Shown here one piece after another: positions 1 through 64,000 of a stretch of 64,000 nt of DNA. Origin of the DNA: a virus. The DNA lies in IMG/VR virus record IMGVR_UViG_3300042890_004841, positions 1 to 64,000 of that record; one strand, given 5' to 3'. Position 1 is the first letter of the stretch; each line of letters begins with the position of its first letter. The translations under genes were made by a program, and so were the position numbers. The notes beneath the pieces were generated by a model, which was given only the letters and a program-made list of their open reading frames with translations, had not been told where the DNA came from and did not search any database.

Positions 1-2
1 CA

Positions 3-266
3 TTTGAAGATGTTGAAGTACATATTCCGTATGAAACAGGTATGAATCCTTATAGTGGATTTTTTGACCTAATTGAGAAAAAAGGATTTGTTACTAGAGA
101 AGGTAACCGTTATATGTATACAGATCAAAACGGTGAAGTACATCGTTACTTTCGTAAAGAATGGGCTAAAAACGAAAACGGTATTATGGATTTAGTAATG
201 AAGGAATTCTCGCAACGTGAAAAACAAGTAAATACAGAATTAGCGGAGGCTGAACAAAATGCTTGA
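3..266 (+). CDS. uvsX: UvsX/RecA-like recombinase, C-terminal fragment
   Basis: The reading frame is open from the window edge, so only about the last 87 residues are present. The stretch containing ETGMNPYSGFFDLIEKKGFV resembles the C-terminal region of T4-like UvsX, where a (Y/F)xTGhxxYSGLhDLhxxxGhV pattern follows the ATPase core. UvsX coats ssDNA and drives strand exchange in phage recombination-dependent replication. The UvsY-like gene two genes downstream supports the call. The Walker motifs lie outside the window, so the core cannot be checked. It overlaps the next gene by 8 bases. Confidence 0.65.
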   Translation, partial: FEDVEVHIPYETGMNPYSGFFDLIEKKGFVTREGNRYMYTDQNGEVHRYFRKEWAKNENGIMDLVMKEFSQREKQVNTELAEAEQNA

Positions 267-522
267 TACAGTTGCAGCAGTATATGAAGTGCTCAAACGT
301 TATATCAATACTACTGATATGCGTGATGCAGCAGAAGATGTATTGAATGTTCTTGTTGATCATGACTTAAGTTACGATGAAATACGTGACGCTTTTATAG
401 GTGAAAAAGAAATGGTAAGCGCACTAAAAGCTTACCAAGCAGACGAAGATGATTTTGATGATGATGAGGACTTCGCAGAAGACGAAGATGATTGGTATAA
501 CGAAGATGACGATTATCAGTAA
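259..522 (+). CDS. Small protein with very acidic C-terminus
   Basis: An 87-residue protein with a helical-looking N-terminal 60 residues and a C-terminal tail made almost entirely of Asp and Glu (from about residue 62). Its start lies inside the end of the uvsX-like gene, so the two are probably translationally coupled, and uvsY-like follows two bases later. The tail could mimic DNA or bind a basic partner, but that is a guess. I do not recognise the family. Its place between the recombinase and its mediator suggests a role in recombination or replication. Confidence 0.75.
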   Translation: MLDTVAAVYEVLKRYINTTDMRDAAEDVLNVLVDHDLSYDEIRDAFIGEKEMVSALKAYQADEDDFDDDEDFAEDEDDWYNEDDDYQ

Positions 523-524
523 TC

Positions 525-986
525 ATGGGTTGGTTTACAGAAATAACACAGGATATCTCAGTACTACCTGAGTTTATCGAGCATTATCATCATGAACTTA
601 ACCAAGCTAAACATGAAGTAAAGATAATTAAAGGCGAACGTGTTGAACGATTGTTGGCGATGCTGCCTGGGGTGACGGAGCATCGTTTTAACCAACTACA
701 AGAAATTGAAGCTATCCTTGATTATATGAATGGGCAACTTCGTAAAACACGTAGCTTAGCTTTTAAAAAATATTTAGAGAATTATCCACGTCAGCTAACA
801 TCACGTGATGCTGAACGTTATGCTGATGCTGAGCAAGATGTTATTGACATGGAAACCCTAGTCAATGAAGTTGCATTGATGCGTAATCAATGGTTAGGTA
901 TTATGAAAGCACTTGAGTCTAAAAACTTTATGTTGGGGCATATCGTACGTTTGCGTGTTGCAGGAATGGAAGATATTACAATTTAA
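525..986 (+). CDS. uvsY: UvsY-like recombination mediator
   Basis: 153 residues, mostly helical. The C-terminal half has the layout of T4 UvsY: a RYADAEQ segment, a spacer, then a W-hG-hhxxhxSKNFMLGHIVRLR stretch matching the T4 pattern RYEKSE ... YWGILLDF ... SRGFAIKHIQDMR. UvsY helps UvsX displace gp32 and load onto ssDNA. It sits two genes after the uvsX-like fragment. The match is from remembered pattern, not an alignment; T4 UvsY is 137 residues, so the length fits. Confidence 0.7.
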   Translation: MGWFTEITQDISVLPEFIEHYHHELNQAKHEVKIIKGERVERLLAMLPGVTEHRFNQLQEIEAILDYMNGQLRKTRSLAFKKYLENYPRQLTSRDAERYADAEQDVIDMETLVNEVALMRNQWLGIMKALESKNFMLGHIVRLRVAGMEDITI

Positions 987-999
987 TATAAAAAAACAC

Positions 1000-1028
1000 T
1001 TGACAGGTTATCTAAATTCACTTATACT
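1000..1028 (+). promoter_or_regulatory. Sigma70-type promoter
   Basis: TTGACA (1000-1005), 17-nt spacer, TATACT (1023-1028). The spacer carries the TATCTAAATT element shared with several other promoters in this window, and CATATAGT follows the -10. Serves the gene at 1063. Confidence 0.85.
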
Positions 1029-1062
1029 TCCCATATAGTTAGTCAACACCAAGGGGAATACG

Positions 1063-1356
1063 ATGAAAATTGCAGTTTACACTCAATACTTCGAAAACTA
1101 CGGTACTGTTGAAGCTCCTCGTTGGAAGTCCAAAGGTGGTTCAACCTATCTTATAAACAACCTTAGTGTTAAAGATGTTTTCTTCTTAAAAGACAACCTC
1201 GATGTAATTAGTGACAAATTTAACTTTAGCAATGAGTTTGCTGAGGAAATCGTTGCTAACTTTACTATTCACGATGATGACGATATGTCATTCTGTAAAG
1301 AGTGGGAATTACCCTATATGAAACAGTTTTCACGTAGCGACTTTGCCACTGCTTGA
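1063..1356 (+). CDS. Conserved phage protein, unknown function
   Basis: 97 residues starting MKIAVYTQYFENYG, with an AAGGGGA ribosome binding site before the ATG. The opening followed by a KSKGGSTY segment is a pattern I associate with unnamed proteins of large phages. No catalytic motif is evident. It has its own consensus promoter, and its TGA stop is part of the -35 box of the next promoter, so it is probably a monocistronic early unit. Confidence 0.75.
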   Translation: MKIAVYTQYFENYGTVEAPRWKSKGGSTYLINNLSVKDVFFLKDNLDVISDKFNFSNEFAEEIVANFTIHDDDDMSFCKEWELPYMKQFSRSDFATA

Positions 1357-1381
1357 CAGTGGTAGAGTTTTTACCTATAAT
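1353..1381 (+). promoter_or_regulatory. Sigma70-type promoter overlapping a stop codon
   Basis: TTGACA (1353-1358), 17-nt spacer, TATAAT (1376-1381). The TGA inside the -35 box is the stop codon of the upstream gene. CTATATAGT follows the -10. Drives the gene at 1416. Confidence 0.85.
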
Positions 1382-1415
1382 CACTATATAGTAAATACTT
1401 CAAAAGGAAACAAAA

Positions 1416-2132
1416 ATGATGTATGCGAATCGTGAAGCTGAAGAAAACATGATTTTTGTGCGTTCCCGTATTAAGTATTCACACGGTGTATACACGTCAC
1501 CCAAACAACGTTGGTTTTGGATGGACAAACCAAAAGATCTTATTGAAAAAGAAGATCGTACTACTCCTTATGGACTAGAAGTTAAAGCAGGTGAACGTAT
1601 CTTATCGATTGATTCTGTTGCTGTATGGGCAGGATATGGTGTACGTAGTAAAGTACCTGTTGTCCATGTCGCAATCCTTGATCGTGTTGGTGTACGTGCT
1701 TTCTATAAACTAGGTGGTAAGGGTAACCTACGTGATGGTTGGGCACCTGACCCCAAGAAAACTAAATTAGTGTGGGAGCGTCCTGCAGATGTTGTGGGAT
1801 TACCTGAAGAAGAACCCAAAGAAGTTAAAAAATCTGTAAAAATGGGTGAAGTTGGTGATACCATCATCGTAGAGGGTACCGTAGTCAAGCATGAAGTGTT
1901 GCCAACTGTTTATGGTACTGTTGACAAGTTTATTATTAAAGATGCTAATGACAACCTATACATGTACAAGGGTACAAAGTTTCTAACTGAAAAAGGTGGT
2001 TTCGTTAAACTTGAGACTAAAGTAAAAGATCACTTTGAGATGGGTGACGCATCTAATAATTGGATCACCATTCTTGGTGGTAAGGGTAAAAATTCGATGA
2101 ATGTGTTAATTCAAGAAAGTTTTCAAACATGA
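1416..2132 (+). CDS. Hypothetical protein with possible C-terminal OB-like domain
   Basis: 238 residues; an AAAAGGAAAC site precedes the ATGATG start. The N-terminal part (about 1-125) is rich in Trp and basic residues. After a Lys/Glu linker (about 128-142) comes a beta-rich segment (about 143-225) with GDTIIVEGTVVKHE, then FIIKDANDNLYMYKGTKFL and KTKVKDH-type strands. This is what a small OB-fold would look like, but I cannot confirm it. It may be a DNA- or RNA-binding protein. Its stop overlaps the next start (ATGA). Confidence 0.7.
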   Translation: MMYANREAEENMIFVRSRIKYSHGVYTSPKQRWFWMDKPKDLIEKEDRTTPYGLEVKAGERILSIDSVAVWAGYGVRSKVPVVHVAILDRVGVRAFYKLGGKGNLRDGWAPDPKKTKLVWERPADVVGLPEEEPKEVKKSVKMGEVGDTIIVEGTVVKHEVLPTVYGTVDKFIIKDANDNLYMYKGTKFLTEKGGFVKLETKVKDHFEMGDASNNWITILGGKGKNSMNVLIQESFQT

Positions 2133-2275
2133 GATTATTAATTAAAGATTATAAGTTGACACCTTTAGGTTGGTTTATTGCATTGTTGTTTGGATTGTTT
2201 TATGTACCACTATGGATATTATTTCATCCTAAAGAATTTTGGCAAGAATCTTTAAAACCATGGTTTAAAGAATGA
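2129..2275 (+). CDS. Small single-pass membrane protein (48 aa)
   Basis: Begins MRLLIKDYKLTP and carries one strong hydrophobic segment at about residues 12-32 (GWFIALLFGLFYVPLWILF), followed by a charged tail. Its start overlaps the upstream stop as ATGA and its own stop overlaps the next start as ATGA, which makes it convincing as a translated gene despite its size. Topology and function are unknown. Confidence 0.7.
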   Translation: MRLLIKDYKLTPLGWFIALLFGLFYVPLWILFHPKEFWQESLKPWFKE

Positions 2276-2484
2276 ATAATCACTTACGTACTATTGCAAC
2301 TAAAGCTAGTCGTGATATTGATTTAGCATATATGGGTGATGCTTATGCCATCTCACTTACTAAAGCCATTATTAAAGATTTAACTGATGAATTAGGCAAG
2401 GTTAAATGGATGGGCGATGATGAAGGATGGGACAAAGCTATACAAGCTGTACAAAAAGAAATTAAATCACGTTATGGGTTGTGA
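2272..2484 (+). CDS. Hypothetical protein (70 aa)
   Basis: A 70-residue, probably helical protein beginning MNNHLRTIATKASRDIDL. It is coupled to the preceding membrane protein by a 4-base overlap. Its 3' end overlaps the end of a convergent gene on the other strand by 18 bases. No family recognised. Confidence 0.65.
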   Translation: MNNHLRTIATKASRDIDLAYMGDAYAISLTKAIIKDLTDELGKVKWMGDDEGWDKAIQAVQKEIKSRYGL

Positions 2485-2760
2485 TCGATTGTTGATAACT
2501 TCATCATAAGTTTTTACAATATCTAATTCTTGTGGGTCATGATTTTTATCATAAGGCACAGGTAATTCTTGCCATTCGTTTTCGCTTACATCACATGTAA
2601 TTAAAATTTTATATTTGTGTCCATCACTTGTATAAAGTTCGATATTTTCCAAACCTATAACACTATGGCTTGCTTTAATCAGTGCTTCACCTAGTGATTT
2701 TAGTGCCAATTTTTCACCAATAATATATGCACGTCCGTTAGGTTCAGAATGATTGTGCAT
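2467..2760 (-). CDS. Hypothetical protein (97 aa)
   Basis: Read on the - strand directly downstream of the DNA polymerase gene. A GTG at 2787 is possible, but the ATG at 2760 has a good AGGTAGG site 6 nt upstream and is preferred, giving MHNHSEPNGRAYIIGE. The segment LKSLGEALIKAS plus a later YKILITCDVSENEWQELPVPY gives an alpha/beta pattern. No known family recognised. Probably co-transcribed with the polymerase. Confidence 0.65.
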   Translation of the reverse strand: MHNHSEPNGRAYIIGEKLALKSLGEALIKASHSVIGLENIELYTSDGHKYKILITCDVSENEWQELPVPYDKNHDPQELDIVKTYDEVINNRSQPIT

Positions 2761-2779
2761 ATGTAACCTACCTTTTATA

Positions 2780-4453
2780 TTATTCACGATATAAATCCTT
2801 TATTTTAAAACGCTTATGTTTTTTGACGGTAACATACTCCGTATTATTTTTATAACCTAATTGACCAACGCCCCATAATATAGGTTGATCATGAAAACTA
2901 ATGGCTTTGTCAACAATTACGTCAAGGTATCGATTGTTACCTGTTCCTAATGTAACAAATGTTATATATTCTTTTGGTTTACTTTTGAAAACACGATAGT
3001 TAGCTACTAGACCACAGAATTCGATTTCACCTGGTTTGCGGATTTCATTGCAAAAAGGTAAGAATTTTTTACTGTGCCATTTGCCCTCTTTAGATAATTC
3101 TGATAGTTCATTGCCTTCGTAAATACTAACCACTGCGTCAGCCAATTTAGCCTCGTGATGATATACCCATCGACTATAACTACCTTGACAATGTTTTAAA
3201 GTAGCTTGCCAAAACTTTTGTGGGTTATGTGCTTTTTGATAGGCAATCGCCCATATTAGTCGCCCTAAATTTATGGCATGAGCACGACACAAACCAAAAT
3301 TACTAAGTTCACGTAGAGCAAAAAATATTTCTTCTTTGTGCTCATGTTCGCCAATCATTTTCATAAATTCAAATATTTTTTCTTCGTCTTTTTTGGCAAA
3401 TGCTCTGCGCCACATATCAGCATCATATTGGTTACAACCTAACAATTCACTAATTAATATGATGGCATCATCCTCAAAAACTATAGTATTATTAAAATTA
3501 TCCTTGCTCCAATCTTGAAAAAAACTGGCTTTACGTCTACCTTGTGTAGCAACAGGTCTGATTAAAGCAGTTGCCAATACACAATCTTCACGTTTCTTTG
3601 GTTTTATTGCACGTAATAATCGACGCATGGCAGGACTTTCAGCTTGCGTTACACCAAGTACATTACCACTACTCAATAATTCAGATGTTTTTTCATCATA
3701 CTCAGGATAGTCTAATAAGTTCATATTAGGATCAATCTCGTGCAATTGTGATAATCCACGATTAGCAAGAATATCAATTTTAAAATGTTCTAAATCTTCA
3801 ATCTCATATTTGTCGAGTAAAATTTGATTTTGAGCATTGATCAAACTTTTAGGTACAGAACGATCAAAGATTAGTATTCCACCACAATGTTTACTAATAC
3901 ATCGTTTTTTACCAAGTAATTTATTTGCCAATCGTTTAGCATCTTCAGCATATTCAGGAACAACTTTTTCTAAATTTAAATCACGTGGTAGTCTACCTTT
4001 TGCGCCAAAGCGTTTAGCTGCTTCACGCACTGCGCTTTTTTCTTTATAGGTAACATAATTGCTTACTCTAGCTGATTGACCTTTCCATTTGTTAAATATT
4101 CGATTCATAACTGTTTCTTGTTGCCAATGTGGAAAGTCTAAATCAATGTCAGGCAAATCATCACGCTTAGGGTTCATGAAGCGTGATAGTGGTATTTTTT
4201 CTTTAATTGGGTCAACGTCACTAATTCCAAGTAACCAACATACTAAACTACTACCTGCGCTACCACGTGTCATGTGTGGTATGTCAACCGTAAGTTTTAA
4301 TATATCAACCACTCGTAAAAAATGCTTTGCAAAGTTAAGATCAAGTATGAGATTTAATTCTTCTTCAAGTCTTGATTCGTATTCAGGTAGTTGGGGTAAT
4401 GATCTTGTAAAGTGACTAACTAACGTTTCTAATTGCTTTAATCTTTCTTCCAT
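2780..4453 (-). CDS. C-family DNA polymerase (DnaE/Pol III alpha-like), lacking PHP domain
   Basis: 557 residues against roughly 1,160 for bacterial DnaE. Key DnaE blocks appear in order: TRGSAGSSLVCWLLGI (about 62-77), the catalytic PDIDLDF with D102 and D104, a HCGGILI block (about 189-195), FKIDILANRGL with the third catalytic aspartate D227, GVTQAESPAMRRLL (about 265-280), and a fingers segment FGLCRAHAINLGR. The C-terminus (about 470-557) looks like the OB domain. The N-terminal PHP domain and the tau-binding end are absent. All three catalytic aspartates are kept, so it is probably active. The gene is opposite to its neighbours, with AAGG before the ATG. Confidence 0.85.
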   Translation of the reverse strand: MEERLKQLETLVSHFTRSLPQLPEYESRLEEELNLILDLNFAKHFLRVVDILKLTVDIPHMTRGSAGSSLVCWLLGISDVDPIKEKIPLSRFMNPKRDDLPDIDLDFPHWQQETVMNRIFNKWKGQSARVSNYVTYKEKSAVREAAKRFGAKGRLPRDLNLEKVVPEYAEDAKRLANKLLGKKRCISKHCGGILIFDRSVPKSLINAQNQILLDKYEIEDLEHFKIDILANRGLSQLHEIDPNMNLLDYPEYDEKTSELLSSGNVLGVTQAESPAMRRLLRAIKPKKREDCVLATALIRPVATQGRRKASFFQDWSKDNFNNTIVFEDDAIILISELLGCNQYDADMWRRAFAKKDEEKIFEFMKMIGEHEHKEEIFFALRELSNFGLCRAHAINLGRLIWAIAYQKAHNPQKFWQATLKHCQGSYSRWVYHHEAKLADAVVSIYEGNELSELSKEGKWHSKKFLPFCNEIRKPGEIEFCGLVANYRVFKSKPKEYITFVTLGTGNNRYLDVIVDKAISFHDQPILWGVGQLGYKNNTEYVTVKKHKRFKIKDLYRE

Positions 4454-4525
4454 AATGTGCCTTAGTGTAGTAATAGTATGTTGTAAGCATGGTTATTTAT
4501 GGATGCCGATGCCGAAGAATAAAAT

Positions 4526-4554
4526 TTGACAAGGTTGTAAGGGTATGGTACAAT
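4526..4554 (+). promoter_or_regulatory. Sigma70-type promoter
   Basis: TTGACA (4526-4531), 17-nt spacer, TACAAT (4549-4554), divergent from the DNA polymerase gene. Drives the run of small genes starting at 4580. Confidence 0.8.
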
Positions 4555-4579
4555 GCAGTATTGTACAAGGAGAACAAAC

Positions 4580-4717
4580 ATGATTTATTTGTTTATCAGT
4601 GCATTGACTTTGATGATAGCAGTAAAAGACTTTAATGATATGGACAATAAGCTAGGATGGTTTGGTATTGTAATATCTGCTTGTAACTTTTCAGCTTTTT
4701 TATTTGAATATTTCTAA
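4580..4717 (+). CDS. Small membrane protein (45 aa)
   Basis: A 45-residue protein with two short hydrophobic segments (about 2-14 and 26-44) split by a charged KDFNDMDNK loop, so a possible hairpin in the membrane. An AAGGAG site lies 7 nt before the ATG and a consensus promoter just upstream, which supports expression. Function unknown. Confidence 0.7.
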   Translation: MIYLFISALTLMIAVKDFNDMDNKLGWFGIVISACNFSAFLFEYF

Positions 4718-4725
4718 ATATACCT

Positions 4726-4860
4726 ATGAGTAATTTTATTTGGTTTATACTAGGTGCTCTATTATGTTTCTTACTTGGAGCTATCATAGGATTTTGGGTA
4801 GAGGAATTAACTTATTCGCCACTTACACGTGGTTTTTATGAATGTAAAGGATGTTGGTAA
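4726..4860 (+). CDS. Small membrane protein with C-terminal Cys pair (44 aa)
   Basis: One hydrophobic helix at about residues 4-24 followed by a polar end with an ECKGCW motif. The two cysteines may bind metal or form a disulfide. Its TAA stop shares a base with the next ATG (TAATG), so translation is coupled. Family not recognised. Confidence 0.65.
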   Translation: MSNFIWFILGALLCFLLGAIIGFWVEELTYSPLTRGFYECKGCW

Positions 4861-5087
4861 TGAAATTGTTTGATACGTATGAAAATATTGATAGTATGAA
4901 ACCTTGTATGAAGCGACCTATTGTTGTACATGCGGTACAAGTTCATGAAGAATTTAGAGTAAATAGTTTAGAAGGTGACTATGCACAAGGTAAAGCAGGT
5001 GATTACTTAATGCGTGGTATAAACGGTGAACTGTATATTTGTGACCGTGAAATTTTTGAGAAAACATACGATTTTGTAAATGTCTGA
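4860..5087 (+). CDS. Conserved small phage protein (75 aa)
   Basis: Starts at the ATG overlapping the upstream stop. The C-terminal half (AGDYLMRGINGELYICDREIFEKTYDF) follows a pattern that recurs in many phage and bacterial small proteins, G-D-[YW]-L-hxGhxGExYxCxxxIFExTY. Its biochemical role is not known. It overlaps the next gene by 8 bases. Confidence 0.7.
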   Translation: MKLFDTYENIDSMKPCMKRPIVVHAVQVHEEFRVNSLEGDYAQGKAGDYLMRGINGELYICDREIFEKTYDFVNV

Positions 5088-5316
5088 TAAATTAGTTGAA
5101 TTAATTAAACGTGCAGGATTTAGTAAAACTTACGAACAAGTTCGACTTGAACGTTTGATATGGCTAACTGCACTAGAAATTAGTCCACTATTAACTGAAG
5201 AAGATTGGACAAAAGTAAAAGAATTGTTGCAGTTACCTGATGATGTACAGCAACGTAAAAACTTTAATTACTTAACAAAATTTAAACAAGAAGATCCTGA
5301 AGGATATATGAAATAG
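5080..5316 (+). CDS. Hypothetical helical protein (78 aa)
   Basis: 78 residues, predicted mostly helical and rich in Leu, Lys and Glu. The ATG lies inside the end of the upstream gene. No recognisable motif. It is the last gene of the small operon that starts at 4580; a new promoter follows 15 bases after its stop. Confidence 0.65.
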   Translation: MSDKLVELIKRAGFSKTYEQVRLERLIWLTALEISPLLTEEDWTKVKELLQLPDDVQQRKNFNYLTKFKQEDPEGYMK

Positions 5317-5331
5317 TTGTAAAAATACAAC

Positions 5332-5360
5332 TTGACAGTATATCCAATTTTTACTATAAT
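5332..5360 (+). promoter_or_regulatory. Sigma70-type promoter
   Basis: TTGACA (5332-5337), 17-nt spacer containing TATCCAATTT, TATAAT (5355-5360), then CTCTATAGT. One of the conserved-spacer class. Drives the genes at 5390 and 5757. Confidence 0.88.
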
Positions 5361-5389
5361 TTCTCTATAGTCAGATATAGGAGATAGAC

Positions 5390-5749
5390 ATGCCACTCGT
5401 TCAATACATGGATCACACTCACCCTGATGCATTCGTAGATTTTGAAAAGCTTGAACCAATGGTTAATACAGGTTATACCAAACCATGTCCTGTTTGCCAA
5501 TGTTACGGTGGTTGGAATCTTAAACTCAACGCATACCCTTTACACAATTATCCCAATACTGCAGAAAATCGTCATCGTTATTCGCACTTTCGCAGTAACT
5601 GCTCACATTGTAACGGGTATGGTTATACGTTACCTACTGAAACTTGCAGTGGTCATGAGTGGGAGCGCAAGCAAAACCTAGGTCGTTGCTACAATTTATA
5701 TGTGTGTATAAAATGCAACAAGCACATGGAAGTTGATTCTAGTGATTAA
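5390..5749 (+). CDS. Zinc-ribbon protein with DnaJ-like CxxCxGxG motif
   Basis: 119 residues with an AGGAGA site before the ATG. Two Cys pairs at about residues 34-41 (CPVCQCYGGW) and 71-78 (CSHCNGYGY) resemble the CxxCxGxG zinc centres of DnaJ. A third group (CSGHEW ... CYNLYVCIKC) lies near the C-terminus. Such proteins bind zinc and often nucleic acid or protein partners. The family seems widespread in phages, but I know no assigned function. Confidence 0.75.
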   Translation: MPLVQYMDHTHPDAFVDFEKLEPMVNTGYTKPCPVCQCYGGWNLKLNAYPLHNYPNTAENRHRYSHFRSNCSHCNGYGYTLPTETCSGHEWERKQNLGRCYNLYVCIKCNKHMEVDSSD

Positions 5750-5756
5750 ATAGTAC

Positions 5757-6182
5757 ATGGAACATAATTTTTACAAACTTAAACAACGTTTACAAGAACA
5801 AGGATGGTATGTTGCATGGGCACATCCTTGTTGCCAAACTTGTGCATGGCAAGAAGTACCATATGAACATCCTGATGGGCCTAATGAAGGTAAGGAATTA
5901 GATTGGAATAAATTACTATTCAATCATGAACAAGATTGCAACATGGAATGTGAGTATGACGAAGAAAATGATGAATACATCTTACCTGATGGCATGACAA
6001 AAGATGATTACTGCACATTTCCAACACACAAACCTGAACAAACATCAGGCTCATTATTTTGTTTCAATGGTGATGAACAAGGTGTAAAAAACTTAATCGA
6101 AGTATTACCAATCATTGAAGAAAGCGGATGCACTTGGAGTTGGAACAAAACAGGTAATGCAAGAATTTACATAGGGTGGTAG
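5757..6182 (+). CDS. DUF6891-like protein
   Basis: 141 residues. The opening LQEQGWYVAWAHPCCQTCAW, a middle FNHEQD and an end reading ESGCTWSWNKTGNARIYIGW match what I recall of DUF6891 proteins: Cys-rich start, HxQD segment and a W-x-G-x-x-x-R-I end. Function is unknown in that family. It follows the zinc-ribbon gene by 7 bases and is probably co-transcribed. Confidence 0.6.
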   Translation: MEHNFYKLKQRLQEQGWYVAWAHPCCQTCAWQEVPYEHPDGPNEGKELDWNKLLFNHEQDCNMECEYDEENDEYILPDGMTKDDYCTFPTHKPEQTSGSLFCFNGDEQGVKNLIEVLPIIEESGCTWSWNKTGNARIYIGW

Positions 6183-6200
6183 TTGTATAATTACAACGTA

Positions 6201-6229
6201 TTGACAATATATCTCAATTAATGTACAAT
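6201..6229 (+). promoter_or_regulatory. Sigma70-type promoter
   Basis: TTGACA (6201-6206), 17-nt spacer with TATCTCAATT, TACAAT (6224-6229). Conserved-spacer class. Drives the gene at 6266. Confidence 0.82.
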
Positions 6230-6265
6230 AGTTTTTGTGGTGATTAATTCTTAACGGAGATTGAA

Positions 6266-6562
6266 ATGAGTAAAGCCCTAGTAAACAAACTTGCCAAGAT
6301 TCGTGCTGAAATTGCTCTCTTGAAGGTAGCAGAAAAGAAGGTTGAAACTGCGTTGATTACTGCTGCCAATTTCGATAGCATGACTTTTTTCGGTACTGCT
6401 ACGGTTGCCACGGTAGTTCCCCAACACGAACGTGCTAGTGTTAAATATGAAGCTATGGTGCGTGATGTACTTGGTGATGCCAAAGTAGAATCGCTTGCTG
6501 AAGCATATACCAAAATCAGCAAAGTTAGTGCTGCTGTGAAATTGTCAACCTTAGTAAAATAA
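6266..6562 (+). CDS. Hypothetical protein with N-terminal coiled coil (98 aa)
   Basis: Residues 4-34 form a heptad-like helix rich in Ala, Leu and Lys. The middle (FFGTATVATVVPQHERASVKYE) looks beta, and the end is helical. Own promoter and a GGAG site before the ATG. Codons are more GC-rich than in neighbouring genes, as in many highly expressed genes. Function unknown. Confidence 0.7.
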   Translation: MSKALVNKLAKIRAEIALLKVAEKKVETALITAANFDSMTFFGTATVATVVPQHERASVKYEAMVRDVLGDAKVESLAEAYTKISKVSAAVKLSTLVK

Positions 6563-6565
6563 TTC

Positions 6566-6594
6566 TTGACTACAGATATATTTTTAGATATACT
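6566..6594 (+). promoter_or_regulatory. Sigma70-type promoter
   Basis: TTGACT (6566-6571), 17-nt spacer, TATACT (6589-6594), then CTGTAGT. Begins 3 bases after the stop of the previous gene. Drives the gene at 6632. Confidence 0.78.
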
Positions 6595-6631
6595 TGTATC
6601 TGTAGTAACTAATAAACAAAAGGAACAGACG

Positions 6632-6805
6632 ATGAGCATTTTCAAGAAGATCAAAGAGTTTTTCAATGAACCAGATCAAATGGAGTTGATTGAAGAGCGA
6701 TTCTACAAGAAGTTGGAAGACATGAATGCTCACCCTGAAAAGTACCAACACATTCTGAACAAGAACTCTGCCCAATCTAAGATTCCTCCAGTGTCTCTGT
6801 TTTAA
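6632..6805 (+). CDS. Hypothetical protein (57 aa)
   Basis: Starts at MSIFKKIKEFFNEPDQ, chosen because AAAGGAAC precedes this ATG and the longer frame would run through the promoter. Amphipathic basic N-terminus, then an acidic helix. No family recognised. It is a one-gene unit between two promoters. Confidence 0.65.
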   Translation: MSIFKKIKEFFNEPDQMELIEERFYKKLEDMNAHPEKYQHILNKNSAQSKIPPVSLF

Positions 6806-6814
6806 CCCTACAGG

Positions 6815-6843
6815 TTGACAGGTCTTTGAAGTGGTTGTATAAT
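6815..6843 (+). promoter_or_regulatory. Sigma70-type promoter, copy 1 of a repeated unit
   Basis: TTGACA (6815-6820), 17-nt spacer, TATAAT (6838-6843). It sits in a block TAACCCTACAGGTTGACAGG followed by TCTTTG that recurs upstream of 7716 and 8648. GGTATAGT follows the -10. Confidence 0.85.
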
Positions 6844-6873
6844 ATGGGTATAGTAAACAACAAGGAGCAAGAG

Positions 6874-7122
6874 ATGAACGAACGAATTAAAGAACTTGCT
6901 AAACAAGCTCAGGATTGGGCAGATGCTCATGCACCTTATGCCAGTGAAGAACACGAATACTTTGCTGAAAAGTTTGCCCTGTTGATTGTGAGAGAATGTG
7001 CTACTGCAATTACCAATGACGATTTGGCAAAAGATTGTGGCACTTTTTTGATGGACTCATATGCAAAAGGGATGCGCTATTCAGCGCATCTTATTAAAGA
7101 ACATTTTGGAGTTGGAGAATGA
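6874..7122 (+). CDS. KEHFGVE-family small phage protein, copy 1
   Basis: 82 residues from MNERIKELAKQA; AAGGAG lies 6 nt before this ATG. The family shape is an N-terminal MNERI-x-x-LAxQA helix, a variable middle, a FALLIVRECA helix and the ending IKEHFGVGE. This ending is very common among uncultured phage small proteins, but no function is known to me. Copies at 7399, 7933 and 8387; the one at 7399 is a recent duplicate of this C-terminal half. Stop overlaps the next start. Confidence 0.75.
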   Translation: MNERIKELAKQAQDWADAHAPYASEEHEYFAEKFALLIVRECATAITNDDLAKDCGTFLMDSYAKGMRYSAHLIKEHFGVGE

Positions 7123-7241
7123 CGGACGGTGACCGAGCCGGTTGGTGGGCCGTTGTATATCTACTTATGGTGGGTGTGGCCGCTTATTTCACTATGTTTA
7201 TGGTGATTTTTAGTTTTATTAAACAATATTTAGGAGATTAA
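7119..7241 (+). CDS. Small membrane protein (40 aa)
   Basis: Begins MTDGDRAGWWAVVYLL and has one long hydrophobic segment (about 9-34). The first 60 bases are strikingly GC-rich for this genome. The start overlaps the upstream stop as ATGA. Single-pass topology is likely; role unknown. Confidence 0.6.
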   Translation: MTDGDRAGWWAVVYLLMVGVAAYFTMFMVIFSFIKQYLGD

Positions 7242-7244
7242 ACG

Positions 7245-7415
7245 ATGAACGGATATGTATGGAAAATAACAGTAGGCAACACTTATGTAGGAGTGGCTAA
7301 TACAGAGGACAGATTTAAGTTGCTAGAACAAGCAGTAGACAATGGAATTATTCCGGCTGACTATAACATAACCGATGTGAAAATGGAGATAATAAAAAAT
7401 GAACGAACAGATTAA
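7245..7415 (+). CDS. Hypothetical protein (56 aa)
   Basis: 56 residues, MNGYVWKITVGNTYVG..., a beta-rich opening then a helix. AGGAGATTAAACG precedes the ATG. Its last 17 bases overlap the next gene in another frame. Not recognised. Confidence 0.6.
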   Translation: MNGYVWKITVGNTYVGVANTEDRFKLLEQAVDNGIIPADYNITDVKMEIIKNERTD

Positions 7416-7647
7416 AGCACTCGCTCAACAGGCTGGTGAGAGCATTCCAGAATTCCATTTTGGAGATTGGAACATCCCAAACGAGTTCATTCAAAAGTTC
7501 GCCCAATTGATTGTTCAAGAATGTGCTACTGCGATCACCAACGACAATTTTGCAAAAGATTGTAGCACTTTTTTTTTCATGGACTCATATGCAAAGGGGA
7601 TGCGCTATTCGGCGCATCTTATTAAAGAACATTTCGGAGTTGAATAA
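7399..7647 (+). CDS. KEHFGVE-family small phage protein, copy 2
   Basis: 82 residues, MNEQIKALAQQA ... IKEHFGVE. Bases from about 7510 to 7646 are nearly identical to 6986-7113 of copy 1, apart from a lengthened T run that adds one codon (FFF). The N-terminal third differs. GGAG lies about 10 nt upstream. Function unknown. Confidence 0.75.
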   Translation: MNEQIKALAQQAGESIPEFHFGDWNIPNEFIQKFAQLIVQECATAITNDNFAKDCSTFFFMDSYAKGMRYSAHLIKEHFGVE

Positions 7648-7656
7648 CCCTACAGG

Positions 7657-7685
7657 TTGACAGGTCTTTGGTTTAGTGTTATTAT
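7657..7685 (+). promoter_or_regulatory. Sigma70-type promoter, copy 2 of a repeated unit
   Basis: TTGACA (7657-7662), 17-nt spacer, TATTAT (7680-7685), inside the same CCCTACAGGTTGACAGGTCT block as the promoters at 6815 and 8588. TTACAGTAAAC follows. Confidence 0.82.
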
Positions 7686-7715
7686 ACACTTACAGTAAAC
7701 AAAAAGGAGCAAGAG

Positions 7716-7919
7716 ATGAATGAGATGAAAGGTCCAATGATTCAAGGTCCCCTGTTCGAAGTCACTGTAACAGAGTATGAGCGTGGTTGGGGACAGCGGC
7801 TCTGCCCAGATGAGACAAGAATCTTCACCAACCGTCAAGATGCTGAGGCCTATGCTCGGACACGGAACTCAGGTACGGCAGAGATCTATTGGCGAGCAGA
7901 CATCAGGCAGTTTGGTTGA
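7716..7919 (+). CDS. Hypothetical protein (67 aa)
   Basis: 67 residues starting MNEMKGPMIQGPLFEV, with an AAAGGAG site 8 nt upstream. The pattern of beta strands followed by a DAEAYAR helix resembles small phage proteins that process arguments of the form F-T-N-R-x-D-A-E-A-Y-A, but no family is certain. First gene behind the promoter at 7657. Confidence 0.65.
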   Translation: MNEMKGPMIQGPLFEVTVTEYERGWGQRLCPDETRIFTNRQDAEAYARTRNSGTAEIYWRADIRQFG

Positions 7920-7932
7920 TAAGGAGCAAGCA

Positions 7933-8229
7933 ATGAACGAACGAATTAGACAACTTGCTGAACAAGCGGGTATTCCTGCCATCGACGGTGTATGGGACTA
8001 CAATGACAGAAATCTTTTAGTAAAAGATGGCGGTGAATGGCGGACGGCTGTGCCATCTGAAATCATCGGCACCATGATCAACTCTGAAAAAGGACTCGAA
8101 AAGTTCGCAGAGTTGATTATTCGGGAATGTATGGAACAGTTGAATATTTCCAATGTGCCCACTTCGATCTCCGCAGGATTGAATCTTGGTAGAGTAGCGA
8201 TTAAAGAACATTTCGGAGTTGAAGAATGA
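7933..8229 (+). CDS. KEHFGVE-family small phage protein, copy 3
   Basis: 98 residues, MNERIRQLAEQAGIPA ... AIKEHFGVEE. AAGGAG 6 nt before this ATG fixes the start; a longer frame upstream would overlap the previous gene. Has the conserved FAELIIRECME helix and a longer variable middle than the other copies. Stop overlaps the next ATG. Confidence 0.75.
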   Translation: MNERIRQLAEQAGIPAIDGVWDYNDRNLLVKDGGEWRTAVPSEIIGTMINSEKGLEKFAELIIRECMEQLNISNVPTSISAGLNLGRVAIKEHFGVEE

Positions 8230-8390
8230 GAAAATTCACTGAAGTATTGGAAGAGTATTTGGACGAGCGAGAACGCCAAAACGGTGATTACTACGACAAT
8301 CGTTACATTGGCTCTAAATTGGAAGGCCGATATCGCATGAATGACTTGGCAAAAGAATTGGACGAAATGGTTCAAGGAGTTGAAGAATGA
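8226..8390 (+). CDS. Small charged phage protein (54 aa)
   Basis: MRKFTEVLEEYLDERERQNG followed by DYYDNRYIGSKLEGRYRMND. Rich in Glu, Arg and Tyr. I recall very similar proteins in other phages, always unnamed. Linked by ATGA overlaps to both neighbouring KEHFGVE-family genes. Notably it also ends in GVEE. Confidence 0.7.
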   Translation: MRKFTEVLEEYLDERERQNGDYYDNRYIGSKLEGRYRMNDLAKELDEMVQGVEE

Positions 8391-8578
8391 ACGAACGAAT
8401 TCGAGAACTTGCCGAACAGGCTGAATGGCGTTTTGCTGACAAAGCAACAGGTGAATTTTCTGAATATGATAATCGATTGGAAAAGTTTGCCGAGTTGATT
8501 GTTAAGCAATGCATTGAAATTAGTCAAGTGGGTTCAATTACAGAAAGTAAACTTAAAAAACATTTTGGAGTTGAATAA
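8387..8578 (+). CDS. KEHFGVE-family small phage protein, copy 4
   Basis: 63 residues and the shortest copy: MNERIRELAEQAEWRF, the FAELIVKQCIE helix, then LKKHFGVE. Coupled to the 54-residue gene by a 4-base overlap. The stop is followed directly by the third copy of the repeated promoter block. Confidence 0.75.
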   Translation: MNERIRELAEQAEWRFADKATGEFSEYDNRLEKFAELIVKQCIEISQVGSITESKLKKHFGVE

Positions 8579-8587
8579 CCCTACAGG

Positions 8588-8616
8588 TTGACAGGTCTTT
8601 GTTTCGGTGCTATACT
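8588..8616 (+). promoter_or_regulatory. Sigma70-type promoter, copy 3 of a repeated unit
   Basis: TTGACA (8588-8593), 17-nt spacer, TATACT (8611-8616), in the CCCTACAGGTTGACAGGTCT block. CTGTAGTGATTGATAAGG follows. Confidence 0.85.
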
Positions 8617-8647
8617 ATGTTCTGTAGTGATTGATAAGGAACTTGAG

Positions 8648-8827
8648 ATGAAATTTGTTAAATGCTATGCTTGTGATGGTCGCCATGATATAAACTTCAT
8701 CAAAATTCTTGAAACCAAAGAAATTAAATATAGTGGTACCTCAGTTAAATTTAAATGCCCTGATGACAACAGTGAGCAAATAAACAACTCATTTGTCTTT
8801 GAAGTTAAAGAACCAAAAACTGCTTGA
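8648..8827 (+). CDS. Small Cys-containing protein (59 aa)
   Basis: Start taken at MKFVKCYACDGRH, since the longer frame runs through the promoter. CYAC near the N-terminus and a later FKCPDD could form a small zinc site. Its TGA stop is inside the -35 box of the next promoter. Not recognised. Confidence 0.6.
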   Translation: MKFVKCYACDGRHDINFIKILETKEIKYSGTSVKFKCPDDNSEQINNSFVFEVKEPKTA

Positions 8828-8852
8828 CAATATATCCTAATTTTGCTATACT
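8824..8852 (+). promoter_or_regulatory. Sigma70-type promoter overlapping a stop codon
   Basis: TTGACA (8824-8829) contains the upstream TGA stop; 17-nt spacer with TATCCTAATT; TATACT (8847-8852). Conserved-spacer class. Drives the run 8883-10065. Confidence 0.85.
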
Positions 8853-8882
8853 TGTTTCTGTTAGATAACTAGTGAGGAATAT

Positions 8883-9212
8883 ATGAACGACACACAAATT
8901 CATGATGTAATTAACAGTGCTTTCCAAGCTGCTCGCACTGCCACTAAGGAATATCTTGCAACACATGGTGATGTGGATGCTTGTGGTTTTTCATGGGTAA
9001 GTATTCGCCCTGCTACAAAAAAAGTAGCAAAAATTCTTAAGAATTCTTACGGTGCTGACACCTCATTTGGAGGTGGGTTGAAATTGTGGAACCCAAGTTA
9101 TTCCCCTGTGCAATCAATTTCTGCAAAGGAAGAAGGTGCGTACGCATTTGTTAATGTAATGCGTGAAGCGTTCCCTGATGTTACGTTTACTGTTGGTAGT
9201 CGGATGGATTAA
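8883..9212 (+). CDS. Conserved phage protein (109 aa)
   Basis: 109 residues. Contains a helix (INSAFQAARTATKEYLATHG), a DACGFSWVSIRPATKK segment and a GGGLKLWNPS turn. I associate this arrangement with unnamed large-phage proteins, with no known role. Own promoter and a GAGGAATAT site. First gene of a five-gene run. Confidence 0.7.
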   Translation: MNDTQIHDVINSAFQAARTATKEYLATHGDVDACGFSWVSIRPATKKVAKILKNSYGADTSFGGGLKLWNPSYSPVQSISAKEEGAYAFVNVMREAFPDVTFTVGSRMD

Positions 9213-9223
9213 AGGAGATGACA

Positions 9224-9445
9224 ATGTATACTGAATTAACCGTACAATATACTCGCCATGGTGGTGCTTATGATCGTGGTAACGCAGATGCATACTATGG
9301 TCGTGTATTTGACCCACATTACTTCATTGGTGCAACATATAGTACTCAACGTGTAGTTGCCCTACAAGGTACACCTGAGTATGATGCATACAAACTTGGT
9401 TTTGAGGAGTGCACAGATTTTAAAGATTGGGGTGGAGATGAATAG
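9224..9445 (+). CDS. Conserved small phage protein (73 aa)
   Basis: The ATG at 9224 is chosen over 9218 because AAAGGAG (9211-9217) is then 6 nt away rather than adjacent. Begins MYTELTVQYTRHGGAYDRGN and contains ADAYYGR plus a FDPHYF segment; the DRGxADxYYGRxxxPHY pattern looks familiar from other phages. Function unknown. Overlaps the next gene. Confidence 0.65.
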   Translation: MYTELTVQYTRHGGAYDRGNADAYYGRVFDPHYFIGATYSTQRVVALQGTPEYDAYKLGFEECTDFKDWGGDE

Positions 9446-9647
9446 AATATTTGTTTTTAAAGAACTTTATGATAGAGCATACAAAGCAAACCGCAAACAG
9501 CGTATGTATGCGATTCCTGAAAATAGTATTGAACTTATTGAGACAGTCAATGGTAGCCAAAATTGCTACTTGGTGGTTAACGGTAAGGAAGTTGATGGTA
9601 CTTTTGATGGATTAATTGCAAAACTTGGTGAACGGATAAATGTGTAA
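9438..9647 (+). CDS. Hypothetical protein (69 aa)
   Basis: Starts at MNRIFVFKELYDRAYK with GGTGGAG just upstream (inside the preceding coding sequence), 8-base overlap with that gene. Beta-rich end reading YLVVNGKEVDGTFDGLIAKL. Stop shares a base with the next ATG. Not recognised. Confidence 0.6.
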   Translation: MNRIFVFKELYDRAYKANRKQRMYAIPENSIELIETVNGSQNCYLVVNGKEVDGTFDGLIAKLGERINV

Positions 9648-9856
9648 TGAACAAACGTTTACTTAAAATAGCCACTGAACATAATATTTTACCTCATGAT
9701 TATATCGTAGGATCAGATCTACCATTAGAAAATACAATTGAAAAAATTGGATTGGCAGTGGCAAATGATTGCATGCTTAATGCTTGGTGGACTGAAGGAT
9801 ACAAAGATCCTGAAAAAACCATATCTAACAAAATTAAACAATTATACAATTTATGA
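9647..9856 (+). CDS. Hypothetical helical protein (69 aa)
   Basis: 69 residues, MNKRLLKIATEHNILPHDYI, then EKIGLAVANDCMLNAWW. The order of a charged N-terminal helix, a variable part and a second helix with a conserved Cys loosely recalls the KEHFGVE family, but the ending differs. Start overlaps the upstream stop (TAATG). Confidence 0.6.
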   Translation: MNKRLLKIATEHNILPHDYIVGSDLPLENTIEKIGLAVANDCMLNAWWTEGYKDPEKTISNKIKQLYNL

Positions 9857-10065
9857 GCGAAGAAATGATAGAAAAGATAACACTTAATTATACTGACTTA
9901 CAAAAATTGATGGACACTCTTAAAGAGTTTGAAGTCAACCATTTTACTATTATCAAAACAGGTGGTATTGGTATTGGGTATGAAGTAGACTTAGAATTTC
10001 ATCAACAATGTAAAGGTAAAATGGCAACAATTCGTATCCCAATTACAACAACTGATGATTGGTAA
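9853..10065 (+). CDS. Hypothetical protein (70 aa)
   Basis: MSEEMIEKITLNYTDLQKLMDTL, then alternating beta strands. Start overlaps the upstream stop by 4 bases (ATGA). Last gene before the promoter at 10073. No family recognised. Confidence 0.6.
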   Translation: MSEEMIEKITLNYTDLQKLMDTLKEFEVNHFTIIKTGGIGIGYEVDLEFHQQCKGKMATIRIPITTTDDW

Positions 10066-10072
10066 AAACTGC

Positions 10073-10101
10073 TTGACAGTATATCCACATTGTGGCATAA
10101 T
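10073..10101 (+). promoter_or_regulatory. Sigma70-type promoter
   Basis: TTGACA (10073-10078), 17-nt spacer with TATCCACATT, CATAAT (10096-10101), then CTGTAGTGATTGATAA. Conserved-spacer class with a slightly weaker -10. Drives the gene at 10141. Confidence 0.78.
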
Positions 10102-10140
10102 TATTTCTGTAGTGATTGATAACCAACTAGGAGATGCCAA

Positions 10141-10533
10141 ATGGCTTACGTTTCCCAAGAAAAGAAGCAAAACCTCGCAGTTGCCATTAAACAAGTTCTA
10201 AAGAAATACGGTGTAAAAGCCACGTTAGGTGTGCATCATCACAGTACGTTAGTTCTTAATATTAAGTCTAGCAAGATTGACTTTCTAGGTAACTTTAATG
10301 AAACATGCAAGCAAAGTCTTAAAGCTGACCGTGATTACCTTGAAGTAAATCCCTATTGGTTCCAAGACCACTTTAGCGGTGTTGCAAAAGAATTTCTTAG
10401 TGAAGTAACACAAGCGATGTATGGTCCCGACTACTACGATGAAAGCGATGCCCAAATTGATTACTTCAATTGCTCGCACTATATTCGGGTAAATATCGGT
10501 AAGTGGAATAAACCCTATGTTCTAGAGCAGTAA
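10141..10533 (+). CDS. Conserved phage protein (130 aa)
   Basis: MAYVSQEKKQNLAVAIKQVL, then KKYGVKATLGVHHHSTLVLNI and an end reading YIRVNIGKWNKPYV. This full-length pattern is one I recall from many phage genomes as an unnamed conserved protein. The mix of a basic helix, a three-His turn and beta strands suggests a compact alpha/beta domain. Function unknown. AGGAG 7 nt upstream; followed by a terminator-like hairpin. Confidence 0.75.
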   Translation: MAYVSQEKKQNLAVAIKQVLKKYGVKATLGVHHHSTLVLNIKSSKIDFLGNFNETCKQSLKADRDYLEVNPYWFQDHFSGVAKEFLSEVTQAMYGPDYYDESDAQIDYFNCSHYIRVNIGKWNKPYVLEQ

Positions 10534-10553
10534 ATACAAATTTTAACCAACAT

Positions 10554-10578
10554 GGGGCGTAATGCCCCTATAATTTTA
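10554..10578 (+). terminator. Candidate intrinsic terminator
   Basis: Stem GGGGC (10554-10558) / GCCCC (10564-10568) with a GTAAT loop, followed by TATAATTTTAT. The stem is short and the T run is interrupted, so termination may be partial. The same TATAAT could act as a -10. Confidence 0.5.
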
Positions 10579-10588
10579 TGAGGATAAT

Positions 10589-10804
10589 ATGGAAGAAAAT
10601 ACAACGTCAAATCAATTACCACCTTTTGTTAGCAGATTTATTCGTGATGAAGAAGGCAAGTTAAATATTGATCCTGAGTGCAAAATACTAGCTGAAAAAC
10701 ATTATTGGAAAGATCGACCTGCTTATAGCAAGGATGATCGCAGAGTGATGATTGGGCATTATGATGAAAATGGTAATTTAATCCCATTTAAAAATACACG
10801 ATAA
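10589..10804 (+). CDS. Hypothetical protein (71 aa)
   Basis: 71 charged residues with a central ECKILAEKHYWKDRPAY segment and a GHYDENGNLIPF turn. GAGG lies upstream of the ATG. The next gene starts 2 bases after the stop. Not recognised. Confidence 0.6.
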   Translation: MEENTTSNQLPPFVSRFIRDEEGKLNIDPECKILAEKHYWKDRPAYSKDDRRVMIGHYDENGNLIPFKNTR

Positions 10805-10806
10805 TC

Positions 10807-11157
10807 ATGGCAGGATATAATTTAATCCAAGAAATACGTAGGCTTGAAGAAGATTGTGATCGTCTTGGTCTAATGATGTGTCACGCAAAGCATTTTTATA
10901 ATGAATTTGGTGATGTAGTTGCAGTAAAACCAAAAGATGATGAAGCATTACCTTTGTATTCACGTGATGCTGAAGTGTTTATTGGAACTATAAAAGATTT
11001 ACAAATGTGGTTACGAGGTATAGAATGGGCACGTGGTTATGATGGTATGATATTTGGCAAAAACCATGATAAAAACCGCACAGTTAAAGAAGAAAAGTAT
11101 CGTGCAGGACAAACATTTAAACGATTATTGGAAGGAAAAGAAAGTGATAAACCTTGA
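10807..11157 (+). CDS. Conserved phage protein (116 aa)
   Basis: 116 residues, helical: IQEIRRLEEDCDRLGLMMCHAKH at the start, then SRDAEVFIGTIKDLQMWLRGIEWARGYD. The last pattern (Y-x-R-D-A-x-h-h-x-x-G-T-h-x-x-h-x-x-W-L-R-G) seems common in T4-like phages of aquatic bacteria. No assigned function. It overlaps the next gene by 14 bases. Confidence 0.65.
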   Translation: MAGYNLIQEIRRLEEDCDRLGLMMCHAKHFYNEFGDVVAVKPKDDEALPLYSRDAEVFIGTIKDLQMWLRGIEWARGYDGMIFGKNHDKNRTVKEEKYRAGQTFKRLLEGKESDKP

Positions 11158-11659
11158 AGATTATATGAAAGCAATTAATTACAGGATATCTGAAGGCACA
11201 GAATACCTTTGGAAATGCTTTGGTGACAACCCATTTACCCTATCATATTGGGATAATGATCATGATGGAGTAAGTACTGATATTACTTTTGACACACAAA
11301 CACAAGAGGTATATTACGCCACTGTACATGATTACGCAAAAAAACGGTCATATCGTTTGATCAATCCTGATTACGTTGAAGCATATCGTCAAGAATGTAA
11401 AGATAAAAATGTAGTTGAGAATAATGCTTATGATGAAGTTAATTATGTTACGTTAGAAACTGATGAGGACTTTATTGAAAAACTTACTGCTATTGTAAAT
11501 AAACAACCATACAATACCAAAGTGCAAGTACCACTTGAATTAGATAAAGAGGAAATGTATAATCTAATGAGTTTAGCCCATGAGCGTGACATAACGCTAA
11601 ACCAACTAGTGGAAAGCATGTTATGGGAAGCTATCAACAAACACGAAACTAAGGTGTAA
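11144..11659 (+). CDS. Hypothetical protein with C-terminal ribbon-helix-helix-like domain
   Basis: The GTG at 11144 is preferred (AAGGAAAAG upstream); ATG 11165 is an alternative. The N-terminal ~120 residues are alpha/beta with YLWKCFGDNPFTLSYWDND. The last ~45 residues (VPLELDKEEMYNLMSLAHERDITLNQLVESML) have the strand-helix-helix pattern of ribbon-helix-helix DNA-binding proteins. It may regulate transcription or bind DNA with the ligase encoded next. Confidence 0.65.
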   Translation: MINLEDYMKAINYRISEGTEYLWKCFGDNPFTLSYWDNDHDGVSTDITFDTQTQEVYYATVHDYAKKRSYRLINPDYVEAYRQECKDKNVVENNAYDEVNYVTLETDEDFIEKLTAIVNKQPYNTKVQVPLELDKEEMYNLMSLAHERDITLNQLVESMLWEAINKHETKV

Positions 11660-11661
11660 TT

Positions 11662-13005
11662 ATGCTTGAATCATGGATCTATAAGCTTAACGAAAGTAAT
11701 AGTCGCTTACATAAAGAATCAGTTATACAAGAAGTTTTAAATTTAGCTACGCTAGGTGATGAAAATTGTAAACACTTTCTTAAATTAGTAAGCTTAACTT
11801 ATGATCCATTTACTACTTTTGGTGTAAAAGCTGTAGAACCAACTGTTGGTATTGTCAATGCAGAAAACCCTTGGCATGACTTTAGCTCACTGTTAGTAGA
11901 ATTAGCTCTACGTAGTTTAACAGGTAATGCTGCTCATGATGCAATTGAAGCTATGAGCGTACGATTCAATAGCCCAACATGGAATGATTTCTGTATCAAT
12001 GTGATTGGAAAAGACTTACGTTGCGGTATATCTGATAAAACTATTAACAAGATTTGTAAAAATACAGAATACGAAATACCAATTTTTTCTTGCCAACTTG
12101 CCACTGATAGCGAAGGTCGCCCTGAAATGGTGGGTGTTAAACGTCTTGAACCTAAACTAGATGGTGTACGAGTACTTATGGTTGTTATACCACCCTCTGA
12201 CTATGATGAAAAAATTATAGTTACATGCTATAGTCGTAATGGTAAAGTATTCAATAATTTTACGCACATTGAAGAACAAGTAAAAAATAATTTTGTCCGT
12301 ATGATTCGTCTAGCAGGATCAAGTAATTTAAATACAGGATTTGTGCTTGATGGTGAAGTAATGGGCGAATCATTTCAAGACTTAATGCGACAGGCACGTA
12401 GAAAAGACAATGCTGATGCTAGCGATAGTGTATTTCATGTGTTTGATATTCTTCCGCTAGCAGATTTTAGGCGTGGTTATTGGAACGCACAATTAAGCAA
12501 ACGAATCAAAATTTTAGAAGATATGCGTCCTGCCCTAGAAAATATGCCACATGTCAAATTATTGCCACATATTGTCGTAGATTTAGACATTGCTGAGGGT
12601 AGGGATCAACTAGAGCGTTATGCCAATGATTGTGTTGCACAAGGGTTTGAGGGCATTATGATTAAAAGTGTTGATGCCCCATATGAGTGCAAACGTAATA
12701 AATTTTGGTTAAAATGGAAACCAACCATTTCAGTAGATTTAGAAATTGTTGGGGTAGAAGCAGGTACAGGACGTAATAAAAATCGATTAGGCGCATTAAT
12801 TTGCGAAGGTGAGGATCATGGAAAGCACATTATGGTTAACGTTGGTAGTGGGTTTAGTGATGTTGATCGTGATGATTATTGGATAAACCGTAATATGATT
12901 GTTGGTCGCACTGTAGAAATTCTTGCTGACGCTGTAACGCAAAATCAGGATGGAACACATTCATTGAGATTTCCAAGGTTTCTACGATTTAGGGATGACA
13001 AATGA
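11662..13005 (+). CDS. ATP-dependent DNA ligase
   Basis: 447 residues. The adenylation motif I is EPKLDGVR with K165 as the expected AMP-accepting lysine. Motif III appears as FVLDGEV, motif IV as EGIMIK and motif V as FWLKWKP; the end (about 360-440) fits the OB domain with VNVGSGFSD. An N-terminal helical domain (1-155) with a KDLRCGIS segment is like T4-type ligases. It seals nicks in replication and repair. All core residues are present, so it should be active. It starts 2 bases after the upstream gene and overlaps the next by 4. Confidence 0.92.
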   Translation: MLESWIYKLNESNSRLHKESVIQEVLNLATLGDENCKHFLKLVSLTYDPFTTFGVKAVEPTVGIVNAENPWHDFSSLLVELALRSLTGNAAHDAIEAMSVRFNSPTWNDFCINVIGKDLRCGISDKTINKICKNTEYEIPIFSCQLATDSEGRPEMVGVKRLEPKLDGVRVLMVVIPPSDYDEKIIVTCYSRNGKVFNNFTHIEEQVKNNFVRMIRLAGSSNLNTGFVLDGEVMGESFQDLMRQARRKDNADASDSVFHVFDILPLADFRRGYWNAQLSKRIKILEDMRPALENMPHVKLLPHIVVDLDIAEGRDQLERYANDCVAQGFEGIMIKSVDAPYECKRNKFWLKWKPTISVDLEIVGVEAGTGRNKNRLGALICEGEDHGKHIMVNVGSGFSDVDRDDYWINRNMIVGRTVEILADAVTQNQDGTHSLRFPRFLRFRDDK

Positions 13006-13250
13006 TTGTCAATATTTTTAATGTTGATGAACCATGGGTGTTTAATTGGTTTACTTCATTATGTCAAGCACACGAATATAAGTTTATTGTTAAATTAACT
13101 ATAAAAGATTCATTGGCTATTAAAGTAAGTGATCGTTTAAATGAGTTATCCAAAATTACTAATTACAACTTTTATTTAAGTGATGAAAGTGATATTATGG
13201 TAGACATACCTGACGAGGAAATTACGTACATTAAATTGAAATATTCATAA
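13002..13250 (+). CDS. Hypothetical protein (82 aa)
   Basis: 82 residues starting inside the ligase stop (ATGATTG). It ends EITYIKLKYS, vaguely like the F-x-L-R-W-S ending of the tandem family at 37-45 kb, and has two beta-helix units before it, so it may be a remote relative. That link is weak. No other motif. Confidence 0.6.
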   Translation: MIVNIFNVDEPWVFNWFTSLCQAHEYKFIVKLTIKDSLAIKVSDRLNELSKITNYNFYLSDESDIMVDIPDEEITYIKLKYS

Positions 13251-13259
13251 AGGAAAAAT

Positions 13260-14516
13260 ATGGTTACTTTAGTTAAACATGAATGGCATAGTGTTGATAG
13301 TCAATTTGCCGTTGAGCTTGATATTGATTTGCTTAAAGAAATTTACCCTGATAAAGATGAGGATGAACTTCAATCTATTTTAGAAGCAGTAGAAGATGGT
13401 AGCTATGATATTGACGAGCTTATTGAACATGCTTGGGATAATGACGTTGAAATTATGTGGGAACGTCAGTATGATGATTGGTATAGTGACCGAAAAGGTG
13501 GGTATGAAGTAACTTATGAACTAGGTGATGAGAATAGTTGGCACAGTGACCCTGAACCTCCCGCCCCTACTCACAAGTGTACTAAATGTCGTTGGAAGGG
13601 ATCTAAGTGGGAAACTAAAACTGAGTTTGTTAATGAAGATGGATCTATTTATACTGATGATGAATTAGAATTTCATCATACTAAAGAAGTGTGCCCAATG
13701 TGCGATAGCGATGTTGAATTTACGCCTGAAGGTCTTGAGCAAGAAGCCAAAATGCAAAAACTGTACCAAGAACTTGATGAAATTGAAGTTGATGAGTCTG
13801 AAGATACAGATATCACTAATTTAGAAAATGAACTAGATGCGTTAAGAAAAGCTGTAGATGATGATGACGAAGGTGAATCTTATCAGCGTATTCATCCTGC
13901 AGGGGAATATATTATACGTATTTTTGCTCGCACTACTGAGCTTGGTATTGGTAAGATTACCAAAGAACAATATGAACATTGGAGTAAAGATGAACATTAC
14001 TACGATATAGGTCCTGCAATTAATGAAGAGTATGATTTTGATGAAAATGAAACACCTGAAGCTGCACGTTTTACAAGTAGTGGATATTATGAATTTAATG
14101 ACGTAGCAGATTTTTACGGCATGGAAGAAGATGCTGATGTTGAAATTATTAACAGCGATGGTGAAACAATTTTTGAGGGAGAATTCTCAGAAATTTTTGA
14201 AATTGGGCATAATAACGAAGATTCCCAATACGAATGTAGTACTGAAGTAGATGAAATTTATCCACTTACTTTTGGTAAAGGATACTACTTAATGTACAAG
14301 CAAGGTGGTAAAGGTGGTTCATACCAACATACATTAACTGTAACTGATGAATTAGATTTTGCTAAATTTAGAATTGATACAGTTGATGTTGATGGAACTA
14401 CACATATAAAAACAATTTACTATGACAACGTTGCACTTGAAGATGAAGGTATCGATGAAGAATATAACAATTGGAGAGGGCAGTGGGCTGATTACTCAGT
14501 TCATAAAATAAAATAA
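13260..14516 (+). CDS. Large acidic zinc-ribbon protein
   Basis: 418 residues and very acidic. A zinc ribbon at about 107-163 is formed by CTKC and CPMC. Upstream is a VTYELGDENSWHSDPEP segment. Downstream of an acidic linker, a domain beginning EYIIRIFARTTELGIGKITKEQYEHW (about 216-241) and a GYYEFNDVADFYGMEEDADVEI part recall conserved but unnamed large-phage proteins. Function unknown; the ribbon suggests nucleic-acid or protein contact. AAGGAAAAAT precedes the ATG. Confidence 0.75.
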   Translation: MVTLVKHEWHSVDSQFAVELDIDLLKEIYPDKDEDELQSILEAVEDGSYDIDELIEHAWDNDVEIMWERQYDDWYSDRKGGYEVTYELGDENSWHSDPEPPAPTHKCTKCRWKGSKWETKTEFVNEDGSIYTDDELEFHHTKEVCPMCDSDVEFTPEGLEQEAKMQKLYQELDEIEVDESEDTDITNLENELDALRKAVDDDDEGESYQRIHPAGEYIIRIFARTTELGIGKITKEQYEHWSKDEHYYDIGPAINEEYDFDENETPEAARFTSSGYYEFNDVADFYGMEEDADVEIINSDGETIFEGEFSEIFEIGHNNEDSQYECSTEVDEIYPLTFGKGYYLMYKQGGKGGSYQHTLTVTDELDFAKFRIDTVDVDGTTHIKTIYYDNVALEDEGIDEEYNNWRGQWADYSVHKIK

Positions 14517-14522
14517 TTGCAC

Positions 14523-14551
14523 TTGACTTTAGTAGGGGGTTATAGTATAAT
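14523..14551 (+). promoter_or_regulatory. Sigma70-type promoter
   Basis: TTGACT (14523-14528), 17-nt spacer, TATAAT (14546-14551). Drives the membrane-protein run that starts at 14575. The spacer does not carry the conserved TATC element. Confidence 0.82.
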
Positions 14552-14574
14552 CCCCTTATTCTTAAGGAGAAATC

Positions 14575-14826
14575 ATGGGATCGTTTAATCGTAAAATAGT
14601 TGAATCTTTAGATGTTCTCAACAAAATTTTAGCTTTAATTTTTGTTACCATGTCAGGTATCACCTTTTTTGGCGAAGTATTTGAAAACTTTTTACCCGCA
14701 CTAATGTCAGCATTAGGTATTCTTGTCGTAGGTATCGTTACTTGTGGCTATACAGCAATACTTATTAATGTAAATCAAAACATTGAAGCAATGCGTGACA
14801 AAATTAACCCCGCACCAAAGGAATAA
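14575..14826 (+). CDS. Two-pass membrane protein (83 aa)
   Basis: Two hydrophobic helices at about residues 16-37 and 43-65, a short soluble N-terminus and a charged C-terminus. AAGGAG 6 nt upstream. The next gene, also membrane-embedded, starts 3 bases after its stop, so they may form one complex. Family not recognised. Confidence 0.7.
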   Translation: MGSFNRKIVESLDVLNKILALIFVTMSGITFFGEVFENFLPALMSALGILVVGIVTCGYTAILINVNQNIEAMRDKINPAPKE

Positions 14827-14829
14827 AAA

Positions 14830-15072
14830 ATGCGTAATATATTCGGTTATATAGTTTGGCAACTTAATCAATGGGAAAAAGAGACATGGTTTATGTTTGG
14901 TTGTGTTTTAATTTCTATAATTTTTACAGTTTTTGAACAACCTTTAATTGGCATGAGTTTCTTACTTTTGATTCCTATTTTTGGTGCATTTAGTTTGTTG
15001 AAAGAAAATCTACAAAAAAGTTATAAAAAATATCAGCGTATTAAAGAAGCATCTGAGGATAGTCCACTATGA
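14830..15072 (+). CDS. Two-pass membrane protein (80 aa)
   Basis: Hydrophobic stretches at about 20-35 and 38-56, then a basic, helical tail (KENLQKSYKKYQRIKE). Probably co-translated with the membrane protein before it and overlapping the next gene by 4 bases. Could be a holin-like or inner-membrane accessory protein, but nothing proves it. Confidence 0.68.
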   Translation: MRNIFGYIVWQLNQWEKETWFMFGCVLISIIFTVFEQPLIGMSFLLLIPIFGAFSLLKENLQKSYKKYQRIKEASEDSPL

Positions 15073-15515
15073 TAGAAACATTTTACAAAAAAGTTGGACG
15101 TAAGTATGTCCCTGTGTCCATGTATGACCCAAGTTTTGATAGTTCTTTTAGTAATGGTTGTACGTTAGTCGTTGTAACGCCAAACTACTCTATCCGCAAA
15201 TACAACATAGACCCCGAATTTGCTCCATTAATTGCTGCAGCAACCTTTGCACGTGATGCAATAAGTAAATCACTGCGTGATAGTTTAGATGCCCGTCCTT
15301 CTCAAACACCTATAACACAGCAACAACGTGAAGCTTGGATTAAACTTTCTGAAGCTTTTGGGGAAGAATGTCATCCATTACAATATCCAAGCATATATGA
15401 GGCTGTTGAGTGTGGATTAAATGCGTTAGTAAATGAGGCAGCAAACACACTGAAAAACCCCACGGTAAAAACAGCATATGATAATTTTATGATGATTTAT
15501 CAACTGACAAAATAA
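15069..15515 (+). CDS. Conserved phage protein (148 aa)
   Basis: MIETFYKKVGRKYVPVSMYD, then SNGCTLVVV, YNIDPEFAPLIAAA and PITQQQREAWIKLSEAFG. I recall this series of motifs from many phages, unnamed. An N-terminal beta part and a helical C-terminal part are likely. Coupled on both sides by overlaps (ATGA at the start, shared base at the end). Confidence 0.72.
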   Translation: MIETFYKKVGRKYVPVSMYDPSFDSSFSNGCTLVVVTPNYSIRKYNIDPEFAPLIAAATFARDAISKSLRDSLDARPSQTPITQQQREAWIKLSEAFGEECHPLQYPSIYEAVECGLNALVNEAANTLKNPTVKTAYDNFMMIYQLTK

Positions 15516-15715
15516 TGACATTTCTCTATCGTACTATCTTCTTATGTATTTTTTTAGTCCTGATAAGAAATGGGGCATTGTTTTTAGATAAAAATTTTGC
15601 AGATCAATCTATTTTACCTCCTCCTGAACTTAGATACTACCATGTAAACCATTCGGCACTTTGTGCCGATGGTGTAACTATGTATGGTAAATGCAGTCAA
15701 AAAAGCGATAAATAA
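15515..15715 (+). CDS. Small secreted or membrane-anchored protein (66 aa)
   Basis: An N-terminal hydrophobic segment (about 5-25) works as signal anchor, followed by a polar part with two cysteines (SALCADG, GKCSQ) that could form a disulfide in the periplasm. Start overlaps the upstream stop (TAATG). Unknown function. Confidence 0.65.
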   Translation: MTFLYRTIFLCIFLVLIRNGALFLDKNFADQSILPPPELRYYHVNHSALCADGVTMYGKCSQKSDK

Positions 15716-15721
15716 TATTCT

Positions 15722-17233
15722 ATGCTCAGAGATTTTTTTACTTTTAGTCGTTGGACATTATTTGTTGCTTTAGCTATAAGTATTATAGCTGCCTACTATA
15801 GTATTATTGGATTGACAGCAATTTTTGCAGGTGCTTTTGTTTCTATAGTAATAATGGGCACTGTATTAGAAGTTGCAAAAGTTACCACTACGGTATGGCT
15901 GCACAAGTTTTGGCAACGTTCAGGTTGGACTATAAAACTATATCTAACCACAGCGGTTATTACCCTTGCTTTTTTAACAAGTATGGGTATATTTGGCTTT
16001 TTATCAAAAGCACATATTGATCAAGGTGTTCCAACAAGTGATGTAGCATCACAAGTTTCGTTGCTTGATGAAAAAATTAAGACTGAACGTGATAATATTG
16101 AAACTGCTAGAAAAGCTTTGCAGCAGATGGACAATCAAGTTGATCAGTTATTATCACGTGGTACAACTGAACAAAATGCAGAACGAGCAGTAGTAATACG
16201 TAGACAACAAGCTAAAGAACGTTCTAATTTGCAAAATGATATAGCACGTTCACAAGAAACAATTAGAAAATTAAACGAAGAACGTGCGCCAATTGCTAGT
16301 CAATTACGTAAGGTTGAAGCAGAAGTTGGTCCTATCAAATATATAGCAGCATTAATTTATGGTGATAATCCTGATGCAACATTGCTTGAACGAGCTGTAC
16401 GTTGGGTAACTATTGTGATTGTTGCTGTCTTTGATCCACTTGCTATAATCTTAATTTTAGCTGCAAATAATTCTTTAGCTTGGGAGCGTGAAGATCGTAA
16501 TAAAAAACGTAAAGAAGATGAACAACAATATGAACAAGATGATGGTTCACTTACTGACGATCAAATTGAGCAAATCAAGGAAACCGTAAAAACTGAAGAA
16601 CCTATCGTAGAAAACCGAGTTGAACAGGTATATTTAACAAAACGATGGGTGGATAAGGTGCCTGGGGTGTCGGTGCCGCATCAAGTTTATACGCCACCAC
16701 CAAAAGATGAAGAAATCGTAACACCTGAGCTTACTATCGATAGTATTTCACTTACAGCAGATACGATGCTTGATCCTATTGAAGCAGATACTAAATTTAA
16801 ACCTGTTCATCTTACTAATAATGAAGAAATAATAACAGACAATGTAACTAAGTTAAAACCATTGTTTAAATCTACGGAAGAATATGTTAATTTTGATGGT
16901 AAAAGTATGAGTATGTCAGCATTAAAAGGTATACGTCCTGACCTAATTCATCCTGCTGATAAACCATGGCCTAACGAAATTAACTTTGGTGCAACGTTTC
17001 CTGAAGAAGCGTTAAGTGGTGATACATATATTAGGATTGATAAATTACCTCACGTAATTTATAAGTTTAATGGTTCAAAGTGGATTGTTGTTAATAAGCA
17101 ACAGAATACTACTTATTTGGCTCATGATGGTTATCTTGATTATCTTATCGAGTGTATTAAAAATGGAAGCATTGATATTGATACATTGACTGAGGTAGAA
17201 AAAGAAGAAATCGAGCGCAAACTCAGTGCTTGA
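15722..17233 (+). CDS. Membrane protein with central coiled coil
   Basis: 503 residues. Three hydrophobic helices near the N-terminus (about 13-32, 34-55, 76-98), then a long coiled coil (about 115-215), a further membrane helix (about 228-250: WVTIVIVAVFDPLAIILIL), and a soluble, acidic C-terminal half. The last ~80 residues include GATFPEEALSGDTYIRIDKL, a small beta domain also seen in structural proteins. Similar helix-coil-helix proteins occur in T4-like phages of aquatic hosts without known role. It may anchor replication or lysis machinery to the inner membrane. Confidence 0.7.
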   Translation: MLRDFFTFSRWTLFVALAISIIAAYYSIIGLTAIFAGAFVSIVIMGTVLEVAKVTTTVWLHKFWQRSGWTIKLYLTTAVITLAFLTSMGIFGFLSKAHIDQGVPTSDVASQVSLLDEKIKTERDNIETARKALQQMDNQVDQLLSRGTTEQNAERAVVIRRQQAKERSNLQNDIARSQETIRKLNEERAPIASQLRKVEAEVGPIKYIAALIYGDNPDATLLERAVRWVTIVIVAVFDPLAIILILAANNSLAWEREDRNKKRKEDEQQYEQDDGSLTDDQIEQIKETVKTEEPIVENRVEQVYLTKRWVDKVPGVSVPHQVYTPPPKDEEIVTPELTIDSISLTADTMLDPIEADTKFKPVHLTNNEEIITDNVTKLKPLFKSTEEYVNFDGKSMSMSALKGIRPDLIHPADKPWPNEINFGATFPEEALSGDTYIRIDKLPHVIYKFNGSKWIVVNKQQNTTYLAHDGYLDYLIECIKNGSIDIDTLTEVEKEEIERKLSA

Positions 17234-17258
17234 CAAGTTCAATCTTTTACGATAAGAT
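17230..17258 (+). promoter_or_regulatory. Sigma70-type promoter overlapping a stop codon
   Basis: TTGACA (17230-17235) contains the TGA stop of the upstream gene; 17-nt spacer; TAAGAT (17253-17258). Drives the lipoprotein at 17291. Confidence 0.75.
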
Positions 17259-17290
17259 CACATCATTAACAATTAATTTGTGAGGTTACA

Positions 17291-17974
17291 ATGAAAAAAA
17301 CACTCTTGGCAGTGGCACTTACTTCAACTGTATTGGGTGGCTGCGGCACTACTAATAAACTCTTTAGTGATGCAGGAATAAAAAGTGGCGATCAAACTGC
17401 TATTAGCGAACAACGTGTTACACAAGACTTTAAGCGTAGAGGAGTAAAACTTGAATATAGTTTGTTCTTGCGTGAACTTAAAGCCATTGAAGTAACAGGA
17501 TATGCGCCTGTATGGGGAAATAGTCCCAATGCAACCGAAAGTGCATATAAGGTTGCCGAATTAGATGCAAAGAAAAAACTTGTAGACTTTATCTATCGTG
17601 AAACTGTAGCAAGTGAAACTAGCGTTAATATGATTAGTAAATCACTTGAACGTGCACGTGATCAAAAAACAAACCGTATAGCAAGTAATTATGATAACCA
17701 AAGCGTATCTGTAAGTGATATTGATGTTGAAGGTAAAGCCACACAAGCTGTAGGTAGCCCCCAAAATGTAAATGTTGCAACACGTAATGATGCAGTAGAA
17801 ATTGCTACTACCATGAATCAAATTATTAGAAACAATAACAAAGGTATCTTAGGTGGGTTACGATTAGTTGATAATGCTGTATTAGATGGTGGTAAAGTAG
17901 TGAGCGTAGTATATCGTTGGGACTCAAAACATACTAGTGATATTCAATCAGTTCGTCGCCAAATGAGTCGTTGA
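17291..17974 (+). CDS. Lipoprotein
   Basis: 227 residues. MKKTLLAVALTSTVLGGC is a type II signal with lipobox L15-G-G-C18, so C18 should be lipidated after cleavage. The mature part is alpha/beta with no catalytic motif. It is followed after 1 base by another exported protein, and both may act in the envelope, for example in exclusion of other phages or in lysis. It has its own promoter and GAGG site. Family not recognised. Confidence 0.8.
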   Translation: MKKTLLAVALTSTVLGGCGTTNKLFSDAGIKSGDQTAISEQRVTQDFKRRGVKLEYSLFLRELKAIEVTGYAPVWGNSPNATESAYKVAELDAKKKLVDFIYRETVASETSVNMISKSLERARDQKTNRIASNYDNQSVSVSDIDVEGKATQAVGSPQNVNVATRNDAVEIATTMNQIIRNNNKGILGGLRLVDNAVLDGGKVVSVVYRWDSKHTSDIQSVRRQMSR

Positions 17975-17975
17975 T

Positions 17976-19085
17976 ATGAAGAAGTTGCTTGCTTCAACGC
18001 TAATTGCTGTGCCATTAATTGCACATGCTGATGTATGGACTGTGATTAGCGTAACTAAATTTTTAGTTGAACATTTTAATAATCAACCACCAACTCAACG
18101 TGTTCGTGTACAAGTTGAATCAAACACTGCTGTAAACGCACAACAGGCAGCATGGCGTGAAGCATGTAATCAAACATGGGGAAGTAGCTTAATCTCAGAT
18201 TTAAGCACAACTAACACAAGGCTTTTAACTGATCGTGTTGCTTCAAGCTCAAGTTGCTATATTAAAAATTATACAGTAGTTGATTCTCATGTTTATGTAA
18301 ACCATATAGGCGAAAAGAAATACCGTGTTCAAATGGACGTAACAACATCACCTAATAACGTTGATGGTAGAATTTTGGGTAATTCTACTGATACTAAACA
18401 ATTACAAGGTGATCAACATCAAGCTGCTATAAAATCTTTGGTTGATAGCAGAAAGTCACAAGATAATTTAATTAAATCTTATTTAAATTTTTACCCTGAA
18501 GGCGCATGGGATGTTGAAGTCAATAAAGTACAAAGTGGCGTAATCAATACGCAACCTTATTTAAGAATTTCTTATGAGTATAAGCTTAGTTACAAATTTA
18601 TGCATGGGTTGTGGCAAGTTGTTGACCGTATGAAAGTTCCGACAAATAGCGTTAGCGTATTGGATAGACGTTGCTATAGTGAGGGTAGTCGTATTGATAC
18701 AAATTGTATACAGCACTATAGTCGTAATGATAATGGTGTGCGTAGCGTAAAATTAACGATGCGTGAATCAGGACAATTGTTTGGTGAATCTGATACCGTT
18801 ACATTAACACATGGTAATTATGAAACTTTAGTTCAGGAGATTGCACGTTTAAGACATACAGTTATTCAATTTAATTTTAAAGATGCTAGTGGTAATGTAT
18901 TATTAAGGACGTGTGATCGTAACGTTACTATGAACAATATTATGTTGCAGGGTAGTGGTACAGGTTTGATTCAAGGTGATCGATATACTAAAAATACTTT
19001 ACAAATTAATTTAACAGAAATTGATTTGGAAAATTTAAAGAATTATCAATCCTTAGAAGCTAAAGTAGCAAGCACTTGTTATTAG
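17976..19085 (+). CDS. Secreted protein of unknown function
   Basis: 369 residues with a Sec signal [18 protein letters not shown], likely cut before DVW. Six or more cysteines in the mature part (for example CNQTW, SSCYIK, RRCYSEG, TNCIQH, RTCDRN, STCY) suggest disulfides in the periplasm. Segments repeat a beta-rich pattern. Pairs with the lipoprotein just upstream. The clpX gene starts 14 bases after its stop. No family recognised. Confidence 0.72.
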
Positions 19086-19099
19086 GGATAAGTATCAAT

Positions 19100-20341
19100 A
19101 TGGGTGACGTTTATCATTTTCAAGAATGTAGTTTTTGTGGCAAACACAAAAATGTGGTTAAAAAACTTATTGTAGGTGAGAGTACTGCTATATGCAGTGA
19201 TTGTGTTGAACTATGCAATGATTTGCTTAAAGACGAAGAACCTGATGGTGATGATGCACCAAAAAAGATAAGTTTTTATGCTGATGATATTAAAAATTTT
19301 CTTGATCAATATATCATTGGTCAAGATTATGCTAAGAAAATTATCAGTGTGGCAGTATCAAATCATTACAAGCGGATTACTTCGGAAACAAAAGAATTAG
19401 AAATTCAAAAAGCTAACGTGTTGATACTTGGTCCGAGTGGCGGAGGTAAAACGTTATTAGCCAAAACTGTTGCAAAATATTTAGACGTGCCATTTGTTAT
19501 TGCAGATGCTACCTCATTAACTGAGGCAGGATATGTTGGTGATGATGTAGAAAGTATGATACAACGGTTAGTAGCTGATGCTGACAATGACATTGAACGT
19601 GCTCAACGTGGCATTGTATTCATTGATGAGATTGACAAAATTGCAAGAAAAAGTGAAAGTGCTAGTATTACACGTGATGTAAGCGGCGAAGGTGTGCAGC
19701 AAGCATTGTTAAAAATTGTAGAAGGCACAGTATGTCGTATTGCACAACAGGGTAAACGCAAACATCCAAGTAATGAAATGTTAGAAGTTGATACAAAAAA
19801 TATTTTATTCATTGGTGGTGGTGCGTTTGTTGGATTAACGGATATTATTTCACGTAGGATGCATGGTAATAGTATTGGTTTTAGTGCACAAGTTGGACAG
19901 GCTGAATCTACAAGTGACGTGTTGGCTAAAGTAAGTCCTGATGATTTGACTAAGTTTGGGATGATTCCTGAATTAATTGGTCGTTTTACTAGTCGTGTGT
20001 CTATCACGGAACTTAATAAAGAGCAACTTGTAAATATTTTGACTAATGTAAAAAATAATTTTATTGAGCAATATCAATATTTGCTAAGTTTAGATGAAAT
20101 CGAATTAACTTTTACAAAAGAAGCTATTGAACAAATTGCTGATAATTGTCTAACATTAAAGACAGGTGCACGTGGTTTGCAATCTGAGGTAGAAAGAGTA
20201 TTAATGAATGTTATGTTTCATGCTAAACAGCTTAAAGGTAAGCAAATTGAAATAGATAAAAAGCATGTAGAAAATCCTGATTTACTAAATACATATTGGG
20301 AATCTTACCTAGGACAATCATTAAGAAAAGGAAAAAAATGA
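19100..20341 (+). CDS. clpX: ClpX, ATP-dependent protease unfoldase subunit
   Basis: 413 residues, close to E. coli ClpX (424). Starts at [14 protein letters not shown]. The zinc-binding domain has C10, C13, C32, C35. Walker A is GPSGGGKT (111-118), pore loop GYVG (144-147), Walker B IVFIDE (172-177), RKH loop at 220-222, and the ClpP-docking IGF loop at 259-261. The sensor II region reads [11 protein letters not shown]. Everything needed for a working unfoldase is present. A clpP gene lies 5.5 kb downstream, so the phage can make its own ClpXP. The stop overlaps the bS21 start by 4 bases. Confidence 0.95.
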
Positions 20342-20547
20342 AAGTAGTTATTAAAGAAGGGCAATCTTTTGAAAGCGGTATAAGAAAGTTTAAGAAAAAA
20401 ATTCTTGAAAGTGGTATCATGCAAGAATTGCGTGATCGTCAAGAATATACTAAACCTAGCATTGCTAGAAAAATTGCAAGAGGTAAAGCAGTAAGTCGTT
20501 GGAAAAAATATTTACGTACACAGGAATTGCCAACTAAGTTATATTAA
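20338..20547 (+). CDS. rpsU: Ribosomal protein bS21
   Basis: 69 residues with the bS21 pattern: hVKExESFExxhRRFKK near the start (here [16 protein letters not shown]), then RxxExYxKPSxxRKxxxxKAxxRWKK (here [20 protein letters not shown]). bS21 sits near the anti-Shine-Dalgarno end of 16S rRNA and helps initiation. Viral bS21 is known from phages of several aquatic bacteria. The ATG overlaps the clpX stop (ATGA), with AAAAGGAAAAAA as site. The phage copy might bias ribosomes towards phage mRNAs, which fits the many embedded Shine-Dalgarno signals here. Confidence 0.92.
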
Positions 20548-20564
20548 ATATTAATGAGGTTAAT

Positions 20565-20720
20565 ATGATTAATACATTGTTTCAATGGCAGGAAGTAGAA
20601 GTAACACCTGAGGAAGAAGAAGCATGGCAAAACTTTTTAACCAAATATCATGAAAATCCACCACGACAAGAAAATCTAGAAACTACAATTCCAAGGGAGA
20701 AAAAAGATGGCATACAGTGA
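20565..20720 (+). CDS. Small acidic protein (51 aa)
   Basis: MINTLFQWQEVEVTPEEEEA, then a helical, charged part. TGAGG lies 5 nt before the ATG. Its last 14 bases overlap the iscU-like start in another frame. No homology recognised. Confidence 0.6.
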   Translation: MINTLFQWQEVEVTPEEEEAWQNFLTKYHENPPRQENLETTIPREKKDGIQ

Positions 20721-21090
20721 ACAGGTAATAGATCATTATGAAAATCCAAGAAACGTGGGTAGTTTTGATAAGTCCGATAGCGATATTGGTACAGGTATGG
20801 TTGGTGCACCTGCTTGTGGTGATGTTATGAAATTACAAATAAAGGTAAAAGATGGAATCATTCAAGATGCAAAATTTAAGACGTATGGATGTGGCTCAGC
20901 GATTGCAAGTAGTTCGTTGGTTACGGAGTGGGTTAAAGGCAAAACTTTGGACGAAGCGTCGATTATCAAAAATACTCAAATCGCACAGGAACTTGCACTC
21001 CCACCCGTTAAGATCCACTGTTCGATACTTGCTGAAGACGCAATTAAAGCAGCAATAAACGATTATAAAAATAAACACGCTATACAATGA
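20707..21090 (+). CDS. iscU: IscU/NifU-N Fe-S cluster scaffold
   Basis: 127 residues, the usual IscU length. The three cluster cysteines C37 (APACGD), C62 (YGCGSA) and C105 (KIHCS), and the ligand-exchange aspartate D39, are all present. LPPVK at 98-102 matches the motif by which IscU binds the chaperone HscA. IscU assembles 2Fe-2S and 4Fe-4S clusters with sulfur from IscS. No cysteine desulfurase or HscBA is seen in the window, so it would rely on host partners. AAGGGAGAAAAAAG precedes the ATG. Confidence 0.93.
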   Translation: MAYSEQVIDHYENPRNVGSFDKSDSDIGTGMVGAPACGDVMKLQIKVKDGIIQDAKFKTYGCGSAIASSSLVTEWVKGKTLDEASIIKNTQIAQELALPPVKIHCSILAEDAIKAAINDYKNKHAIQ

Positions 21091-21287
21091 TTGTATTTTT
21101 TGTTGTCAACTTTATCATTGGCGTGATTTTTATATTAAGTTCACGGTGGACAGTTGATCCTCAAGTAAAAATGAGTATGCCACCACAAGATATTGAACAA
21201 ATTAATCTTGAGCTTGATAGACGGGAAGAAGTAGGGGTACTATTTCTTTTGATATCAGCATTTTTTCTTATATTATTAATTTTATAG
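21087..21287 (+). CDS. Two-pass membrane protein (66 aa)
   Basis: Hydrophobic helices at about residues 1-18 and 48-66 flank an acidic loop (QDIEQINLELDRREE). Start overlaps the iscU-like stop by 4 bases. Function unknown. Confidence 0.68.
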   Translation: MIVFFVVNFIIGVIFILSSRWTVDPQVKMSMPPQDIEQINLELDRREEVGVLFLLISAFFLILLIL

Positions 21288-21296
21288 AGGTATTCA

Positions 21297-22316
21297 ATGA
21301 GAATTGAAGATGAAATCAAGCTTGATTTCAAGGATGTACTAATTCGTCCAAAGCGTAGTACACTATCAAGTCGTAAAGAAGTTGATTTAGTAAAGTTTTA
21401 TAAATTTAAACATAGTAGATATGAATACGAAGGTATTCCTATTATGGCAGCTAATATGGACGGTGTGGGCACAATGTCAATGGCATTAGCATTGGGTAAG
21501 CATAGACTATTTACATGTCTAATTAAGAGCTATAATAAAGATATAGAAAACTTCACAGAATTTAAAGTAAGCAGGGACCACTATGCAGTTAGTACGGGCA
21601 CTAGTGATGAAGATTTTCGTAATTTAAATACTATTTTAACGGGTTTAGGTGCTCAATTTATCTGTATTGATGTAGCCAATGGATATAGTGAACATTTTGG
21701 TGACTTTGTTGAAAGCGTAAGAAATCGTTGGCCTGATAAAACAATTATTGCAGGTAATGTAGTTACAGCAGATATGACACAGGAGTTAATATTACGTGGG
21801 GCAGATATTGTTAAAGTTGGGATTGGGCCTGGCAGTGTGTGTACTACTCGTGTACAAACAGGTGTGGGTTATCCTCAACTTAGTGCAATCATCGAATGTG
21901 CCGATGCTGCTCATGGTCTTGGTGGGCATATTATTGCTGATGGAGGGTGTATTTGTCCTGGGGATGTTGCTAAAGCTTTTGGTGCAGGAGCAGATTTTGT
22001 AATGCTTGGTGGCATGTTTGCGGGACACGATGAAGGTGGTGGTACTATAGAAAACGGAAAAGTTACGTTTTATGGCATGAGTAGTGAAACTGCTATGGAA
22101 AAACACCATGGTGGTGTAGCAGATTATCGTAGTAGTGAAGGACGTACGGTAGAAATTCCCTATAAAGGTAAAGTTTCACAAACTGTACTTGATATATTAG
22201 GTGGACTACGTAGCACTTGTACCTACGTTGGTGCGTCAAATTTAAAACAACTTCCTAAATGCACTACATTTATTAAAGTCAACCGTCAAATTAATGATGT
22301 GTTTATCCAAAAATAA
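21297..22316 (+). CDS. guaC: GMP reductase
   Basis: 339 residues (E. coli GuaC 347). The IMPDH/GMPR barrel motifs are clear: the active loop [20 protein letters not shown] with catalytic C182, then [20 protein letters not shown], and the GMPR-type ending [18 protein letters not shown]. It lacks the CBS domains and the fingers of IMP dehydrogenase, which favours GMP reductase (GMP + NADPH to IMP + NH3). It may turn host guanine nucleotides from degraded RNA into a common purine pool for phage DNA. AGAGG 8 nt upstream. Confidence 0.93.
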
Positions 22317-22354
22317 TCGTATATTTTACGAATTTTGATAAAATATATACTGAG

Positions 22355-22375
22355 GTAGATGCCAAATGGGTCTAC
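22355..22375 (+). other. Small inverted repeat upstream of hsp20
   Basis: GTAGA (22355-22359) pairs with TCTAC (22371-22375), with an inner CC/GG pair, followed by TTTTAAAAA. Could end guaC transcription or fold the hsp20 leader. Weak stem. Confidence 0.35.
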
Positions 22376-22413
22376 TTTTAAAAAGTCATCTTGCTTAATA
22401 AAGGAGAAAAAAC

Positions 22414-22866
22414 ATGACAAACACATTGACATTACGTTCATTTGATATTCCCACAATTACAAAATTTGGTATTGGTTTTGACCGCATGTTTGATGAGCTA
22501 TCACGCTTTAATGACATGTCGCAACAAACTAATTATCCCCCATATAATGTAATTGAAGTTACTGAGGACAAGTACATTGTAGAGTTAGCAGTAGCGGGAT
22601 TTAAAGAGGGAGAAATTGACATTACTGTAAACAATCGTAATTTGATTGTTAAGGGTCAACGTCAAACAACCACTATTGAAGGTGAAGAAACTAAATTTAT
22701 TCATCATGGTATTAGTGCTCGCTCTTTTACACGTAGTTGGCCTATTGCTGAGTACGTGGAAGTAACAAGTGCAACGCAAGAAAATGGTATCCTATCAGTT
22801 ACGCTAGAGCGTAAAATTCCTGAAGAAAAGAAGCCAAAAACTATTGCAATCACTTATGTAAAGTGA
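22414..22866 (+). CDS. hsp20: Small heat shock protein, Hsp20/alpha-crystallin family
   Basis: 150 residues. The alpha-crystallin domain spans about 44-135, with VAGFKEGEIDITVNNRNLIVK and the late A-x-x-x-N-G-h-L motif as TQENGILSV (about 124-132). The N-terminal part has an FDRMFDEL segment like IbpA. It holds unfolding proteins in a soluble state. T4-like phages of cyanobacteria and other hosts often encode Hsp20, and these can take part in capsid assembly. AAAGGAG 8 nt upstream. Confidence 0.93.
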   Translation: MTNTLTLRSFDIPTITKFGIGFDRMFDELSRFNDMSQQTNYPPYNVIEVTEDKYIVELAVAGFKEGEIDITVNNRNLIVKGQRQTTTIEGEETKFIHHGISARSFTRSWPIAEYVEVTSATQENGILSVTLERKIPEEKKPKTIAITYVK

Positions 22867-22880
22867 TAAAATCATAAATA

Positions 22881-22920
22881 CTAGAGTCAGCGTAGTCACT
22901 TTAGCTACGCTGTTCTCTAG
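22881..22920 (+). other. Strong hairpin between hsp20 and clpS
   Basis: CTAGAG (22881-22886) pairs with CTCTAG (22915-22920) and CAGCGTAG (22888-22895) with CTACGCTG (22905-22912): 14 pairs with a small asymmetric bulge and a 9-nt loop. No T run follows, so a classical terminator is unlikely; it could be an RNA-stability element, processing site or leader structure for clpS. Confidence 0.7.
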
Positions 22921-22938
22921 CTTATTAGAGGATACTAT

Positions 22939-23247
22939 ATGTCTAAAACTGATGTGAAAACTAGAATTAAACCTAATTTGAAATTGCATGAACCAAATTT
23001 GTTTAAAATCATCTATATTAACGATGATGTTACTACTATTGAATTTGTTATTGAGTCACTTATGGAATACTTTCAGTATACTTCCGAAAATGCCTTAGAA
23101 TTGACTAAAAATATACATAATGAAGGTAGCGCAGTTGTAGCAGTTTTGCCATTTGAAATTGCTGAACAAAAAGGTTTAGAAGTTACGTTAGCTGCTAGGG
23201 CACAAGGTTTTCCATTACAAATTAAAATAGAAGAAGAAAAAACTTAA
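22939..23247 (+). CDS. clpS: ClpS, N-degron adaptor
   Basis: 102 residues. The core has FKIIYINDDVTTIEFVIESL, matching the ClpS pattern (Y-x-V-h-h-x-N-D-D-x-T-x-x-x-F-V), then the A-x-x-h-x-x-x-h-H-x-x-G helix as ALELTKNIHNEGS and a C-terminal strand. ClpS delivers proteins with destabilising N-terminal residues to ClpAP. No clpA is visible; the phage makes ClpX and ClpP. AGAGG upstream. ClpS of the phage may recruit host ClpA or tune its specificity. Confidence 0.9.
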   Translation: MSKTDVKTRIKPNLKLHEPNLFKIIYINDDVTTIEFVIESLMEYFQYTSENALELTKNIHNEGSAVVAVLPFEIAEQKGLEVTLAARAQGFPLQIKIEEEKT

Positions 23248-23939
23248 CTTATAATTACTTTTTTCGGATAGTAGGGGTCATGCATTTTAGGATTGTTGAC
23301 ATATCTTCTAGCATTAAAAGTATAATCTATTGAACGTTTATATGACCCAAATAACCAATGATCAACTTTATGATCTGAATCACTTGCTAAACACATAATT
23401 AACCCCATAGGATCATCAACTTTTAACGTAGGATCTCTAAAAGATACTTGTTGTGAAGGTAAAGAACTTGTAATTAATGTAATACGATTTGCGTCATGAT
23501 GCTTTTGTAAATTTCTTATCGTTCTTGTTAGGTAAGTCATATCTTCATTATGATAATCACTTAGTTTTTCTTTGTTTGCGTTAGTCTCGTTAATATCTTG
23601 AGCATACCACCCATTAGCCCCAACAAATGCAATACCATTAAGTATAACTACGTGATTGTGTAAGTACACTACATTAGGTAATGGTCTACATATATTACGC
23701 ATAGATTCAATAACATCGTGTGAGCTTATATATTGGTTTTCTAAACTACCATCAATAAACAATACACCTCTATAATGTTGACTTAGATTTGTTAAGACAT
23801 TATCAACTATGGCATGATCTGAACTAACGTTACCTGCTACTATACAAAAAAGTGATGTTGCTTTACCATCCCAATCAAAAGTGTCTTTTACTGTTAAGTT
23901 TAAATCACTTATTAAATCCACCGCAAAAGATAAATCCAT
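23244..23939 (-). CDS. Calcineurin-like phosphoesterase fold with all metal-binding motifs altered
   Basis: 231 residues from M at 23939. The order of blocks matches the intact phosphoesterase encoded at 34503, but each metal ligand is changed: D-A-H becomes D12-L-N14, AGD becomes AGN (35-37), GNHE becomes GSLE (64-67), the TH block becomes ITSS and GHVH becomes GSYK. The flanking pattern (ILNGIAFVGANGWYAQD like IDGYKFIGASMWTD) is kept. It looks like a folded but catalytically dead protein. It follows the Pro/Lys-rich gene by 1 base on the - strand. Confidence 0.6.
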   Translation of the reverse strand: MDLSFAVDLISDLNLTVKDTFDWDGKATSLFCIVAGNVSSDHAIVDNVLTNLSQHYRGVLFIDGSLENQYISSHDVIESMRNICRPLPNVVYLHNHVVILNGIAFVGANGWYAQDINETNANKEKLSDYHNEDMTYLTRTIRNLQKHHDANRITLITSSLPSQQVSFRDPTLKVDDPMGLIMCLASDSDHKVDHWLFGSYKRSIDYTFNARRYVNNPKMHDPYYPKKVIIS

Positions 23940-23940
23940 A

Positions 23941-24225
23941 TTACATTTTGGGTTTTGGTGTACGTGGTTTTCTAGCTTTAGTTGCTTTAGGCTCCATCGC
24001 AGGTACCTCTTTCTTTTCTTTTTTAATAGGCGCAACTACCACATTATCTTTTTTAGGTTGTCTAACTGTAGGTTTTTTAGCGGGTGCAGTAGCCTCAATA
24101 TGTTCATCTGCAGGTTTACCAACCGTTTGTAACGGTTGTGGGGCAGGTAATGGTGCGGGTGCTTCAATACCTTTTTGACCATCAGTAAATAAACTTCTAA
24201 AAAATTTACCTAATTTTTCTAACAT
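23941..24225 (-). CDS. Pro/Ala/Lys-rich protein (94 aa)
   Basis: An amphipathic N-terminus (MLEKLGKFFRSLFTDG) that might sit on a membrane, followed by about 70 low-complexity residues of Pro, Ala and Lys ending PRTPKPKM. The tail is basic and disordered, so nucleic-acid or envelope binding is possible. AAGGAG 7 nt upstream on the - strand. Not recognised. Confidence 0.7.
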   Translation of the reverse strand: MLEKLGKFFRSLFTDGQKGIEAPAPLPAPQPLQTVGKPADEHIEATAPAKKPTVRQPKKDNVVVAPIKKEKKEVPAMEPKATKARKPRTPKPKM

Positions 24226-24310
24226 TGTTATTCTCCTTAATTAAGTATTTAATCAAATTTTACTCATATAACCATTTTAGGTAAATAATTTTTGTTATAA
24301 GGTTTAAAAC

Positions 24311-24823
24311 ATGCAAGTTGAAGAATTGTGCTTTGTTTCTAAAATTGAAAATTTTAAAGAGTTAAAGGGAATTATTTTAGAAAAAATTAATAGTATGGGT
24401 CAACTTGACTTTAATAATAGCTTTCAAAATATTTGTCATACTGATTATCATTTAAATAATGCATTTGAAAGACCATATGTTGAATTTATACAACCAAGTT
24501 TTGTAAAACACCTAACTGAATTAAATTCTACTTTTGGATATGATTATTTTGAATTCGGTTATATTTGGTTTCAACAATATGAAAAAAATGGGTTTCATCC
24601 ATGGCATTGCCATCCTGATAGCACATTTTCAAATATAGCTTTTATTGAATTACCTAGTAGCAATGTTTCAACTCAAATTAAAATAAAAGATTATCAATTT
24701 TCTATTGACGTAAAGGAAGGTGAGATATTATCGATGCCTGGTTCATTTTTACATTGTTCCCCAATAAATAAATCAAAAAGAAAAACTGTAGTTGTTTGTA
24801 ACACTTTTAACTATGTCTCTTAA
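24311..24823 (+). CDS. 2OG-Fe(II) oxygenase-like protein
   Basis: 170 residues. A double-stranded beta-helix pattern with H99-x-H101-x-D103 (WHCHPD), a distal H148 (FLHCSP) and a basic pocket R157/K158 (SKRKTVV) fits 2-oxoglutarate/Fe(II) oxygenases of the phage PHYH/DUF6445-like sort. Target unknown; in T4-like phages these may modify proteins, nucleotides or lipids. Three other oxygenase-like genes are in the window. The stop region overlaps the SprT-like gene by 11 bases. Confidence 0.75.
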   Translation: MQVEELCFVSKIENFKELKGIILEKINSMGQLDFNNSFQNICHTDYHLNNAFERPYVEFIQPSFVKHLTELNSTFGYDYFEFGYIWFQQYEKNGFHPWHCHPDSTFSNIAFIELPSSNVSTQIKIKDYQFSIDVKEGEILSMPGSFLHCSPINKSKRKTVVVCNTFNYVS

Positions 24824-25310
24824 AAAATTCACATTAAAAGAATTTATGCATGCTCCACTACCATCTTTAACTGATCAAAGGAAAAAATTATATCGCCCTA
24901 CTAAACGTGAAGTTAAACATTTTTATAAACTAATTAACCAAGATATATTTAAAAATAAGTTAACAATGCCAACTATTGAATTAGTCTCACATAGAAAATA
25001 TTTGGGATTGTGTCAAGGAAAAAATAGATGGGGTAAACCTTATGATACAGGTTCATACTGTACAATAAAATTAATAGACAAATTTTACTGTAGACAATGG
25101 TTTATTACAACTTTGGCGCACGAGATGGTTCATCAATACCAATGGGATATACTTAGTGGAAAACGAAGGAAACAAGGTAAAAGCCCTATTATGAGTCACG
25201 GACCTTCATTTTATGTATGGAAAACCAAATTAAACAAATTTTCCATACCATTAAAAAAACACTTTAAATTACATAAATGGTTTCAATATCAACAATTGGA
25301 TAAATGCTAG
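24813..25310 (+). CDS. SprT-like zinc metalloprotease
   Basis: 165 residues. The zinc site is HEMVH (103-107) with a third ligand probably H129 in SHGPSFYVW, the layout of SprT/Spartan proteases. Basic overall (many Lys and Arg), which suits DNA or nucleoprotein binding. Spartan-type enzymes cut proteins crosslinked to DNA; whether phage SprT does so is unknown. Overlaps the oxygenase gene end, so translation is coupled. Confidence 0.85.
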   Translation: MSLKKFTLKEFMHAPLPSLTDQRKKLYRPTKREVKHFYKLINQDIFKNKLTMPTIELVSHRKYLGLCQGKNRWGKPYDTGSYCTIKLIDKFYCRQWFITTLAHEMVHQYQWDILSGKRRKQGKSPIMSHGPSFYVWKTKLNKFSIPLKKHFKLHKWFQYQQLDKC

Positions 25311-25338
25311 TTGTATTTTACAAAAACTAAGTTATAAT
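25311..25338 (+). promoter_or_regulatory. Possible sigma70-type promoter
   Basis: TTGTAT (25311-25316), 16-nt spacer, TATAAT (25333-25338). The next ATG is only 6 bases after the -10, which would give a leaderless or internal transcript, so this is weaker than the other promoters here. Confidence 0.4.
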
Positions 25339-25343
25339 GCCCT

Positions 25344-25823
25344 ATGTCTAACGATAAAAAACCCAATAGTATGAAGGGACGAACTAGCTTTGATGCTAAT
25401 GTGGCAGGTTTACCTGCAATTTTTATCAATAGAAACATAACAGAATATCCTGTTGAGGTAAGTGCGCCAAAGTTTGATCTTGTACCAATTCAACAACAAA
25501 AAGATGTTATGTTAAATGTGGCAAGGTTGCATGCCCAACAAGAATATGATAGGATTATGCAACTTGTAAATGTTTTACAAGATCAAGCAGCACAAATTAA
25601 ACGTAGGTTAGATATTACAGATTGGGTACATGCAGCAGAATATAAGTTTCAAATAGCACATGGTCAAACTTATTGGTTATTATTTGATCATAAAATTAAT
25701 GGAACCCGTTTGTCGTTGCATGGACCTAACGATTGGAGTACAGGAGTACCCGAAAGTTATGAATATATAACCAAAGTTAAATGGTTAGGTGATTATACTT
25801 GGATAGAAGTCGAAGGAGATTAA
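25344..25823 (+). CDS. DUF2452-like protein
   Basis: 159 residues. The middle to end (ARLHAQQEYDRIMQLVNVLQ, then QAAQIKRRLDITDWVHAAEY and KFQIAHGQTYWLLFD) agrees with DUF2452: long helix, RR-x-x-h-T-x-x-V-x-x-A segment and Y-x-L-Y/F. Bacterial members have no known activity. The clpP gene follows directly, so it may be co-expressed with the protease. Confidence 0.7.
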   Translation: MSNDKKPNSMKGRTSFDANVAGLPAIFINRNITEYPVEVSAPKFDLVPIQQQKDVMLNVARLHAQQEYDRIMQLVNVLQDQAAQIKRRLDITDWVHAAEYKFQIAHGQTYWLLFDHKINGTRLSLHGPNDWSTGVPESYEYITKVKWLGDYTWIEVEGD

Positions 25824-26423
25824 ATGAGTCTTGTCCCCATAGTAGTAGAGCAAACAAGTCGTGGCGAACGTAGCTATGACATTTATAGCAGATTGTTACG
25901 TGATCGAGTAGTTATTCTTAATGGCGAAGTAAATCATGTTACTGCCAACCTCATTGTTGCACAGTTGCTATTTTTAGAAAGTGAAGATAGTGATAAAGAT
26001 ATTAGTTTTTACATCAACAGCCCAGGCGGTTCCGTCACCGATGGCATGAGTATTTACGATACTATGCAATTTATTAAACCTGATGTATCTACTATCGTCA
26101 TGGGTCAAGCTTGTAGTATGGGTTCTTTTTTAGCCCAAGCAGGTGCTTCAGGTAAAAGATATATCTTGCCTCATGCTAGACATATGATTCATCAACCAAG
26201 TGGTGGCGCACGTGGTATGGCAAGTGATATGGAAATTTCATTGAAAGAAATTTTAAAAATTAAACACTTGCTTACTGAACTTTATGTCAAACATAATACT
26301 GCCAATAAAACATATAATGATTTTAAAAACGATATGGATCGTGACAAGTATATGTCTGCTGAAGAAGCAGTAGCGTATGGTTTAGCTGATAAAGTTATTT
26401 CTAAACGAGAACAAAATGTCTAA
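25824..26423 (+). CDS. clpP: ClpP, ATP-dependent protease proteolytic subunit
   Basis: 199 residues, close to E. coli ClpP without its propeptide. The catalytic triad is S98 (QACSMGS), H123 (RHMIHQP) and D172 (KNDMDRDK). INSPGG (65-69) and the head-domain handle helix are in place. Hydrophobic pockets for the ClpX IGF loop should be present, but cannot be verified by reading. With the phage ClpX it could form a complete protease, or mix with host subunits. GGAG 6 nt upstream; overlaps the next gene by 8 bases. Confidence 0.95.
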
Positions 26424-27474
26424 TACGCTTACATCAAGTGTTATTGTAGATGATATGGTGAAAGCAGTAAGCACTGCTTTTGATTATGAATTTACAGGCA
26501 TATCTACTTTTACTGTGCCACAATTTGAATTGCCAAGTGATTATCAAATTGGGTTGATTGTCGGTCCAAGCGGTAGCGGAAAATCAAGCATACTGAAAAC
26601 AATTGGACAAATTGATACACCACAATGGGATGAAAACAAAGCCATTTGTAGTCATTTTAGTAGACTTGATGAATTACATGCAGTTGGTTTAAATAGTATT
26701 CCTACATTATGTAGACCGTATCATGTGTGCAGCAATGGTGAACAGCATCGTGCTGATATGGCAAGACAACTTAAAAGCGGTGCTGTTATTGATGAATTTA
26801 CTAGTGTGGTTGATCGTAATGTAGCAAAAAGTTTAAGCAACGCAATAAACCGCTATATTAGAGAAGAAGGTTTACAACATGTAACTTTTGCAACATGTCA
26901 TTATGATATTGTTGAGTGGCTTCGTCCTGATTGGGTATTTGATACCGCAACGGGCGAACTCACAAGGGGGTTACTTCGGCAACGTCCAACAATCACTATG
27001 GAAATCATACCTGCTGACCGTAGATTGTGGACAGCCTTCGCTCCGCATCACTATTTAAGTGGTAGCATGAACAAATCATCTAAATGTTGGGCAGCAGTAT
27101 GGAATGATGTTATAATAGGTTTTGGTGCAGTATTGCCACAGCCAAGTGGTACACTAAAAAATGCGTACCGTGGTCATCGTACAGTAATCTTACCTGACTT
27201 TCAAGGATTAGGAATTGGTGTGAGATTTAGTGATGCAATAGCTAAAATGCATGTTGACCAAGGTAAACGTTACTTTAGTAAAACAGCTAATCCAAGAATG
27301 GGTGGATATAGAGACAACTCTCCTCTATGGAAACCAACAAGCAAGAATAGAATGAAACGAAAAGATTATTTGTTAAGTGGTACACAGCATGATAATCAAA
27401 TGCTTTCCGTTGAATCCTTACTTGCACATGCTAATAGAGAGTGTTGGTCACATGAATATATAGGAGAAAAATGA
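26416..27474 (+). CDS. ABC-type ATPase fused to GNAT acetyltransferase domain (COG2401-like)
   Basis: 352 residues. N-terminal ATPase: Walker A GPSGSGKS (50-57), a signature-like [13 protein letters not shown], and Walker [10 protein letters not shown]-terminal GNAT: a strand then [18 protein letters not shown], the acetyl-CoA loop being QGLGIG. This domain order is that of COG2401, found in bacteria and phages without a settled role. A soluble ABC ATPase points to nucleic-acid or RNA work rather than transport. Translationally coupled to clpP. Confidence 0.85.
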
Positions 27475-28013
27475 TGACTATGCAACTAGAAGATGATCAA
27501 TTAGAGCGACTTGAAAAATTACTTCAACATGTTGTTGATGACATGTTTTTCCCTAATGATTACCATGGTTGGGAACGTGGTACAGACTACAGCGATACTC
27601 CAGGCATTAAATGCATCTTTGAACAATACGGTGATTTAGAAACTGAAGATGAAAATGGGGAATATGTTTATGAAGAAGGTGGAAATAAAGATATGCGTTG
27701 TTATGCAATTTTTATCCACAAAGATAGCAAAGAAGGTGAATTTCCTGAGCATGAAACTGCTTGGAATTTAATTAGGCATCGTCCAAAAGAAGAAGTTTGT
27801 ATCTTTGCTTGGCATGATGTACAAAATGCATCGTGGGAATTTGTCAATACTTATGATTTAGATAGTGAAATGGGCGAAGATGTTCTAATGGATGTAGTAG
27901 ATTATATTTTAGAAGAGTATTACCCTGATTATAATGAAGATGAAGATGACACTGTACAAGAACCTGCTGCACATGACCCCAATTCATGGCCTTTTGGAAC
28001 AGTCAAAAAATAA
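27471..28013 (+). CDS. Hypothetical acidic protein (180 aa)
   Basis: Starts [18 protein letters not shown] (or 3 bases later), with AGGAG upstream and an overlap with the preceding stop. Contains W-E-R-G-T-D-Y-S-D-T and a C-terminal helical acid-rich end with DPNSWPFG. Not recognised. Immediately followed by the first dispersed member of the LRW family. Confidence 0.65.
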   Translation: MMTMQLEDDQLERLEKLLQHVVDDMFFPNDYHGWERGTDYSDTPGIKCIFEQYGDLETEDENGEYVYEEGGNKDMRCYAIFIHKDSKEGEFPEHETAWNLIRHRPKEEVCIFAWHDVQNASWEFVNTYDLDSEMGEDVLMDVVDYILEEYYPDYNEDEDDTVQEPAAHDPNSWPFGTVKK

Positions 28014-28014
28014 A

Positions 28015-28806
28015 ATGATGAATCAAAAAGTTTACAATAAACTAAAAAAGTTTATTGAGCTATATGGTTTGCCAAAAGAAATTGGTGTATCAGGATGGAT
28101 TTCTGAAACATCACAATGGACATATAACAATCAAGTAATAGGTTCTTCAACAGAAGAATCTAAAGGTTGGATTTTTGTAAATCCTAATACTACTTCGTTA
28201 AACCAATTACAATATAAAAATTATTGGGATATAGATTCTGTGTGTGGCATAGTAGAATCTATATGTCTTAATAATACGATGGATAAAGATCTACTTTTTA
28301 TAGTCAATGACCGTGAATTTATTATTGATTTAAATAATGAAGATGCAGATGGCAAAGGTTGGGATTGGTTATGTGATACAGAAGATCTAGAAACTATTGT
28401 TAGAAAATTAAAAGGTTTTCCTATACATCCCGACGAGGATGGTTATGATGATTTTGATTTAGATCCTATGGATTTTTTGTGGTCTGAGTGCGAAGAAGAT
28501 ATTGTTGAAGTGTCTTATTCTTTACCCTATCATACTTGTTTTCTAACATGGGAAAATGGTGCATCCATACAAGTTGAAGAACGTAAAGCTAAATTACATA
28601 TTAAAAAAATAGAAGCACCACTTAAAAAGCATTACGTTTTTATTAGTTTACCCAATAGAGAATATTTTGATGATATTGAGGAGTGGTGTAAATCTAACAA
28701 TTTAGAGTATGAACTTTTATGTAAACCTGAAACTTTTGGTACAGTAGGATTTGGTTTTGTTGATGAGGAAAAAGCAACACTCTTTAGTTTGAAGTGGATG
28801 ACCTAA
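28015..28806 (+). CDS. Two-part protein with C-terminal LRW-family domain
   Basis: 263 residues. The N-terminal ~200 residues are an acidic alpha/beta domain I do not recognise. The last ~60 residues have the family layout found in the 37-45 kb array: strand YVFISLPN, helix DDIEEWCKSN, strand GFGFVDEEK, then ATLFSLKWMT. This shows the small domain can be the tail of a bigger protein. A promoter and another family member follow. ATGATG start; both frames agree. Confidence 0.7.
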   Translation: MMNQKVYNKLKKFIELYGLPKEIGVSGWISETSQWTYNNQVIGSSTEESKGWIFVNPNTTSLNQLQYKNYWDIDSVCGIVESICLNNTMDKDLLFIVNDREFIIDLNNEDADGKGWDWLCDTEDLETIVRKLKGFPIHPDEDGYDDFDLDPMDFLWSECEEDIVEVSYSLPYHTCFLTWENGASIQVEERKAKLHIKKIEAPLKKHYVFISLPNREYFDDIEEWCKSNNLEYELLCKPETFGTVGFGFVDEEKATLFSLKWMT

Positions 28807-28813
28807 GTATACC

Positions 28814-28842
28814 TTGACTTTTGGTAAATAGTTATGTATATT
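28814..28842 (+). promoter_or_regulatory. Sigma70-type promoter
   Basis: TTGACT (28814-28819), 17-nt spacer, TATATT (28837-28842). Drives the gene at 28878. Confidence 0.7.
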
Positions 28843-28877
28843 CTATGTACCAAATTAATAAATCAGGTATTACTTAT

Positions 28878-29054
28878 ATGCACAATGCTAAAATTGTTGT
28901 TTATAATCGAGATCATATACATGAAATTTTAAATTGGTTAAAACAATACTGCAAAGGTCAATATACTTGGAAACAAGGACATAAAATAAATGAACGTGTT
29001 GTATCTTTCCAACACGAATGTGATCTAGTGAATTTTACCCTATATTGGGTTTGA
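28878..29054 (+). CDS. LRW-family small protein, dispersed copy
   Basis: 58 residues from MHNAKIVVYN. An upstream ATG at 28845 would precede the expected transcription start, so 28878 is preferred. The family layout is complete: strand KIVVYN, helix IHEILNWLKQYCKGQ, strand VVSFQHE, then CDLVNFTLYWV. The stop TGA is part of the next -35 box. A free-standing member outside the main array. Confidence 0.65.
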   Translation: MHNAKIVVYNRDHIHEILNWLKQYCKGQYTWKQGHKINERVVSFQHECDLVNFTLYWV

Positions 29055-29079
29055 CAATTCATAACACTTATCGTATACT
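29051..29079 (+). promoter_or_regulatory. Sigma70-type promoter overlapping a stop codon
   Basis: TTGACA (29051-29056) includes the upstream TGA; 17-nt spacer; TATACT (29074-29079). Drives 29106 and the large gene after it. Confidence 0.82.
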
Positions 29080-29105
29080 GACCTTGTCATAACACAGGAG
29101 GTTGT

Positions 29106-29321
29106 ATGGGTTACAAAATTCTTCCCGCAATTCCCGCTCGTTACACTAAACTAAAAGGTCTTGAAGGACCTTTTCTTTACGAAACAGGTAAAGTGTTGTA
29201 TTATGATCCTATTGTAGGTCAATACTATGATCGTGATACAGACTTGTACCTTGAACAAGAAGAAGCTGACTTTCACGTTTTTTATGGTGTACGTAATACT
29301 TTGTCTATATTGAGCGCATAA
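29106..29321 (+). CDS. Hypothetical protein (71 aa)
   Basis: MGYKILPAIPARYTKLKGLE, followed by LYYDPIVGQYYDRDTDLYL, a beta-turn-rich piece. A perfect AGGAGG site lies 4 nt before the ATG, implying strong translation. Stop shares one base with the next ATG. It may be a partner of the large exported-type protein downstream. Confidence 0.65.
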   Translation: MGYKILPAIPARYTKLKGLEGPFLYETGKVLYYDPIVGQYYDRDTDLYLEQEEADFHVFYGVRNTLSILSA

Positions 29322-31183
29322 TGCTACCACCTATCAACTCTTATGCATACGTTATTGCACCTCTTGAATGGACACCACGAGGTGTAAAAGGTTTGATTGA
29401 TGATCTCGCTAAAACACCTTTTGACATGGTGATATTTGGCAACATTTTTAACCTTGCACCAAACATAATTCATTCTGCTGAGCAACCATTAGCAGATAAA
29501 ATTATTATAGGTTATCTTGACATAGCTGCTAGTACAGCACTTGTAACGAACAAATATGTTGGTGCAAAAACCTTAGATCAAATACCAAGTTATTTTGGCA
29601 AACCTCAATCAGGTTTTATTAAACCAAATCCTGTACAAAATTTGTACACTGTAAAGTATTGGGTTCCTGAATGGTTTGATATTATTAAAAAGCAAATTGA
29701 TGATCAAATTGCTGCAGGTTATGATGGGTTATTTTTGGATGAAGTAACAGGAGACAGTCATTGGTATAGTACTAACAGAGCAGGTAATGAATACTACCCT
29801 AATGCCACGTACGAAATGGCAAATCTTATTAGAAAAATTCATAGCTATATTAGTTCCAAAAATTTATCTAAACCGTTTTATTTGATTGGTAACAACACTG
29901 ACCGTATTTTTGGTCAACATCCTGACCTAGTCAAATTGTTTGATCAATCAATGCGTGAAAGTATACATTATAACCAATCTGCACAAAATGGGGCAGTATC
30001 AGTTGCTGATCCAAACTCAACTAATGTTTTTAACTATATTAAACGAACATATGGTGAACAAAACATTCTAGTCAATGACTACCCACCGTTAAGTTCCGTT
30101 GATACTATAGTTCCTATACTTAAAAAATATAACATTGAAGGATGGGTACCAAGCTTACAAAAAGCTTTCCAAGATACAAACTTATTGCTGACAGGACCGT
30201 TTATCATTCAAGCAAACAATGTTGAACCCGTAGTAAGTGGTGCTAATTTTGCTACCAATTACTTATTAAGTGGCGAATATGGCGGATCTACCCTTAATGG
30301 TGGTGATACTACTAACTATTATGTATTAACTAATCAGTCCACTGTAAATGGTGGTAATAGTCAAGATACTATATATGTATGGAATACAAAACCTACAATT
30401 TCCAACAATGTTATTAATGGTAACGGCGGATTAGACAAAGTAATTTATGAAACTGTATTCTCTAATGTATTATTTAAGCTAGAAAAAGGTGGAGTGGTTT
30501 CTTTAAAATCAGATGTACTACGATTAAATGATACCTTAAGTGAGATTGAAACTATACAATTTACTGATAAAAAGATTAATTTAAAGTCTTTAGCACATGA
30601 ATCATATAGTGACATTCCTGAAATGTTGTATCAAATGTTAGTATCAGTGTTTGATATTGCGCCTGGGGTGGTGTATATGAATGAATTGGCTAGTGCATAT
30701 CGTTGGTGGTCAAAAACGTTAACACCAAAAGAAACTATTGAGAAAATAGTTGAAGTATTAAGTACTAAACCATTTTTTACTAATGTATATCCAAGTAATA
30801 TGACAGACAGGACATTTGCTTTTAGGTTGATTTATGACTTTATAGAAAATTCAGTAAGCACTGACGTGCGTGATGCAGTAATAGCAGATGTGGAAGCAGC
30901 ATTAAAAGTGGGTTGGTCTAGAGCAAAAATTATCTCACAGGTAATTTACAATATTTCTCAAATGTCAACTGATCATTCTGTATTTGGTAGTACAGTAAAA
31001 TTAATTCAAAATGAAACTAAAGTGGCAAAATGCTATACTGAGTATTTTGACCAAAGTACTACCAATTTTAATATATTGGGTGGTCTTATGGACATTGTAA
31101 ATCATCAAACTAAGGTTGATACTGAAGAAGATTTGATACAGTTTGTAGGTACTTTTATACTTAACATTGATGGGGGGTTATAA
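29321..31183 (+). CDS. GH114-like glycosidase domain joined to DUF4214-like repeats
   Basis: 620 residues. Residues ~5-285 look like a TIM barrel of the GH114/TM1410 type: APLEWTP, GYLDIA, then GYDGLFLDEVTGD with the acid pair D140-E141 and a later NNTDRIF strand. Residues ~290-410 are beta-rich with GG-N turns. Residues ~430-560 have helix repeats like DUF4214 (YQMLVSVFDIAPGVVYMNEL, IISQVIYNIS). GH114 enzymes act on galactosaminide-type polysaccharides, so a surface-polysaccharide depolymerase is a reasonable idea. No signal peptide is visible, so it is likely a virion or lysis-released protein. Confidence 0.65.
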   Translation: MLPPINSYAYVIAPLEWTPRGVKGLIDDLAKTPFDMVIFGNIFNLAPNIIHSAEQPLADKIIIGYLDIAASTALVTNKYVGAKTLDQIPSYFGKPQSGFIKPNPVQNLYTVKYWVPEWFDIIKKQIDDQIAAGYDGLFLDEVTGDSHWYSTNRAGNEYYPNATYEMANLIRKIHSYISSKNLSKPFYLIGNNTDRIFGQHPDLVKLFDQSMRESIHYNQSAQNGAVSVADPNSTNVFNYIKRTYGEQNILVNDYPPLSSVDTIVPILKKYNIEGWVPSLQKAFQDTNLLLTGPFIIQANNVEPVVSGANFATNYLLSGEYGGSTLNGGDTTNYYVLTNQSTVNGGNSQDTIYVWNTKPTISNNVINGNGGLDKVIYETVFSNVLFKLEKGGVVSLKSDVLRLNDTLSEIETIQFTDKKINLKSLAHESYSDIPEMLYQMLVSVFDIAPGVVYMNELASAYRWWSKTLTPKETIEKIVEVLSTKPFFTNVYPSNMTDRTFAFRLIYDFIENSVSTDVRDAVIADVEAALKVGWSRAKIISQVIYNISQMSTDHSVFGSTVKLIQNETKVAKCYTEYFDQSTTNFNILGGLMDIVNHQTKVDTEEDLIQFVGTFILNIDGGL

Positions 31184-31184
31184 T

Positions 31185-31349
31185 ATGGTAAGAGGTTTTT
31201 TCCTTGCATTTGGCTTTATTTTTGGAAATATTGCAGGTACAATGTACAAAGATCAAAAATTTATGTTAGAATGTGATGTAGCGCAAAGTGTTGCTATACG
31301 CAGTAATGTTTATGAATGTAAGAAAACCCGTTTGAAAAATGAAGTTTAA
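31185..31349 (+). CDS. Small membrane-anchored protein (54 aa)
   Basis: MVRGFFLAFGFIFGNIAGTM is a short hydrophobic anchor; the rest is polar with two Cys. The ATG begins 1 base after the upstream stop, inside GGGGGG..TAATATGG context. Unknown function. Confidence 0.6.
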   Translation: MVRGFFLAFGFIFGNIAGTMYKDQKFMLECDVAQSVAIRSNVYECKKTRLKNEV

Positions 31350-31371
31350 ACGTTTTAATTCGGAGCACATT

Positions 31372-31782
31372 ATGGGATTAGATCAGTACGCATATGTAGC
31401 TGCACAAGCAGGTGATTATGATTCATACTTTGAAAACAATAACGTGGGTAAACCACGGGAATTAGCCTATTGGCGTAAACACCCTAATTTGCAAGGTTGG
31501 ATGGAGCAGCTTTGGTTAAAAAAGGGTGGAACACCTGATGAAAATTTTACAAGTTCATGGGGTTCAAGTTTTAATGGTATTGAACTTGAATTAACTTGGG
31601 AAGATTTAAATCAGTTAGAAAAAGATATTTTAAACAACGCTGTAGCATCCTTAAATACAGAGGGATTTTTCTTTGGTAGTCCAAAGGACGCTTACTATAG
31701 AAATCAAGACTTACAGTTTATAGCTGACGCTAAAGCTGAACTTATACTAGGGTTAAAAGTATTTTACAATTCAAGTTGGTGA
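31372..31782 (+). CDS. Conserved phage protein (136 aa)
   Basis: Start at MGLDQYAYVA with CGGAGCAC upstream (the longer frame overlaps the previous gene). The sequence ELAYWRKHPNLQGWMEQLW, a later ELELTWEDLNQLEKDI, GFFFG and the end GLKVFYNSSW is a well-conserved pattern in my memory of aquatic phage genomes. No enzymatic residues are obvious. Role unknown. Confidence 0.75.
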   Translation: MGLDQYAYVAAQAGDYDSYFENNNVGKPRELAYWRKHPNLQGWMEQLWLKKGGTPDENFTSSWGSSFNGIELELTWEDLNQLEKDILNNAVASLNTEGFFFGSPKDAYYRNQDLQFIADAKAELILGLKVFYNSSW

Positions 31783-31783
31783 T

Positions 31784-32374
31784 ATGTTTAAAGATTATAT
31801 GATTATAGATAATGCACTAGATGATCCCGATGAGCTAGTTTCATTAGCAAAAAGAATAAAGTTTCACTCATCAAAAGATATGCCATGCAAAAATATAAAT
31901 CTTTATGAAGATCATGAATATAATGAAAGATATGTTTCAGGTAATTGGCGTGGTTTTAGATCTAATCCACTATGGTTAACACACGAACAACTTAACAATA
32001 ATATATTGAAGCAACTGTTTAGTAAAATGTTTGTTAATGATCAAATTACTATTAAGTGGGATATAACTACACATTTGCACTATTTTCCTACAGGGTTGCC
32101 TGATGGTGAATTTTGGTGGCATCCTGATGGAGGGTGTTTTTGGGCAGGTGTACTATATTTAAACAAGAAACCAAAAAAAGATAGTGGCACTATGATAAGA
32201 ATGCCTGATGGTACTGAAACTATAATTGATAATGTTTACAATCGATTTATTGTGTACAATTCTAAGTTACTACATCGTCCACAAGCAGGGTTTGGTACTA
32301 ATACAAACAACTCACGTTTAACTTTAACGGTATTCTTTTATCGTTTAGATATTCAATCTATCGAAAATAATTGA
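31784..32374 (+). CDS. 2OG-Fe(II) oxygenase (DUF6445-like)
   Basis: 196 residues. Fe(II) ligands: H113-x-D115 (WWHPDGG) and distal H164 (LLHRPQ); R178 (NSRLTL) would hold 2-oxoglutarate. The barrel strands before and after (HLHYFPTG, FIVYNSKLLH) are consistent. Similar proteins are frequent in T4-like phages near structural genes, with unknown substrates. Starts 1 base after the upstream stop. Confidence 0.8.
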   Translation: MFKDYMIIDNALDDPDELVSLAKRIKFHSSKDMPCKNINLYEDHEYNERYVSGNWRGFRSNPLWLTHEQLNNNILKQLFSKMFVNDQITIKWDITTHLHYFPTGLPDGEFWWHPDGGCFWAGVLYLNKKPKKDSGTMIRMPDGTETIIDNVYNRFIVYNSKLLHRPQAGFGTNTNNSRLTLTVFFYRLDIQSIENN

Positions 32375-32388
32375 TTGTATAAAAAATA

Positions 32389-32592
32389 ATGATAGCATAC
32401 TCATACGGTATTCGGCTTGAAGCCGAATTCGATATTAATGATAGTCATAGTAAAAAAACAGGGTTAGAATTTAGTTACACTTATTATTGCGAGTTATGTA
32501 AAAAGCACCGTAACAAAATTTTAACTGATGATGAATATTATGATTGGGAAATACTAATGTACAAGTACGATTTAAATAGAAAGCATTTTTAA
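32389..32592 (+). CDS. Hypothetical protein (67 aa)
   Basis: 67 residues with a YCELCKKHRNK segment that may be half a zinc site, and a charged C-terminus. AAAAAATA lies before the ATG with no clear ribosome site. Not recognised. Confidence 0.55.
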   Translation: MIAYSYGIRLEAEFDINDSHSKKTGLEFSYTYYCELCKKHRNKILTDDEYYDWEILMYKYDLNRKHF

Positions 32593-32604
32593 TAAAGGAA
32601 TTTT

Positions 32605-33075
32605 ATGCAAAATATGGATAACTCTCTGACACCACGTCAGAAAAAAGCAAATGATCTATTGTCATTTGCTGAAGAAAGTGGTTTTGATATTGTAGTACGT
32701 GATCAAATTACAGGCGATGTATTTAAAAAAACTCGTAAAATTGACTATCAACCTATTAACCAACATGGAAAAGAAATTAGCGGAGGATATAAGTCAGGTA
32801 ATCCTTTATTAAGTCGCAATGAAAGGCGAAATTATGCTAGTCAAAAAATAGTTGAAGCACTAAAGAAAAAAGAATCAGGTGTGGTACAAATACCACTCGG
32901 TCCGTATACAGGTAGGCAGTTACAAGCATCAGTTTCTTCTTGGGTTTTGACTGATAGTAAGAAAAATAACTATAAAGCAAGCACACATATTAATAAACTT
33001 GAGCAAACGCTTGATGTAACGCTTATTTTCCCAACAAAAAATACATCACCTCAAGATGAATTATCTTTTGATTAA
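32605..33075 (+). CDS. Hypothetical protein (156 aa)
   Basis: MQNMDNSLTPRQKKANDLLS, then a basic stretch with NPLLSRNERRNYASQKIVEAL and a hydrophilic C-terminus ending DELSFD. AAAGGAAT upstream. The mix suggests a nucleic-acid-binding or structural accessory protein; not recognised. Confidence 0.65.
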   Translation: MQNMDNSLTPRQKKANDLLSFAEESGFDIVVRDQITGDVFKKTRKIDYQPINQHGKEISGGYKSGNPLLSRNERRNYASQKIVEALKKKESGVVQIPLGPYTGRQLQASVSSWVLTDSKKNNYKASTHINKLEQTLDVTLIFPTKNTSPQDELSFD

Positions 33076-33095
33076 TCAATAACACAACAAAGTAG

Positions 33096-33124
33096 TTGAC
33101 AAATTTATCTAAATTGACTATACT
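33096..33124 (+). promoter_or_regulatory. Sigma70-type promoter
   Basis: TTGACA (33096-33101), 17-nt spacer with TATCTAAATT, TATACT (33119-33124), then TCTATAGT. Conserved-spacer class. Drives 33154-33765. Confidence 0.87.
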
Positions 33125-33153
33125 ATGTCTATAGTGCTTAAAAGGAGATAGAA

Positions 33154-33432
33154 ATGAAGACTACTTTGACTGACACAATTTACACGGATCCAGGACACGG
33201 ATGGGTTAAAGTTCCACTCGCACGTTTAAGCAAGCTTGGAATATTAAATAAAATTACTTCTTATAGTTATATTCGTAACAAACACGCTTATTTAGAAGAA
33301 GATTGTGATTTTACTACTTATGTAAATGCCCTTAAAGCAATAGGGATTACTCCTAAGTTTAAAGAAGTGCATACAAACAAATATAGCAAAATTCGTAGCT
33401 ATTGTCACTTTCCATCGAATTATACAAAATAA
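33154..33432 (+). CDS. Conserved phage protein (92 aa)
   Basis: MKTTLTDTIYTDPGHGWVKV, then LARLSKLGI and NKHAYLEEDCDFTTYV. This pattern is widespread in phages and some plasmids and remains unnamed. AAGGAG 8 nt before the ATG. Probably alpha/beta. Head of a three-gene unit. Confidence 0.75.
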   Translation: MKTTLTDTIYTDPGHGWVKVPLARLSKLGILNKITSYSYIRNKHAYLEEDCDFTTYVNALKAIGITPKFKEVHTNKYSKIRSYCHFPSNYTK

Positions 33433-33445
33433 TGGTGAGGATTTT

Positions 33446-33577
33446 ATGAAAAATTTTCTGTTTGGTACTGTTTTCGGAATTATTGTTGCTACGGTTGGTT
33501 TTAGTGGTGTAGCTAGATTGCTAGACAATAGTGTAGAAAAAGTAAAAGAAACTGTACAGGAGCAAGCTTACAGATGA
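33446..33577 (+). CDS. Small membrane protein (43 aa)
   Basis: MKNFLFGTVFGIIVATVGFS is a single membrane helix; the tail (LLDNSVEKVKETVQEQAYR) is a helix with a heptad tendency. GAGG 7 nt upstream; the stop overlaps the next start (ATGA). I recall closely similar short proteins in other phages, unnamed. Confidence 0.7.
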   Translation: MKNFLFGTVFGIIVATVGFSGVARLLDNSVEKVKETVQEQAYR

Positions 33578-33765
33578 AAATTTTAAACTCCACATGGTTT
33601 ACCAATAAAGATGCATGTATTGGTGTTGTCAAGGTTGATGTACCGTATGAAGGTGTAAAATATTACATTGGTTTGGGGTTTGGTGAAAACAAAACGGCTG
33701 ATGAACAATATATTGCAGATTGGGGTTCATCATTTCCAAATGAAGCGGCTGAGAGGTTATTTTAA
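33574..33765 (+). CDS. Hypothetical protein (63 aa)
   Basis: MKILNSTWFTNKDACIGVVK, then YYIGLGFGENKTADEQYIADWG. AGGAGCAAGC upstream. The D-E-x-x-I-x-x-W-G-x-x-F segment recalls other phage small proteins. Overlaps the membrane protein by 4 bases. Confidence 0.65.
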   Translation: MKILNSTWFTNKDACIGVVKVDVPYEGVKYYIGLGFGENKTADEQYIADWGSSFPNEAAERLF

Positions 33766-33773
33766 TTAAACAC

Positions 33774-33802
33774 TTGACAAGTTTATCCTAATTTGCTAAA
33801 CT
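33774..33802 (+). promoter_or_regulatory. Sigma70-type promoter
   Basis: TTGACA (33774-33779), 17-nt spacer with TATCCTAATT, TAAACT (33797-33802), then CCTATAGT. Conserved-spacer class. Drives 33830-35348. Confidence 0.8.
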
Positions 33803-33829
33803 ACTCCTATAGTCAATAAGGAGATGTAA

Positions 33830-34015
33830 ATGAATATGCCAATAGGTTTTGCAAACAACACAGCAACATGGTATGAAATGAGTCCTGCTGAACGTGCAGA
33901 ATTATGTGGTATAACTGAGACAGACTATAAAAACTACTTGCATGATATGGAAGTACGTTATACAATTATTGATGCAGCACTTACACAATCCACACAGGAG
34001 TTGGAAAATGCATAA
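33830..34015 (+). CDS. Hypothetical protein (61 aa)
   Basis: MNMPIGFANNTATWYEMSPA, then a helix EVRYTIIDAALTQSTQELEN. AAGGAG 6 nt upstream. It overlaps the next gene by 8 bases. Not recognised. Confidence 0.6.
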   Translation: MNMPIGFANNTATWYEMSPAERAELCGITETDYKNYLHDMEVRYTIIDAALTQSTQELENA

Positions 34016-34322
34016 AGTAATCAAGAAAGAAAAGCTTCATAATCGTTCAATGAAGAATAAAGACCGTATCTCTTATCGTTTAGACTTTATTCATCAAGAT
34101 GGTACACGGTTTGCTTTTAGTAATATTTCAACCATTGGTGATGTGCTCAATATTCAAAATGTGGATCATCGTGATACCATCATCAATGCTCTACAAGAGA
34201 TTGCACTGTCTGACCCTACAGCGGTTGGGATAGTAACAGATGCACCACGTTGGGTTAGTCACAAGATTTACCCACATTCGTTGCATGTTCAGGTTAACCT
34301 ACTTGATTTGGAAGAAGCATGA
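34008..34322 (+). CDS. Hypothetical protein (104 aa)
   Basis: Start at MHKVIKKEKLHNRSMKNKDR with CAGGAG about 6 nt upstream. Basic N-terminus, then alternating strands and a helix (RDTIINALQEIALSDPTAVG). Ends LLDLEEA, overlapping the next ATG. No family recognised. Confidence 0.62.
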   Translation: MHKVIKKEKLHNRSMKNKDRISYRLDFIHQDGTRFAFSNISTIGDVLNIQNVDHRDTIINALQEIALSDPTAVGIVTDAPRWVSHKIYPHSLHVQVNLLDLEEA

Positions 34323-34528
34323 GTAATAGTACAGAGCAATTAGTTAGAGTAAGCTTGGGTGATTCTGATTACAGTTTGTTAGAAAGTATGGGATATTTAA
34401 ATAATTTTAAGATTCGCTCATTAACCCAAGAACAGCTAAATTATTATATGAGAAATAATGATATCAATTCGTTTGATATTATGGTAGATACAATTACAGG
34501 AAATGAAAGTGAAGATAGGTTTAATTAG
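34319..34528 (+). CDS. Hypothetical protein (69 aa)
   Basis: MSNSTEQLVRVSLGDSDYSL then NNFKIRSLTQEQLNYYMRN. Start overlaps the upstream stop by 4 bases and the end overlaps the phosphoesterase start by 26 bases. Not recognised. Confidence 0.6.
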   Translation: MSNSTEQLVRVSLGDSDYSLLESMGYLNNFKIRSLTQEQLNYYMRNNDINSFDIMVDTITGNESEDRFN

Positions 34529-35348
34529 TGATGCACATTTAGAGTTTGGTGATTTATCCTTTGATAATGATCAAAACGCAGACGTATTGATATTAGCAGG
34601 AGATATTCTTGTTGCTAAAGATTTAAAAGATTTTGCACGTGATGATGCAGTGATTCCACTACAACAATGGTCTAATCGTTATCAGCGTGTTCTAGCATAT
34701 CGTAAATTTTTAGAAGAATGCAGTGCTAAATTTAAACATGTGCTATGGGTAGCAGGTAACCATGAGTTTTATCATGGTAAATGGTTTGAAACCCTTGACA
34801 TACTCAAGCATGAAGCAGAATATTTTCCAAATATTACTTTTATGGAAAATTCTACTGTTGATATTGATGGGTATAAGTTTATTGGTGCATCCATGTGGAC
34901 TGATGCTAATAAACAAGATCCACTTACCAAAATTCACGTAGAAGCTGTATTAAATGATTACCGCATCATTAAAAATGAAAATGCGGGATATCGTAGGTTA
35001 AGTATATCTGATTCGTTACAACGTCATTTAGCAAGTATGAGGTATTTTAGTGAGCAGTGGGACAAATTTAAACATGATAAAGTAATCATGGTAACACACC
35101 ATGCTCCTACTTTTCAGTCAATTAGTCCTGATTATGTTGGTGAAACCTTAACAAATGGAGGATATGCTAGCGATTTATCCAATGAAATTTTAAACAATCC
35201 ACAAATTAAATTGTGGGTGCATGGACATGTTCATGCTAAGAATGATTACATAGTGGGAAATTGCCGTGTAGTTTCAAACCCACGTGGCTATATTGGTCAC
35301 GAGGTAATTGCTGAGCAATGGCAACTTCAGTATTACGAAGTTATCTAA
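34503..35348 (+). CDS. Calcineurin-like metallophosphoesterase
   Basis: 281 residues with all five blocks: D10-A-H12 (ISDAHLE), G33-D34 (AGDI), GNHE (AGNHEFY), MVTHHAP and GHVH (HGHVHAKND), then a strand VVSNPRGY. Two metals should be bound. The substrate is not given by the family; related phage enzymes act on nucleotides or 3' phosphates. It is the intact form of the altered protein encoded at 23244-23939. AGGAA 5 nt before the ATG. Confidence 0.85.
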   Translation: MKVKIGLISDAHLEFGDLSFDNDQNADVLILAGDILVAKDLKDFARDDAVIPLQQWSNRYQRVLAYRKFLEECSAKFKHVLWVAGNHEFYHGKWFETLDILKHEAEYFPNITFMENSTVDIDGYKFIGASMWTDANKQDPLTKIHVEAVLNDYRIIKNENAGYRRLSISDSLQRHLASMRYFSEQWDKFKHDKVIMVTHHAPTFQSISPDYVGETLTNGGYASDLSNEILNNPQIKLWVHGHVHAKNDYIVGNCRVVSNPRGYIGHEVIAEQWQLQYYEVI

Positions 35349-35353
35349 ATTGC

Positions 35354-35382
35354 TTGACAACTAGGCCGAAAGCAGTTATTAT
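35354..35382 (+). promoter_or_regulatory. Sigma70-type promoter
   Basis: TTGACA (35354-35359), 17-nt spacer, TATTAT (35377-35382). Drives the HTH gene at 35428. Confidence 0.78.
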
Positions 35383-35427
35383 ACACACACGTTGACAAAC
35401 AACGATTTTTTAAAAGGAAATTTAAAT

Positions 35428-35652
35428 ATGAAAACTACAGTTAAAGCTTCAAAACCCGTTCTTTCTAAAACCGCTCGCTTGGGTGAGCAGCTTCGTGCAG
35501 GTAAGACCTTTACCGCAGCACAAATCAAGCAACGTTTTGGATTGGCAAATCCACGTGCTAGCGTCAGCGATGTTCGTCGTGGTGGTCTTAAAGTCTACGC
35601 AATTCAGCGTAGCGGACGTGCTACTGTTTACTCAACTAAAGCACCTGTCTAA
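35428..35652 (+). CDS. Small winged/HTH-like DNA-binding protein (74 aa)
   Basis: A basic N-terminus, then RLGEQLRAGKTFTAAQIKQR and FGLANPRASVSDVRRGGL, which fits two helices of an HTH with a following wing (YAIQRSGRATVY). Start chosen at MKTTVK with AAAGGAAAT upstream. Codons are GC-rich compared with neighbours, as in highly expressed genes. Isolated between a promoter and two terminators, so it is a one-gene unit, possibly a regulator of phage transcription. Confidence 0.72.
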   Translation: MKTTVKASKPVLSKTARLGEQLRAGKTFTAAQIKQRFGLANPRASVSDVRRGGLKVYAIQRSGRATVYSTKAPV

Positions 35653-35658
35653 TTAAAT

Positions 35659-35687
35659 GAGGGTGCAACGCCCTCTTATCTCCTTTT
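35659..35687 (+). terminator. Intrinsic terminator
   Basis: GAGGGTG (35659-35665) pairs with CGCCCTC (35669-35675) around a CAA loop, then TTATCTCCTTTT. Ends the HTH-protein transcript. Confidence 0.7.
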
Positions 35688-35699
35688 GATTATAGTTTT

Positions 35700-35734
35700 G
35701 AACGGATCTATTAAAAAATCCGTTCTTTTCTTTT
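35700..35734 (+). terminator. Intrinsic terminator, second in tandem
   Basis: GAACGGAT (35700-35707) pairs exactly with ATCCGTTC (35718-35725), loop of 10, followed by TTTTCTTTT. Backs up the terminator 40 bases upstream. Confidence 0.8.
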
Positions 35735-35746
35735 ATAAATACCAAC

Positions 35747-36130
35747 ATGAACGACATAAACCTTATCATACTAACAGTATCTTACGCAGTCTGTTTTTTT
35801 ATGGGTGCAATTTTTGGTGTACGCATATTACAAAAACGTGTAACAGAAATATTGAAAAAAGATCAAAAATCAAGTGTGCAAGACGTAGAACCATCAGAAA
35901 AAATTACACGTGTTAGCATGCCAGCCTGTATGATGCGTGTTGAACATGTAGATGGACTTATGTTATTCTATAATTGCGAAGATGATAAATTCGTTTGCCA
36001 AGGTTCTACGCTTGATGAATCTGCCAAAAATTTTTGTACGAACACTAAAAATGAGTTGGTTGGCATGACTGTTATAAATGGTAAAAAATTTGTATTCCAT
36101 GATTTTGAATGTTTACCCGTAATAGAGTAA
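35747..36130 (+). CDS. Membrane-anchored protein (127 aa)
   Basis: One membrane helix at about 4-26 (INLIILTVSYAVCFFMGAIFG), a basic linker, then a beta-rich soluble domain (about 60-127) with several Cys: PACMMRVEHV, YNCEDDKFVCQG and NFCTN. Could be periplasmic or cytoplasmic depending on topology. The ATG follows the second terminator closely with no strong ribosome site. Not recognised. Confidence 0.65.
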   Translation: MNDINLIILTVSYAVCFFMGAIFGVRILQKRVTEILKKDQKSSVQDVEPSEKITRVSMPACMMRVEHVDGLMLFYNCEDDKFVCQGSTLDESAKNFCTNTKNELVGMTVINGKKFVFHDFECLPVIE

Positions 36131-36133
36131 ATT

Positions 36134-36664
36134 ATGAAAGTTAAAATATCAAAATACCTTAAAGCAGGTAGAAAAATTGCGGTGCATATTGAGAATTGTG
36201 ATATATGGAGTTTAGACACTACCTTAGCGTATATCATTTATCCTGCTTTGTTAGAATTACGCATGGTTAAACATGGTGTTCCTGCTGACTTTGCTCAGGT
36301 TGGTGGTGAAGATTGGCATGATCAAGGCTGCTTTGATTTTTACAAAGAAACACACGATTGGGCATTCAATGAAAAGATTAAAGAATGGGACGTAATTCTC
36401 GATAAAATGATATGGTCATTTGGGCAATTAATATGGGATAATGAAGAATCCTTCCATTATGGTAAAGTACCTAGGTTTAAATTTGTTAAAACAGGTCAAA
36501 CCATGTTAAATCCTATAACCAATCAAGTTGAACAATTAAGTCAGATGGTTGATCCTGATCCTACTAGTCATTATTTTGACGCAGCAGGATACACATTATA
36601 TCAAGATCGTATCCAAGAAGGATTAGATTTGTTTGCAAAATATTATCGTTCACTATGGGATTAA
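36134..36664 (+). CDS. Conserved T4-like phage protein (176 aa)
   Basis: MKVKISKYLKAGRKIAVHIE, then DIWSLDTTLAYIIYPALLEL, H-G-V-P-A and WDVILDKMIWSFGQL. The order of D-x-W-S-h-D-x-T-L-A-x-I-I-x-P and W-x-x-h-L-D-x-M-I-W-x-F is one I recall from many T4-like phage genomes, unnamed. Helical. It sits 3 bases after the previous stop and directly before dCMP deaminase. Confidence 0.72.
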   Translation: MKVKISKYLKAGRKIAVHIENCDIWSLDTTLAYIIYPALLELRMVKHGVPADFAQVGGEDWHDQGCFDFYKETHDWAFNEKIKEWDVILDKMIWSFGQLIWDNEESFHYGKVPRFKFVKTGQTMLNPITNQVEQLSQMVDPDPTSHYFDAAGYTLYQDRIQEGLDLFAKYYRSLWD

Positions 36665-36665
36665 C

Positions 36666-37169
36666 GTGAAAGAAAAATTTATAAAACTTTATGCAGATAT
36701 TGCTAAACGAGTATCGGAATTAAGTTATGCTGTACGGTTGAAAGTTGGTGCGATTATTGTTAAAGATGATCGTATCATCAGTATTGGTTATAATGGTATG
36801 CCTAGTGGATGGGACAATGGCTGTGAATATACTGAATTTATGCCTATCAACGACCCTACAGCAAAATTTCAAGACTATCCTTTTACAGGTAATTTTTGGA
36901 TTAATGGTCACAGCGTAGAAAGAAGATACAGACTAAAAACCAAACCTGAAGTATTGCATGCTGAATCAAATGCTTTGGCAAAATTAGCTAAGTCTAACGA
37001 GAGTGGGGATGGTGCTGATTTGTTTATTACACACAGTCCTTGTATCGATTGCGCTAAACTAATTTACCAATCAGGTATTCGTCGTGTGTATTTTGGTACA
37101 CACTATAGGGACGATGCAGGGATAAAATTTCTTGAAAAAAGTGGAGTAGAAGTTATTTCACATGGATAA
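36666..37169 (+). CDS. Deoxycytidylate (dCMP) deaminase
   Basis: 168 residues from a GTG. Zinc site: H98-A-E100 (LHAESNA) with C126 and C129 (SPCIDC). Substrate region like T4 gp cd, including YNGMPSGWDNGCE. It turns dCMP to dUMP and feeds dTTP synthesis for phage DNA. A GGGA lies about 6 nt before the GTG; no better ATG is nearby. Its end overlaps the first gene of the LRW array. Confidence 0.9.
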   Translation: MKEKFIKLYADIAKRVSELSYAVRLKVGAIIVKDDRIISIGYNGMPSGWDNGCEYTEFMPINDPTAKFQDYPFTGNFWINGHSVERRYRLKTKPEVLHAESNALAKLAKSNESGDGADLFITHSPCIDCAKLIYQSGIRRVYFGTHYRDDAGIKFLEKSGVEVISHG

Positions 37170-37353
37170 TCATACCTTAACAGTTACCATACCATTTGGT
37201 AAGTTAGGAGATATTTTTGATTGGTGTCAACATAATTGCACAGGCGAATGGCATTTCGCTAATTTAGAAGTAGGTGGACAAGATGCAGGACATTATGTTG
37301 TAAGTTTTAGTAATGAAAATGATTGTAATTTTTTCGCAATGAGATGGATGTAG
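37162..37353 (+). CDS. LRW-array gene 1 (63 aa)
   Basis: First gene of the tandem LRW family. Layout: strand TLTVTIPF, helix KLGDIFDWCQHNCTGEW, strand HYVVSFSNEN, final helix NDCNFFAMRWM. The W-C in the first helix and the F-x-N/E-x-x-D-x-x-x-F-x-x-R-W ending are the family signature. Function unknown. Its ATG lies inside the dCMP deaminase stop region, and its end overlaps the next gene by 10 bases. Confidence 0.72.
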   Translation: MDNHTLTVTIPFGKLGDIFDWCQHNCTGEWHFANLEVGGQDAGHYVVSFSNENDCNFFAMRWM

Positions 37354-37568
37354 GTCAACGTTTTTTAATTTTTTCAGGGGTGCCTAATATTTCTACTCAT
37401 GAACACTGTTGTTTTATCATAGATTTTACATGGTGGGTAGAAAATGATGCAGAAATTACAAGTTGGTTATTAAAAAATATTGGGGTAAATAATTTTAAAT
37501 TAGATGGTATTGTTCTACAATTTACCACAGCAGAACTACAATCATTTTTTTTGCTTACTTGGAGTTAA
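37344..37568 (+). CDS. LRW-array gene 2 (74 aa)
   Basis: Starts in the overlap with gene 1. Strand RFLIFSG, insertion, strand CCFIIDFTWW, helix ITSWLLKNIG, strand IVLQFTTAE, end SFFLLTWS. The DNA for its ending supplies a TGGAG site 6 nt before the next ATG. Family signature retained but Leu-Thr replaces Leu-Arg. Confidence 0.68.
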   Translation: MDVGQRFLIFSGVPNISTHEHCCFIIDFTWWVENDAEITSWLLKNIGVNNFKLDGIVLQFTTAELQSFFLLTWS

Positions 37569-37570
37569 TT

Positions 37571-37789
37571 ATGATTATTATTGTTGATTCTTTTGATTGC
37601 CAACAAGCAATGAACGATTTAGGTATTGACCAAGATAGCAATGAATTTGTACCTGCTTTTGAAAAAAGACATGATTGTTTTGTACACCATTACGTGTTAT
37701 CTTGCGGAATTAAACAATTTAATTGTATTGCGTATATCGAGTTTCATAATGAAGCAAGTTATAACTTATTTGCGTTGAAATACATGTAG
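37571..37789 (+). CDS. LRW-array gene 3 (72 aa)
   Basis: ATG at 37571, with GGAG of the upstream TWS-stop codons as its site. MIIIVDSFDCQQAMNDLG, then a strand pair and end NLFALKYM. A divergent family member. Followed by a promoter, so genes 1-3 form a first sub-operon behind dCMP deaminase. Confidence 0.65.
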   Translation: MIIIVDSFDCQQAMNDLGIDQDSNEFVPAFEKRHDCFVHHYVLSCGIKQFNCIAYIEFHNEASYNLFALKYM

Positions 37790-37797
37790 CGAAATAC

Positions 37798-37826
37798 TTG
37801 ACAACAATTTTTTAATATTTTATAAT
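37798..37826 (+). promoter_or_regulatory. Sigma70-type promoter at head of main LRW array
   Basis: TTGACA (37798-37803), 17-nt A/T spacer, TATAAT (37821-37826). The last promoter I can find before 45.5 kb, so it may drive a transcript of over 7 kb. Confidence 0.82.
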
Positions 37827-37838
37827 AGGAATGAATAA

Positions 37839-37988
37839 ATGTACAAATATCAACTTTGGGTACGACTTAACGACTATCAAACCGCTAACACCATCATTTG
37901 GGCAAATAATGACTATGAAGCTAAAATGCTTGGTGAGGCACAATATGGAGTAGGTAATGTCCTCAACTACACAAGAATTGATGATTGA
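37839..37988 (+). CDS. Conserved small phage protein (49 aa)
   Basis: MYKYQLWVRLNDYQTANTII, then WANNDYEAKMLGEAQYG and an end NVLNYTRIDD. I recall this exact type of short protein in other phages. AGG lies upstream of the ATG. Its last 32 bases overlap the next gene in another frame. It is not an LRW-family member but leads the operon. Confidence 0.72.
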   Translation: MYKYQLWVRLNDYQTANTIIWANNDYEAKMLGEAQYGVGNVLNYTRIDD

Positions 37989-38181
37989 AACGAAAGAGGT
38001 TGATAAAGAAGGTTGCTACGATTGGGTAGAAACTTATGCATTATTGCCTAAATTTACTATTTCAGGTAAAATGCTATGGTTCAAGAAATGCTACAAACGT
38101 AGAGTGCGTATTATTTGGAAACAACCATATGATGTTGATTACGTAATGGAGTATGCTACTGCCTTAGATTTATTGAAGTAA
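37957..38181 (+). CDS. Hypothetical protein (74 aa)
   Basis: MSSTTQELMIETKEVDKEGC, then strands FTISGKMLWFKKCYKRRVRII. GGAG 6 nt before the ATG, inside the coding sequence of the 49-residue protein. It has no LRW ending. Not recognised. Confidence 0.62.
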   Translation: MSSTTQELMIETKEVDKEGCYDWVETYALLPKFTISGKMLWFKKCYKRRVRIIWKQPYDVDYVMEYATALDLLK

Positions 38182-38183
38182 CC

Positions 38184-38411
38184 ATGAATGTTAAGCGATA
38201 TAGTGCGCATACATGGGGATGGGATACTAATTGTAATGGGTGGTATCTAGCATATGTCAATAGTGGTAATTATGAAGAAGTCCTTGATTGGTTATACGAT
38301 AATGTAGAAGGGTGTGAAAAACATTGTCGTTGGCGTTTTTTCCATGCGCATACTGAGGTGAAATTTAGACATGAACGTGATTTTGTATGGTTTAATTTAG
38401 TGTGGCGATAA
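38184..38411 (+). CDS. LRW-array gene 4 (75 aa)
   Basis: Strand WYLAYVN, helix YEEVLDWLYDNVEGCEKH, strand EVKFRHER, end DFVWFNLVWR. Clear family layout. Starts 2 bases after the upstream stop; its stop shares a base with the next start (ATAATG). Confidence 0.7.
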   Translation: MNVKRYSAHTWGWDTNCNGWYLAYVNSGNYEEVLDWLYDNVEGCEKHCRWRFFHAHTEVKFRHERDFVWFNLVWR

Positions 38412-38638
38412 TGGCATATTTTGTTCAAAATAATGAATTGAAACATGTTTTATATAATTTGTGGGAAGGTTCAGGACAAAAATTTGTACCAAAATTGGGT
38501 ATTGATTCTAAGATTCAAGCTTGTGATTGGTTTTATGATAATTATGGTATCCGCCTTGTTTATAATGGACATGCGTTAAAAGGTTGGATTTTTAAAAGTG
38601 AAGAACATTATACTTGGTTTATGTTAAATTATTCTTAA
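38411..38638 (+). CDS. LRW-array gene 5 (75 aa)
   Basis: ATG at 38411 overlaps the upstream TAA (TAATG). The family helix is KIQACDWFYDNYG, followed by strands and the end EEHYTWFMLNYS. The final RW is replaced by NY, so it is a diverged member. Confidence 0.66.
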   Translation: MAYFVQNNELKHVLYNLWEGSGQKFVPKLGIDSKIQACDWFYDNYGIRLVYNGHALKGWIFKSEEHYTWFMLNYS

Positions 38639-38639
38639 T

Positions 38640-38927
38640 ATGCTATTAACTAGAACAGAATTTATAAAATATGCTAATAAACATTGGCCTAATATAGGTA
38701 CGGATAATACTAGCCCATTATGGATACCTGAAGTAAGTTTAGGTGATCAATGTCAATATTTTTTGTTTATTCCTGTGATGCAACGATGGAACAAAAGTGA
38801 TTTTTGGGAATGGTCAGATAAATTATTGATTGGGAAAACACGATGTTTCATGCGTGGTAATGATGGTGAAATATGGGGATTTACCAATGAAGATGATATT
38901 AATATGTTTTTGCTGAGGTGGTCATGA
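38640..38927 (+). CDS. LRW-array gene 6 (95 aa)
   Basis: Longer N-terminal part with SPLWIPEVSLGDQCQYFLFI, then helix KSDFWEWSDKLLIG, strand EIWGFTNED, end INMFLLRWS. Its last codons are CTGAGGTGGTCATGA (38913-38927), which hold the site and start of the next gene. The first of the perfect junctions. Confidence 0.7.
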   Translation: MLLTRTEFIKYANKHWPNIGTDNTSPLWIPEVSLGDQCQYFLFIPVMQRWNKSDFWEWSDKLLIGKTRCFMRGNDGEIWGFTNEDDINMFLLRWS

Positions 38928-39190
38928 AAGATTGTATCCAAGATTTTATTGCAGCTTGGAAGCATTATGATGGGCTTTCTGCTCCAACTATTACAAGTTG
39001 GAGCAATAGGTTAGCTGAGGGTGGCTATTATAGTGTTACATTGACAGGTCAAAGTCTTTTAGTTGATTGGCAGGATGTTCATCGATGGTGTGAGCATGAG
39101 TTTGGCGAAAGACACTATACTTGGACTGGTAACGTATTTTGGTTCGAAAATGAATGTGATGCTAATTGGTTTGCCCTGAGGTGGTCATGA
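38924..39190 (+). CDS. LRW-array gene 7 (88 aa)
   Basis: ATG at 38924 is inside the upstream TGA (ATGA) with GAGGTGG 3 nt before it. Helix VHRWCEHEFGERH, strand NVFWFENE, end CDANWFALRWS. One of the best examples of the family. Ends with a perfect junction (39176-39190). Confidence 0.75.
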   Translation: MKDCIQDFIAAWKHYDGLSAPTITSWSNRLAEGGYYSVTLTGQSLLVDWQDVHRWCEHEFGERHYTWTGNVFWFENECDANWFALRWS

Positions 39191-39396
39191 GTAAAAGAGA
39201 TTGGTGTAATATTCCAGTAAAGGTTCCATATCGTAGCACAGGTCAATGGCGTGATCTGCGTATATGGCTGATGGAAAATGTCAACGACATGGACTATGAT
39301 GCTGCTGGTGTAGATTTACAGGATTATGATAATAGAGTATTTTATTTTGCCAGATCAAAGGATGCCATGTGGTTTGCCTTGAGGTGGAGTTCATGA
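39187..39396 (+). CDS. LRW-array gene 8 (69 aa)
   Basis: MSKRDWCNIPVKVPY, helix DLRIWLMENVND, strand RVFYFARS, end KDAMWFALRWSS. The ending has an extra Ser; GAGGTGG lies 6 nt before the next ATG (AGTTCATGA). Confidence 0.73.
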   Translation: MSKRDWCNIPVKVPYRSTGQWRDLRIWLMENVNDMDYDAAGVDLQDYDNRVFYFARSKDAMWFALRWSS

Positions 39397-39818
39397 TAAA
39401 ATGGTTTAAACAACAGTATAAAGCGTGGAAAGATCGACGTTTCCTAAAACGTCACGGTTGTAGAGATTGGGAAGAATACCACTATTGTTACGATCCAGAC
39501 CGAAACATTCGTTGTACTAGGGTAAAAGACTACTATCATGGTTATCCTTATTGGCATGTGTTTGAAAGATCTAATCACTATTGTTATAAGTTACTCTATG
39601 ATTACGGTCCGGGCGGACATCGTTGCGGCTATCACGATATAATCGATTGGTGCGAGGAAAATGCCAAAGGTAAACACAGAACAGATTTCTTGCGTGTGAT
39701 AAAATATCCTAGCACAGGTAACGAATGGGAAATAAACGAATTTGTCGGAGGTGATCATATCTTTGTGGCGTTCAAAGAAGAACGAGATTATTTAATGTTT
39801 GTGTTGAGGTGGTCATGA
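39393..39818 (+). CDS. LRW-array gene 9, long form with extra N-terminal domain (141 aa)
   Basis: The N-terminal half (MIKWFKQQYKAWKDRRFLKR, then WEEYHYCYDPD and VKDYYHGYPYWHVFE) is a distinct Tyr/Trp-rich domain. The C-terminal half is a full family unit: helix YHDIIDWCEENAKGK, strand HIFVAFKEE, end RDYLMFVLRWS. This long architecture resembles conserved proteins in T4-like aquatic phages and could be the ancestral form from which shorter units arose. Ends with a perfect junction (39804-39818). Confidence 0.73.
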   Translation: MIKWFKQQYKAWKDRRFLKRHGCRDWEEYHYCYDPDRNIRCTRVKDYYHGYPYWHVFERSNHYCYKLLYDYGPGGHRCGYHDIIDWCEENAKGKHRTDFLRVIKYPSTGNEWEINEFVGGDHIFVAFKEERDYLMFVLRWS

Positions 39819-40072
39819 CATATGATCTTGTGATCAGTCAAGAAGGGCCAGACGCTCATCCTTTATACAGTGCCGTTAAGCACAGCATTGAATGGATAGG
39901 AAAAAAGCATCAAGTCAATAGTCCTATGGATTTGAAATATTTGACTGAAGAAGAATTTGATATTAGAATTGAAGCAGTGGGATATCTAACTAATACATCA
40001 GGTAATTATAGATATAGGGTAAGTTTCCGTGATGAACGACATTATACTTGGTTTATATTGAGGTGGTCATGA
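39815..40072 (+). CDS. LRW-array gene 10 (85 aa)
   Basis: MTYDLVISQEGPDAHPLY, helix VKHSIEWIGKKHQ, strands, end RHYTWFILRWS. Start in the junction ATGA. Its own last 15 bases are TTGAGGTGGTCATGA. Confidence 0.72.
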   Translation: MTYDLVISQEGPDAHPLYSAVKHSIEWIGKKHQVNSPMDLKYLTEEEFDIRIEAVGYLTNTSGNYRYRVSFRDERHYTWFILRWS

Positions 40073-40296
40073 TTGGTTTTTATTTAGAAAATTTTCTAAT
40101 AAATTGTCCCATATATTGGCAAAACTTTGTAAAGGCCAATCAGGATAATCCTGATCATGATACAGCATTAAGAATACTTAATAGAAAACTTAAGCCTTTT
40201 AAAGCAAGATATGTTCCCGCAAACTTTTGTGACCCCGATAAAGTTGTATTTGAAGATGAGCATAGCTTAAATTGGTTTATATTGAGGTGGTCATAA
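40069..40296 (+). CDS. LRW-array gene 11 (75 aa)
   Basis: MIGFYLENFLINCPIYW, helix DTALRILNRKLKPF, strand KVVFEDEH, end SLNWFILRWS. The junction to the next gene is a variant: TTGAGGTGGTCATAATG, so the stop is TAA and the next ATG overlaps it by one base. Confidence 0.72.
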   Translation: MIGFYLENFLINCPIYWQNFVKANQDNPDHDTALRILNRKLKPFKARYVPANFCDPDKVVFEDEHSLNWFILRWS

Positions 40297-40487
40297 TGGG
40301 GATGGGGTATCCTGTAACTGTTGCATGTAGTAATATCATGGAAGTATCTGAACGACTAGAATGGGCAGAAAAACATGGTATAAAACTACTGAATCGCACT
40401 TGGGTAGTTATCAATGAACGACAACATGTATCATTCTTTTTTGAAAAAGAAAAGGATGCTACAATTTTTGCACTGAGGTGGTCATGA
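40296..40487 (+). CDS. LRW-array gene 12 (63 aa)
   Basis: MGMGYPVTVACSN, helix VSERLEWAEKHGI, strand VSFFFEKE, end KDATIFALRWS. ATG 40302 (MGYPV) is an alternative start. Perfect junction at the end (40473-40487). Confidence 0.72.
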   Translation: MGMGYPVTVACSNIMEVSERLEWAEKHGIKLLNRTWVVINERQHVSFFFEKEKDATIFALRWS

Positions 40488-40696
40488 CCAAATTGCCCGA
40501 CTACCCTTATCTTCAAAATATCGTATCTTATTATCGTAAGATGACCGATAACTCGAATGGACCTTTATATCATGATGATTACATTACCTATCTAAAATCA
40601 TTTGGATTTCGAGTTCCAATAGAATTTGGTACTCTTGAATTTCCTGATGATTTTTCAGAAAAGGATTTAATGATGTTCATATTGAGGTGGTCATGA
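40484..40696 (+). CDS. LRW-array gene 13 (70 aa)
   Basis: MTKLPDYPYLQNIVSYYRK, helix YHDDYITYLKSFG, strand LEFPDDFS, end EKDLMMFILRWS. Its last 15 bases are TTGAGGTGGTCATGA (40682-40696), but the ATG there opens only a 6-codon frame before gene 14. Confidence 0.7.
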   Translation: MTKLPDYPYLQNIVSYYRKMTDNSNGPLYHDDYITYLKSFGFRVPIEFGTLEFPDDFSEKDLMMFILRWS

Positions 40697-40713
40697 GCAA
40701 AGTGTTTGCATGA
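40693..40713 (+). CDS. Six-codon leader ORF between array genes 13 and 14
   Basis: The junction ATG (40693) opens MSKVFA and then stops at TGA (40711-40713), overlapping the ATGATG start of gene 14. It probably keeps ribosomes coupled across a junction that lost its original gene start. It may be a remnant. Confidence 0.45.
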   Translation: MSKVFA

Positions 40714-40919
40714 TGAGACCACAAGATTTTGAACATCGTATAGAAATTGAACCTATATTGACTAAAAGTCATGAAGATGCTATACATGAATGGTGTAGGC
40801 GACATTTAGGTAGATACGGTGAAACTTGGTATACCTATTACAGCCAACAAAGTCATAAAATCATAGTATGTTTTCAGCATAGCCAAGATGCTGTTTGGTT
40901 TACTTTGAGATGGGCATAA
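40710..40919 (+). CDS. LRW-array gene 14 (69 aa)
   Basis: MMRPQDFEHRIEIEPIL, helix HEDAIHEWCRRHLGRYG, strand IIVCFQHS, end QDAVWFTLRWA. Start at the ATGATGA overlap with a 6-codon leader. The ending DNA is the variant TTGAGATGGGCATAATG. Confidence 0.72.
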   Translation: MMRPQDFEHRIEIEPILTKSHEDAIHEWCRRHLGRYGETWYTYYSQQSHKIIVCFQHSQDAVWFTLRWA

Positions 40920-41116
40920 TGTATACTCTTAACTTAGCTGAATTACCCGCTACCAAGTCTGTAGAATTTTTAGTATGGGTTTTTACTAATCAAATTGGAA
41001 ATTATATGTCTCTGCTAGAATTAATAACCAAAGACATTAATTGGCATTATAAAACAAGTATTCCTTTTGAATGCTCTGAACAAGAAGCAATATTGGTAAT
41101 TTTGAGGTGGGCATGA
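40919..41116 (+). CDS. LRW-array gene 15 (65 aa)
   Basis: MYTLNLAELPATKSVEFLVW, strand SIPFECSEQ, end EAILVILRWA. The last bases TTGAGGTGGGCATGA (41102-41116) keep the overlap function while coding Ala instead of Ser. Confidence 0.7.
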   Translation: MYTLNLAELPATKSVEFLVWVFTNQIGNYMSLLELITKDINWHYKTSIPFECSEQEAILVILRWA

Positions 41117-41364
41117 AGCCAAGTGAATTACTGACCATAGCAGAAAAATATTGGCTTACAGACTATGATCATAAAAAGCCTCTATCACCAAATACTCCCT
41201 TTGTCACCGGTGTGGCCCGTACTGATGCTATATTACATGACATGCTGATTAAACATGGTGTAGAACTGATATTGAAACAGAGTGGACATAGAAATTGGCA
41301 ATTGGCTGATTACCGTGTAGTTGATGACAAAAAGTTTATGTGGTTCCTAATGAGGTGGTCATAA
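41113..41364 (+). CDS. LRW-array gene 16 (83 aa)
   Basis: MKPSELLTIAEKYWLTDYD, helix ILHDMLIKHGVELI, strand and end KKFMWFLMRWS. Methionine replaces Leu before RW; the DNA reads ATGAGGTGGTCATAATG, still holding GAGGTGG. Confidence 0.7.
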   Translation: MKPSELLTIAEKYWLTDYDHKKPLSPNTPFVTGVARTDAILHDMLIKHGVELILKQSGHRNWQLADYRVVDDKKFMWFLMRWS

Positions 41365-41621
41365 TGACATATATAGATAATCCTAACATTTGGTATAATC
41401 TACAAATACATTTTAAAAATAATATCATGCCCGTCTTGGAGAATGATGATCAAGTTTGGGCGACAGCATTTAGGCGTTGGCTAAAAGAACAAGGTGCTGA
41501 CATTGCGCAAGCACAGAACATACGCTACTTGCGTAATAGTTTACAAATAGCACCTCAATTTGATCAATTGGTATTTGAAAATGATAGAGATGCTACGATG
41601 TTTTTATTGAGGTGGTCGTGA
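41364..41621 (+). CDS. LRW-array gene 17 (85 aa)
   Basis: MTYIDNPNIWYNLQIHFKNN, helix WATAFRRWLKEQGADI, strand QLVFENDR, end DATMFLLRWS. A close paralogue of the gene at 43987 over its whole length. Junction is TTGAGGTGGTCGTGATGG, an unusual variant where TGATG is the overlap. Confidence 0.73.
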   Translation: MTYIDNPNIWYNLQIHFKNNIMPVLENDDQVWATAFRRWLKEQGADIAQAQNIRYLRNSLQIAPQFDQLVFENDRDATMFLLRWS

Positions 41622-41830
41622 TGGCTCTACATACAGTTGTTTATCATAGACTTGAACCTGGTATGTTGGCAGGACATATTCGCAGTCTATTAGACTATAA
41701 TGTAGATCGTTGGTTGGAAGAAAATTGTCAGGGACGCTATTATCACAATCCTGGTTGGACAGATACAAAGTATATTCAATTCGAAGATAGCAGAGATGCC
41801 ATGTGGTTTGCCTTGAGGTATGGACGATGA
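41621..41830 (+). CDS. LRW-array gene 18 (69 aa)
   Basis: MALHTVVYHRLEPGMLAGH, helix NVDRWLEENCQGRY, strand YIQFEDSR, end DAMWFALRYGR. The C-terminus has RYGR rather than RWS, and the junction DNA is TTGAGGTATGGACGATGA. Confidence 0.72.
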   Translation: MALHTVVYHRLEPGMLAGHIRSLLDYNVDRWLEENCQGRYYHNPGWTDTKYIQFEDSRDAMWFALRYGR

Positions 41831-42057
41831 ATAGATTGGTTTGTTTACCTGCTGATTGGGGGCCTGTGCAAAAAGCTGCTGTTTGGTTAAGGGAACATTT
41901 GGACATACCTGATTATGAAACAATAGAAAGTCAATTTGAAGAATATTTTAATTGTAAGGTTATAAGGGATCCACCACATGATGTAGTCTATGGTAAAATA
42001 TATGCTGTATTTGAGTGTGAGCAAGATGCTAATTGGTTTATATTGAGGTGGTCATGA
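41827..42057 (+). CDS. LRW-array gene 19 (76 aa)
   Basis: MNRLVCLPADWGPVQKAAVW, helix AAVWLREHLDIPD, strand IYAVFECEQ, end DANWFILRWS. Perfect junction at its end (42043-42057). Confidence 0.72.
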   Translation: MNRLVCLPADWGPVQKAAVWLREHLDIPDYETIESQFEEYFNCKVIRDPPHDVVYGKIYAVFECEQDANWFILRWS

Positions 42058-42398
42058 AAATACAGCGAATACAGAAATTTGAAGATGGTCAAAAGATATA
42101 TGTGTTAGGCTCGGTTACTACACTTTCATTTCGTCAATATATGGATCAATACTCAGATTCAACTGTATGGAGTAGAGAACATCAGGCACATCATGCTATT
42201 AAACGACTCATAAAACTAGAATACAGTGAATTATATCAATGGTTATGCAGTCAAGATTGTCAAACAACCAATTGGATTGATGATAGAATATTTTCACTAC
42301 CATATCAATTCAGTGCTCAAATCAATTTATTTGATTGGGGTATAGGGTTCAGGTCAAATGATCCCAAAGAAACTTTGTTTATATTGAAGTGGCAATGA
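42054..42398 (+). CDS. LRW-array gene 20, longer form (114 aa)
   Basis: Extra N-terminal part (MKIQRIQKFEDGQKIYVLGS, TVWSREHQAHHAIKRLIK), then helix YSELYQWLCSQD, strands, and the end DPKETLFILKWQ. Lys replaces Arg; the DNA TTGAAGTGGCAATGA has a weaker site for the next gene. Confidence 0.7.
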   Translation: MKIQRIQKFEDGQKIYVLGSVTTLSFRQYMDQYSDSTVWSREHQAHHAIKRLIKLEYSELYQWLCSQDCQTTNWIDDRIFSLPYQFSAQINLFDWGIGFRSNDPKETLFILKWQ

Positions 42399-42634
42399 AT
42401 TATAATAGTAAATTTGATCAATATCATATGAAAATTACTGATAATTATATTACGGTAAATCGTAATAAACTCGATATTGTTGAAGCTATAAAGTGGGTTA
42501 AAAAGAATTGCCCACACTATATAACAAATCAATATCACGGTAATTATCATGGCAATGATCTTATTGATTTCTTTTTTTTAGACAAGCCAAAAGCTAAAGA
42601 AGAGATGACAATGTTTATTTTAAAATGGGCATAA
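42395..42634 (+). CDS. LRW-array gene 21 (79 aa)
   Basis: MNYNSKFDQYHMKITDNY, helix IVEAIKWVKKNCP, strand LIDFFFLDK, end EEMTMFILKWA. Start in the ATGA overlap; ends with AAATGGGCATAATG. Confidence 0.7.
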   Translation: MNYNSKFDQYHMKITDNYITVNRNKLDIVEAIKWVKKNCPHYITNQYHGNYHGNDLIDFFFLDKPKAKEEMTMFILKWA

Positions 42635-42882
42635 TGATTAATTTTGATAGTCCATTTAAAAAAGAATGGGAAGAACAATTAAAATGGTTGGATGAAACTA
42701 TACAAAGAAATTATACCAATGATGGTAGACCATTCAATAAAAGTACAGTGGCTCAATTTTTAGAATGGCGCAGTATGGATAAAGAAACATGGAAGTTTAG
42801 AATACAAGGATTGCCTCCTACACTTATAGTTACTTTTAAAGACCCTGAACATGAATTCTTATATAATTTAAGATGGAGATAA
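42634..42882 (+). CDS. LRW-array gene 22 (82 aa)
   Basis: MINFDSPFKKEWEEQLKWLD, helix STVAQFLEWRSMD, strand LIVTFKDPE, end HEFLYNLRWR. The coding DNA for RWR (AGATGGAGATAA) supplies GGAG for the TTG start that follows. Confidence 0.7.
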   Translation: MINFDSPFKKEWEEQLKWLDETIQRNYTNDGRPFNKSTVAQFLEWRSMDKETWKFRIQGLPPTLIVTFKDPEHEFLYNLRWR

Positions 42883-42883
42883 A

Positions 42884-43105
42884 TTGGCTATTGATGTAAT
42901 CATTGAAGGAAAAGAGTTATCACAATATATTGACATTGTGCGTGAACTACGTGCCTCAGGATTAAATCAAGGAGAACATTTTGATTTTAAATACATTCCA
43001 TCAGTATATGATTACGAAAAATATAGAATTACTCCAAAAAAAGTTATCTTTACATTTTATGATGAACAATACTCTACATTATTTCGTTTAAAATATGAAT
43101 CCTAA
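42884..43105 (+). CDS. LRW-array gene 23, TTG start (73 aa)
   Basis: TTG at 42884 with GGAG 5 nt upstream; no in-frame ATG is near. MAIDVIIEGKELSQYIDIV, then VIFTFYDEQ and the end YSTLFRLKYES. A diverged member with KY for RW. Overlaps the next gene by 11 bases. Confidence 0.62.
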   Translation: MAIDVIIEGKELSQYIDIVRELRASGLNQGEHFDFKYIPSVYDYEKYRITPKKVIFTFYDEQYSTLFRLKYES

Positions 43106-43280
43106 ATATCCGTATATTGCATCTATTTGTCCTCCTGATGGTGGTAAACGTGGTTGGTATGATGTAATATCGTGGTGCCATGAAAAGATAGGTGCCACAC
43201 ATTCTCAATATGTAGGTGAAGGTGTTTTTGCATTTGAAAATGAAAGTGATTATATGATGTTTATATTGAGGTGGACATAG
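43095..43280 (+). CDS. LRW-array gene 24 (61 aa)
   Basis: MNPKYPYIASICPPDGGKR, helix YDVISWCHEKIGA, strand GVFAFENES, end DYMMFILRWT. Almost the minimal full family unit. Ends TTGAGGTGGACATAG, with the stop before the next start. Confidence 0.74.
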   Translation: MNPKYPYIASICPPDGGKRGWYDVISWCHEKIGATHSQYVGEGVFAFENESDYMMFILRWT

Positions 43281-43281
43281 A

Positions 43282-43521
43282 TTGAATACTAAGGAATGTC
43301 AATGTTTTGAATGTCTCAAACCAAATTTTACCAAGTTTGTCAGCACCTTTATCGTATGTGACACCTGTGGTAACAAACGTTGCCCACACGCTACTGATCA
43401 TAGATTAGGATGCACCAACAGCAATGACCCAGGACAACTTGGCAGCAGATACGGTGTCTACCCACACCCATCTATAGAGTTATTAGATTTTTTGGATGCT
43501 GCCAATGAAGATAAAGAATAA
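43282..43521 (+). CDS. Cys-rich zinc-binding phage protein within the array (79 aa)
   Basis: TTG start with GAGGTGG of the previous gene 8 nt upstream. Contains CQCFEC, CDTCGNKRCPHATDH and CTNSNDPGQLGS. The NKRCPxAxxHxxxCTxSNxPGQxGS pattern is common in phage proteins. Probably binds zinc. It is not an LRW member but uses the same junction signal, so foreign genes can sit in the array. Confidence 0.72.
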   Translation: MNTKECQCFECLKPNFTKFVSTFIVCDTCGNKRCPHATDHRLGCTNSNDPGQLGSRYGVYPHPSIELLDFLDAANEDKE

Positions 43522-43738
43522 TCATTTACCACGTAATGGAGAATATGAAATATTTACTACCCAAGGACGCACTTATTGTTTTGATGATCCATCGTTAGAA
43601 GTCATGCAAGCACCTAATGAAATGTTTGAATGGTTAAGAAATATGCCAAGAGAACTATGTAGACCACTAGATCATACTAATGTTGCATTTTATCTAACTC
43701 CTGAAATGTATACCTTGTGGAAAATTACTTGGTTATGA
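43505..43738 (+). CDS. LRW-array gene 25 (77 aa)
   Basis: MKIKNNHLPRNGEYEIFTTQ; ATG 43496 is an alternative start. Helix NEMFEWLRNMPREL, strand VAFYLTPE, end MYTLWKITWL. Diverged ending. Overlaps the zinc protein by 17 bases. Confidence 0.62.
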   Translation: MKIKNNHLPRNGEYEIFTTQGRTYCFDDPSLEVMQAPNEMFEWLRNMPRELCRPLDHTNVAFYLTPEMYTLWKITWL

Positions 43739-43742
43739 TATA

Positions 43743-43952
43743 ATGATGAGAAGACTTAAAAAAGAAATTTGGCCTTATAAAATTACAGTGAATTATCCTG
43801 CTGATTCTCAAATTATTGATATTGAATTATGGTTAATTGAAAAGTTTGGTGAAAGAAGAAATAAGTGGAATGTAGTTTATGGTTTTTATAAGTCTGATTT
43901 TTACTTTAAAGAAGAATCTATGCTAACATTTTTTGCAATGCGATGGAACTAA
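43743..43952 (+). CDS. LRW-array gene 26 (69 aa)
   Basis: MMRRLKKEIWPYKITVNYP, helix IDIELWLIEKFGERR, strand DFYFKEES, end MLTFFAMRWN. Its ending codons include the ATG of the minigene that follows (overlap of 10 bases). Confidence 0.68.
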   Translation: MMRRLKKEIWPYKITVNYPADSQIIDIELWLIEKFGERRNKWNVVYGFYKSDFYFKEESMLTFFAMRWN

Positions 43953-43990
43953 CATATAGTCAAATAGTATCTTATTTGAGGTGGTCATGA
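43943..43990 (+). CDS. 15-codon minigene ending in LRWS
   Basis: MELTYSQIVSYLRWS, then TGA. The ATG lies inside gene 26 and the last 15 bases are the full junction TTGAGGTGGTCATGA. It seems to be a collapsed family member retaining only the start and the junction, so that ribosomes can reach gene 27. Confidence 0.55.
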   Translation: MELTYSQIVSYLRWS

Positions 43991-44244
43991 AATATATACA
44001 GGATTCTGACCTGTGGTATACACTACAGGTATATTTTAAAAATAATATCATGCCCAACTTGGTGAATGATGATAAAGTTTGGGCACATGAATTTAGACGA
44101 TGGCTTAAAGAACAAGGTGCTGAAATTGAGCATTTAATGAACCAACGATTAGTGCGTAATAGTTTAGGTATAGCACCCCACTATGATAAATTGGTCTTTG
44201 AGGATGAACAAAGGTTAGCTTGGTTTGTGTTGAGGTGGTCATAA
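43987..44244 (+). CDS. LRW-array gene 27 (85 aa)
   Basis: MKYIQDSDLWYTLQVYFKNN, helix WAHEFRRWLKEQGAEI, strand KLVFEDEQ, end RLAWFVLRWS. Close paralogue of gene 17 with the same length. Ends TTGAGGTGGTCATAA without an ATG at the expected spot. Confidence 0.73.
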   Translation: MKYIQDSDLWYTLQVYFKNNIMPNLVNDDKVWAHEFRRWLKEQGAEIEHLMNQRLVRNSLGIAPHYDKLVFEDEQRLAWFVLRWS

Positions 44245-44290
44245 AATTAAAAAATTAATTAAAATTAACGGTAAACACTATAATGACTAC

Positions 44291-44617
44291 ATGCCATGTG
44301 GCTTAAACATTATAGAAAAACTTTGGTGGTGGTTGGTTCCAGGTGTTCTTGTCAAAGTAAAATGGCCCAAGGGTATGATCACAGTAGATCATAATGACCC
44401 ACGTTGGTTTGATTGTGGTGGTGCAGTATGGGTAACCTACGAAAGCACTGATCCTAATGATCATTATCGCCCATGGATGGAAGCAAATATTGGTAAACAA
44501 AAGTGGGATTGGGATTGGGGATTTGTAGGCAATGATGTTTCAGATAACTGTTTAACCATTAAAGTTAGACAAAATAAGGCAGAGTATGCTACAATGATGA
44601 TTATGATGTGGGGATAG
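44291..44617 (+). CDS. LRW-array gene 28 (108 aa or longer)
   Basis: ATG 44291 gives MPCGLNIIEKLWWWLVPG. The same frame is open upstream to about 44234 and reads KKLIKINGKHYNDY, which looks like real protein; an ATT at 44246 lies 7 nt after the GAGGTGG of the upstream junction and could be a rare start. Contains DPNDHYRPWMEANIGKQKWD; ends EYATMMIMMWG, a worn family ending. Confidence 0.6.
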   Translation: MPCGLNIIEKLWWWLVPGVLVKVKWPKGMITVDHNDPRWFDCGGAVWVTYESTDPNDHYRPWMEANIGKQKWDWDWGFVGNDVSDNCLTIKVRQNKAEYATMMIMMWG

Positions 44618-44618
44618 T

Positions 44619-44993
44619 ATGCGAATAAAACCTTTTCAATCACGATATGCAGTAACTTGGGATGAATATCCTACAGGTATTTCCAACCCTAATGGTAAAG
44701 TGAAGATGGTAAATTGGTGTATCAAAAACTTAAAATTAGATTATATTACTTTGGGGTTTTACGCATATGACCCAAATGGGTTTTACGAACATAATCCACC
44801 AAATGCTGTAAATTCTTGGATGTTAATTAATTTATCAAATGATATTTTGATAACAACAGAAGACGATGTTCATTTAAAATTATTAGACCATGGATCACTA
44901 AAAGCAATCATACTTGATGATTACAGCAAAGCATGCGAATTAGCAGATTATGTTGATCAAATTCATACATTTAATATAATTAAAAGATACTGA
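44619..44993 (+). CDS. Array-associated protein, diverged (124 aa)
   Basis: MRIKPFQSRYAVTWDEYP, helix KVKMVNWCIKNLKL that fits the family, strands with WMLINLSND and then DDVHLKLLDHG where the family ending would be, followed by a further ~30 residues. Perhaps a member with a C-terminal extension, so the LRW end was lost. Confidence 0.6.
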   Translation: MRIKPFQSRYAVTWDEYPTGISNPNGKVKMVNWCIKNLKLDYITLGFYAYDPNGFYEHNPPNAVNSWMLINLSNDILITTEDDVHLKLLDHGSLKAIILDDYSKACELADYVDQIHTFNIIKRY

Positions 44994-44994
44994 C

Positions 44995-45186
44995 ATGAGA
45001 ACCGCACTTTTTCAGCGTGAATTCACCGTAAAGGAGGTAGGTCCTATTAGTGATTTTTTAAAACAATGTAGGAAAATGATGGGACAACCTTCACCTCAAA
45101 CATGGGTGTTTCATGGAAATTATCATAAAATTGTTTTATATATTTATGACGATAAGTATGCCACATGGTTTAGTTTAAGGTATTGA
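44995..45186 (+). CDS. LRW-array gene 29 (63 aa)
   Basis: MRTALFQREFTVKEVG, helix ISDFLKQCRKMMGQ, strand IVLYIYDDK, end YATWFSLRY. Last clear family member. Short N-terminus and the full layout. 1 base after the upstream stop. Confidence 0.68.
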   Translation: MRTALFQREFTVKEVGPISDFLKQCRKMMGQPSPQTWVFHGNYHKIVLYIYDDKYATWFSLRY

Positions 45187-45187
45187 T

Positions 45188-45466
45188 ATGGAAACTATAA
45201 TTTTTAAGCGTGAAAGTGATAAGTTTGATGATATTATTAAAGATACTAATATCAAACCATTTTTGCTTACTGTCTTAACATGGAAAGAACATTGTTTTAT
45301 TCAACTTAAACCTTTAAAAGGCGTTGAAAAAATTATTAGTTATATTGGTTTAAAGTATGGTGATAGTGTATTAAAGCAACCATTGACTAAGGATTACACA
45401 CCGATAGATGGAGTGGATTACCGTTCGGGGGTTCCTGAACATCTAAAAGGCCAACGGCGAAGGTAG
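45188..45466 (+). CDS. Hypothetical protein (92 aa)
   Basis: METIIFKRESDKFDDIIKDT, middle strands, and a basic end PEHLKGQRRR. The opening resembles the strand-helix start of the array genes, but the LRW ending is absent. End of the array operon. Confidence 0.58.
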   Translation: METIIFKRESDKFDDIIKDTNIKPFLLTVLTWKEHCFIQLKPLKGVEKIISYIGLKYGDSVLKQPLTKDYTPIDGVDYRSGVPEHLKGQRRR

Positions 45467-45567
45467 GACCGTACCAAGCCATTAAAAGACAAAATATAGA
45501 ATAGTCAATATAAAAATTGGCAACGGAATCAAATATTTTGTTCATTGTTTATTTATGTAAATATTAT

Positions 45568-46113
45568 ATGAAACACTTATATGTATATATTAAAGATTTT
45601 TTAACGATAAATCAATGTCAAGATATTATTGAAACTTATCATAAAAATGACAAGAATTTATTTTTAGATTCTCCTACTTTTTGGAAACATTGTTCAACTA
45701 AGATATTATCACCACAGCATTTAGGCAGTTATGCTAGTATGATTGAAGATAAGGTTGCTTGTGTTAATCAAGATGTTTTTGGTTTTGATTTGTTTGCTAA
45801 ACAGTATAACTTATTTCATTTAAACACGTATGAGGGTAAAGATAACCATAACTATGACTTGCATATAGATGCGGTAACAGGATCACCAAAAGATATGAAG
45901 TTAACAGTTATAATTAACTTAACTCAAGGCGATTATACAGGTGGAGAATTTACATTTCCTCCATTAGGTTATGAAGGTAGTATACAAGAATTTGATAGAA
46001 GTACAGGATGTATGTTAGTATTTCCATCTTTTATCGCACATAAAGTAAATAGTGTGACAAGCGGTAAAAGAACTACGCTTGTTACATGGTTTGAAGGACC
46101 AAATTGGAAATAA
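45568..46113 (+). CDS. 2OG-Fe(II) oxygenase, prolyl-hydroxylase-like
   Basis: 181 residues from MKHLYVYIKDFLTINQCQDI. Fe(II) ligands H99-x-D101 (YDLHIDA) and H158 (IAHKVN); R168 (SGKRTT) for 2-oxoglutarate. The order GGEFTFPP ... FPSFIAHKVNSVTSGKR is typical of the P4H/PKHD-type group. It may hydroxylate a protein or small molecule; nothing shows which. Preceded by about 100 bases without a clear gene or strong promoter. Confidence 0.82.
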   Translation: MKHLYVYIKDFLTINQCQDIIETYHKNDKNLFLDSPTFWKHCSTKILSPQHLGSYASMIEDKVACVNQDVFGFDLFAKQYNLFHLNTYEGKDNHNYDLHIDAVTGSPKDMKLTVIINLTQGDYTGGEFTFPPLGYEGSIQEFDRSTGCMLVFPSFIAHKVNSVTSGKRTTLVTWFEGPNWK

Positions 46114-46131
46114 TTTTTAAAAGGAGAAAAT

Positions 46132-46818
46132 ATGTTTTCACAATCAATTACATACCCAACAGCTAGTGAAATTAATTCAGCAATGGCAGGTGTGTATAAA
46201 AATATGTCACTTGCTGTATTAGTTAGTATGCTTGTTTCATATTATGTAGGTACTACCCCTGCATTGCTTCAGTTCTTTTTTACAGGTTTTGTCAAGTGGA
46301 TTGTTATTTTTGCACCATTAGTTGCAGTGTTTGCTGTGACCTATGGATTATCACAAGTACAATCTAAAGAAGTTGCATTATTGATGCTATTAGGTTTTGC
46401 TGCACTAATGGGTTTAAGTTTTGCTACAATCTTTGCAGTATACCAAATGGGTAGTATCTTTACTGCATTTATGGGTGCAGCAGTTTTATTTGGAACGATG
46501 AGTTTTTATGGTTACTTTACTAAAAAGAATCTTGATAGTATTGGTAAGTTTCTGTTTGTTGGGCTTATTGCTATTGTTATCGCCTCTATTATTAATATCT
46601 TTATTGGTAGCAGTGTTGCTGCTATGGTTATTAGTGCACTTGCTATTATTATTTTTCTTGGTTTAACTGCGTATGACACACAGAAAATTCGTGAAATGAT
46701 TATGGAAGAAGGTGCAACTGCTAGAGTAGAATCATTAGGTGCGTTAACACTTTACCTTGATTTTATCAATATTTTCTTGAACTTATTACAGTTGTTTGGT
46801 TTGAAGAAAGACGATTAA
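46132..46818 (+). CDS. Bax inhibitor-1 (BI-1/YccA) family membrane protein
   Basis: 228 residues with six to seven hydrophobic helices. The BI-1 pattern ending AYDTQKIREM (about 182-191) and GALTLYLDFINIFLNLLQL (about 204-222) is clear. Bacterial members (YccA, YetJ) are pH-gated Ca2+ leak channels or FtsH protease inhibitors. As YccA inhibits FtsH, a phage copy could protect phage proteins or the membrane state. AAAAGGAG 6 nt upstream. Its 3' end overlaps a convergent gene by 53 bases. Confidence 0.87.
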   Translation: MFSQSITYPTASEINSAMAGVYKNMSLAVLVSMLVSYYVGTTPALLQFFFTGFVKWIVIFAPLVAVFAVTYGLSQVQSKEVALLMLLGFAALMGLSFATIFAVYQMGSIFTAFMGAAVLFGTMSFYGYFTKKNLDSIGKFLFVGLIAIVIASIINIFIGSSVAAMVISALAIIIFLGLTAYDTQKIREMIMEEGATARVESLGALTLYLDFINIFLNLLQLFGLKKDD

Positions 46819-47443
46819 CAAAGTCTAATAGCAGCATATGGTGCCTACCATGGTGCCAATGCTGCTTTATATATTTGTACTTATTGTACCAAAACTTCTC
46901 ACTTTCAGGGTGGCATCCAATAATACCTATGTTGTTTTGTATAATTGCCATAGGATCATTATTAGAATATCGTGCGATTACTTTAAACTTACGTTCATTA
47001 CCAATCAATGAACACCCATCATAAAAAAACATTTCTTCTTCATCATGCAACCATTGCACATTAGCAACTGTAGCATATGATCGTTTAATATCAGTGTCAG
47101 GTCGCTTAATATATTGCACAGCCTCTACACTTTTAAGTATGTTAAAGTAATAATGTGATGCCCAATATGCACCCATACAAATACCCAAGTAGTAACCACC
47201 ATTGGTTACAAAGTTTTGTATGGATTGTATAGTTTCTTGTGAGAAGAATTTGTAGAATTTGTCACTGCTACCAATGCCACCTGGGAAAGCTAGGATATCA
47301 GCTTTAGATAATACTTTGTTTATATTGTCTTGTTCAGACCAAATAGTTATTTTGTAGGATTGCTGCAAGGCATTGATCATACCATTGCAGCACCATATTG
47401 AGCATTCAGGATCGTGTTGAAATAATGCTATACTTTTTTTCAC
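46766..47443 (-). CDS. Class I glutamine-amidotransferase-like protein (BPL_N family)
   Basis: 225 residues. The nucleophile elbow is GICMGAYW with C89; PGGIGSS (54-60) forms the oxyanion part, and GCHPESEKFW follows the triad histidine position. This fits the BPL_N family (like the N-terminus of eukaryotic biotin protein ligase), which has no firm role. It is the last gene of the minus-strand phosphate-related block, overlapping the gene before it by 4 bases. Confidence 0.75.
   Translation of the reverse strand: MKKSIALFQHDPECSIWCCNGMINALQQSYKITIWSEQDNINKVLSKADILAFPGGIGSSDKFYKFFSQETIQSIQNFVTNGGYYLGICMGAYWASHYYFNILKSVEAVQYIKRPDTDIKRSYATVANVQWLHDEEEMFFYDGCSLIGNERKFKVIARYSNNDPMAIIQNNIGIIGCHPESEKFWYNKYKYIKQHWHHGRHHMLLLDFVNRLSSNQTTVISSRKY
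46830..46866 (+). other. Hairpin just after the BI-1 gene
   Basis: AGCAGCAT (46830-46837) pairs with ATGCTGCT (46859-46866), with an inner ATGGT/ACCAT stem. It lies inside the end of the convergent gene. It may end transcription of the BI-1 mRNA, though only TTATATATTTG follows. Confidence 0.35.
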
Positions 47444-47628
47444 ATTGGGTCAGCATCAGGAAAGTCATGACTTGAACCTGCTGATTGAACGTGCATATCA
47501 ACAAAATCGTATTGTGAAAGTGTATAAATTAGGCTTTTAACAGTTTCAAGTGTTTCAAGTTGGTCTATTGATTCACTGTTTAATTCAACCTTAATGTCTA
47601 AACCATTGATTGTCATTTCTAATTTCAT
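47440..47628 (-). CDS. Hypothetical protein (62 aa)
   Basis: MKLEMTINGLDIKVELNSES, helix IDQLETLETVKSLIYTLSQY. Strand-strand-helix layout, AAGGAT site upstream on the - strand. Part of the minus-strand operon between the zinc-ribbon gene and the amidotransferase-like gene. Not recognised. Confidence 0.62.
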   Translation of the reverse strand: MKLEMTINGLDIKVELNSESIDQLETLETVKSLIYTLSQYDFVDMHVQSAGSSHDFPDADPM

Positions 47629-47655
47629 GGTAAAATCCTTATAATATTCTAATAT

Positions 47656-47871
47656 TTATTCTAATTTACCACCACAGTGTGGGCATTTTTTAGTGTCATT
47701 AATATGTTCTTGTAAAACTTTTTCCCATTCTTTTATTTCACGTATAATACCTTTTAATGTTCTACGACAACGTATAGGTTTATCTTTTTCTAATTCACCC
47801 TTTAAACGTTTACGCAACATGTGAACTCGCTGTTCAAAAACCCCTAAAAATCCACCTGTTGAATCGCCCAT
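47656..47871 (-). CDS. Small basic zinc-ribbon-ended protein (71 aa)
   Basis: Helical and basic, with CPHCGG near the end; a single Cys pair, so zinc would need a partner or dimer. The upstream glycosyltransferase ends GAG GTA TAA, which acts as this gene's GAGG site directly before ATG. Not recognised. Confidence 0.62.
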   Translation of the reverse strand: MGDSTGGFLGVFEQRVHMLRKRLKGELEKDKPIRCRRTLKGIIREIKEWEKVLQEHINDTKKCPHCGGKLE

Positions 47872-48867
47872 TTATACCTCAGTTAAGTTATTTTTAAATA
47901 TATTCCAAGCTTCTTCCCAACTATAACTTAGGCTTTCAAGCTCTACATTTTGTCTATTTAATGTTAAACATTCTGTTATAGATAATTTTAAATTTTCTCG
48001 TAAGTATCCTGTAACACCATGTTTTACAACGTCTAGTGGTCCTTGACATGGATATGCTGCGACAGGTGTACCACATGCCATGGCTTCAATCATTACAATA
48101 CCAAATGTTTCCCAACGACTAGGAAATACAAATACATCAGCATTAGCGTAATATGTTGCTAAATCTGCCCCTGTTTTGAAACCTACAAATTCTACATCGG
48201 GATATTTTTGTTCTAATTCTGCACGATAGGGTCCATCTCCGACTAGTATTTTTTTTGCATGGAAATAGTTTAATGAACAAAAATCATCTAAATTTTTTTC
48301 TTTACTTATTCTACTTACACACAATAAATTAAGTTGATCATTTGTTTTTGTTCTTAAAGTTGATTTAAATATGGATCTATCAACTCCTCTAGTCCATGGT
48401 ATAATATCACTTTTTAGACCTTTTTCTTTAAGTTGTTTTACCATAGACTCTGTAGTAGTTAAAACTTTTCCTGTATGTTTATGAAACCATTTTATGTATT
48501 TCCAAGTAATTGATTCGGGTAGTCCTAAAAGAGTTTTAAGTCCTTCAGGAAATTTAGTATGATAAGCAGTATTGTACCTAAAATCATGTTTTGTAAGATA
48601 TGCTCTAGCCCACAGACCCACAGGACCCTCTGTTGCGATATGGATATGATTCGGATTGATCTCCTCAATCTTCTCGCCCATCTGCCTTGGTAAGGCAATC
48701 TTGACTTCGTTATATAGAGGGCAATCAATGTAGCTGAACTCATCGGGAGTAATATAAACAAAATGATAACCATCCCGAATCGCATACGTTTCAATATTTT
48801 TGTAAGTGGTAACAACCCCATTAATTTGATCATGTAAATTATCTGTTACTATTAGTATTTTTTTCAC
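47872..48867 (-). CDS. agt: GT4 glycosyltransferase, Agt-like (glycolipid synthesis)
   Basis: 331 residues from a GTG. N-terminal Rossmann half: KKILIVTDNLHDQINGVVTT, HIATEGPVGLWAR, YHTKFPEG. C-terminal half: SRISKEKNL, VGDGP (209-213) and the GT4 E-x7-E motif with E253 and E261 (WETFGIVMIEAMACGTPVA). The pattern agrees with the glycosyltransferases next to plcP in bacteria (Agt), which add a sugar to diacylglycerol under phosphate starvation; mannosyltransferases of the same clade look alike. It overlaps the small membrane gene that separates it from the PlcP-like gene. Confidence 0.82.
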   Translation of the reverse strand: MKKILIVTDNLHDQINGVVTTYKNIETYAIRDGYHFVYITPDEFSYIDCPLYNEVKIALPRQMGEKIEEINPNHIHIATEGPVGLWARAYLTKHDFRYNTAYHTKFPEGLKTLLGLPESITWKYIKWFHKHTGKVLTTTESMVKQLKEKGLKSDIIPWTRGVDRSIFKSTLRTKTNDQLNLLCVSRISKEKNLDDFCSLNYFHAKKILVGDGPYRAELEQKYPDVEFVGFKTGADLATYYANADVFVFPSRWETFGIVMIEAMACGTPVAAYPCQGPLDVVKHGVTGYLRENLKLSITECLTLNRQNVELESLSYSWEEAWNIFKNNLTEV

Positions 48868-49024
48868 ATTTTCCCTCTACTTTAAACCACGGAAATTTAA
48901 CCCAATGTGCCATTGTTTGTAATGCGTGTTCACAACTAGCTTGATCTTTAAATTGAAGCTGTATGCGGCCTGGGATATCGGTTGGATCATACGTATTAAC
49001 TACTATCAGAAATAACATCCACAT
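48839..49024 (-). CDS. Small membrane-anchored protein (61 aa) between plcP-like and agt-like genes
   Basis: ATG at 49024 with AAAGGA upstream; begins MWMLFLIVVNTYDPTDIPG, a short hydrophobic start that could be a signal. The rest contains QFKDQASCEHALQTMA and a second Cys (EGKCEK). Overlaps both neighbours by about 29 bases, so the three are translationally linked. Not recognised. Confidence 0.62.
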   Translation of the reverse strand: MWMLFLIVVNTYDPTDIPGRIQLQFKDQASCEHALQTMAHWVKFPWFKVEGKCEKNTNSNR

Positions 49025-49772
49025 AATCGTCCTTTGTATAGGGCCAATAAACAATTTCCCATTTTCCATCATCGTGTTCGACTAACGCAGTGCAACTTTC
49101 TACCCAATCACCATCGTTCATATATATTATTCCGTTAATGTCTTTGATTTCTGCGTGATGGATATGACCACAAATAACTCCATGATACCCACGCTTAGAA
49201 CAATAAATAGCCAAATTATTCTCAAATCTAAAGATAAAATCCACTGCTCGTTTGACTCTGCGTTTAAGATATTGACTAAGACTCCAATAACCGAACCCAA
49301 AACGGTGCCTAATACGATTAAATGTGGTATTAAGAGATAAAACAATGTCATAAGCTTTGTCACCTAAAAAACTTATCCATGGTGCTAATCTTGTTATGCC
49401 ATCAAATAAATCACCATGTATAACCAAGTATTTTTTACCATCAATACCAATATGTTCAATTTGATTACATATTTTTATTCTCCCAAAATTTAAACCATAT
49501 GGAATTAGTGGTCGTAAAAATTCATCATGATTACCTGATATGTAATATACTTGTGAACCACGCTTAGCATGGCCTAAAATTCTTCGAATGACATTAGTAT
49601 GTGATTGTTTCCAAAACCATTTATTTTGCTGTATTTTCCATCCATCTATAATGTCACCAATAAGATAGATATATTCAGCAGAATTATTTTTTAAAAAACT
49701 AGATAAATTGTCTGCTTTACAACCTTTGCTTCCTAAATGAGTATCACTAATAAATATAGATCTATATTTCAT
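48996..49772 (-). CDS. plcP: PlcP-like phospholipase C-type metallophosphoesterase
   Basis: 258 residues. Calcineurin-type blocks: D10-T-H12 (ISDTHLGS), G39-D40 (IGDIIDGW), G80-NHDE84, H119 (IHGD) and G202-H-I-H205. The long ending MNDGDWVESCTALVEHDDG matches LpxH-like proteins of the PlcP group. In bacteria PlcP removes the head group of phospholipids to leave diacylglycerol when phosphate is short. The Agt-like partner next to it and the pstS and phoX genes upstream make PlcP more likely than LpxH. No Shine-Dalgarno just before its ATG; a hairpin sits there. Confidence 0.83.
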   Translation of the reverse strand: MKYRSIFISDTHLGSKGCKADNLSSFLKNNSAEYIYLIGDIIDGWKIQQNKWFWKQSHTNVIRRILGHAKRGSQVYYISGNHDEFLRPLIPYGLNFGRIKICNQIEHIGIDGKKYLVIHGDLFDGITRLAPWISFLGDKAYDIVLSLNTTFNRIRHRFGFGYWSLSQYLKRRVKRAVDFIFRFENNLAIYCSKRGYHGVICGHIHHAEIKDINGIIYMNDGDWVESCTALVEHDDGKWEIVYWPYTKDDYVDVISDSS

Positions 49773-49777
49773 AAAAA

Positions 49778-49813
49778 AATAACTATAGAAAGTTTCGGCT
49801 CCCTATAGTTATT
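49778..49813 (-). terminator. Hairpin with T run between pstS and plcP
   Basis: AATAACTATAG (49778-49788) pairs exactly with CTATAGTTATT (49803-49813), 14-nt loop. On the - strand the stem is followed by TTTTTT and at once by the plcP ATG. It may end most pstS transcripts or regulate plcP; the loop holds GGGAG. Confidence 0.7.
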
Positions 49814-49848
49814 TACAAATTTAAACTGATTTATATATTACAGTTGTA

Positions 49849-50856
49849 TTACTTAATTTGACTCCATACTTTTGTACGTATGTCGTTTTGTAGTTTATCA
49901 GGTAAGTGTACATAGTCAAGTTCTTCACTTAATTTCTTACCATTTTTAAATGCCCAATCAAAAAACTTTAATACGTCTTGACTTGCTTTTTTGTCTGCAG
50001 GATCTTTATACATAATAATAAAGCTTGCTGTTGTGACAGGCCAAGTATCCTTGCCACCCTGATTTACAATACTCAGGCCCATTCCTGGAACTGAGAACCA
50101 ATCTGCCCCCGCTGCGGCTGCTGCGAAAGTTGTATCATCAGGGTCAACAAAGTTACCTGCCTTGTTTTGTAGTTTCATATAATTCATGTTATTTTTCTTA
50201 ACATAAGCATATTCAACATATCCGATTGCACCTTTTACTCTATTTACATTGGCAGCAACACCCTCATTACCTTTTCCACCAACTGAAGAATTTGCTGGCC
50301 ACTTAACGGCTGAACCTTTGCCTACTTTTTCTTTCCATGCAGGACTTACTTCAGTAAGATAATCTGTCCAATTAAAGGTGGTACCACTACCATCAGCACG
50401 ATGTACTACGGTAATATTTAAATCAGGTAATTTTTTACCTTGATTTAATGCACTGATTTTTGGATCGTTCCATTTCGTGATATCCCCCATAAAAATTTCT
50501 GCAAGGATAGGTCCTGTGATGCGAAGTTCACCTGCTTTAAACCCTTCAAGATTGATAACAGGTACTGTACCACCAATGATAACAGGGAATTGAATTTGTC
50601 CATTTTTATCTAAATCCTCACCTTTAACGGGTGCATCTGTTGCACCAAATGTAACAGTTTTTGAATTAATTTGGCGAATACCACCTGAACTACCTATACT
50701 TTGATAGTTTAGTTGTATACCACTTACTTTGTTATAGGCTTCTGCCCATTTTGCATAGATAGGATAAGGGAATGTTGCCCCTGCTCCTGTGATAGTTTGT
50801 GCATTGACGCTCAAACTAATTGTTACTGCTGCTATAAAACTTAAAATTTTCTTCAT
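49849..50856 (-). CDS. pstS: PstS, periplasmic phosphate-binding protein
   Basis: 335 residues. Signal MKKILSFIAAVTISLSVNA, cut before QT. Phosphate-site blocks: GAGATFPYPIYAKWAEAY, SIGSSGGIRQI, FGATDAPV and RADGSGTTFNWTDYL. It hands phosphate to the host PstCAB transporter, which the phage does not encode here. PstS is a known extra gene of marine phages. AAAGGA upstream; 17 bases after phoX in the same operon. Confidence 0.96.
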   Translation of the reverse strand: MKKILSFIAAVTISLSVNAQTITGAGATFPYPIYAKWAEAYNKVSGIQLNYQSIGSSGGIRQINSKTVTFGATDAPVKGEDLDKNGQIQFPVIIGGTVPVINLEGFKAGELRITGPILAEIFMGDITKWNDPKISALNQGKKLPDLNITVVHRADGSGTTFNWTDYLTEVSPAWKEKVGKGSAVKWPANSSVGGKGNEGVAANVNRVKGAIGYVEYAYVKKNNMNYMKLQNKAGNFVDPDDTTFAAAAAGADWFSVPGMGLSIVNQGGKDTWPVTTASFIIMYKDPADKKASQDVLKFFDWAFKNGKKLSEELDYVHLPDKLQNDIRTKVWSQIK

Positions 50857-50873
50857 TTATATTCCTTTTAAAA

Positions 50874-53078
50874 TTAATAACCAATAATTCCACCATCTTT
50901 TCTTGTAATAACAAGAGTTGCGCTACGTGGGCGACCTGTTACTCCATACCCTGCATTTCCAGGCCACTGACTTTGTGGAGCTGATCCTGTCCAAAATGAC
51001 GCAGTAGTGTCCTCGCCAGGATGTTGAACGTTAACAAAAATTGTACGACCATCAGCAGACTCAGCGATTCCTGTTATCTCACAACCTGCAGGACCTGTCA
51101 AGAATCTACGCAATTTAGTTTCACCTAATTCTGCACCTACAAAGGTGTTTTGATCTTTTGTTGCCCCACTTAATGTATTAGTAATTGTTACAGATTTACC
51201 ATCACCGACTTGGCCTGGGATGGCGACAAGCAGTTGATTATGTACTTCATCTGTGTAGGCACCATCATCCGTTTGAATCCAACAAAGTCCTGTAGCTTTA
51301 CTGAACCATAAACCATCAGGGCTACTGAATGAATTTTTAGCTGTTAATTTACTAACATTACTTGCAGTATTATCTTCTTCTGATCCAAACAAGAAAATAT
51401 CCCATACAAAACGTGAAGTTTCTTCACGAAAACGAATTATATGTCCATTAGGATTACCTGAGCCTTTTTTACCATCGGGATCAGCATATGAACGAGGATT
51501 TGCAGCATCTGTAGTGTTTGGCGTGCGATTTGAAGAGTTATTATTTGTTAGAGCAAAATAAATCTCACCATTAGATGGATTTACTGCACCCCATTCAGGA
51601 CGATCCATTTTTGTTGCACCAACTGCATCTGCTGCAATTCTTGTAAAGACATAAATTTCAGCTTGATTATTAAATTTAAATGTTGAGTAATTTGCAATGG
51701 CAGGATTAGAAATACTTAATTCCAACCAAACACCTGTCCCATCTGAATTAAATTTGGCAACAAATAATTTTCCATCATTCATATATTTGTCACCTGCAGC
51801 AATTCCACCACCAAAATCAGCAGGATCCCAAGTTTTTGTACTAACCCATTTGTAAATATATTCATTACGACTATCGCAACCCATATAAAAAGTTACAGGC
51901 TTTCCTGCTTCTAATTTACCATAGACACAAGCTTCATGTGCAGTACGCCCTAAAGCGATTCTTTTTACAGGTTGACTATTAGGTTGGGTAGGGTCAATTT
52001 CAATAATATACCCAAATGTATGTGGTTCATTACGAAAATCATCTTTGCCTGTAACACCTTTTACACTAACATCCCAACGACTAAATCTAAATTCAGTATC
52101 AGGCATATCTGTTACAGTATGCCAACCTTGTGTATTAGCTGAAGTTGCTGTTGCAGAAAGAGCAGCGTTACGAACTCCATAACGAGCACGAGTTTGTACT
52201 ATACGTGCATCAGGAGCTACACTACCCTTTGGCATTGAAAAATATGTTGCCCAATTTTCTTCACAAGTTAAAAATGTTCCCCATGGTGTATAACCTGTAC
52301 CACAATTGTTTAATGTACCACGACTTGTAGCACCTGTAGGATCATATTTGGTCTGTAACAATGTTCTGATATTTGCTAATTCATTTGCAGGACCACTAAT
52401 TTTCATTACAGTTTGTGGTGTAATTCTTCGATTATAATTACTATCAAGTTTATATGTCCACCCGCTTGAGCCTTTATTAATTTCTACAATACTTACACCA
52501 TGGTGGTTAATTTCTTTTAATGATTCTAAACCAAGACGAGAACCCAAGTCCCATTCACCAAATTGGTCATATTTTTTACCACTTACCCCATTACTTGTTT
52601 GTCCATTTGGGTGAAAAAAGTGTGCATCTGATGAACTTTCATGATTCATACAAAGAAGTGCACGATCAGTATAATTTTTTGTATATTTACCATTACTATC
52701 TAAGTGAAATAATTCTACTCCATCGTGATGATCACCTACACGTTTAGACCAATCATCTGTCTCCAATCCTTTATTGCTATAAGCTGCAATAGAACTACTC
52801 ATACGGTCACCCGTAGCATGCAATATTGAATATTGATAGCCTTCGGGTAACGTAACTTTATCTAAAATATTTTTCGGTACTGCATCAAACGACAATGACG
52901 TTGGTAAGTTAATACCATCATCTGTTGATGCACATGATGCCAAAGATGCACCTACCGCAGTTGTAAAAAACGCAGACCCTGTTTTAATGAATGATCTACG
53001 TGATTGATTTCCTAAAGATTCCTTAATAATATCATCTAAATGTTTGTTACTAGATGGGTTTTCATTTTCTATAAACAT
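50874..53078 (-). CDS. phoX: PhoX-type alkaline phosphatase
   Basis: 734 residues. A Tat signal SRRSFIK (26-32) is followed by a hydrophobic stretch and LASC (46-49), a possible lipobox. PhoX blocks: MNHES, GTGYTPWGTFLTCEENW, ARIAADAVGATKMDRPEW-like segment (TRIAADAVGATKMDRPEWGA), PDGLWFSKATGLCWIQTDDG and PGEDTTASFW. PhoX is a Ca2+/Fe-dependent phosphatase exported folded by Tat, releasing phosphate from organic esters. First gene of the minus-strand phosphate operon with AAGGAG upstream. Confidence 0.93.
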   Translation of the reverse strand: MFIENENPSSNKHLDDIIKESLGNQSRRSFIKTGSAFFTTAVGASLASCASTDDGINLPTSLSFDAVPKNILDKVTLPEGYQYSILHATGDRMSSSIAAYSNKGLETDDWSKRVGDHHDGVELFHLDSNGKYTKNYTDRALLCMNHESSSDAHFFHPNGQTSNGVSGKKYDQFGEWDLGSRLGLESLKEINHHGVSIVEINKGSSGWTYKLDSNYNRRITPQTVMKISGPANELANIRTLLQTKYDPTGATSRGTLNNCGTGYTPWGTFLTCEENWATYFSMPKGSVAPDARIVQTRARYGVRNAALSATATSANTQGWHTVTDMPDTEFRFSRWDVSVKGVTGKDDFRNEPHTFGYIIEIDPTQPNSQPVKRIALGRTAHEACVYGKLEAGKPVTFYMGCDSRNEYIYKWVSTKTWDPADFGGGIAAGDKYMNDGKLFVAKFNSDGTGVWLELSISNPAIANYSTFKFNNQAEIYVFTRIAADAVGATKMDRPEWGAVNPSNGEIYFALTNNNSSNRTPNTTDAANPRSYADPDGKKGSGNPNGHIIRFREETSRFVWDIFLFGSEEDNTASNVSKLTAKNSFSSPDGLWFSKATGLCWIQTDDGAYTDEVHNQLLVAIPGQVGDGKSVTITNTLSGATKDQNTFVGAELGETKLRRFLTGPAGCEITGIAESADGRTIFVNVQHPGEDTTASFWTGSAPQSQWPGNAGYGVTGRPRSATLVITRKDGGIIGY

Positions 53079-53128
53079 GTAATTTGGCTCCTTAATAAAA
53101 CATATTTACAAAAATAGTAGCATATAAT

Positions 53129-53146
53129 TATTACAGAATTATTACA
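53129..53146 (-). promoter_or_regulatory. Pho-box-like direct repeat upstream of phoX
   Basis: On the - strand TGTAATA-ATTC-TGTAATA: two 7-nt repeats with an 11-nt period, the layout of PhoB sites. A TACTAT (-10-like) follows after 9 nt, in the direction of phoX. Confidence 0.6.
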
Positions 53147-53165
53147 ATTTTAAAATTAGGATAGG

Positions 53166-53173
53166 TATAAATA
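53166..53173 (+). promoter_or_regulatory. T4-type late promoter candidate
   Basis: TATAAATA on the + strand, 24 bases before the small ORF at 53198. It exactly equals the T4 late -10 element, but 8 bp in an AT-rich genome can occur by chance. Confidence 0.4.
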
Positions 53174-53197
53174 TTATTATAATTAAAGAATTATAAT

Positions 53198-53347
53198 ATG
53201 GCTAGTCCACCACCACATTATAGAGAGATCGTATTAATTGGTATATAGGTTAGTCAGGATCCATTTTGGGATATCTACACGCTTAGGCTAGCCTCACCTG
53301 AGGGATCGCACGAAGAGATTAAGAAGGCCAAAAATAATTGCTGTTAG
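53198..53347 (+). pseudogene. Small + strand ORF interrupted by an in-frame TAG
   Basis: MASPPPHYREIVLIGI, then TAG (53246-53248), then in the same frame VSQDPFWDIYTLRLASPEGS and HEEIKKAKNNCC, TAG. Base composition and amino-acid content on both sides look like one continuous 49-residue protein. Either a nonsense mutation (pseudogene), amber read-through or recoding. TAG is used as a normal stop elsewhere in the window, which argues against a genome-wide code change. It lies in the 280-base gap between phoX and the halogenase gene. Confidence 0.5.
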
Positions 53348-53358
53348 GATCCTTAAAC

Positions 53359-54840
53359 CTATTTTACATTGCACATTAAATTAATATAATCTTTATGATC
53401 AAGAACCATTAAATATTGTAATTGCATAGCAGCATTAGCACGATCTGCAACAACTTTGTTATAATTCTCTCTATTTTTTTCAAATAAATTTTCTAAACTT
53501 TGTAAATTAATTAGGTTTAAACCTAGATAAATTTGGTAAAAATTAACAGCATAAAACATTAGATAACGGTTAGGAAAATATGACCAATGAAAATGCCCCT
53601 GCTGAAATTGGCTAATCGTAGCTTGATTAAAAGGTGTTAATTCAAATGGTCTATCTTTCCAAAATTCTGTATCATCTCGATTAACAAAATAATGAGCTTG
53701 TATATAACTTATAATATTGTCAAACGATTCAGAAAAAGTAGCGTTATACAAATTTTCAACAATTTGATTATTAACTAACCATCCTTCTAGCATATCACTT
53801 AAGCCGTTTGCTTGTAATATAGTAAAACCAATACTTTGCGCTTCTAAAGGTTCTGCAAAACTACCTGCTAAACCAATACTTATACAGTTTTTAGACCAAA
53901 ATTTTTCTAACCTTCCCGCTGTGAATGGAATATCCTTGCCAACTTTTTCTACTTTTTTCTTTAATGACTTAGATAATTCGTTTAACGCTTCGTCAGCAGT
54001 AATATAGTTAGTATTAAAAACGTAACCATTTCCATAACGTTCTTGTGTGGGTATTTTCCATGCCCATCCTGCACTTAATGCGGTGGCGGTGGTATATGGC
54101 TCGTAATTTTGATTTTTCTTAAACTCCGTAGGAAAAGCAATAGCTCGATTCATAGGCAAATATCGCTCATAACTTATCCATTTATTGTCTAATTCTTTAC
54201 TGATTATACGATTCATACCGCTACAATCAACGAAAAAATCTCCACTTAATGTACTTTTATCTTCAAATTTTAGTGAACTAACATTGCCAAAATGATCTAA
54301 ATCAACACTTTCTACATCATTTTCTAAAAAGGTAATTTGTCTTTCCATACATTTTTTAGTTAAAAACTCATTTAACGCAAACGTATCAAAATGGTACTGA
54401 TTACCTACTAACAAGTTATTGTGTACAATTACCTTATGTTCACGGAAAATGTGAAATCCTGGCGAGACAGGAAACGGTGAATCCCTGTTGTTTAATGCTA
54501 AAAAGTTGTAGATATCCATACGGTTAAGACCTGAAAATTCCGCACCTCCGCCTACATTGTGACAATATTCGTGACCTTTTCTTAACCAATCTTTAAATAA
54601 AATACCAATTTTTACGGTAGCTTTGGTTTCTTTTATCAGTTCATTTACGCTGATATTCACCAAATTCATAAAACCATTCCAATGTTCAGTACTACCCTCC
54701 CCTACACCGATAATACCAATTTTTGATGATTTCACAATTGTAATATTAATATGAGCAAATTTTTCACGCATAATTAGTGCAGTTACCAAACCTGCTGTAC
54801 CTGCACCAACTATAACCATCTTGTTGATGTTAGCGATCAT
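53359..54840 (-). CDS. Flavin-dependent (tryptophan-type) halogenase
   Basis: 493 residues. FAD motif G12-A-G-T-A-G17, IGVGEGSTEHW, active-site lysine K77 (TVKIGILF) and the W-x-W-x-I-P motif as GWAWKIP (about residues 260). The K and WxWxIP together define flavin-dependent halogenases. A cyanophage enzyme of this class is known to halogenate in vitro; the natural substrate here is unknown. It overlaps the oxygenase gene by 4 bases (ATGA), so both products are probably made together. Confidence 0.88.
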   Translation of the reverse strand: MIANINKMVIVGAGTAGLVTALIMREKFAHINITIVKSSKIGIIGVGEGSTEHWNGFMNLVNISVNELIKETKATVKIGILFKDWLRKGHEYCHNVGGGAEFSGLNRMDIYNFLALNNRDSPFPVSPGFHIFREHKVIVHNNLLVGNQYHFDTFALNEFLTKKCMERQITFLENDVESVDLDHFGNVSSLKFEDKSTLSGDFFVDCSGMNRIISKELDNKWISYERYLPMNRAIAFPTEFKKNQNYEPYTTATALSAGWAWKIPTQERYGNGYVFNTNYITADEALNELSKSLKKKVEKVGKDIPFTAGRLEKFWSKNCISIGLAGSFAEPLEAQSIGFTILQANGLSDMLEGWLVNNQIVENLYNATFSESFDNIISYIQAHYFVNRDDTEFWKDRPFELTPFNQATISQFQQGHFHWSYFPNRYLMFYAVNFYQIYLGLNLINLQSLENLFEKNRENYNKVVADRANAAMQLQYLMVLDHKDYINLMCNVK

Positions 54841-55517
54841 AGATCAACCTTCTTAACCCGTTCAATAGGACTAGCACTATTAGTTTCAAACTTTTTAACA
54901 AAAAATACTTGTGTCAATCTTGGATCACCGCTTGTATACAAACTTTGTGCTGCATGATAACTCTCACCATCAATTAATATTAACCTATTGTATACATTGT
55001 GAACACGTGTTACTTCAGTAAACATACCATTAGACTTTTCAAAAATAGTGTCATAATTTTTGTCTTTGCCATTTTTATATAAATTTTCTTTTGCTTTTCT
55101 ACCTGTTTTAAAGATATAGTCTTGATTAAAGTTTTTATTAGTATGATAAACACTAGTACCTGTGTTTAACTCATTATCAGGGTTGAGGTAGATAATACCT
55201 GCGTAAATCATATCATCTTTATGAATCCAACCCTTGTTTTTATTTGAATTAGGATCATCAGAGTAAGGTTCAATCTTTTGAAAGTAACTTAATACATCTA
55301 GTGATACAGTATGAAAGTTAGTATCATAAAAAATGTTTATAAGTTTAAGACAGAATTTCTGAAAAAATTCACCATCAAGTTCGTTTAGTAAGGCACTCCG
55401 TACCCCAGGCCACTCTCCCCTATCATTTGGTCCGTACTCACAAGCTAATGCCATTTCACGAACTTTATCGGGATTGTTGTAAAAATTGTCCATGACTAAT
55501 GTTGGAAAATATACCAT
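54837..55517 (-). CDS. 2OG-Fe(II) oxygenase partner of the halogenase (DUF6445-like)
   Basis: 226 residues from MVYFPTLVMDNFYNNPDKVR, with AAAAGGA upstream; a longer frame lacks a site. Fe(II) ligands H99-x-D101 (WIHKDD) and H188 (ESYHAAQS); R200 (DPRLTQ) for 2-oxoglutarate. Directly upstream of the halogenase gene. The pair may modify one substrate in two steps or act on structural proteins encoded beside them. Confidence 0.78.
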   Translation of the reverse strand: MVYFPTLVMDNFYNNPDKVREMALACEYGPNDRGEWPGVRSALLNELDGEFFQKFCLKLINIFYDTNFHTVSLDVLSYFQKIEPYSDDPNSNKNKGWIHKDDMIYAGIIYLNPDNELNTGTSVYHTNKNFNQDYIFKTGRKAKENLYKNGKDKNYDTIFEKSNGMFTEVTRVHNVYNRLILIDGESYHAAQSLYTSGDPRLTQVFFVKKFETNSASPIERVKKVDL

Positions 55518-55588
55518 AATTATCCTTTTCGTATCAAAATAATATACTAATTTATACCCATTTGTGACGGACAATATATTTTTTCAAC

Positions 55589-55598
55589 TGATAAATAC
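55589..55598 (+). promoter_or_regulatory. T4-type late promoter candidate
   Basis: TGATAAATAC, one base off the T4 late element TATAAATA, 16 bases before the structural-type gene at 55614. Confidence 0.4.
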
Positions 55599-55613
55599 CT
55601 TAAAGGATCACTT

Positions 55614-56108
55614 ATGGCTGCAATCTATGTTCCTGTTAAAGGGTTAACAGGATTGATTAATATTCTTACGCTAGATACGTCAAATACGATTGCACAATGC
55701 TATACAGCAGCATCTACCGCTGAAGGTTTAACAGCATCATACTATCAACTTTTGGCACTTGAACGTGATCCTGACTACAACTCAGTTGATACACCTACTA
55801 CAACTATTGGGCAACTTAACTTTGTTGGTGCTACAGGAAATAATCCTTTTACTAATATCACGCCAAATACTGATATGTTTTACTTTAAACCGTTACAGGA
55901 AAACCAAACTAGACAGTATTTACAAGTTCAAAGATTAGATATTGCTGAGCTAAAACGTAAAGGTGGTCCAAGTGGCAATACAACTATTCCTGCCTATAGA
56001 GCCAATAACACCTATGATATTTTATTATTACCTACACAATATGTGGGAAATACGGTAGTTAATAATCCACATCCTAGTGGTTTAATAGAAGGTAGACCAT
56101 GGACGTAA
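55614..56108 (+). CDS. Probable small structural protein (164 aa)
   Basis: MAAIYVPVKGLTGLINILTL, then alternating polar segments rich in Thr, Asn and Pro, ending HPSGLIEGRPWT. No signal or catalytic motif. Composition and its place just before the tail-fibre gene suggest a virion protein, perhaps a fibre hinge or baseplate component. AAAGGA lies upstream of the ATG. Confidence 0.6.
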   Translation: MAAIYVPVKGLTGLINILTLDTSNTIAQCYTAASTAEGLTASYYQLLALERDPDYNSVDTPTTTIGQLNFVGATGNNPFTNITPNTDMFYFKPLQENQTRQYLQVQRLDIAELKRKGGPSGNTTIPAYRANNTYDILLLPTQYVGNTVVNNPHPSGLIEGRPWT

Positions 56109-56143
56109 CTTTTTAGTACGTCTATGGATACTTTCTAAATTTA

Positions 56144-56151
56144 CATAAATA
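56144..56151 (+). promoter_or_regulatory. T4-type late promoter candidate
   Basis: CATAAATA, 25 bases before the tail-fibre start at 56177; 7 of 8 bases agree with the T4 late element. Confidence 0.38.
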
Positions 56152-56176
56152 AAATATAAAGGGAAGAACTTAAATC

Positions 56177-59100
56177 ATGGCAATTGTACCTTCTGCAAGA
56201 ACGATTATTAGTCCATTATCTGATCCTGCGCTTATGCGTAATGAAGTCATAGTATCAAGCGCAAACGGTCAGATTGCTATATTTCAAACGACAAAAGATA
56301 TTTACGTTACATCTTATACTCAAGAGTATAATAATCAAAACATTATTAACCAAAACATAACGTATGATATTGTAAATCAGCCTGGGAATACTACGTACGG
56401 GGTACAATATAATAACGGTGGATCGTTTGCGTCAGAAAGTGGATTTACCTTCAACCCAAATACTTTTACACTGAATGTACCTAATGTTGCTGTAACAGGT
56501 AATACAAACTTAGGTGATGTACTTAATATTACAATTTCAGGTGGTTCAGCTAATCAAGTTCTTACAACAGATGGTACAGGCAACGTTTATTGGCAAAGCC
56601 CAATCATCTATGGTAATGCTGAAGTAGCAAACTACTTACCAACCTATACAGGCAACTTAAAAGGTGGTAACGCAAATATTAGCGGTGAAATATTAGCCAA
56701 TGCGTTAAATGTATCTTTTAATGTCAATGCATACACTGTTTCAGCTAATTTCATAGCGGGTGATGGTTCTAACTTAAGTAACTTACCATTGGTAAATAAT
56801 GCTGCCAATGCTAATTATTCAAGTTATGCAAACGTAGCAAATACAGCAGGTACTGTAACAACCAATGCTCAACCTAATATAACAAGTGTTGGTACATTAA
56901 CAAGTTTAAGCGTAACAGGAAATATAACAGGTGGCAATGCAAACTTAGGTAATGCAATTAATGCAAACTATTTTATTGGTGCAGGAAATAATTTATCTAA
57001 TATTCAAGGTCCTAATGTAGCAGGGACTGTTGGTAATGCAAACTTATCTCAATACCTCAATGTAAGTGATGTAAGTAATAATTACAGTTATCACGTGGTA
57101 TTGAGTGCAGGATCAGGTGATAAAAGTCTGCACATTGATGCAGATGATAACCTACAATATAACCCAAATAGTGGTTTACTAACTGCCGTTAGAATGGATG
57201 CTAGCATTTTTGTTGGTAATCTATACTACTCAAACGGTTATCCTGTTGCTAATGTTGTAGGTATTGGAAACATTGCAACAATTAATTTGGATGGTAATTC
57301 AAGCAATGTATTACTTGGTAATGGTACATTTGGCGATGTGCCAGGTATCAAGGCAGTTATAGCAAACGGTGATTCAAACGTAAAAATAGCAACAGCCAAT
57401 GGCAATGTTACAGTTAGTGTAGCAGGTAGTCCAAATGTTGGTGTATTTGGAACAGATTCTTTAACTATATCTTCTAATATTTTTGCAGGTAATACAGTAA
57501 ACGCAGCAAATATTGTAGGAAATGTTGGTAACTTTGCCAATGCTTTTGTACAAAGCACATTAACTGCAGTAAACATTACAGCAAATACAGGCATATTTAC
57601 AGGTAATGGTGGTGGTTTAAGCAATCTTGCAGGTGCGAATGTTACCGGCACTGTAGCAAATGCTAATTACGCAGTGTATGCAAATCATGCTGCTTACGCT
57701 AATGTGGCTAATAGTGCGTTAAGTGTTAATGTAGCAAACGTTGCAAACATTGGTAATGTAGCAACGCTAAATTTAAATGGTAATGGCTCAACATTTTTGG
57801 GTGGTAATGGCTCATGGTTAGTACCAATGGGATTGGTACAGTCAACCAATGTAGTTACAACGTCTAACGTATCTAATGGATATGGTTCTGCTTATTATAA
57901 TATTTCATTTAATAACAATACGAGTGCAGTATTAAATGTAGAATTTCAGCTACCATTAAATTTTGATAGTAGCAACAGCAATGTATTATATGGTAATGGA
58001 GCGTTTGCTCCAAGTTACGGTAATAGTAACGTTTCAACATATTTAAATAGTTTAGGTAGTAATAATATTACTACCTCAGGCAATGTCACTGCAACAAATC
58101 TCACAGCAACTACTCAAGTTAAAACCCCATTAATTATATCAGGTAATAATGGCACTGACGGTAACAGTTTAACCATTGAAGCAAGTGATGCGGCAGCACC
58201 AAGTGGTAATGGTGGTAATTTAATTTTACGAGCAGGCACAGCAGGCTTTAGCGGTGTAGGTGGAGCTGTGTTTGTTGGACCAACAAATACTAGCGCAGTG
58301 TACCTTGGGGGTGGGCCTGGGTATGGGACAGCAGTGCCTGTGACGATACCTGGGAATTTGACGGTAAATGGTAATATAGGTACAACTAATCTCAACGTAA
58401 ACGGCGTTAACGCAACTACATTAACAGGTACATTAACAACTAATGCTCAACCTAATATTACTTCAGTTGGAAACTTAACATCACTTATTGTAACAGGTAA
58501 TACTACGGTTGGTAATTTAATTGGTCCTGTAGCCAATGGTAATACTAATTTAAATATTCCTGCTGCAGGTGGTAACCTAAACATTAGCGCAGAAGGTAAT
58601 GCTAATATATTAGTCGTAACAGGCACAGGTGTAAATGTAGCAGGTACTTTAAATGCAACAGGTAACGCAAACGTAGGCAACTTAGGTACAGGTGGGTTAA
58701 TTACTGCTACAGGTAATATAACAGGTGGTAATTTAATTACTGCGGGTACTATAAATGCATCAGGAGGTAACTTAGCTTCTAACTCATCAGTACAAACATA
58801 TTATGATGGCGGCGCAGAAAATGGTGTTATAAGTTTTAATAAAGGTGGTTTTATTACAACAACCACTTATGGTCTTACATTAAACACAGGTGGTACAAAT
58901 CAAAATATTGTTCTTAGCCCAAGTGGTTATGTAAACATTTTATCAAATGTGTTAGCAGGTAATATTCAGTCGAATGGGCAAATTGTAGCTAATAGTAACA
59001 TTTCAGGTTTAAATTTATCCACAGCAGGTAATGTCAATGCAAATGGAAATATCAGCGCAGCTAATATTTCAGCTTCAGGAGCATTAAGTGTAACAGGTAA

Positions 59101-62100
59101 TGCTGTAATTAGTGGTAACTTAACAGTCAATGGTAATATTACTTACATTAACGTTACAGAATTTTCAGTAAACGATCCTATTATTCAATTACAAACAGGA
59201 GCAAATGGTGCACCTCCAACATCTAATAGTGGTAAAGATGTTGGCGTAGCTATGAATTATTATGATACATCAGCAAAAATTGCTTGGATGGGATGGGATA
59301 CACACAATGCTGAAATATCATTTGCTTCTACCGCTACGATAGCAAATGATATTGTTACTTTAACAAGTCTTGCTAATCTTCGTGGTGGCAATGCCATTTT
59401 TGGTAATAATGTATCTGCAAACTATTTTACAGGTACACTAACAACAGCTTCACAACCTAATATAACAACGCTTGGTACGTTATCATCTTTAGCAGTATCA
59501 GGTAACATTACAGGTGGCAATGTTTATGCAAATAGTGGCACAATTGGCGCATCATTATTAACAGGTACCTTAACCACTAACGCCCAACCTAACATTACAA
59601 GTGTTGGTACATTAACATCTTTAGCAGTATCAGGTAATCTAAGCGCAGGGAATGTTAATGCAGGAAACTTACTAAATGCTAATTTTGTAACAGGAACATT
59701 AACAACTGCTGCACAACCTAACATAACAAGTGTTGGTACATTATCTTCATTGGCAGTGTCAGCTAATGTTACAGCAGGTAATGTATATGCTAATAGTGGA
59801 ATAATTGGTGCATCTTTACTTACAGGTACTTTAACAACAGGTGCACAACCTAATATTACTTCAGTTGGAACATTGTCATCTTTAGCTGTCACAGCAAATA
59901 TATCATCAGGTAACGTTTATGCTAATAGTGGCACTATTGGTGCATCATTATTAACAGGTACGTTAACTACCAATGCACAACCTAATGTAACTAGTGTTGG
60001 TACACTAACATCATTAAATGTAAGTGGCAACGCAAACGTTGGAAATCTTGGTACAGCAGGTTTGATTGTAGCTACAGGTAATGTAACAGGTGGTAACTTA
60101 GTGACAGGTGGTGTGCTAAGTGTAACGGGCAATGCCAACGTAGGTAATCTTGGCGCAGCAAACGGTGTATTCACTACTAATGTTTCTATTGGTAGTTATA
60201 TTATAACACCTGGCGGGGTTGACTTGATGATGTTACCTGCAACTCAGGTAACACGAAACTATGGTAACTTAGACCCATATACAGGTGGTTATTATCTTGG
60301 TGGTGGTACAAGATGGACAGGAATCAGAGCAAATAGTGCAGATTTTGCAACCACATTAAACGTAACAGGTAACGCCAATGTAGGCAATCTTGGTACAGGT
60401 GGATTAATTACTGCTACAGGTAATATAACGGGTGGTAACTTAGTAACAGGTGGTGCATTAAGTGTAACAGGTAATGCGAATGTAGGTAATCTTGGTACTA
60501 ATACAGCAATAATTACTACAGGTAATATTACCACAATCAATAGTGGTTTATTACAAAATGGTAATAGTAACCATACCATAGCAGCGAACGGTAACCATAC
60601 ATTTTTTGTGTCAGGTAATGCAACATCTCAGTTGACATTAACATCTACAGGAGCAAATATAAGTGGCACAGCTAATGTCACAGGTAATGCAAACGTAGGT
60701 AATCTTGGTACTACTACAGCAATTATAACAACAGGTAATATTACAACAATCAATAGTGGTTTGTTACAAAATGGTACAACTAACCTAGCTATACCAACAA
60801 GCAGTGGAAACTTAAACGTTAGCGTAGCAGGTACAGCTAATGTACTAGTCGTAACAGCATCAGGTATAAACACATCAGGCACAATTAATTCAGTTGGTAA
60901 CGCTAATGTAGGTAATCTTGGTACAGCAGGTTTGATTGTAGCTACAGGTAATGTGACAGGTGGTAACTTAACTACAGGTGGTGCATTATACGTCACAGGT
61001 AACGCAAACACAGGTAACATTGGCACCAATACAGCTATTATTACAACAGGCAATATTACCACAATTAATAGCGGATTGTTACAAAATGGCAATAGTAACC
61101 ATACCATCGCAGCCAATGGAAATCACACATTCTTTGTTACAGGCAATGCAACATCACAGCTTACTTTAAGTTCTACAGGGGCAAACATTGCGGGTACTGC
61201 CAATGTATTAGGTAATGCTAATGTAGGAAACCTAGGTACAGCAGGATTAATTGTAGCTACAGGTAATATAACAGGTGGTAATTTAGTAACAGGTGGTGCA
61301 CTAAGTGTTACAGGTAATGCTAATACAGGTAATCTTGGTACTAATACAGCAATAATTACTACAGGTAATATTACCACAATCAATAGTGGTTTACTACAAA
61401 ATGGTACAAGTAATCACACGATTGCAAGTGGTGGCAATCATACATTCTTTGTAGCAGCTAATGCAAACTCACAATTGACTATTACATCTACGGGTGTCAA
61501 TGTGGCAGGTACTGCTAATATTGTTGGTAATGCAAACGTAGGCAACTTAGGCACTGCAGGGTTAATTGTAGCAACAGGTAATATAACAGGTGGTAATTTA
61601 GTCACAGGTGGTGCATTATCAGTAACAGGCAATGCCAACACAGGTAATCTTGGTACTAATACAGCAATAATTACTACAGGTAATATTACAACAATCAATA
61701 GTGGTTTAATACAAAATGGTACAAGTAATCATACCATTGCAAGTGGTGGTAATCATACATTCTTTGTAGCAGCTAACGCAAATTCACAATTAACTATAAC
61801 ATCATCAGGTGTTAATGTGGCAGGTACTGCTAATATTGTGGGTAACGCAAACATTGGTAACATTGGTACGACTACAGCTATTATAACAACAGGTAATATT
61901 ACCACAATCAATAGTGGTTTATTACAAAATGGTAATAGTAACATCGCAATTACTAATAATGGCAATGTAACAATTAATGCAGTTGGCGGACAGAGATTAG
62001 TATTGACATCAACAGGTGCAAACATTGCAGGTACTGCTAATGTCACAGGTAATGCGAATGTGGGTAATCTTGGAACAAGTGGTGTAGTACTAGCAGGTAC

Positions 62101-64000
62101 GAGTATTACAACACCACAATTTATTTCTAATGTTGCCAATGGTACATCACCTATTGTTGTAACAAGTGTCACCAAAGTAAGTAATTTAAACGTTGATTTT
62201 GTTGACAATTATACAACATCAATTACACCTGATACTAGCGCATATGCTAACGGTGTCGCAACTAAAGAAACCATTGTTGTACGTGATAGTAATGGTAACA
62301 TTAATGGTAACAATGTAAGTGGTACAATTCGTCCAACGGGTGGTAGCGGTTCATCATCAGGAATTATATTCCCGCCTGACCCTGGCGGGGGTGGGGGTGA
62401 CTTAGCCTCAATTAAGTACTATGCAAACGTAGGTGAGTCTACTATATTAGAACTTAATGTAGTAAATGATGCAGATGATATTATCTTACTCAATGCTTCA
62501 GGTGGTACTAGAATAACCAATGATGTTACTATTACAGGAAGTATTGCCAACGTTGTTAATATTACAGCAACGGGTTATTTTAACTTAACGGGTAATCTCT
62601 CAGCAAACAATGTCACAGGTACATTACGTCCAACAGCAGGTAGTGGCAATGCGGGTATTATTTTCCCTGATAACCCTGTAGGTAATACAGGTGATGGAGC
62701 ATCAATTAAGTACTATGGCACAGGATCAGGCGATGATACTGTTCTAGAAATTACGGTAACTGATAACCCAACTGATACAATTCGCTTAAATGCATCAGGC
62801 AGTACTAATGTTACAAGTAATTTAAATGTTGCAGGTATTACCAACTTAGGTAATATTAGTAATGTTAAAATACTTGGTGGCACAAATGGTCAGTATGCAC
62901 AAACTGATGGTACAGGTAATTTAGTTTGGGCACAAGGTACTGCTATATTAACAGGTAATGGTACATCAAACGGTGCCAATACACAAATACAGATTGGTGA
63001 TGGTACAGGAAACTTTGTTGGAGCAGCAGGATTTACTTTTGACAAAGCTTCTAATTTGTTTACCACACCTGCTAATGCTAATGTAGTTGGTAACTTAAAT
63101 GCTAACAATAACATTGTTGCAAATGGATATCTTGTATCTAAATCATATAGTGGATCTACTGAAGGTGGTCAATTAGTACTAGCTTGGAAAAATACAACTA
63201 ATGTTGTAAATCAAACTAATTCTACATGGAACTTAGATAGTGATAGTAGTAATGCATTTAGAATATTCTATCAAGATGCAGGTGGTAGCACAGGAGTAGT
63301 ATTCACTGCTAATAGTAGCACAGGAAATCTTACAGTAGGAAATGTATCAGGAACAATCTTTAATGTATCTTCAAGTATTACTACACCACAATTTATATCA
63401 AATGTTGGCACAGGTGTTGCACCATTAGTAGTATCAAGTACAACCAAAGTAACTAACTTAAATGCAGATTACTTAGATGGTTATGACACAGCAACAGCAG
63501 CCACCGCAAGCACTGTAGTAGTACGTGATAGTAACGGTAATGTTAATGCTAATGTATTCAGTGGTAATAATGTCACTGTAACAAGCCAACTTACTTCAAC
63601 AGTTGCTACAGGAACTGCACCATTAGTAGTGTCAAGTACAACTAAAGTAGCTAACCTTAATGCAGAATTATTAGATGGATATGACACAGCAACTGCTGCA
63701 ACGGCGAGTACAGTTGTTGTACGTGATAGTAACGGTAACATTACAGGAAATAATATATCAGGTAGTGGAACAATTAGTGCATCCTTACTAACGGGCACGT
63801 TAACAACTGCAAGTCAACCAAACATTACTACAGTTGGTTCATTGACTAACCTAAACGTAAGTGGAAATGCGGTAATTGGTGGTAATTTAACTGTTGAAGG
63901 TAATATTGTTTACGTTAATGTTACTGATTTATCGGTAGAAGACCCAATTATTCAGTTACAAAAAGGTCCAAATGGTGCTGCACCTTCGTCTAATAGTGGT
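56177..64000 (+). CDS. Giant repeat-built tail-fibre-like protein, partial
   Basis: Open from ATG 56177 to the window edge: at least 2,608 residues with no stop. Starts MAIVPSARTIISPLSDPALM. The bulk is built of Gly/Asn/Thr/Val repeats such as SVTGNANVGNLGT, ITGGNLVTGGA and LTTNAQPNITSVGTLTSLAV, the kind of beta-helix or triple-stranded fibre seen in long tail fibres. A PIIQLQ module appears at about 59.17 and 63.94 kb. Repeat units of 315 bases occur around 61.1-62.0 kb. The receptor-binding end is beyond the window. Probably late and virion-associated. Confidence 0.82.
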   Translation, partial: MAIVPSARTIISPLSDPALMRNEVIVSSANGQIAIFQTTKDIYVTSYTQEYNNQNIINQNITYDIVNQPGNTTYGVQYNNGGSFASESGFTFNPNTFTLNVPNVAVTGNTNLGDVLNITISGGSANQVLTTDGTGNVYWQSPIIYGNAEVANYLPTYTGNLKGGNANISGEILANALNVSFNVNAYTVSANFIAGDGSNLSNLPLVNNAANANYSSYANVANTAGTVTTNAQPNITSVGTLTSLSVTGNITGGNANLGNAINANYFIGAGNNLSNIQGPNVAGTVGNANLSQYLNVSDVSNNYSYHVVLSAGSGDKSLHIDADDNLQYNPNSGLLTAVRMDASIFVGNLYYSNGYPVANVVGIGNIATINLDGNSSNVLLGNGTFGDVPGIKAVIANGDSNVKIATANGNVTVSVAGSPNVGVFGTDSLTISSNIFAGNTVNAANIVGNVGNFANAFVQSTLTAVNITANTGIFTGNGGGLSNLAGANVTGTVANANYAVYANHAAYANVANSALSVNVANVANIGNVATLNLNGNGSTFLGGNGSWLVPMGLVQSTNVVTTSNVSNGYGSAYYNISFNNNTSAVLNVEFQLPLNFDSSNSNVLYGNGAFAPSYGNSNVSTYLNSLGSNNITTSGNVTATNLTATTQVKTPLIISGNNGTDGNSLTIEASDAAAPSGNGGNLILRAGTAGFSGVGGAVFVGPTNTSAVYLGGGPGYGTAVPVTIPGNLTVNGNIGTTNLNVNGVNATTLTGTLTTNAQPNITSVGNLTSLIVTGNTTVGNLIGPVANGNTNLNIPAAGGNLNISAEGNANILVVTGTGVNVAGTLNATGNANVGNLGTGGLITATGNITGGNLITAGTINASGGNLASNSSVQTYYDGGAENGVISFNKGGFITTTTYGLTLNTGGTNQNIVLSPSGYVNILSNVLAGNIQSNGQIVANSNISGLNLSTAGNVNANGNISAANISASGALSVTGNAVISGNLTVNGNITYINVTEFSVNDPIIQLQTGANGAPPTSNSGKDVGVAMNYYDTSAKIAWMGWDTHNAEISFASTATIANDIVTLTSLANLRGGNAIFGNNVSANYFTGTLTTASQPNITTLGTLSSLAVSGNITGGNVYANSGTIGASLLTGTLTTNAQPNITSVGTLTSLAVSGNLSAGNVNAGNLLNANFVTGTLTTAAQPNITSVGTLSSLAVSANVTAGNVYANSGIIGASLLTGTLTTGAQPNITSVGTLSSLAVTANISSGNVYANSGTIGASLLTGTLTTNAQPNVTSVGTLTSLNVSGNANVGNLGTAGLIVATGNVTGGNLVTGGVLSVTGNANVGNLGAANGVFTTNVSIGSYIITPGGVDLMMLPATQVTRNYGNLDPYTGGYYLGGGTRWTGIRANSADFATTLNVTGNANVGNLGTGGLITATGNITGGNLVTGGALSVTGNANVGNLGTNTAIITTGNITTINSGLLQNGNSNHTIAANGNHTFFVSGNATSQLTLTSTGANISGTANVTGNANVGNLGTTTAIITTGNITTINSGLLQNGTTNLAIPTSSGNLNVSVAGTANVLVVTASGINTSGTINSVGNANVGNLGTAGLIVATGNVTGGNLTTGGALYVTGNANTGNIGTNTAIITTGNITTINSGLLQNGNSNHTIAANGNHTFFVTGNATSQLTLSSTGANIAGTANVLGNANVGNLGTAGLIVATGNITGGNLVTGGALSVTGNANTGNLGTNTAIITTGNITTINSGLLQNGTSNHTIASGGNHTFFVAANANSQLTITSTGVNVAGTANIVGNANVGNLGTAGLIVATGNITGGNLVTGGALSVTGNANTGNLGTNTAIITTGNITTINSGLIQNGTSNHTIASGGNHTFFVAANANSQLTITSSGVNVAGTANIVGNANIGNIGTTTAIITTGNITTINSGLLQNGNSNIAITNNGNVTINAVGGQRLVLTSTGANIAGTANVTGNANVGNLGTSGVVLAGTSITTPQFISNVANGTSPIVVTSVTKVSNLNVDFVDNYTTSITPDTSAYANGVATKETIVVRDSNGNINGNNVSGTIRPTGGSGSSSGIIFPPDPGGGGGDLASIKYYANVGESTILELNVVNDADDIILLNASGGTRITNDVTITGSIANVVNITATGYFNLTGNLSANNVTGTLRPTAGSGNAGIIFPDNPVGNTGDGASIKYYGTGSGDDTVLEITVTDNPTDTIRLNASGSTNVTSNLNVAGITNLGNISNVKILGGTNGQYAQTDGTGNLVWAQGTAILTGNGTSNGANTQIQIGDGTGNFVGAAGFTFDKASNLFTTPANANVVGNLNANNNIVANGYLVSKSYSGSTEGGQLVLAWKNTTNVVNQTNSTWNLDSDSSNAFRIFYQDAGGSTGVVFTANSSTGNLTVGNVSGTIFNVSSSITTPQFISNVGTGVAPLVVSSTTKVTNLNADYLDGYDTATAATASTVVVRDSNGNVNANVFSGNNVTVTSQLTSTVATGTAPLVVSSTTKVANLNAELLDGYDTATAATASTVVVRDSNGNITGNNISGSGTISASLLTGTLTTASQPNITTVGSLTNLNVSGNAVIGGNLTVEGNIVYVNVTDLSVEDPIIQLQKGPNGAAPSSNSG
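61123..62070 (+). repeat. Three tandem ~315-base units within the fibre gene
   Basis: Unit starts at about 61123, 61438 and 61753 are 315 bases (105 codons) apart. Each has the same order: a NANVGNLGTAGLIVATGNIT part, a GGNLVTGGALSVTGNANTGN part and a TAIITTGNITTINSGLLQNG part. Recent duplication by unequal exchange is likely. Confidence 0.75.

Follow-up and report, generated by a model that had tools for sequence, protein, structure and literature searches.

A phage array of small genes with a common C-terminal domain and the next gene's ribosome-binding site in its last codons, tentatively read as a shuffling counter-defence arsenal

Results

Positions 37,162–45,186 of the window, by which we mean the whole 64-kb stretch of DNA that was analysed, are filled by 33 consecutive small plus-strand genes (Table 1). 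An earlier note had claimed that about 29 genes here share a C-terminus, and this is borne out by our analysis: the C-terminal signature is present in 29/33 genes, being absent from g04, g05, g27 and g32 as well as from g34 just outside the array, and leave-one-out HMMs recovered 24 of the 29 members at E<0.01. When the last five residues were cut off, 16/29 members were still recovered. The control consisted of five shuffled sequences per gene, one of which (a shuffle of g18) reached E<0.01. Two further members, which were not in the HMM training set, lie beyond the array (Table 1; the coordinates of the smaller one are approximate).

Table 1. Features of the array and its surroundings in the window
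Feature	Position	Strand	Evidence
Outlying member, ~230-aa N part + family C-terminal domain (28624-28803)	27934..28806	+	held-out HMM E=2e-7
Outlying small member	28845..29054	+	held-out HMM E=2e-5
g01 member (DWCQHN...FFAMRWM)	37162..37353	+	signature, HMM
g02 member	37344..37568	+	signature, leave-one-out HMM
g03 member, divergent	37571..37789	+	leave-one-out E=0.011
g04 small gene without signature	37839..37988	+	
g05 small gene without signature	37981..38181	+	
g06 member	38184..38411	+	signature, leave-one-out HMM
g07 member	38411..38638	+	signature, leave-one-out HMM
g08 member; LRWS codons = RBS of g09	38640..38927	+	
g09 member, structure predicted	38924..39190	+	
g10 member	39187..39396	+	signature, leave-one-out HMM
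g11 member, long N part; missing in close relative L047	39393..39818	+	
g12 member	39815..40072	+	signature, leave-one-out HMM
g13 member	40069..40296	+	signature, leave-one-out HMM
g14 member; missing in L047	40296..40487	+	
g15 member; missing in L047	40484..40696	+	
g16 member	40710..40919	+	signature, leave-one-out HMM
g17 member	40919..41116	+	signature, leave-one-out HMM
g18 member, divergent; replaced by another gene in L047	41113..41364	+	
g19 member, paralogue of g30	41364..41621	+	78% nt repeat
g20 member	41621..41830	+	signature, leave-one-out HMM
g21 member; L062 orthologue stands in different order	41827..42057	+	
g22 member	42054..42398	+	signature, HMM
g23 member	42395..42634	+	signature, leave-one-out HMM
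g24 member	42634..42882	+	signature, leave-one-out HMM
g25 member	42884..43105	+	signature, leave-one-out HMM
g26 member (SWCHEK)	43095..43280	+	signature, leave-one-out HMM
g27 cysteine-rich small gene without signature	43282..43521	+	
g28 member, divergent	43505..43738	+	leave-one-out not significant
g29 member	43746..43952	+	signature, leave-one-out HMM
Orphan cassette end (..TTTGAGGTGGTCATG), g29-g30 gap, outside any member gene	43973..43989	+	
g30 member, duplicate of g19, upstream RBS included	43987..44244	+	
g31 member, divergent; similar DNA in L022, L054, L076, L124	44291..44617	+	HMM E=2e-6 in training; leave-one-out not significant
g32 small gene without signature	44619..44993	+	
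g33 member (TWFSLRY)	44995..45186	+	signature, leave-one-out HMM
TGAGGTGG x15, Shine-Dalgarno sites, starting at 38914, 39177, 39380, 39805, 40059, 40283, 40474, 40683, 41103, 41351, 41608, 42044, 43267, 43977, 44231	38914..44238	+	14 within L-R-W codons of members, one orphan

The common C-terminal element proposed in the earlier note is a genuine domain by both leave-one-out HMM and predicted structure. It is predicted to fold as β-α-β-β-α over ~50 residues (pLDDT 82–95), and two distant members, one of them g09, were modelled not with unrelated folds but with the same order of C-terminal elements.

The last codons of this domain have a second role. TTGAGGTGGTCATGA at the cassette end supplies the following gene's Shine-Dalgarno sequence plus start codon, and outside the array the 8-mer TGAGGTGG is absent from both strands of the window. 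In members that encode Arg at this position, AGG is used in 83% of cases where the next gene abuts and in 21% at intermediate spacing, against a background of 9.1% of Arg codons in long ORFs. The L-R-W-S codons of most genes thus double as the Shine-Dalgarno sequence of the gene that follows. This qualifies the LRWS-type signature as first described: the upstream part, F-x-E-x-D-x-x-W-F, is a protein-level signature, whereas the LRWS tip is under a double constraint, its codons also serving the gene that follows as ribosome-binding site. The strong constraint of the LRW codons to GAGGTGG might even suggest that the whole signature is merely a ribosome-binding site translated by chance in unrelated proteins, which we find scarcely credible, since members are recovered despite loss of the last five residues, W and R/K are kept even where no gene closely follows, a predicted fold is common to members, and diverged relatives in the isolate Atu_ph07 lack the tip. 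A reading as ribosome-binding site only is thus ruled out by the truncation tests, which largely refute it, together with the structure.

Array genes move as cassettes. Upstream synteny is 29% for array genes vs 70% for other genes of equal identity; the genes missing from the 98.6% identical relative L047 are absent with breaks at gene borders; and the g19/g30 duplication starts within the ribosome-binding site. The cassette boundaries are coding/ribosome-binding-site repeats. The orphan cassette end between g29 and g30 likely marks where a cassette was lost or inserted, and recombination probably occurs at the repeated cassette end. Since one gene's final codons supply the Shine-Dalgarno sequence for its successor, cassettes can come, go or change place while the neighbouring genes continue to be translated. 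A common domain with this property would render gene exchange translation-neutral, which accounts for how arrays of such design can turn over.

Such runs are not unique to the present genome. Relatives' loci were located by matching the DNA of the cassette end as a pattern, and profile searches, far from failing outside this genome, found ~900 members; these occupy 120 stretches spread over 109 IMG/VR contigs, with at least 95 on one 94-kb contig. Bacterial genomes gave one match. The claim of a single-family run in a phage is supported, as is its restriction to phages, and it is very probable that this is a phage-specific family of small genes, in co-oriented and closely packed cassette arrays, with a C-terminal domain of ~50 residues. 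This domain has no match in Pfam, PHROGs, NCBIfam or PADLOC, and neither a PDB profile search (best E=0.011, one chain) nor Foldseek against solved structures (best E=0.099 and 0.93) gave a significant match. The top BFVD matches are uncharacterised phage proteins, and BcepSauron, a Foldseek match, gave no profile match at E<=0.1. In a tblastn search of 50,697 phage records a single member, a consensus and two concatenates found nothing although a control query worked, so tblastn lacks the sensitivity for a family of such diversity. A literature search found no description of such arrays. Hundreds of members exist in uncultured large phages, and the family is missing from every family library searched.

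The diversification claimed outside the C-terminal signature is supported too, the same domain being found with different N-terminal modules, which indicates that N-termini are exchanged. Most N-modules have no recognisable origin. In some relatives the N-modules are pieces of core proteins, and precisely three such proteins are represented: the capsid protein gp23, the replicative helicase and NrdA. A borrowed origin is recognisable in only ~5–9% of the N-parts in the set. No array protein of the window itself contains a recognisable borrowed piece, and the idea of decoys discussed below therefore rests on relatives. When the 230 long ORFs of phage G001 were compared with array N-parts at E<0.01, 24 matches were obtained (0 for shuffled sequences), all of them to gp23, helicase or NrdA; with only three of 230 serving as sources, random capture of phage genes is ruled out. 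The capsid family is the only one matched by more than two members, via their N-modules: Pfam Gp23 is matched by 16/110 non-redundant N-parts (best 1.4e-12), and a gp23-only profile gave 19 matches at E<0.01, spread over three regions of gp23, vs 1 for reversed sequences. These proteins are not full-length HK97-fold capsid proteins (PF07068) and carry only gp23 pieces of ~25–70 residues, from profile columns 40–108, 161–233 and 339–356. The N-arm piece aligns to the best-conserved gp23 region, where the Gol peptide is placed; 13/30 matches of the N-arm profile are the KYKFSRAKWY linker alone and were discounted, and some weaker central-gp23 assignments depend on iterated profiles.

The other two sources are likewise represented by motif pieces, with no full catalytic domain in the proteins that carry them. 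The NrdA piece is the SNLCxEI active-site motif (~18 aa, 61–72% identity), and the helicase piece is the Walker-A region of a DnaB-type replicative helicase (22–34 aa), to which it was reassigned after weak phrog_2 matches had suggested a terminase. Although inteins typically reside in NrdA and in helicase P-loops, the Pfam/PHROG matches listed for 94 members and 110 N-parts included none to an intein or endonuclease. The position of the gp23 N-arm pieces at the N-terminus raises the idea that gp23-derived arms direct the array products to the prohead for injection along with the DNA. T4 does package small internal proteins; however, the same slot also holds helicase and NrdA pieces, and a virion role seems highly improbable.

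The borrowed pieces are diverged and selected. They are mostly 30–58% identical to the gp23 of their clade, whose gp23s are mutually 77–93% identical, which rules out recent self-capture; the nearest isolate gp23s are only ~40% identical. Values of dN/dS are 0.32 for the N part and 0.22 for the C part (322 pairs), and in seven chimeric pairs the borrowed parts give 0.20, showing that the borrowed pieces are under purifying selection. These values bear on a further explanation, that the arrays are a recombination by-product in which a 24-nt repeated cassette end and T4-like recombination keep joining coding pieces to the domain in mostly non-adaptive gene birth. Although repeated cassette ends, breakpoints at gene borders, low synteny and the orphan ribosome-binding-site footprint are all as it would predict, it is quite unlikely: purifying selection on both N and C parts already weakens it, the three source proteins are no random sample of 230, and many contigs maintain arrays with tens of members.

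Discussion

The best overall explanation, to which we give a probability of roughly 40%, is that this shuffling cassette family is a counter-defence or takeover arsenal with decoys. The mechanism that we propose, somewhat more tentatively, is one in which the C-terminal domain would be a common scaffold or docking part while each N-module contacts a particular host or defence target. Borrowed pieces may be decoys, occupying host immune sensors that recognise conserved phage core proteins, and the remaining N-modules may inhibit other host or defence proteins, so that the whole array would form a rapidly rearranging arsenal for counter-defence and takeover. That it is specifically a phage-encoded decoy library, with a scaffold presenting exchangeable modules and new specificities arising by shuffling at translated ribosome-binding-site repeats, is a doubtful possibility. 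The repeated and selected use of capsid, helicase and ribonucleotide reductase pieces points to molecular mimicry of proteins that defences sense: defence triggering or escape maps to the capsid (PMC9712102) and to primase-helicase and ribonucleotide reductase (PMC10684548), and the Gol peptide of gp23 binds EF-Tu and activates Lit (PMC3014915). The pieces also provide a concrete list of proteins for testing against defences.

Some observations run against decoys. A dN/dS well below 1 is not what a fast arms race would be expected to leave, a decoy resembling Gol might activate Lit instead of blocking it, and the domain is without a PADLOC match.

The small size and variability of the genes, taken alone, would be compatible with anti-defence (anti-CRISPR-like) genes. 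They might instead belong to an ordinary takeover arsenal like that of the T4 early regions, in which small proteins inhibit unrelated host targets, none acts as a decoy and the borrowed pieces are incidental. Gain and loss of small variable genes between close relatives and the many N-modules without recognisable origin fit such an arsenal, which is nevertheless rather unlikely, as it does not explain why pieces of gp23, helicase and NrdA have been used repeatedly and under selection. A main rival to the decoy arsenal is interference with rival phages or satellites, in which pieces of oligomeric core proteins on a common domain would poison the assembly or activity of their counterparts in co-infecting phages. 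The capsid protein (hexamers), the helicase (a hexamer) and NrdA are all oligomeric, and the divergence of the pieces from the phage's own gp23 also speaks for this reading. However, the pieces are short motifs and not intact interfaces, and they should match rivals above any known gp23, where the nearest isolates reach ~40% identity; we regard interference as unlikely.

Comparison with known systems shows what the arrays have in common with them and where they differ. T4 gp23 (PF07068), with its Gol region, is homologous in segments to the N-modules of ~16–25 relatives, but in array proteins these pieces are fused to an unrelated C-terminal domain, do not form capsid, and are absent from the window's array. 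Host systems triggered by the capsid (CapRel, PMC9712102; Lit/Gol, PMC3014915) sense capsid regions of the kind borrowed here; the difference is that they belong to the host, and our literature searches turned up no account of borrowed trigger pieces kept as a library by a phage. The hypervariable regions and anti-defence islands of T4-like phages share with the arrays co-oriented, small, strain-variable genes that are gained and lost in large phages, but here nearly all genes are one family, in which the codons of the C-terminal domain form the next ribosome-binding site. In the Agrobacterium phage Atu_ph07 (MF403008) about six proteins, hypothetical where annotation was viewed, match the domain profile (E 1.6e-5 to 3e-3); these relatives are dispersed and diverged, several with C-terminal tails, and form no array. 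Finally, in phage protein mosaicism by fragment shuffling (PMC10684548), phage proteins, ribonucleotide reductase included, likewise trade N- and C-terminal parts, but there domains are swapped among large proteins, whereas the arrays attach short motifs, catalytic or structural, to a single small shared domain.

The C-domain and its array

The array comprises 33 consecutive genes, 29 of which carry the C-terminal D-x-x-W-F-x-L-R-W-S signature, bearing out the earlier note's claim of a tandem array of about 29 small genes with a common C-terminal signature. Leave-one-out profile HMMs recovered 24 of the 29 members at E<0.01, and 16 when the last five residues were cut from all sequences; among the controls (five shuffled sequences per gene), one passed E<0.01, for g18. 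Two upstream members on which the profiles had not been trained were also found (Table), and none was found in the remaining 30 kb of the 94,048-base virus record. The C-domain matches no family in the libraries searched (Pfam, PHROGs, NCBIfam and PADLOC). AlphaFold2 models it as beta-alpha-beta-beta-alpha, with moderate confidence for array gene g09 (pLDDT blocks 66-86) and high confidence for the KYKFSRAKWY subfamily (pLDDT 82-95). Foldseek searches with predicted structures gave no significant match in the PDB and, in BFVD, matches mainly to uncharacterized phage proteins.

Table. Features of the window and of related loci (locus named where not the window)
Position	Strand	Feature	Observation
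2780-4453	-	DnaE-like DNA polymerase protein	557 aa; phrog_405, E=2e-64; phage otherwise T4-like-related
19076-20341	+	ClpX-like unfoldase, by reading	in one phage with the ClpP-like gene
25824-26423	+	ClpP-like protease	matches head-maturation-protease PHROGs
26416-27474	+	ABC-ATPase and acetyltransferase-like protein	matches in 68 phage records
27,934-28,806		upstream family member	HMM E=2e-7
~28,845-29,054		upstream family member	HMM E=2e-5
29321-31183	+	620-aa protein	no PHROG match; by reading glycosidase-like, then calcium-repeat-like region
37,162-45,186	+	array	33 genes of 49-141 aa
43282-43521	+	g27, in array	cysteine-rich, without family domain; possibly zinc-binding
46766-55574	-	gene cluster, by reading	glycosyltransferase, LpxH-like hydrolase, PstS, PhoX-like phosphatase, tryptophan-halogenase-like, 2OG-oxygenase
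L005:2370-3764	-	464-aa protein	by reading TROVE/Ro60-type RNA-binding protein-like, unusual for phage
L066:6482-7143		adjacent array genes	N-arm and central gp23 pieces
L045:1287-2071		adjacent array genes	N-arm and central gp23 pieces
L120:2476-3119		adjacent array genes	N-arm and central gp23 pieces

A protein end that doubles as a ribosome-binding site

On codon evidence, the LRWS tip is double-coded, as a protein end and as the next gene's ribosome-binding site. In the border codons TTG AGG TGG TCA TGA, GAGGTG is a Shine-Dalgarno sequence for the next gene and the ATGA overlap is its start. Of the starts in the array, ten overlap the preceding stop as ATGA, and in another six the two codons adjoin in the form TAATG or TGATG. 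The array contains 15 copies of TGAGGTGG, the rest of the window none on either strand. When members matching the search pattern are excluded (related loci were retrieved with a cassette-end pattern, hence a bias towards AGG-ended cassettes), L-R-W has AGG as its Arg codon in 83% of cases if the next gene abuts and 21% at intermediate spacing; in long ORFs AGG accounts for 9.1% of Arg codons. Because the R/K and W residues are kept even without a closely following gene, constraints on protein and RNA coincide. Translation of the array genes is inferred from these codon signals and from dN/dS, whose family-wide values are 0.32 (N parts) and 0.22 (C-domain).

A phage family with cassette turnover

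The family reaches well beyond this genome: a 24-nt cassette-end pattern found at least 120 matching stretches in IMG/VR, holding about 900 members, nearly all on metagenomic contigs and more than 90% with the domain at the extreme C terminus. The matches listed fall on 109 contigs by locus list, with 3 to 95 members each; the richest seen, the 94-kb G012 (IMGVR_UViG_3300044613_002694; loci L036, L044, L078 and L102), has at least 95 members and 129 candidates. Several member-bearing contigs encode a T4-like gp23 (major capsid protein), among them the 158-kb G010, which at its end matches the window exactly across 3.8 kb. The pattern matched once in 84,980 bacterial and archaeal genomes, on a 6.4-kb contig of a Bacteroidetes MAG (L206, DLXM01000070.1); this contig may be a phage fragment binned with the MAG and would then hint weakly at the host. 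Relatives are present in the cultured Agrobacterium phage Atu_ph07, but diverged and dispersed; none was found in T4, phiM12, P-SSM2, HTVC008M or BcepSauron.

Related locus L047, 98.6% identical to the window across 3.9 kb, lacks g11 and g14-g15, with breaks at gene borders, and has a different gene and a g19 relative in place of g18-g21. Locus L062 holds orthologues of g09/g10, g18, g19, g21 and g22 (77-84% nucleotide identity) in changed order, and similarity begins 23-74 nt upstream of the start codon, within the 3' end of the preceding gene. Gene g19 is duplicated as g30, the repeat beginning within the ribosome-binding site, and one orphan site lies in the g29-g30 gap. Over all loci, at 85-95% identity, an orthologous upstream neighbour is shared by 29% of array gene pairs versus 70% for other genes (small 66%, large 77%).

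Borrowed N-modules and their possible role

Among relatives, different N-termini sit on clearly related C-domains. A comparison of all 230 long ORFs from phage G001 (364 kb) with 765 array N-parts gave 24 matches at E<0.01 (none with shuffled targets), and the only sources were gp23, the Walker-A region of the DnaB-type replicative helicase and the active-site SNLCxEI of the ribonucleotide reductase subunit NrdA. Pfam Gp23 is matched by 16 of 110 non-redundant N-parts, the next best family by two. A gp23-only profile gave 19 matches at E<0.01 (one with reversed targets) and, at E<0.05, its matches fell into three distinct parts of gp23. Overall, some of the central-gp23 and very short matches come from iterated profiles. 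Neighbouring gp23-piece genes in three loci give the impression of a single capsid gene copy split into separate cassettes. Recent copying of clade gp23 is ruled out, because most pieces share 30-58% identity with clade gp23s, themselves 77-93% identical to that of G001. With a dN/dS of 0.20 for N parts in seven chimeric pairs, the borrowed pieces evolve, as judged by substitution rates, under purifying selection. None was detectable in the window's own array proteins.

Sequence comparison reveals phage-specific cassette arrays under selection, whose genes share a domain, carry a ribosome-binding site in their last codons, turn over as cassettes and exchange N-modules. The C-domain would be a scaffold and the N-module its target-specific part, the array as a whole serving counter-defence or host takeover. 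The same capsid, helicase and reductase pieces may instead reflect interference with rival phages, a reading that draws on identical facts. We favour borrowed pieces acting as decoys, baits for host defence sensors, because their three sources fall among phage proteins that trigger defence or through which phages escape it. The gp23 N-arm piece maps to the best-conserved gp23 region, in which the Gol peptide of T4 is placed. That EF-Tu-binding peptide comprises 29 residues within the first quarter of gp23 (review, PMC3014915). Defence triggering or escape maps to the capsid for CapRel and Lit/Gol (PMC9712102, PMC3014915), and, in the work of Stokar-Avihail et al. cited by PMC10684548, to primase-helicase and ribonucleotide reductase.

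Follow-up and report, generated by a model that had tools for sequence, protein, structure and literature searches.

The 15-codon reading frame that an earlier note had singled out in this window (the 64,000 nt analysed here, part of a 94,048-bp virus record from a large uncultivated phage) is probably the scar of a rearrangement: a lost neighbour would have left behind just its ribosome-binding tail, which serves the following gene, gene A. As a minigene, the segment 43943-43990 is ordinary. As a scar, it would amount to a natural experiment in which the two roles of a single sequence come apart: the upstream gene kept the Arg-Trp (RW) codons and lost the Shine-Dalgarno (SD) sequence, and the orphan junction kept the SD and lost the protein. 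With such a scar one can test whether protein motif and ribosome-binding site have become locked together so that phages can swap small genes freely; such a mechanism of mosaic gene turnover is so far based on few documented boundary sequences.

At many boundaries of the small-gene array around the site (Table 1), the last codons read TTG AGG TGG TCA TGA, where the Arg-Trp codons form the SD GAGGTGG and the stop codon overlaps the next ATG. The junction word YTGAGGTGGTCATRA occurs in 10 copies in the window, versus 0.00 expected from shuffles; it is real and far above chance. The same short sequence is present at many gene boundaries in the loci compared, with 474 distinct junctions, and across many viral contigs the junction is dual: it encodes the LRW(S) C-terminus of a small alpha/beta family and provides the SD of the next gene, whose start most often lies 8 nt from where the Arg codon begins. 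As in ordinary translational coupling, where the SD sits in the end of the upstream gene and stop and start overlap as ATGA, GAGGTGG is found in the last codons; unlike in ordinary coupling, the SD here codes for a conserved C-terminal motif common to a large protein family. No convincing family was found for the array proteins tested against Pfam and PHROGs, the array DNA had no match among cultured phage records, and the genes starting at 43743 and 44291 had no protein match in cultured phage records either. A perfect sigma70-type promoter (TTGACA-17-TATAAT, 37798-37826) lies inside the start of the array, and the window holds four such perfect sites versus 0.21 expected.

Table 1. Features at and around the orphan junction, in window coordinates.
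Feature	Position	Strand	Description
Small-gene array	37162..45186	+	About 30 tail-to-head genes, most with C-terminal F-x-[LM]-[RK]-[WY]
Gene A paralogue	41364..41621	+	Preceded by a full-length array gene with the same terminal junction
Upstream array gene (gene 29)	43743..43952	+	69 aa, ending FFAMRWN; predicted beta-alpha-beta-beta-alpha; SD lost from its own tail
Reported minigene	43943..43990	+	15-codon ORF MELTYSQIVSYLRWS; probably incidental
Filler	43953..43975	+	23 nt, from upstream stop to junction
Orphan junction	43976..43990	+	TTGAGGTGGTCATGA; combines the SD of gene A (GAGGTGG), codons left from a C-terminal LRWS, and the stop/start overlap
Gene A	43987..44244	+	Downstream array gene, 85 aa, ending FVLRWS; its SD comes from the orphan junction; paralogous to 41364-41621
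Gene B	44291..44617	+	Array gene, 108 aa as called

The two functions of the junction word were compared after C-termini with the motif had been grouped at about 60% identity into 619 clusters, considering Arg only and clusters untouched by the search pattern. The Arg codon was AGG in 177 of 228 tails (78%) that had a start at SD distance, versus 24 of 76 (32%) that had none (Fisher p = 8e-13). Codon choice thus tracks coupling, and therefore the SD is maintained when it is needed, while RW persists without it; where no gene starts behind, the SD word tends to decay. The junction word is thus under two separable constraints, one on the SD and one on the RW peptide, and the proposal that the junction is the selected unit is only half correct.

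The tail of the upstream gene now reads CGATGG and still codes for RW. The model of the upstream protein (pLDDT 86, 15 sequences) has a beta-alpha-beta-beta-alpha order over the 69 aa, with RW ending the last helix. A PDB fold search with this model returned nothing significant (best E 0.52), and the viral structure models that matched were uncharacterized proteins, mostly from uncultured Caudovirales, one of them at E 7.9e-4. The upstream gene has homologues in 63 loci. In most of the listed contexts the tail of the homologue itself overlaps the next start with its stop, which brings the Arg/Lys-Trp ([RK]W) codons to SD distance from that start. Among the contexts compared, it is in this clade only that the upstream gene and gene A are neighbours separated by a stray junction.

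The 48 bases of 43943-43990 translate as MELTYSQIVSYLRWS followed by a stop. The ATG at 43943 sits in the last codons of the upstream ORF, in a different frame and 7 nt before its stop, and the TGA (43988-43990) overlaps the ATG of gene A at 43987; the short ORF thus adjoins and overlaps the start of the following gene, as operon minigenes do. Its C-terminal LRWS is the junction read in the junction-fixed frame, and the array-family fold is absent from the product. These observations bear out the description in the earlier note of a frame that begins in the end of one array gene, finishes in the next gene's junction (TTGAGGTGGTCATGA) and retains LRWS alone. With this base composition, an in-frame start precedes any stop upstream of a random junction with P = 0.48, and a start at least 10 codons upstream of such a junction is found with P = 0.23, so that the 15-codon frame is not beyond chance expectation.

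The earlier note had further proposed that the minigene is kept to carry ribosomes into the next gene. In such a functional translation relay, ribosomes finishing 43743-43952 would back up 7 nt, reinitiate at 43943 and reach gene A via ATGA termination-reinitiation. The geometry fits, with the minigene start overlapping the upstream stop region and its stop overlapping the next start, and the ORF is unchanged in the related locus L010. Operon minigenes can raise expression of the next gene: in axe-txe, mg1 and mg2 carry SD-like sequences and their action has been demonstrated (PMC8708949). Like mg1 and mg2, the present frame is a very short ORF that overlaps an upstream gene and lies near the next start; unlike them, it has no SD of its own, the sequence before ATG 43943 being ACATTTTTTGCAATGCG, and no sign of codon selection. 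Gene A, by contrast, possesses its own strong, consensus-like SD. Between the window and L010 there are 0/48 substitutions in the minigene and 7/197 in the neighbouring upstream gene, and at that background zero changes are expected with P of about 0.18 for 48 bases and 0.43 for the 23 nt beyond the upstream gene's end. The perfect conservation is compatible with a selected ORF and does not require one; it does not clearly exceed the background, and we find no evidence of selection on the minigene codons. In addition, the minigene is lost in L009 along with genes A and B, and is thus not needed elsewhere in the array. Taken together, these data make a ribosome relay unlikely and argue against that part of the earlier proposal; we infer that the peptide of the 15-codon ORF has no function.

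Truncation of a normal gene by an assembly or sequencing error was also considered, given that the contig is metagenomic and that the short junction ORFs of L107, L114 and L115 look like frameshifted or truncated genes. The same 48 bases are found in IMGVR_UViG_3300044527_000952, within 678 identical bases, and again in the more diverged IMGVR_UViG_3300023179_000162 (5% divergence); under their locus labels, the contigs with the same minigene sequence are L008 and L010. Because the 48 bases recur in two other IMG/VR contigs, assembly error is highly improbable. In none of its frames does the spacer preserve traces of a longer gene. When the source of the filler was sought in the viral contigs and the compared loci (both strands, up to 4 mismatches), it was found only in its own clade, with chance-level matches elsewhere in L126 and L063 only.

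Alternatively, the filler and junction could act on gene A as a small regulatory or promoter element and not be a scar. A weak promoter match (TTTGCA-17-TATAGT, 9/12) ends at 43960, the stretch is conserved in L010, and on the reverse strand of L068 (6340-6380) a junction (WFFILRWS) lies directly behind a promoter-like TTGACA-17-TAAGAT, where, with no gene ahead of it, it seems to act as a leader. Against this, the region contains 63 promoter-like sites and its shuffled versions 54.5, and RNA folding at the site is weaker than in shuffles (z 1.17). We regard such an element as quite improbable, less so than an artefact and more so than a relay.

Under the favoured explanation, a rearrangement scar, the 3′ end of the upstream gene would have been joined in this clade via the 23-nt filler to the 5′ junction of gene A. 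This could have happened through the loss of one or more family genes formerly between the two, or through insertion of gene A with ~15 nt from the end of its previous upstream neighbour still attached. The retained TTGAGGTGGTCATG, which is the SD and start of gene A, would have been kept for that reason, and the tail of the upstream gene, no longer needed as an SD, may have drifted from AGGTGG to CGATGG with RW still coded. The 15-codon frame would then be what an AT-rich spacer before such a junction often shows by chance, and any translation of it would amount to low-level reinitiation without an SD. We infer both the direction of the event and the use of the SD by the host. The earlier idea of a deletion product that keeps its junction is supported in this wider form, as a gene-loss or gene-insertion scar, and such scars recur in L009 and L050. 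A full-length gene at the exact minigene spot, which the earlier note had suggested looking for in relatives, was not found in any contig compared.

L009, on a 138-kb contig, carries the upstream gene at 99% identity and is without the filler, gene A and gene B. It reads GAACTAACATGTGGGGATAGTATG, in which only the last codons of gene B and its GGGGA SD are retained before the next gene. In the same locus, gene 43505-43738 has shrunk to a 16-codon remnant (MLPMKIKNNHFYYVMI), and L010 is without the two genes 43282-43738. Among four related arrays, 17 of the 18 distinct gene-content edges, read by hand from BLAST blocks and not all independent, are no more than 25 nt away from a gene stop, against a base rate of 0.20 (p = 2.6e-11). 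Gene-content differences thus end at gene ends, and not every such end carries the exact junction word. Several joins share 15-28 nt of junction homology (L009 8851-8872 and 9068-9095; L010 8882-8896), and others share about 2 nt (L009 at 43955/44606). Edges at gene ends are also expected from selection for intact genes combined with random breakpoints, so the clustering reveals the unit of change and not the mechanism, and recombination at the junction is not proven by it.

Of the 474 distinct junctions in the loci compared, 449 terminate an ORF of 40 aa or longer, 11 extend past the end of their locus and 14 are short. The real-looking orphans among these 14 are the rows from this clade (L132, L133), L042, L050 and L068. 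Short orphan-like matches in L041/L046/L109, L094, L066 and L072 were set aside as unrelated, and that in L182 looks like a truncated gene-B tail. In the distant contig L050 (1890-1949), all that is left of an upstream-gene homologue is MRSLKKQLWPYMITICYLC and a stop, with GAGGTGGCCATG kept for the next gene. This collapse is an independent parallel that spared the SD.

Boundary sequences have been described in other phages. In Island3/Brujita, the neighbouring genes 67 and 68 share ~50 bp coding for the last 18 residues, and the last 18 codons of Island3 gene 68 match those of gene 67 (PMC3029335); a model based on short conserved boundary sequences is also stated in PMC3233612. As in those phages, genes with common 3′ ends are gained or lost here as units, with module edges at gene ends. 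Unlike in Island3/Brujita, dozens of genes share the seam, which is also the next SD and can survive as an orphan. The array may tentatively be viewed as an integrase-free cassette system, in which a single ~15-nt word closes the last helix of each protein, supplies the next gene with its SD and start, and forms the seam for swapping, a view we hold at somewhat below even. On that reading, orphan junctions could, with similar reserve, be portable ribosome-binding sites left by gene traffic; if it is true, any gene could be inserted or lost while the next gene stays expressed.

Six other gene A homologues (L019, L024, L069, L050, L008 and window 41364) each stand behind a long in-frame tail that has the junction at its end. 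Gene A itself is a mosaic, mostly like 41364-41621 (78% DNA identity), with its last ~20 codons like gene 40069-40296 (82%). Homologues of gene B begin further upstream (e.g., MSKLEIKKLF..LPCGLN and MSKREIYGIY..MPCGLN). In the window (44235-44291), there is no in-frame ATG, GTG or TTG between the stop at 44232-44234 and the ATG at 44291; to judge by these homologues, the gene B start appears to have been lost through a small deletion beside the junction. An AUA start of gene B at the junction was rejected, as that ATA is out of frame.

Gene order differs between window 41621-42057 and L009 8176-8648. In L009, the homologue of 41621-41830 immediately follows a gene that resembles 38924-39190 and 41827-42057 equally closely, and the differing order is evidence of shuffling within the array. 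Behind the array, the 2OG-Fe(II) oxygenase gene 45568-46113 is missing from L009 and L010, where the alignment resumes at the Bax1-I gene, and its L008 counterpart is just 60% identical.

Follow-up and report, generated by a model that had tools for sequence, protein, structure and literature searches.

The 64,000-nucleotide stretch of DNA analysed here (the window; positions 1 to 64,000 of the 94,048-bp IMG/VR virus record IMGVR_UViG_3300042890_004841) carries an operon of an aquatic phage. We consider it quite likely that this operon is switched by PhoB, scavenges external phosphate and also frees phosphate from host lipids by means of PlcP and an Agt-like GT4 glycosyltransferase. An earlier note on this DNA had proposed that the operon joins phosphate scavenging with lipid remodelling. 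At the level of sequence this is largely supported by the descent of the genes, by the linkage of plcP to a glycosyltransferase gene, and by phylogenies which place neither the phosphoesterase in LpxH nor the transferase with LPS mannosyltransferases, the outcome that the note had named as speaking against its proposal.

The operon runs from 53078 to 46766 on the minus strand and consists of phoX, pstS, plcP, a gene for a small secreted or membrane protein, the GT4 gene, two small ORFs and a BPL_N/amidotransferase-like gene. From plcP on, the genes overlap or almost abut. The positions, strand and order that had been claimed for phoX, pstS, the phosphoesterase, the small protein and GT4 are confirmed. 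The "three further small genes" reported behind them turned out to be two small ORFs and a gene of 225 codons, for which "small" is not really apt. A near-identical operon is found in a virus contig of 137,959 bp (L007), with 83% identity for PhoX, 89% for PstS, 95% for PlcP and 97% for GT4, and phoX heads such a gene set in ten distinct viral loci, so that the arrangement is far beyond chance. The operon genes are under purifying selection, with dN/dS of 0.06-0.19 for phoX, pstS, plcP, GT4, the 71-aa ORF and the last gene.

Among 22 related long contigs, a terminase is encoded on 12 and a T4-type Gp23 on 8, which identifies this as phage DNA. Contamination of the record by host DNA was considered and rejected, as the operon or its core recurs on long contigs with terminase or Gp23. 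In the window's own record neither terminase nor Gp23 was found; a phage-type DNA polymerase and a DNA ligase are present in the window, and the record is probably a fragment.

The first two genes represent the scavenging part. The alkaline phosphatase gene phoX (50874..53078, minus strand) matches PF05787 with an E-value of 4e-122 and 409 bits, far above the Pfam cut-off of 24 bits. Its product starts with a twin-arginine signal (SRRSFIK), followed by a lipobox-like LASC, and both are kept in the aligned viral homologues. The phosphate-binding protein gene pstS (49849..50856, minus strand) clears the cut-off of the PstS equivalog model NF008171 (393 versus 339 bits) and matches phrog_5385; its product has a Sec-type signal. 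In the phage collection no clear phage record with PhoX was found, the two matches both being from one unusual Acinetobacter assembly.

The gene at 48996..49772 (minus strand) is predicted to be plcP, which codes for a phospholipase C-type enzyme of calcineurin fold. No signal peptide was seen in its product, which is about 50-60% identical to bacterial PlcP and carries the calcineurin-type metal-binding motifs (DxH, GD, GNH, HGD, GHxH), whose residues are invariant. Relatives of the phosphoesterase are encoded on 386 viral stretches, the best 80 of which were read. A tree of 124 sequences puts the window protein into a viral clade (30 rows, support 100/95), in which a single long-branched sequence comes from a MAG. 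The closest neighbours are Hyphomonadaceae-type sequences and phage Mosig, all within PlcP, and LpxH is separated from this group at 100/100 by very long branches. The earlier note had called the phosphoesterase PlcP-like and had suggested such a phylogeny against LpxH; the phylogeny agrees with it. The protein is thus a member of the PlcP clade, and by descent its predicted function is that of PlcP. Since the structure model is only moderate (pLDDT 79, with a poor helical insert), we make no claims on the substrate pocket.

In a competing reading, the pair would alter the host LPS, with the phosphoesterase serving lipid A synthesis in the manner of LpxH and GT4 transferring sugar to LPS. LpxH shares the calcineurin-type fold and the metal motifs, the closest solved structures are those of LpxH, and relatives in public phage records are labelled UDP-2,3-diacylglucosamine hydrolase. 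However, identity to the LpxH structures is only about 20%, and on the LpxH equivalog model the window protein reaches 35.5 bits against a cut-off of 190. On the same model, the true LpxH proteins of seven plcP-bearing genomes score 232-298 bits, while the second, PlcP-type matches in these genomes score 34-53 bits. Together with the split in the tree and the position of GT4 within the Agt clade, this makes such an LPS-modifying pair extremely unlikely; as far as sequence can tell, an LpxH identity is rejected by score and tree.

The glycosyltransferase gene (47872..48867, minus strand) matches the GT4 models PF13692/PF00534 with an E-value of about 1e-25, and its product is modelled as a GT-B fold with a pLDDT of 93; no signal peptide was seen. 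Eight named genomes were searched, and in six of them the window protein matches Agt over the full length (E-values from 4e-67 to 6e-83), while other GT4 proteins of those six genomes give only partial-length matches (about 1e-7 to 1e-11). It is about 40% identical to bacterial Agt. The tree places the viral GT4 proteins as sister to SAR11 Agt (100/97), inside the plcP-linked bacterial Agt clade and not with LPS transferases, which agrees with the earlier description of the enzyme as Agt-like. This sister position bears, as a matter of sequence descent, on the origin of the GT4 gene and not on the host of the phage. A GT4 of an LPS or conflict system is rejected by the tree, and the proteins tested gave no PADLOC match.

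The viral proteins differ from bacterial Agt at one critical site. In the SAR11 enzyme GTcp, exchange of the catalytic Asp256 for Glu (D256E) abolished more than 90% of the activity. Exactly this residue is Glu in 74 of 74 readable viral GT4 proteins (Glu253 in the window), whereas 57 of 58 bacterial proteins have Asp. The preceding residue is Thr in bacterial Agt and Trp in phage GT4. All other residues essential in GTcp are conserved (the glycine and His positions among them being read from the alignment), including T162, R163 and W320, which are predicted to bind diacylglycerol. The exchange is fixed, and the dN/dS of GT4 (0.09-0.19) indicates purifying selection, so that the Glu would seem to be a functional adjustment and not a sign of decay. 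Because the catalytic Asp256 is replaced, we name the phage protein Agt-like and not Agt, and with Glu at this position its sugar donor, acceptor or rate may differ from those of GTcp. Characterised bacterial members of the Agt clade make glucosyl- and glucuronosyl-diacylglycerol (PMC4796936, PMC8231724, PMC8528852), and the product of the phage enzyme may not equal the bacterial glycolipid.

The exchange could also mean that GT4 now uses a different acceptor or donor (LPS or a protein, for example), which would leave phosphate release to plcP alone. The uniform Glu of the viral proteins and the residual activity of less than 10% in GTcp D256E would fit this. On the other hand, other GT4 enzymes, MshA among them, usually have Glu at this position (PMC8231724), the other essential residues are kept, including the predicted diacylglycerol binders, and GT4 is strictly linked to plcP. 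We therefore regard a shifted GT4 as rather unlikely and prefer the reading that it acts on the PlcP product.

A search of viral contigs for plcP beside GT4, as the earlier note had proposed, was clearly positive. When viral loci were fetched only via GT4, plcP was found upstream on the same strand in 75 of 76, and the 76th contig holds just 69 bp in that direction; the contigs are all related to the query and in part to one another, so that this and the following viral linkage counts do not represent independent events. In bacteria, a GT4 homologue occurs downstream of plcP in 62 of 80 loci, mostly directly. Downstream sequence of sufficient length is available for 76 plcP loci (from 73 viral contigs and three public phage records). 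Behind plcP, GT4 is found in 32 of these and a GT2 of unrelated fold in 39, while none has both, so that 71 of 76 have either transferase. Among the positional evidence, this replacement of one transferase by an unrelated one speaks most strongly for an action of both on the product of PlcP. The best models for the GT2 are generic GT2 models, and GT21 is also above its Pfam cut-off; a lipid role of this protein is suggested by its position only. It was found neither beside bacterial plcP nor in the phage collection. Phages L004, L006 and L076 have plcP without either transferase. A desaturase homologue is encoded near plcP in five of these loci, and the copy on L052 clears the cut-off of the DesA family.

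Several smaller genes accompany the pair. Between plcP and GT4, a protein of about 61 aa is encoded (48839..49024, minus strand, in an ORF which opens at 49072). The start at 49024 is likely because homologues begin at MW. It is present in 44 of 83 plcP loci and 39 of 76 GT4 loci, and the alignment shows a hydrophobic N-terminus and two conserved Cys. Behind GT4 follows an ORF of 71 aa (47656..47871, minus strand) with a knuckle-like CPHCG motif at its C-terminus, which is conserved in 10 of 83 loci with dN/dS of 0.06-0.17. The next ORF of 62 aa (47440..47628, minus strand) has relatives which in other phages also stand directly before plcP; a family match was not found for it. The 225-aa protein of the last gene (46766..47443, minus strand) is BPL_N or class I amidotransferase-like (GATase-like; PF09825, 2e-12), and homologues occur in 23 of 83 plcP loci.

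Upstream of phoX there is a Pho-box-like repeat with an 11-bp period, TTGTAAT-AATT-CTGTAAT (TTGTAATAATTCTGTAAT, 53130..53147, minus strand), and the window has no second perfect match of this kind. The repeat is followed after 10 bp by an extended -10 element (TGCTACTAT, 53114..53122, minus strand), about 35 bp before phoX. A TGTNAY repeat of this period about 10 bp upstream of a -10 element is the layout of a PhoB-type promoter. The block of box and -10 element precedes phoX in ten distinct relatives, even though their upstream genes differ, and the extended -10 pattern TGnTAnnAT is kept in the aligned relatives. Boxes of the form TGT[AC]A[CT]-N5-TGT[AC]A[CT] occur in 24 of 28 regions upstream of phoX or pstS in relatives, in none of the 28 on the opposite strand, and in 0.05% of shuffles. 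The letters vary between relatives (TGTAAT, TGTAAC, TGTCAC). In 36 of 109 loci, a box also lies no more than 200 bp ahead of plcP, and 33 of the 75 distinct boxes in viral loci precede plcP, 11 pstS and 10 phoX by automatic assignment. With a single occurrence of the motif in the window, and with phoX, pstS or plcP following most of its occurrences in relatives, a general phage promoter is an unlikely explanation. The element fits a use of host PhoB, as judged from its sequence and placement. Cyanophage genes have been shown to be under the control of host PhoB, and predicted Pho boxes in a cyanophage have proved to be an unreliable guide to PhoB binding (PMC10976474).

Taken as a phosphate operon, these genes would work as follows. 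In a phosphate-starved cell, host PhoB would probably turn the operon on. PhoX, exported by the Tat pathway and probably lipid-anchored, would cut phosphate from dissolved organic phosphate outside the cytoplasm, and PstS would hand phosphate to the host Pst transporter. At the inner membrane, PlcP would split phospholipid into diacylglycerol and a phospho-alcohol, and the Agt-like GT4 would cap the diacylglycerol with a sugar, so that phospholipid is exchanged for glycolipid and lipid phosphate is set free without loss of membrane integrity. As PlcP releases a phospho-alcohol and not phosphate, further host enzymes would have to finish the release; the freed lipid phosphate would then represent a net gain and go to phage DNA. 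We infer the enzymatic steps from descent, the switch from the promoter, and the purpose from the company of the genes. Against this reading stand the Glu at the Asp256 position, the phages with plcP alone, the unreliability of predicted Pho boxes, and the phospho-alcohol as product.

The sugar lipid may also be made for another purpose, with an altered membrane shielding the infected cell, for instance from grazing, early lysis, a host defence or a second phage. The Asp to Glu exchange in GT4 and the GT2 swap suggest that the sugar itself may matter, a desaturase is found near some plcP copies, and in marine bacteria both the attachment of phages and grazing are altered by lipid composition (PMC9938194, PMC9457565). 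However, the Pho-box-like sites before plcP, pstS and phoX, and an operon shared with two phosphate-scavenging genes, point to phosphate, and a PADLOC match was not obtained. We thus hold membrane protection to be quite unlikely as the main purpose and retain phosphate supply. More tentatively, and at somewhat less than an even chance, many aquatic phages may carry a PhoB-controlled membrane-remodelling kit which consists of plcP with a mutually exclusive GT4 or GT2 and sometimes a fatty acid desaturase. Such phages might set the lipid composition of the cells they infect, perhaps with sugar head groups foreign to the host, and might do so in hosts without the pathway as well.

Bacterial plcP-agt has been shown to remodel lipids (PMC4796936, PMC8528852, PMC8231724). 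The operons of SAR11 HTCC7211, Erythrobacter and P. aeruginosa (PA3219-PA3218) resemble the one described here in having plcP followed on the same strand by a GT4 of the Agt clade, with a Pho-box-type promoter. In contrast to them, the present genes are phage-borne and in one operon with phoX and pstS, a small protein is added between plcP and GT4, and the transferase shows the Asp256 to Glu and the preceding Thr to Trp exchanges. Cyanophage phosphate genes (pstS, phoA), which are under host PhoBR, likewise combine pstS and a phosphatase with Pho-box-type control. Here, however, the phosphatase is PhoX, and plcP and a glycosyltransferase are added, which makes the host membrane a possible phosphate source. 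The isolated Pelagibacter phage Mosig EXVC030M encodes a PlcP with 51% identity beside pstS, but its plcP is divergent from pstS, has no adjoining GT4 or GT2, and is annotated as UDP-2,3-diacylglucosamine hydrolase. For HTCC1062, the host of this phage, an absence of plcP has been reported (PMC4796936).

The earlier note knew of no described phage system with this combination, and text searches within open PMC papers likewise found no description of phage or viral plcP, glycolipid or lipid-remodelling auxiliary genes. Phage phosphate genes as such are already known; what appears to be new is the probable extension of phage phosphate acquisition to membrane lipid. To our knowledge, the phage phosphate genes known so far all act on phosphate from outside the cell. 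The present operon adds the host cell's own membrane as a possible source, and we name its genes, its control element and the exchange of the partner transferase. An E. coli cell contains about 2e7 phospholipids and a 150-kb genome about 3e5 phosphates, so lipid phosphate could pay for tens of phage genomes (an estimate from general figures, not a result). Infection may contribute to the glycolipids in phosphate-poor waters. In addition, genes listed as lpxH among viral auxiliary genes (e.g. in PMC9611531) may be plcP.

In 39 of the 76 viral plcP loci, the Agt-like GT4 glycosyltransferase behind plcP is replaced by a short GT2 (e.g. in L052, L027, L046 and L073), and none of the 76 loci carries GT2 and GT4 together behind one plcP. 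A fatty acid desaturase gene occurs in the vicinity of plcP in five viral loci. In the comparison locus L238 (6993-7953), a second calcineurin-type phosphoesterase is encoded 3′ of the GT4 gene, and the phosphoesterase gene, too, is preceded by a Pho-box-like site.

A variant GT4 follows plcP in both SAR11 genomes L093 and L095. Catalytic His104 (numbering of GTcp, the characterised SAR11 enzyme) is replaced by Cys in these proteins, which are otherwise typical. In Pelagibacter phage Mosig EXVC030M, plcP and pstS are found back to back (6897-8732); the SAR11 host strain of this phage, HTCC1062, has been reported to be devoid of plcP (PMC4796936).

In the window, two further minus-strand genes (53359-55574) lie immediately 5′ of the operon; one belongs to the tryptophan-halogenase family and the other encodes a DUF6445 protein. 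A plus-strand gene for a BI-1/YccA-like membrane protein (46132-46818) extends into the operon end, and its product has a counterpart at 98% in L007, the 137,959-bp virus contig with nearly the same operon.

Also on the plus strand, more than 20 short ORFs form a tandem array (37162-45186), each ending in an FxLRW-type tail outside which their sequences differ. Many of them overlap the next ORF, the overlap being a common DNA stretch. We found 12 ORFs of this type in the near relative L007 and none that was clear in L024, another comparison sequence. At the end of the window (about 57-64 kb), long repetitive ORFs run on into L002, and their repeat units, which resemble TGTLTTNAQPNITSVGTLTSLSVTGN, are perhaps tail fibre or adhesin repeats.
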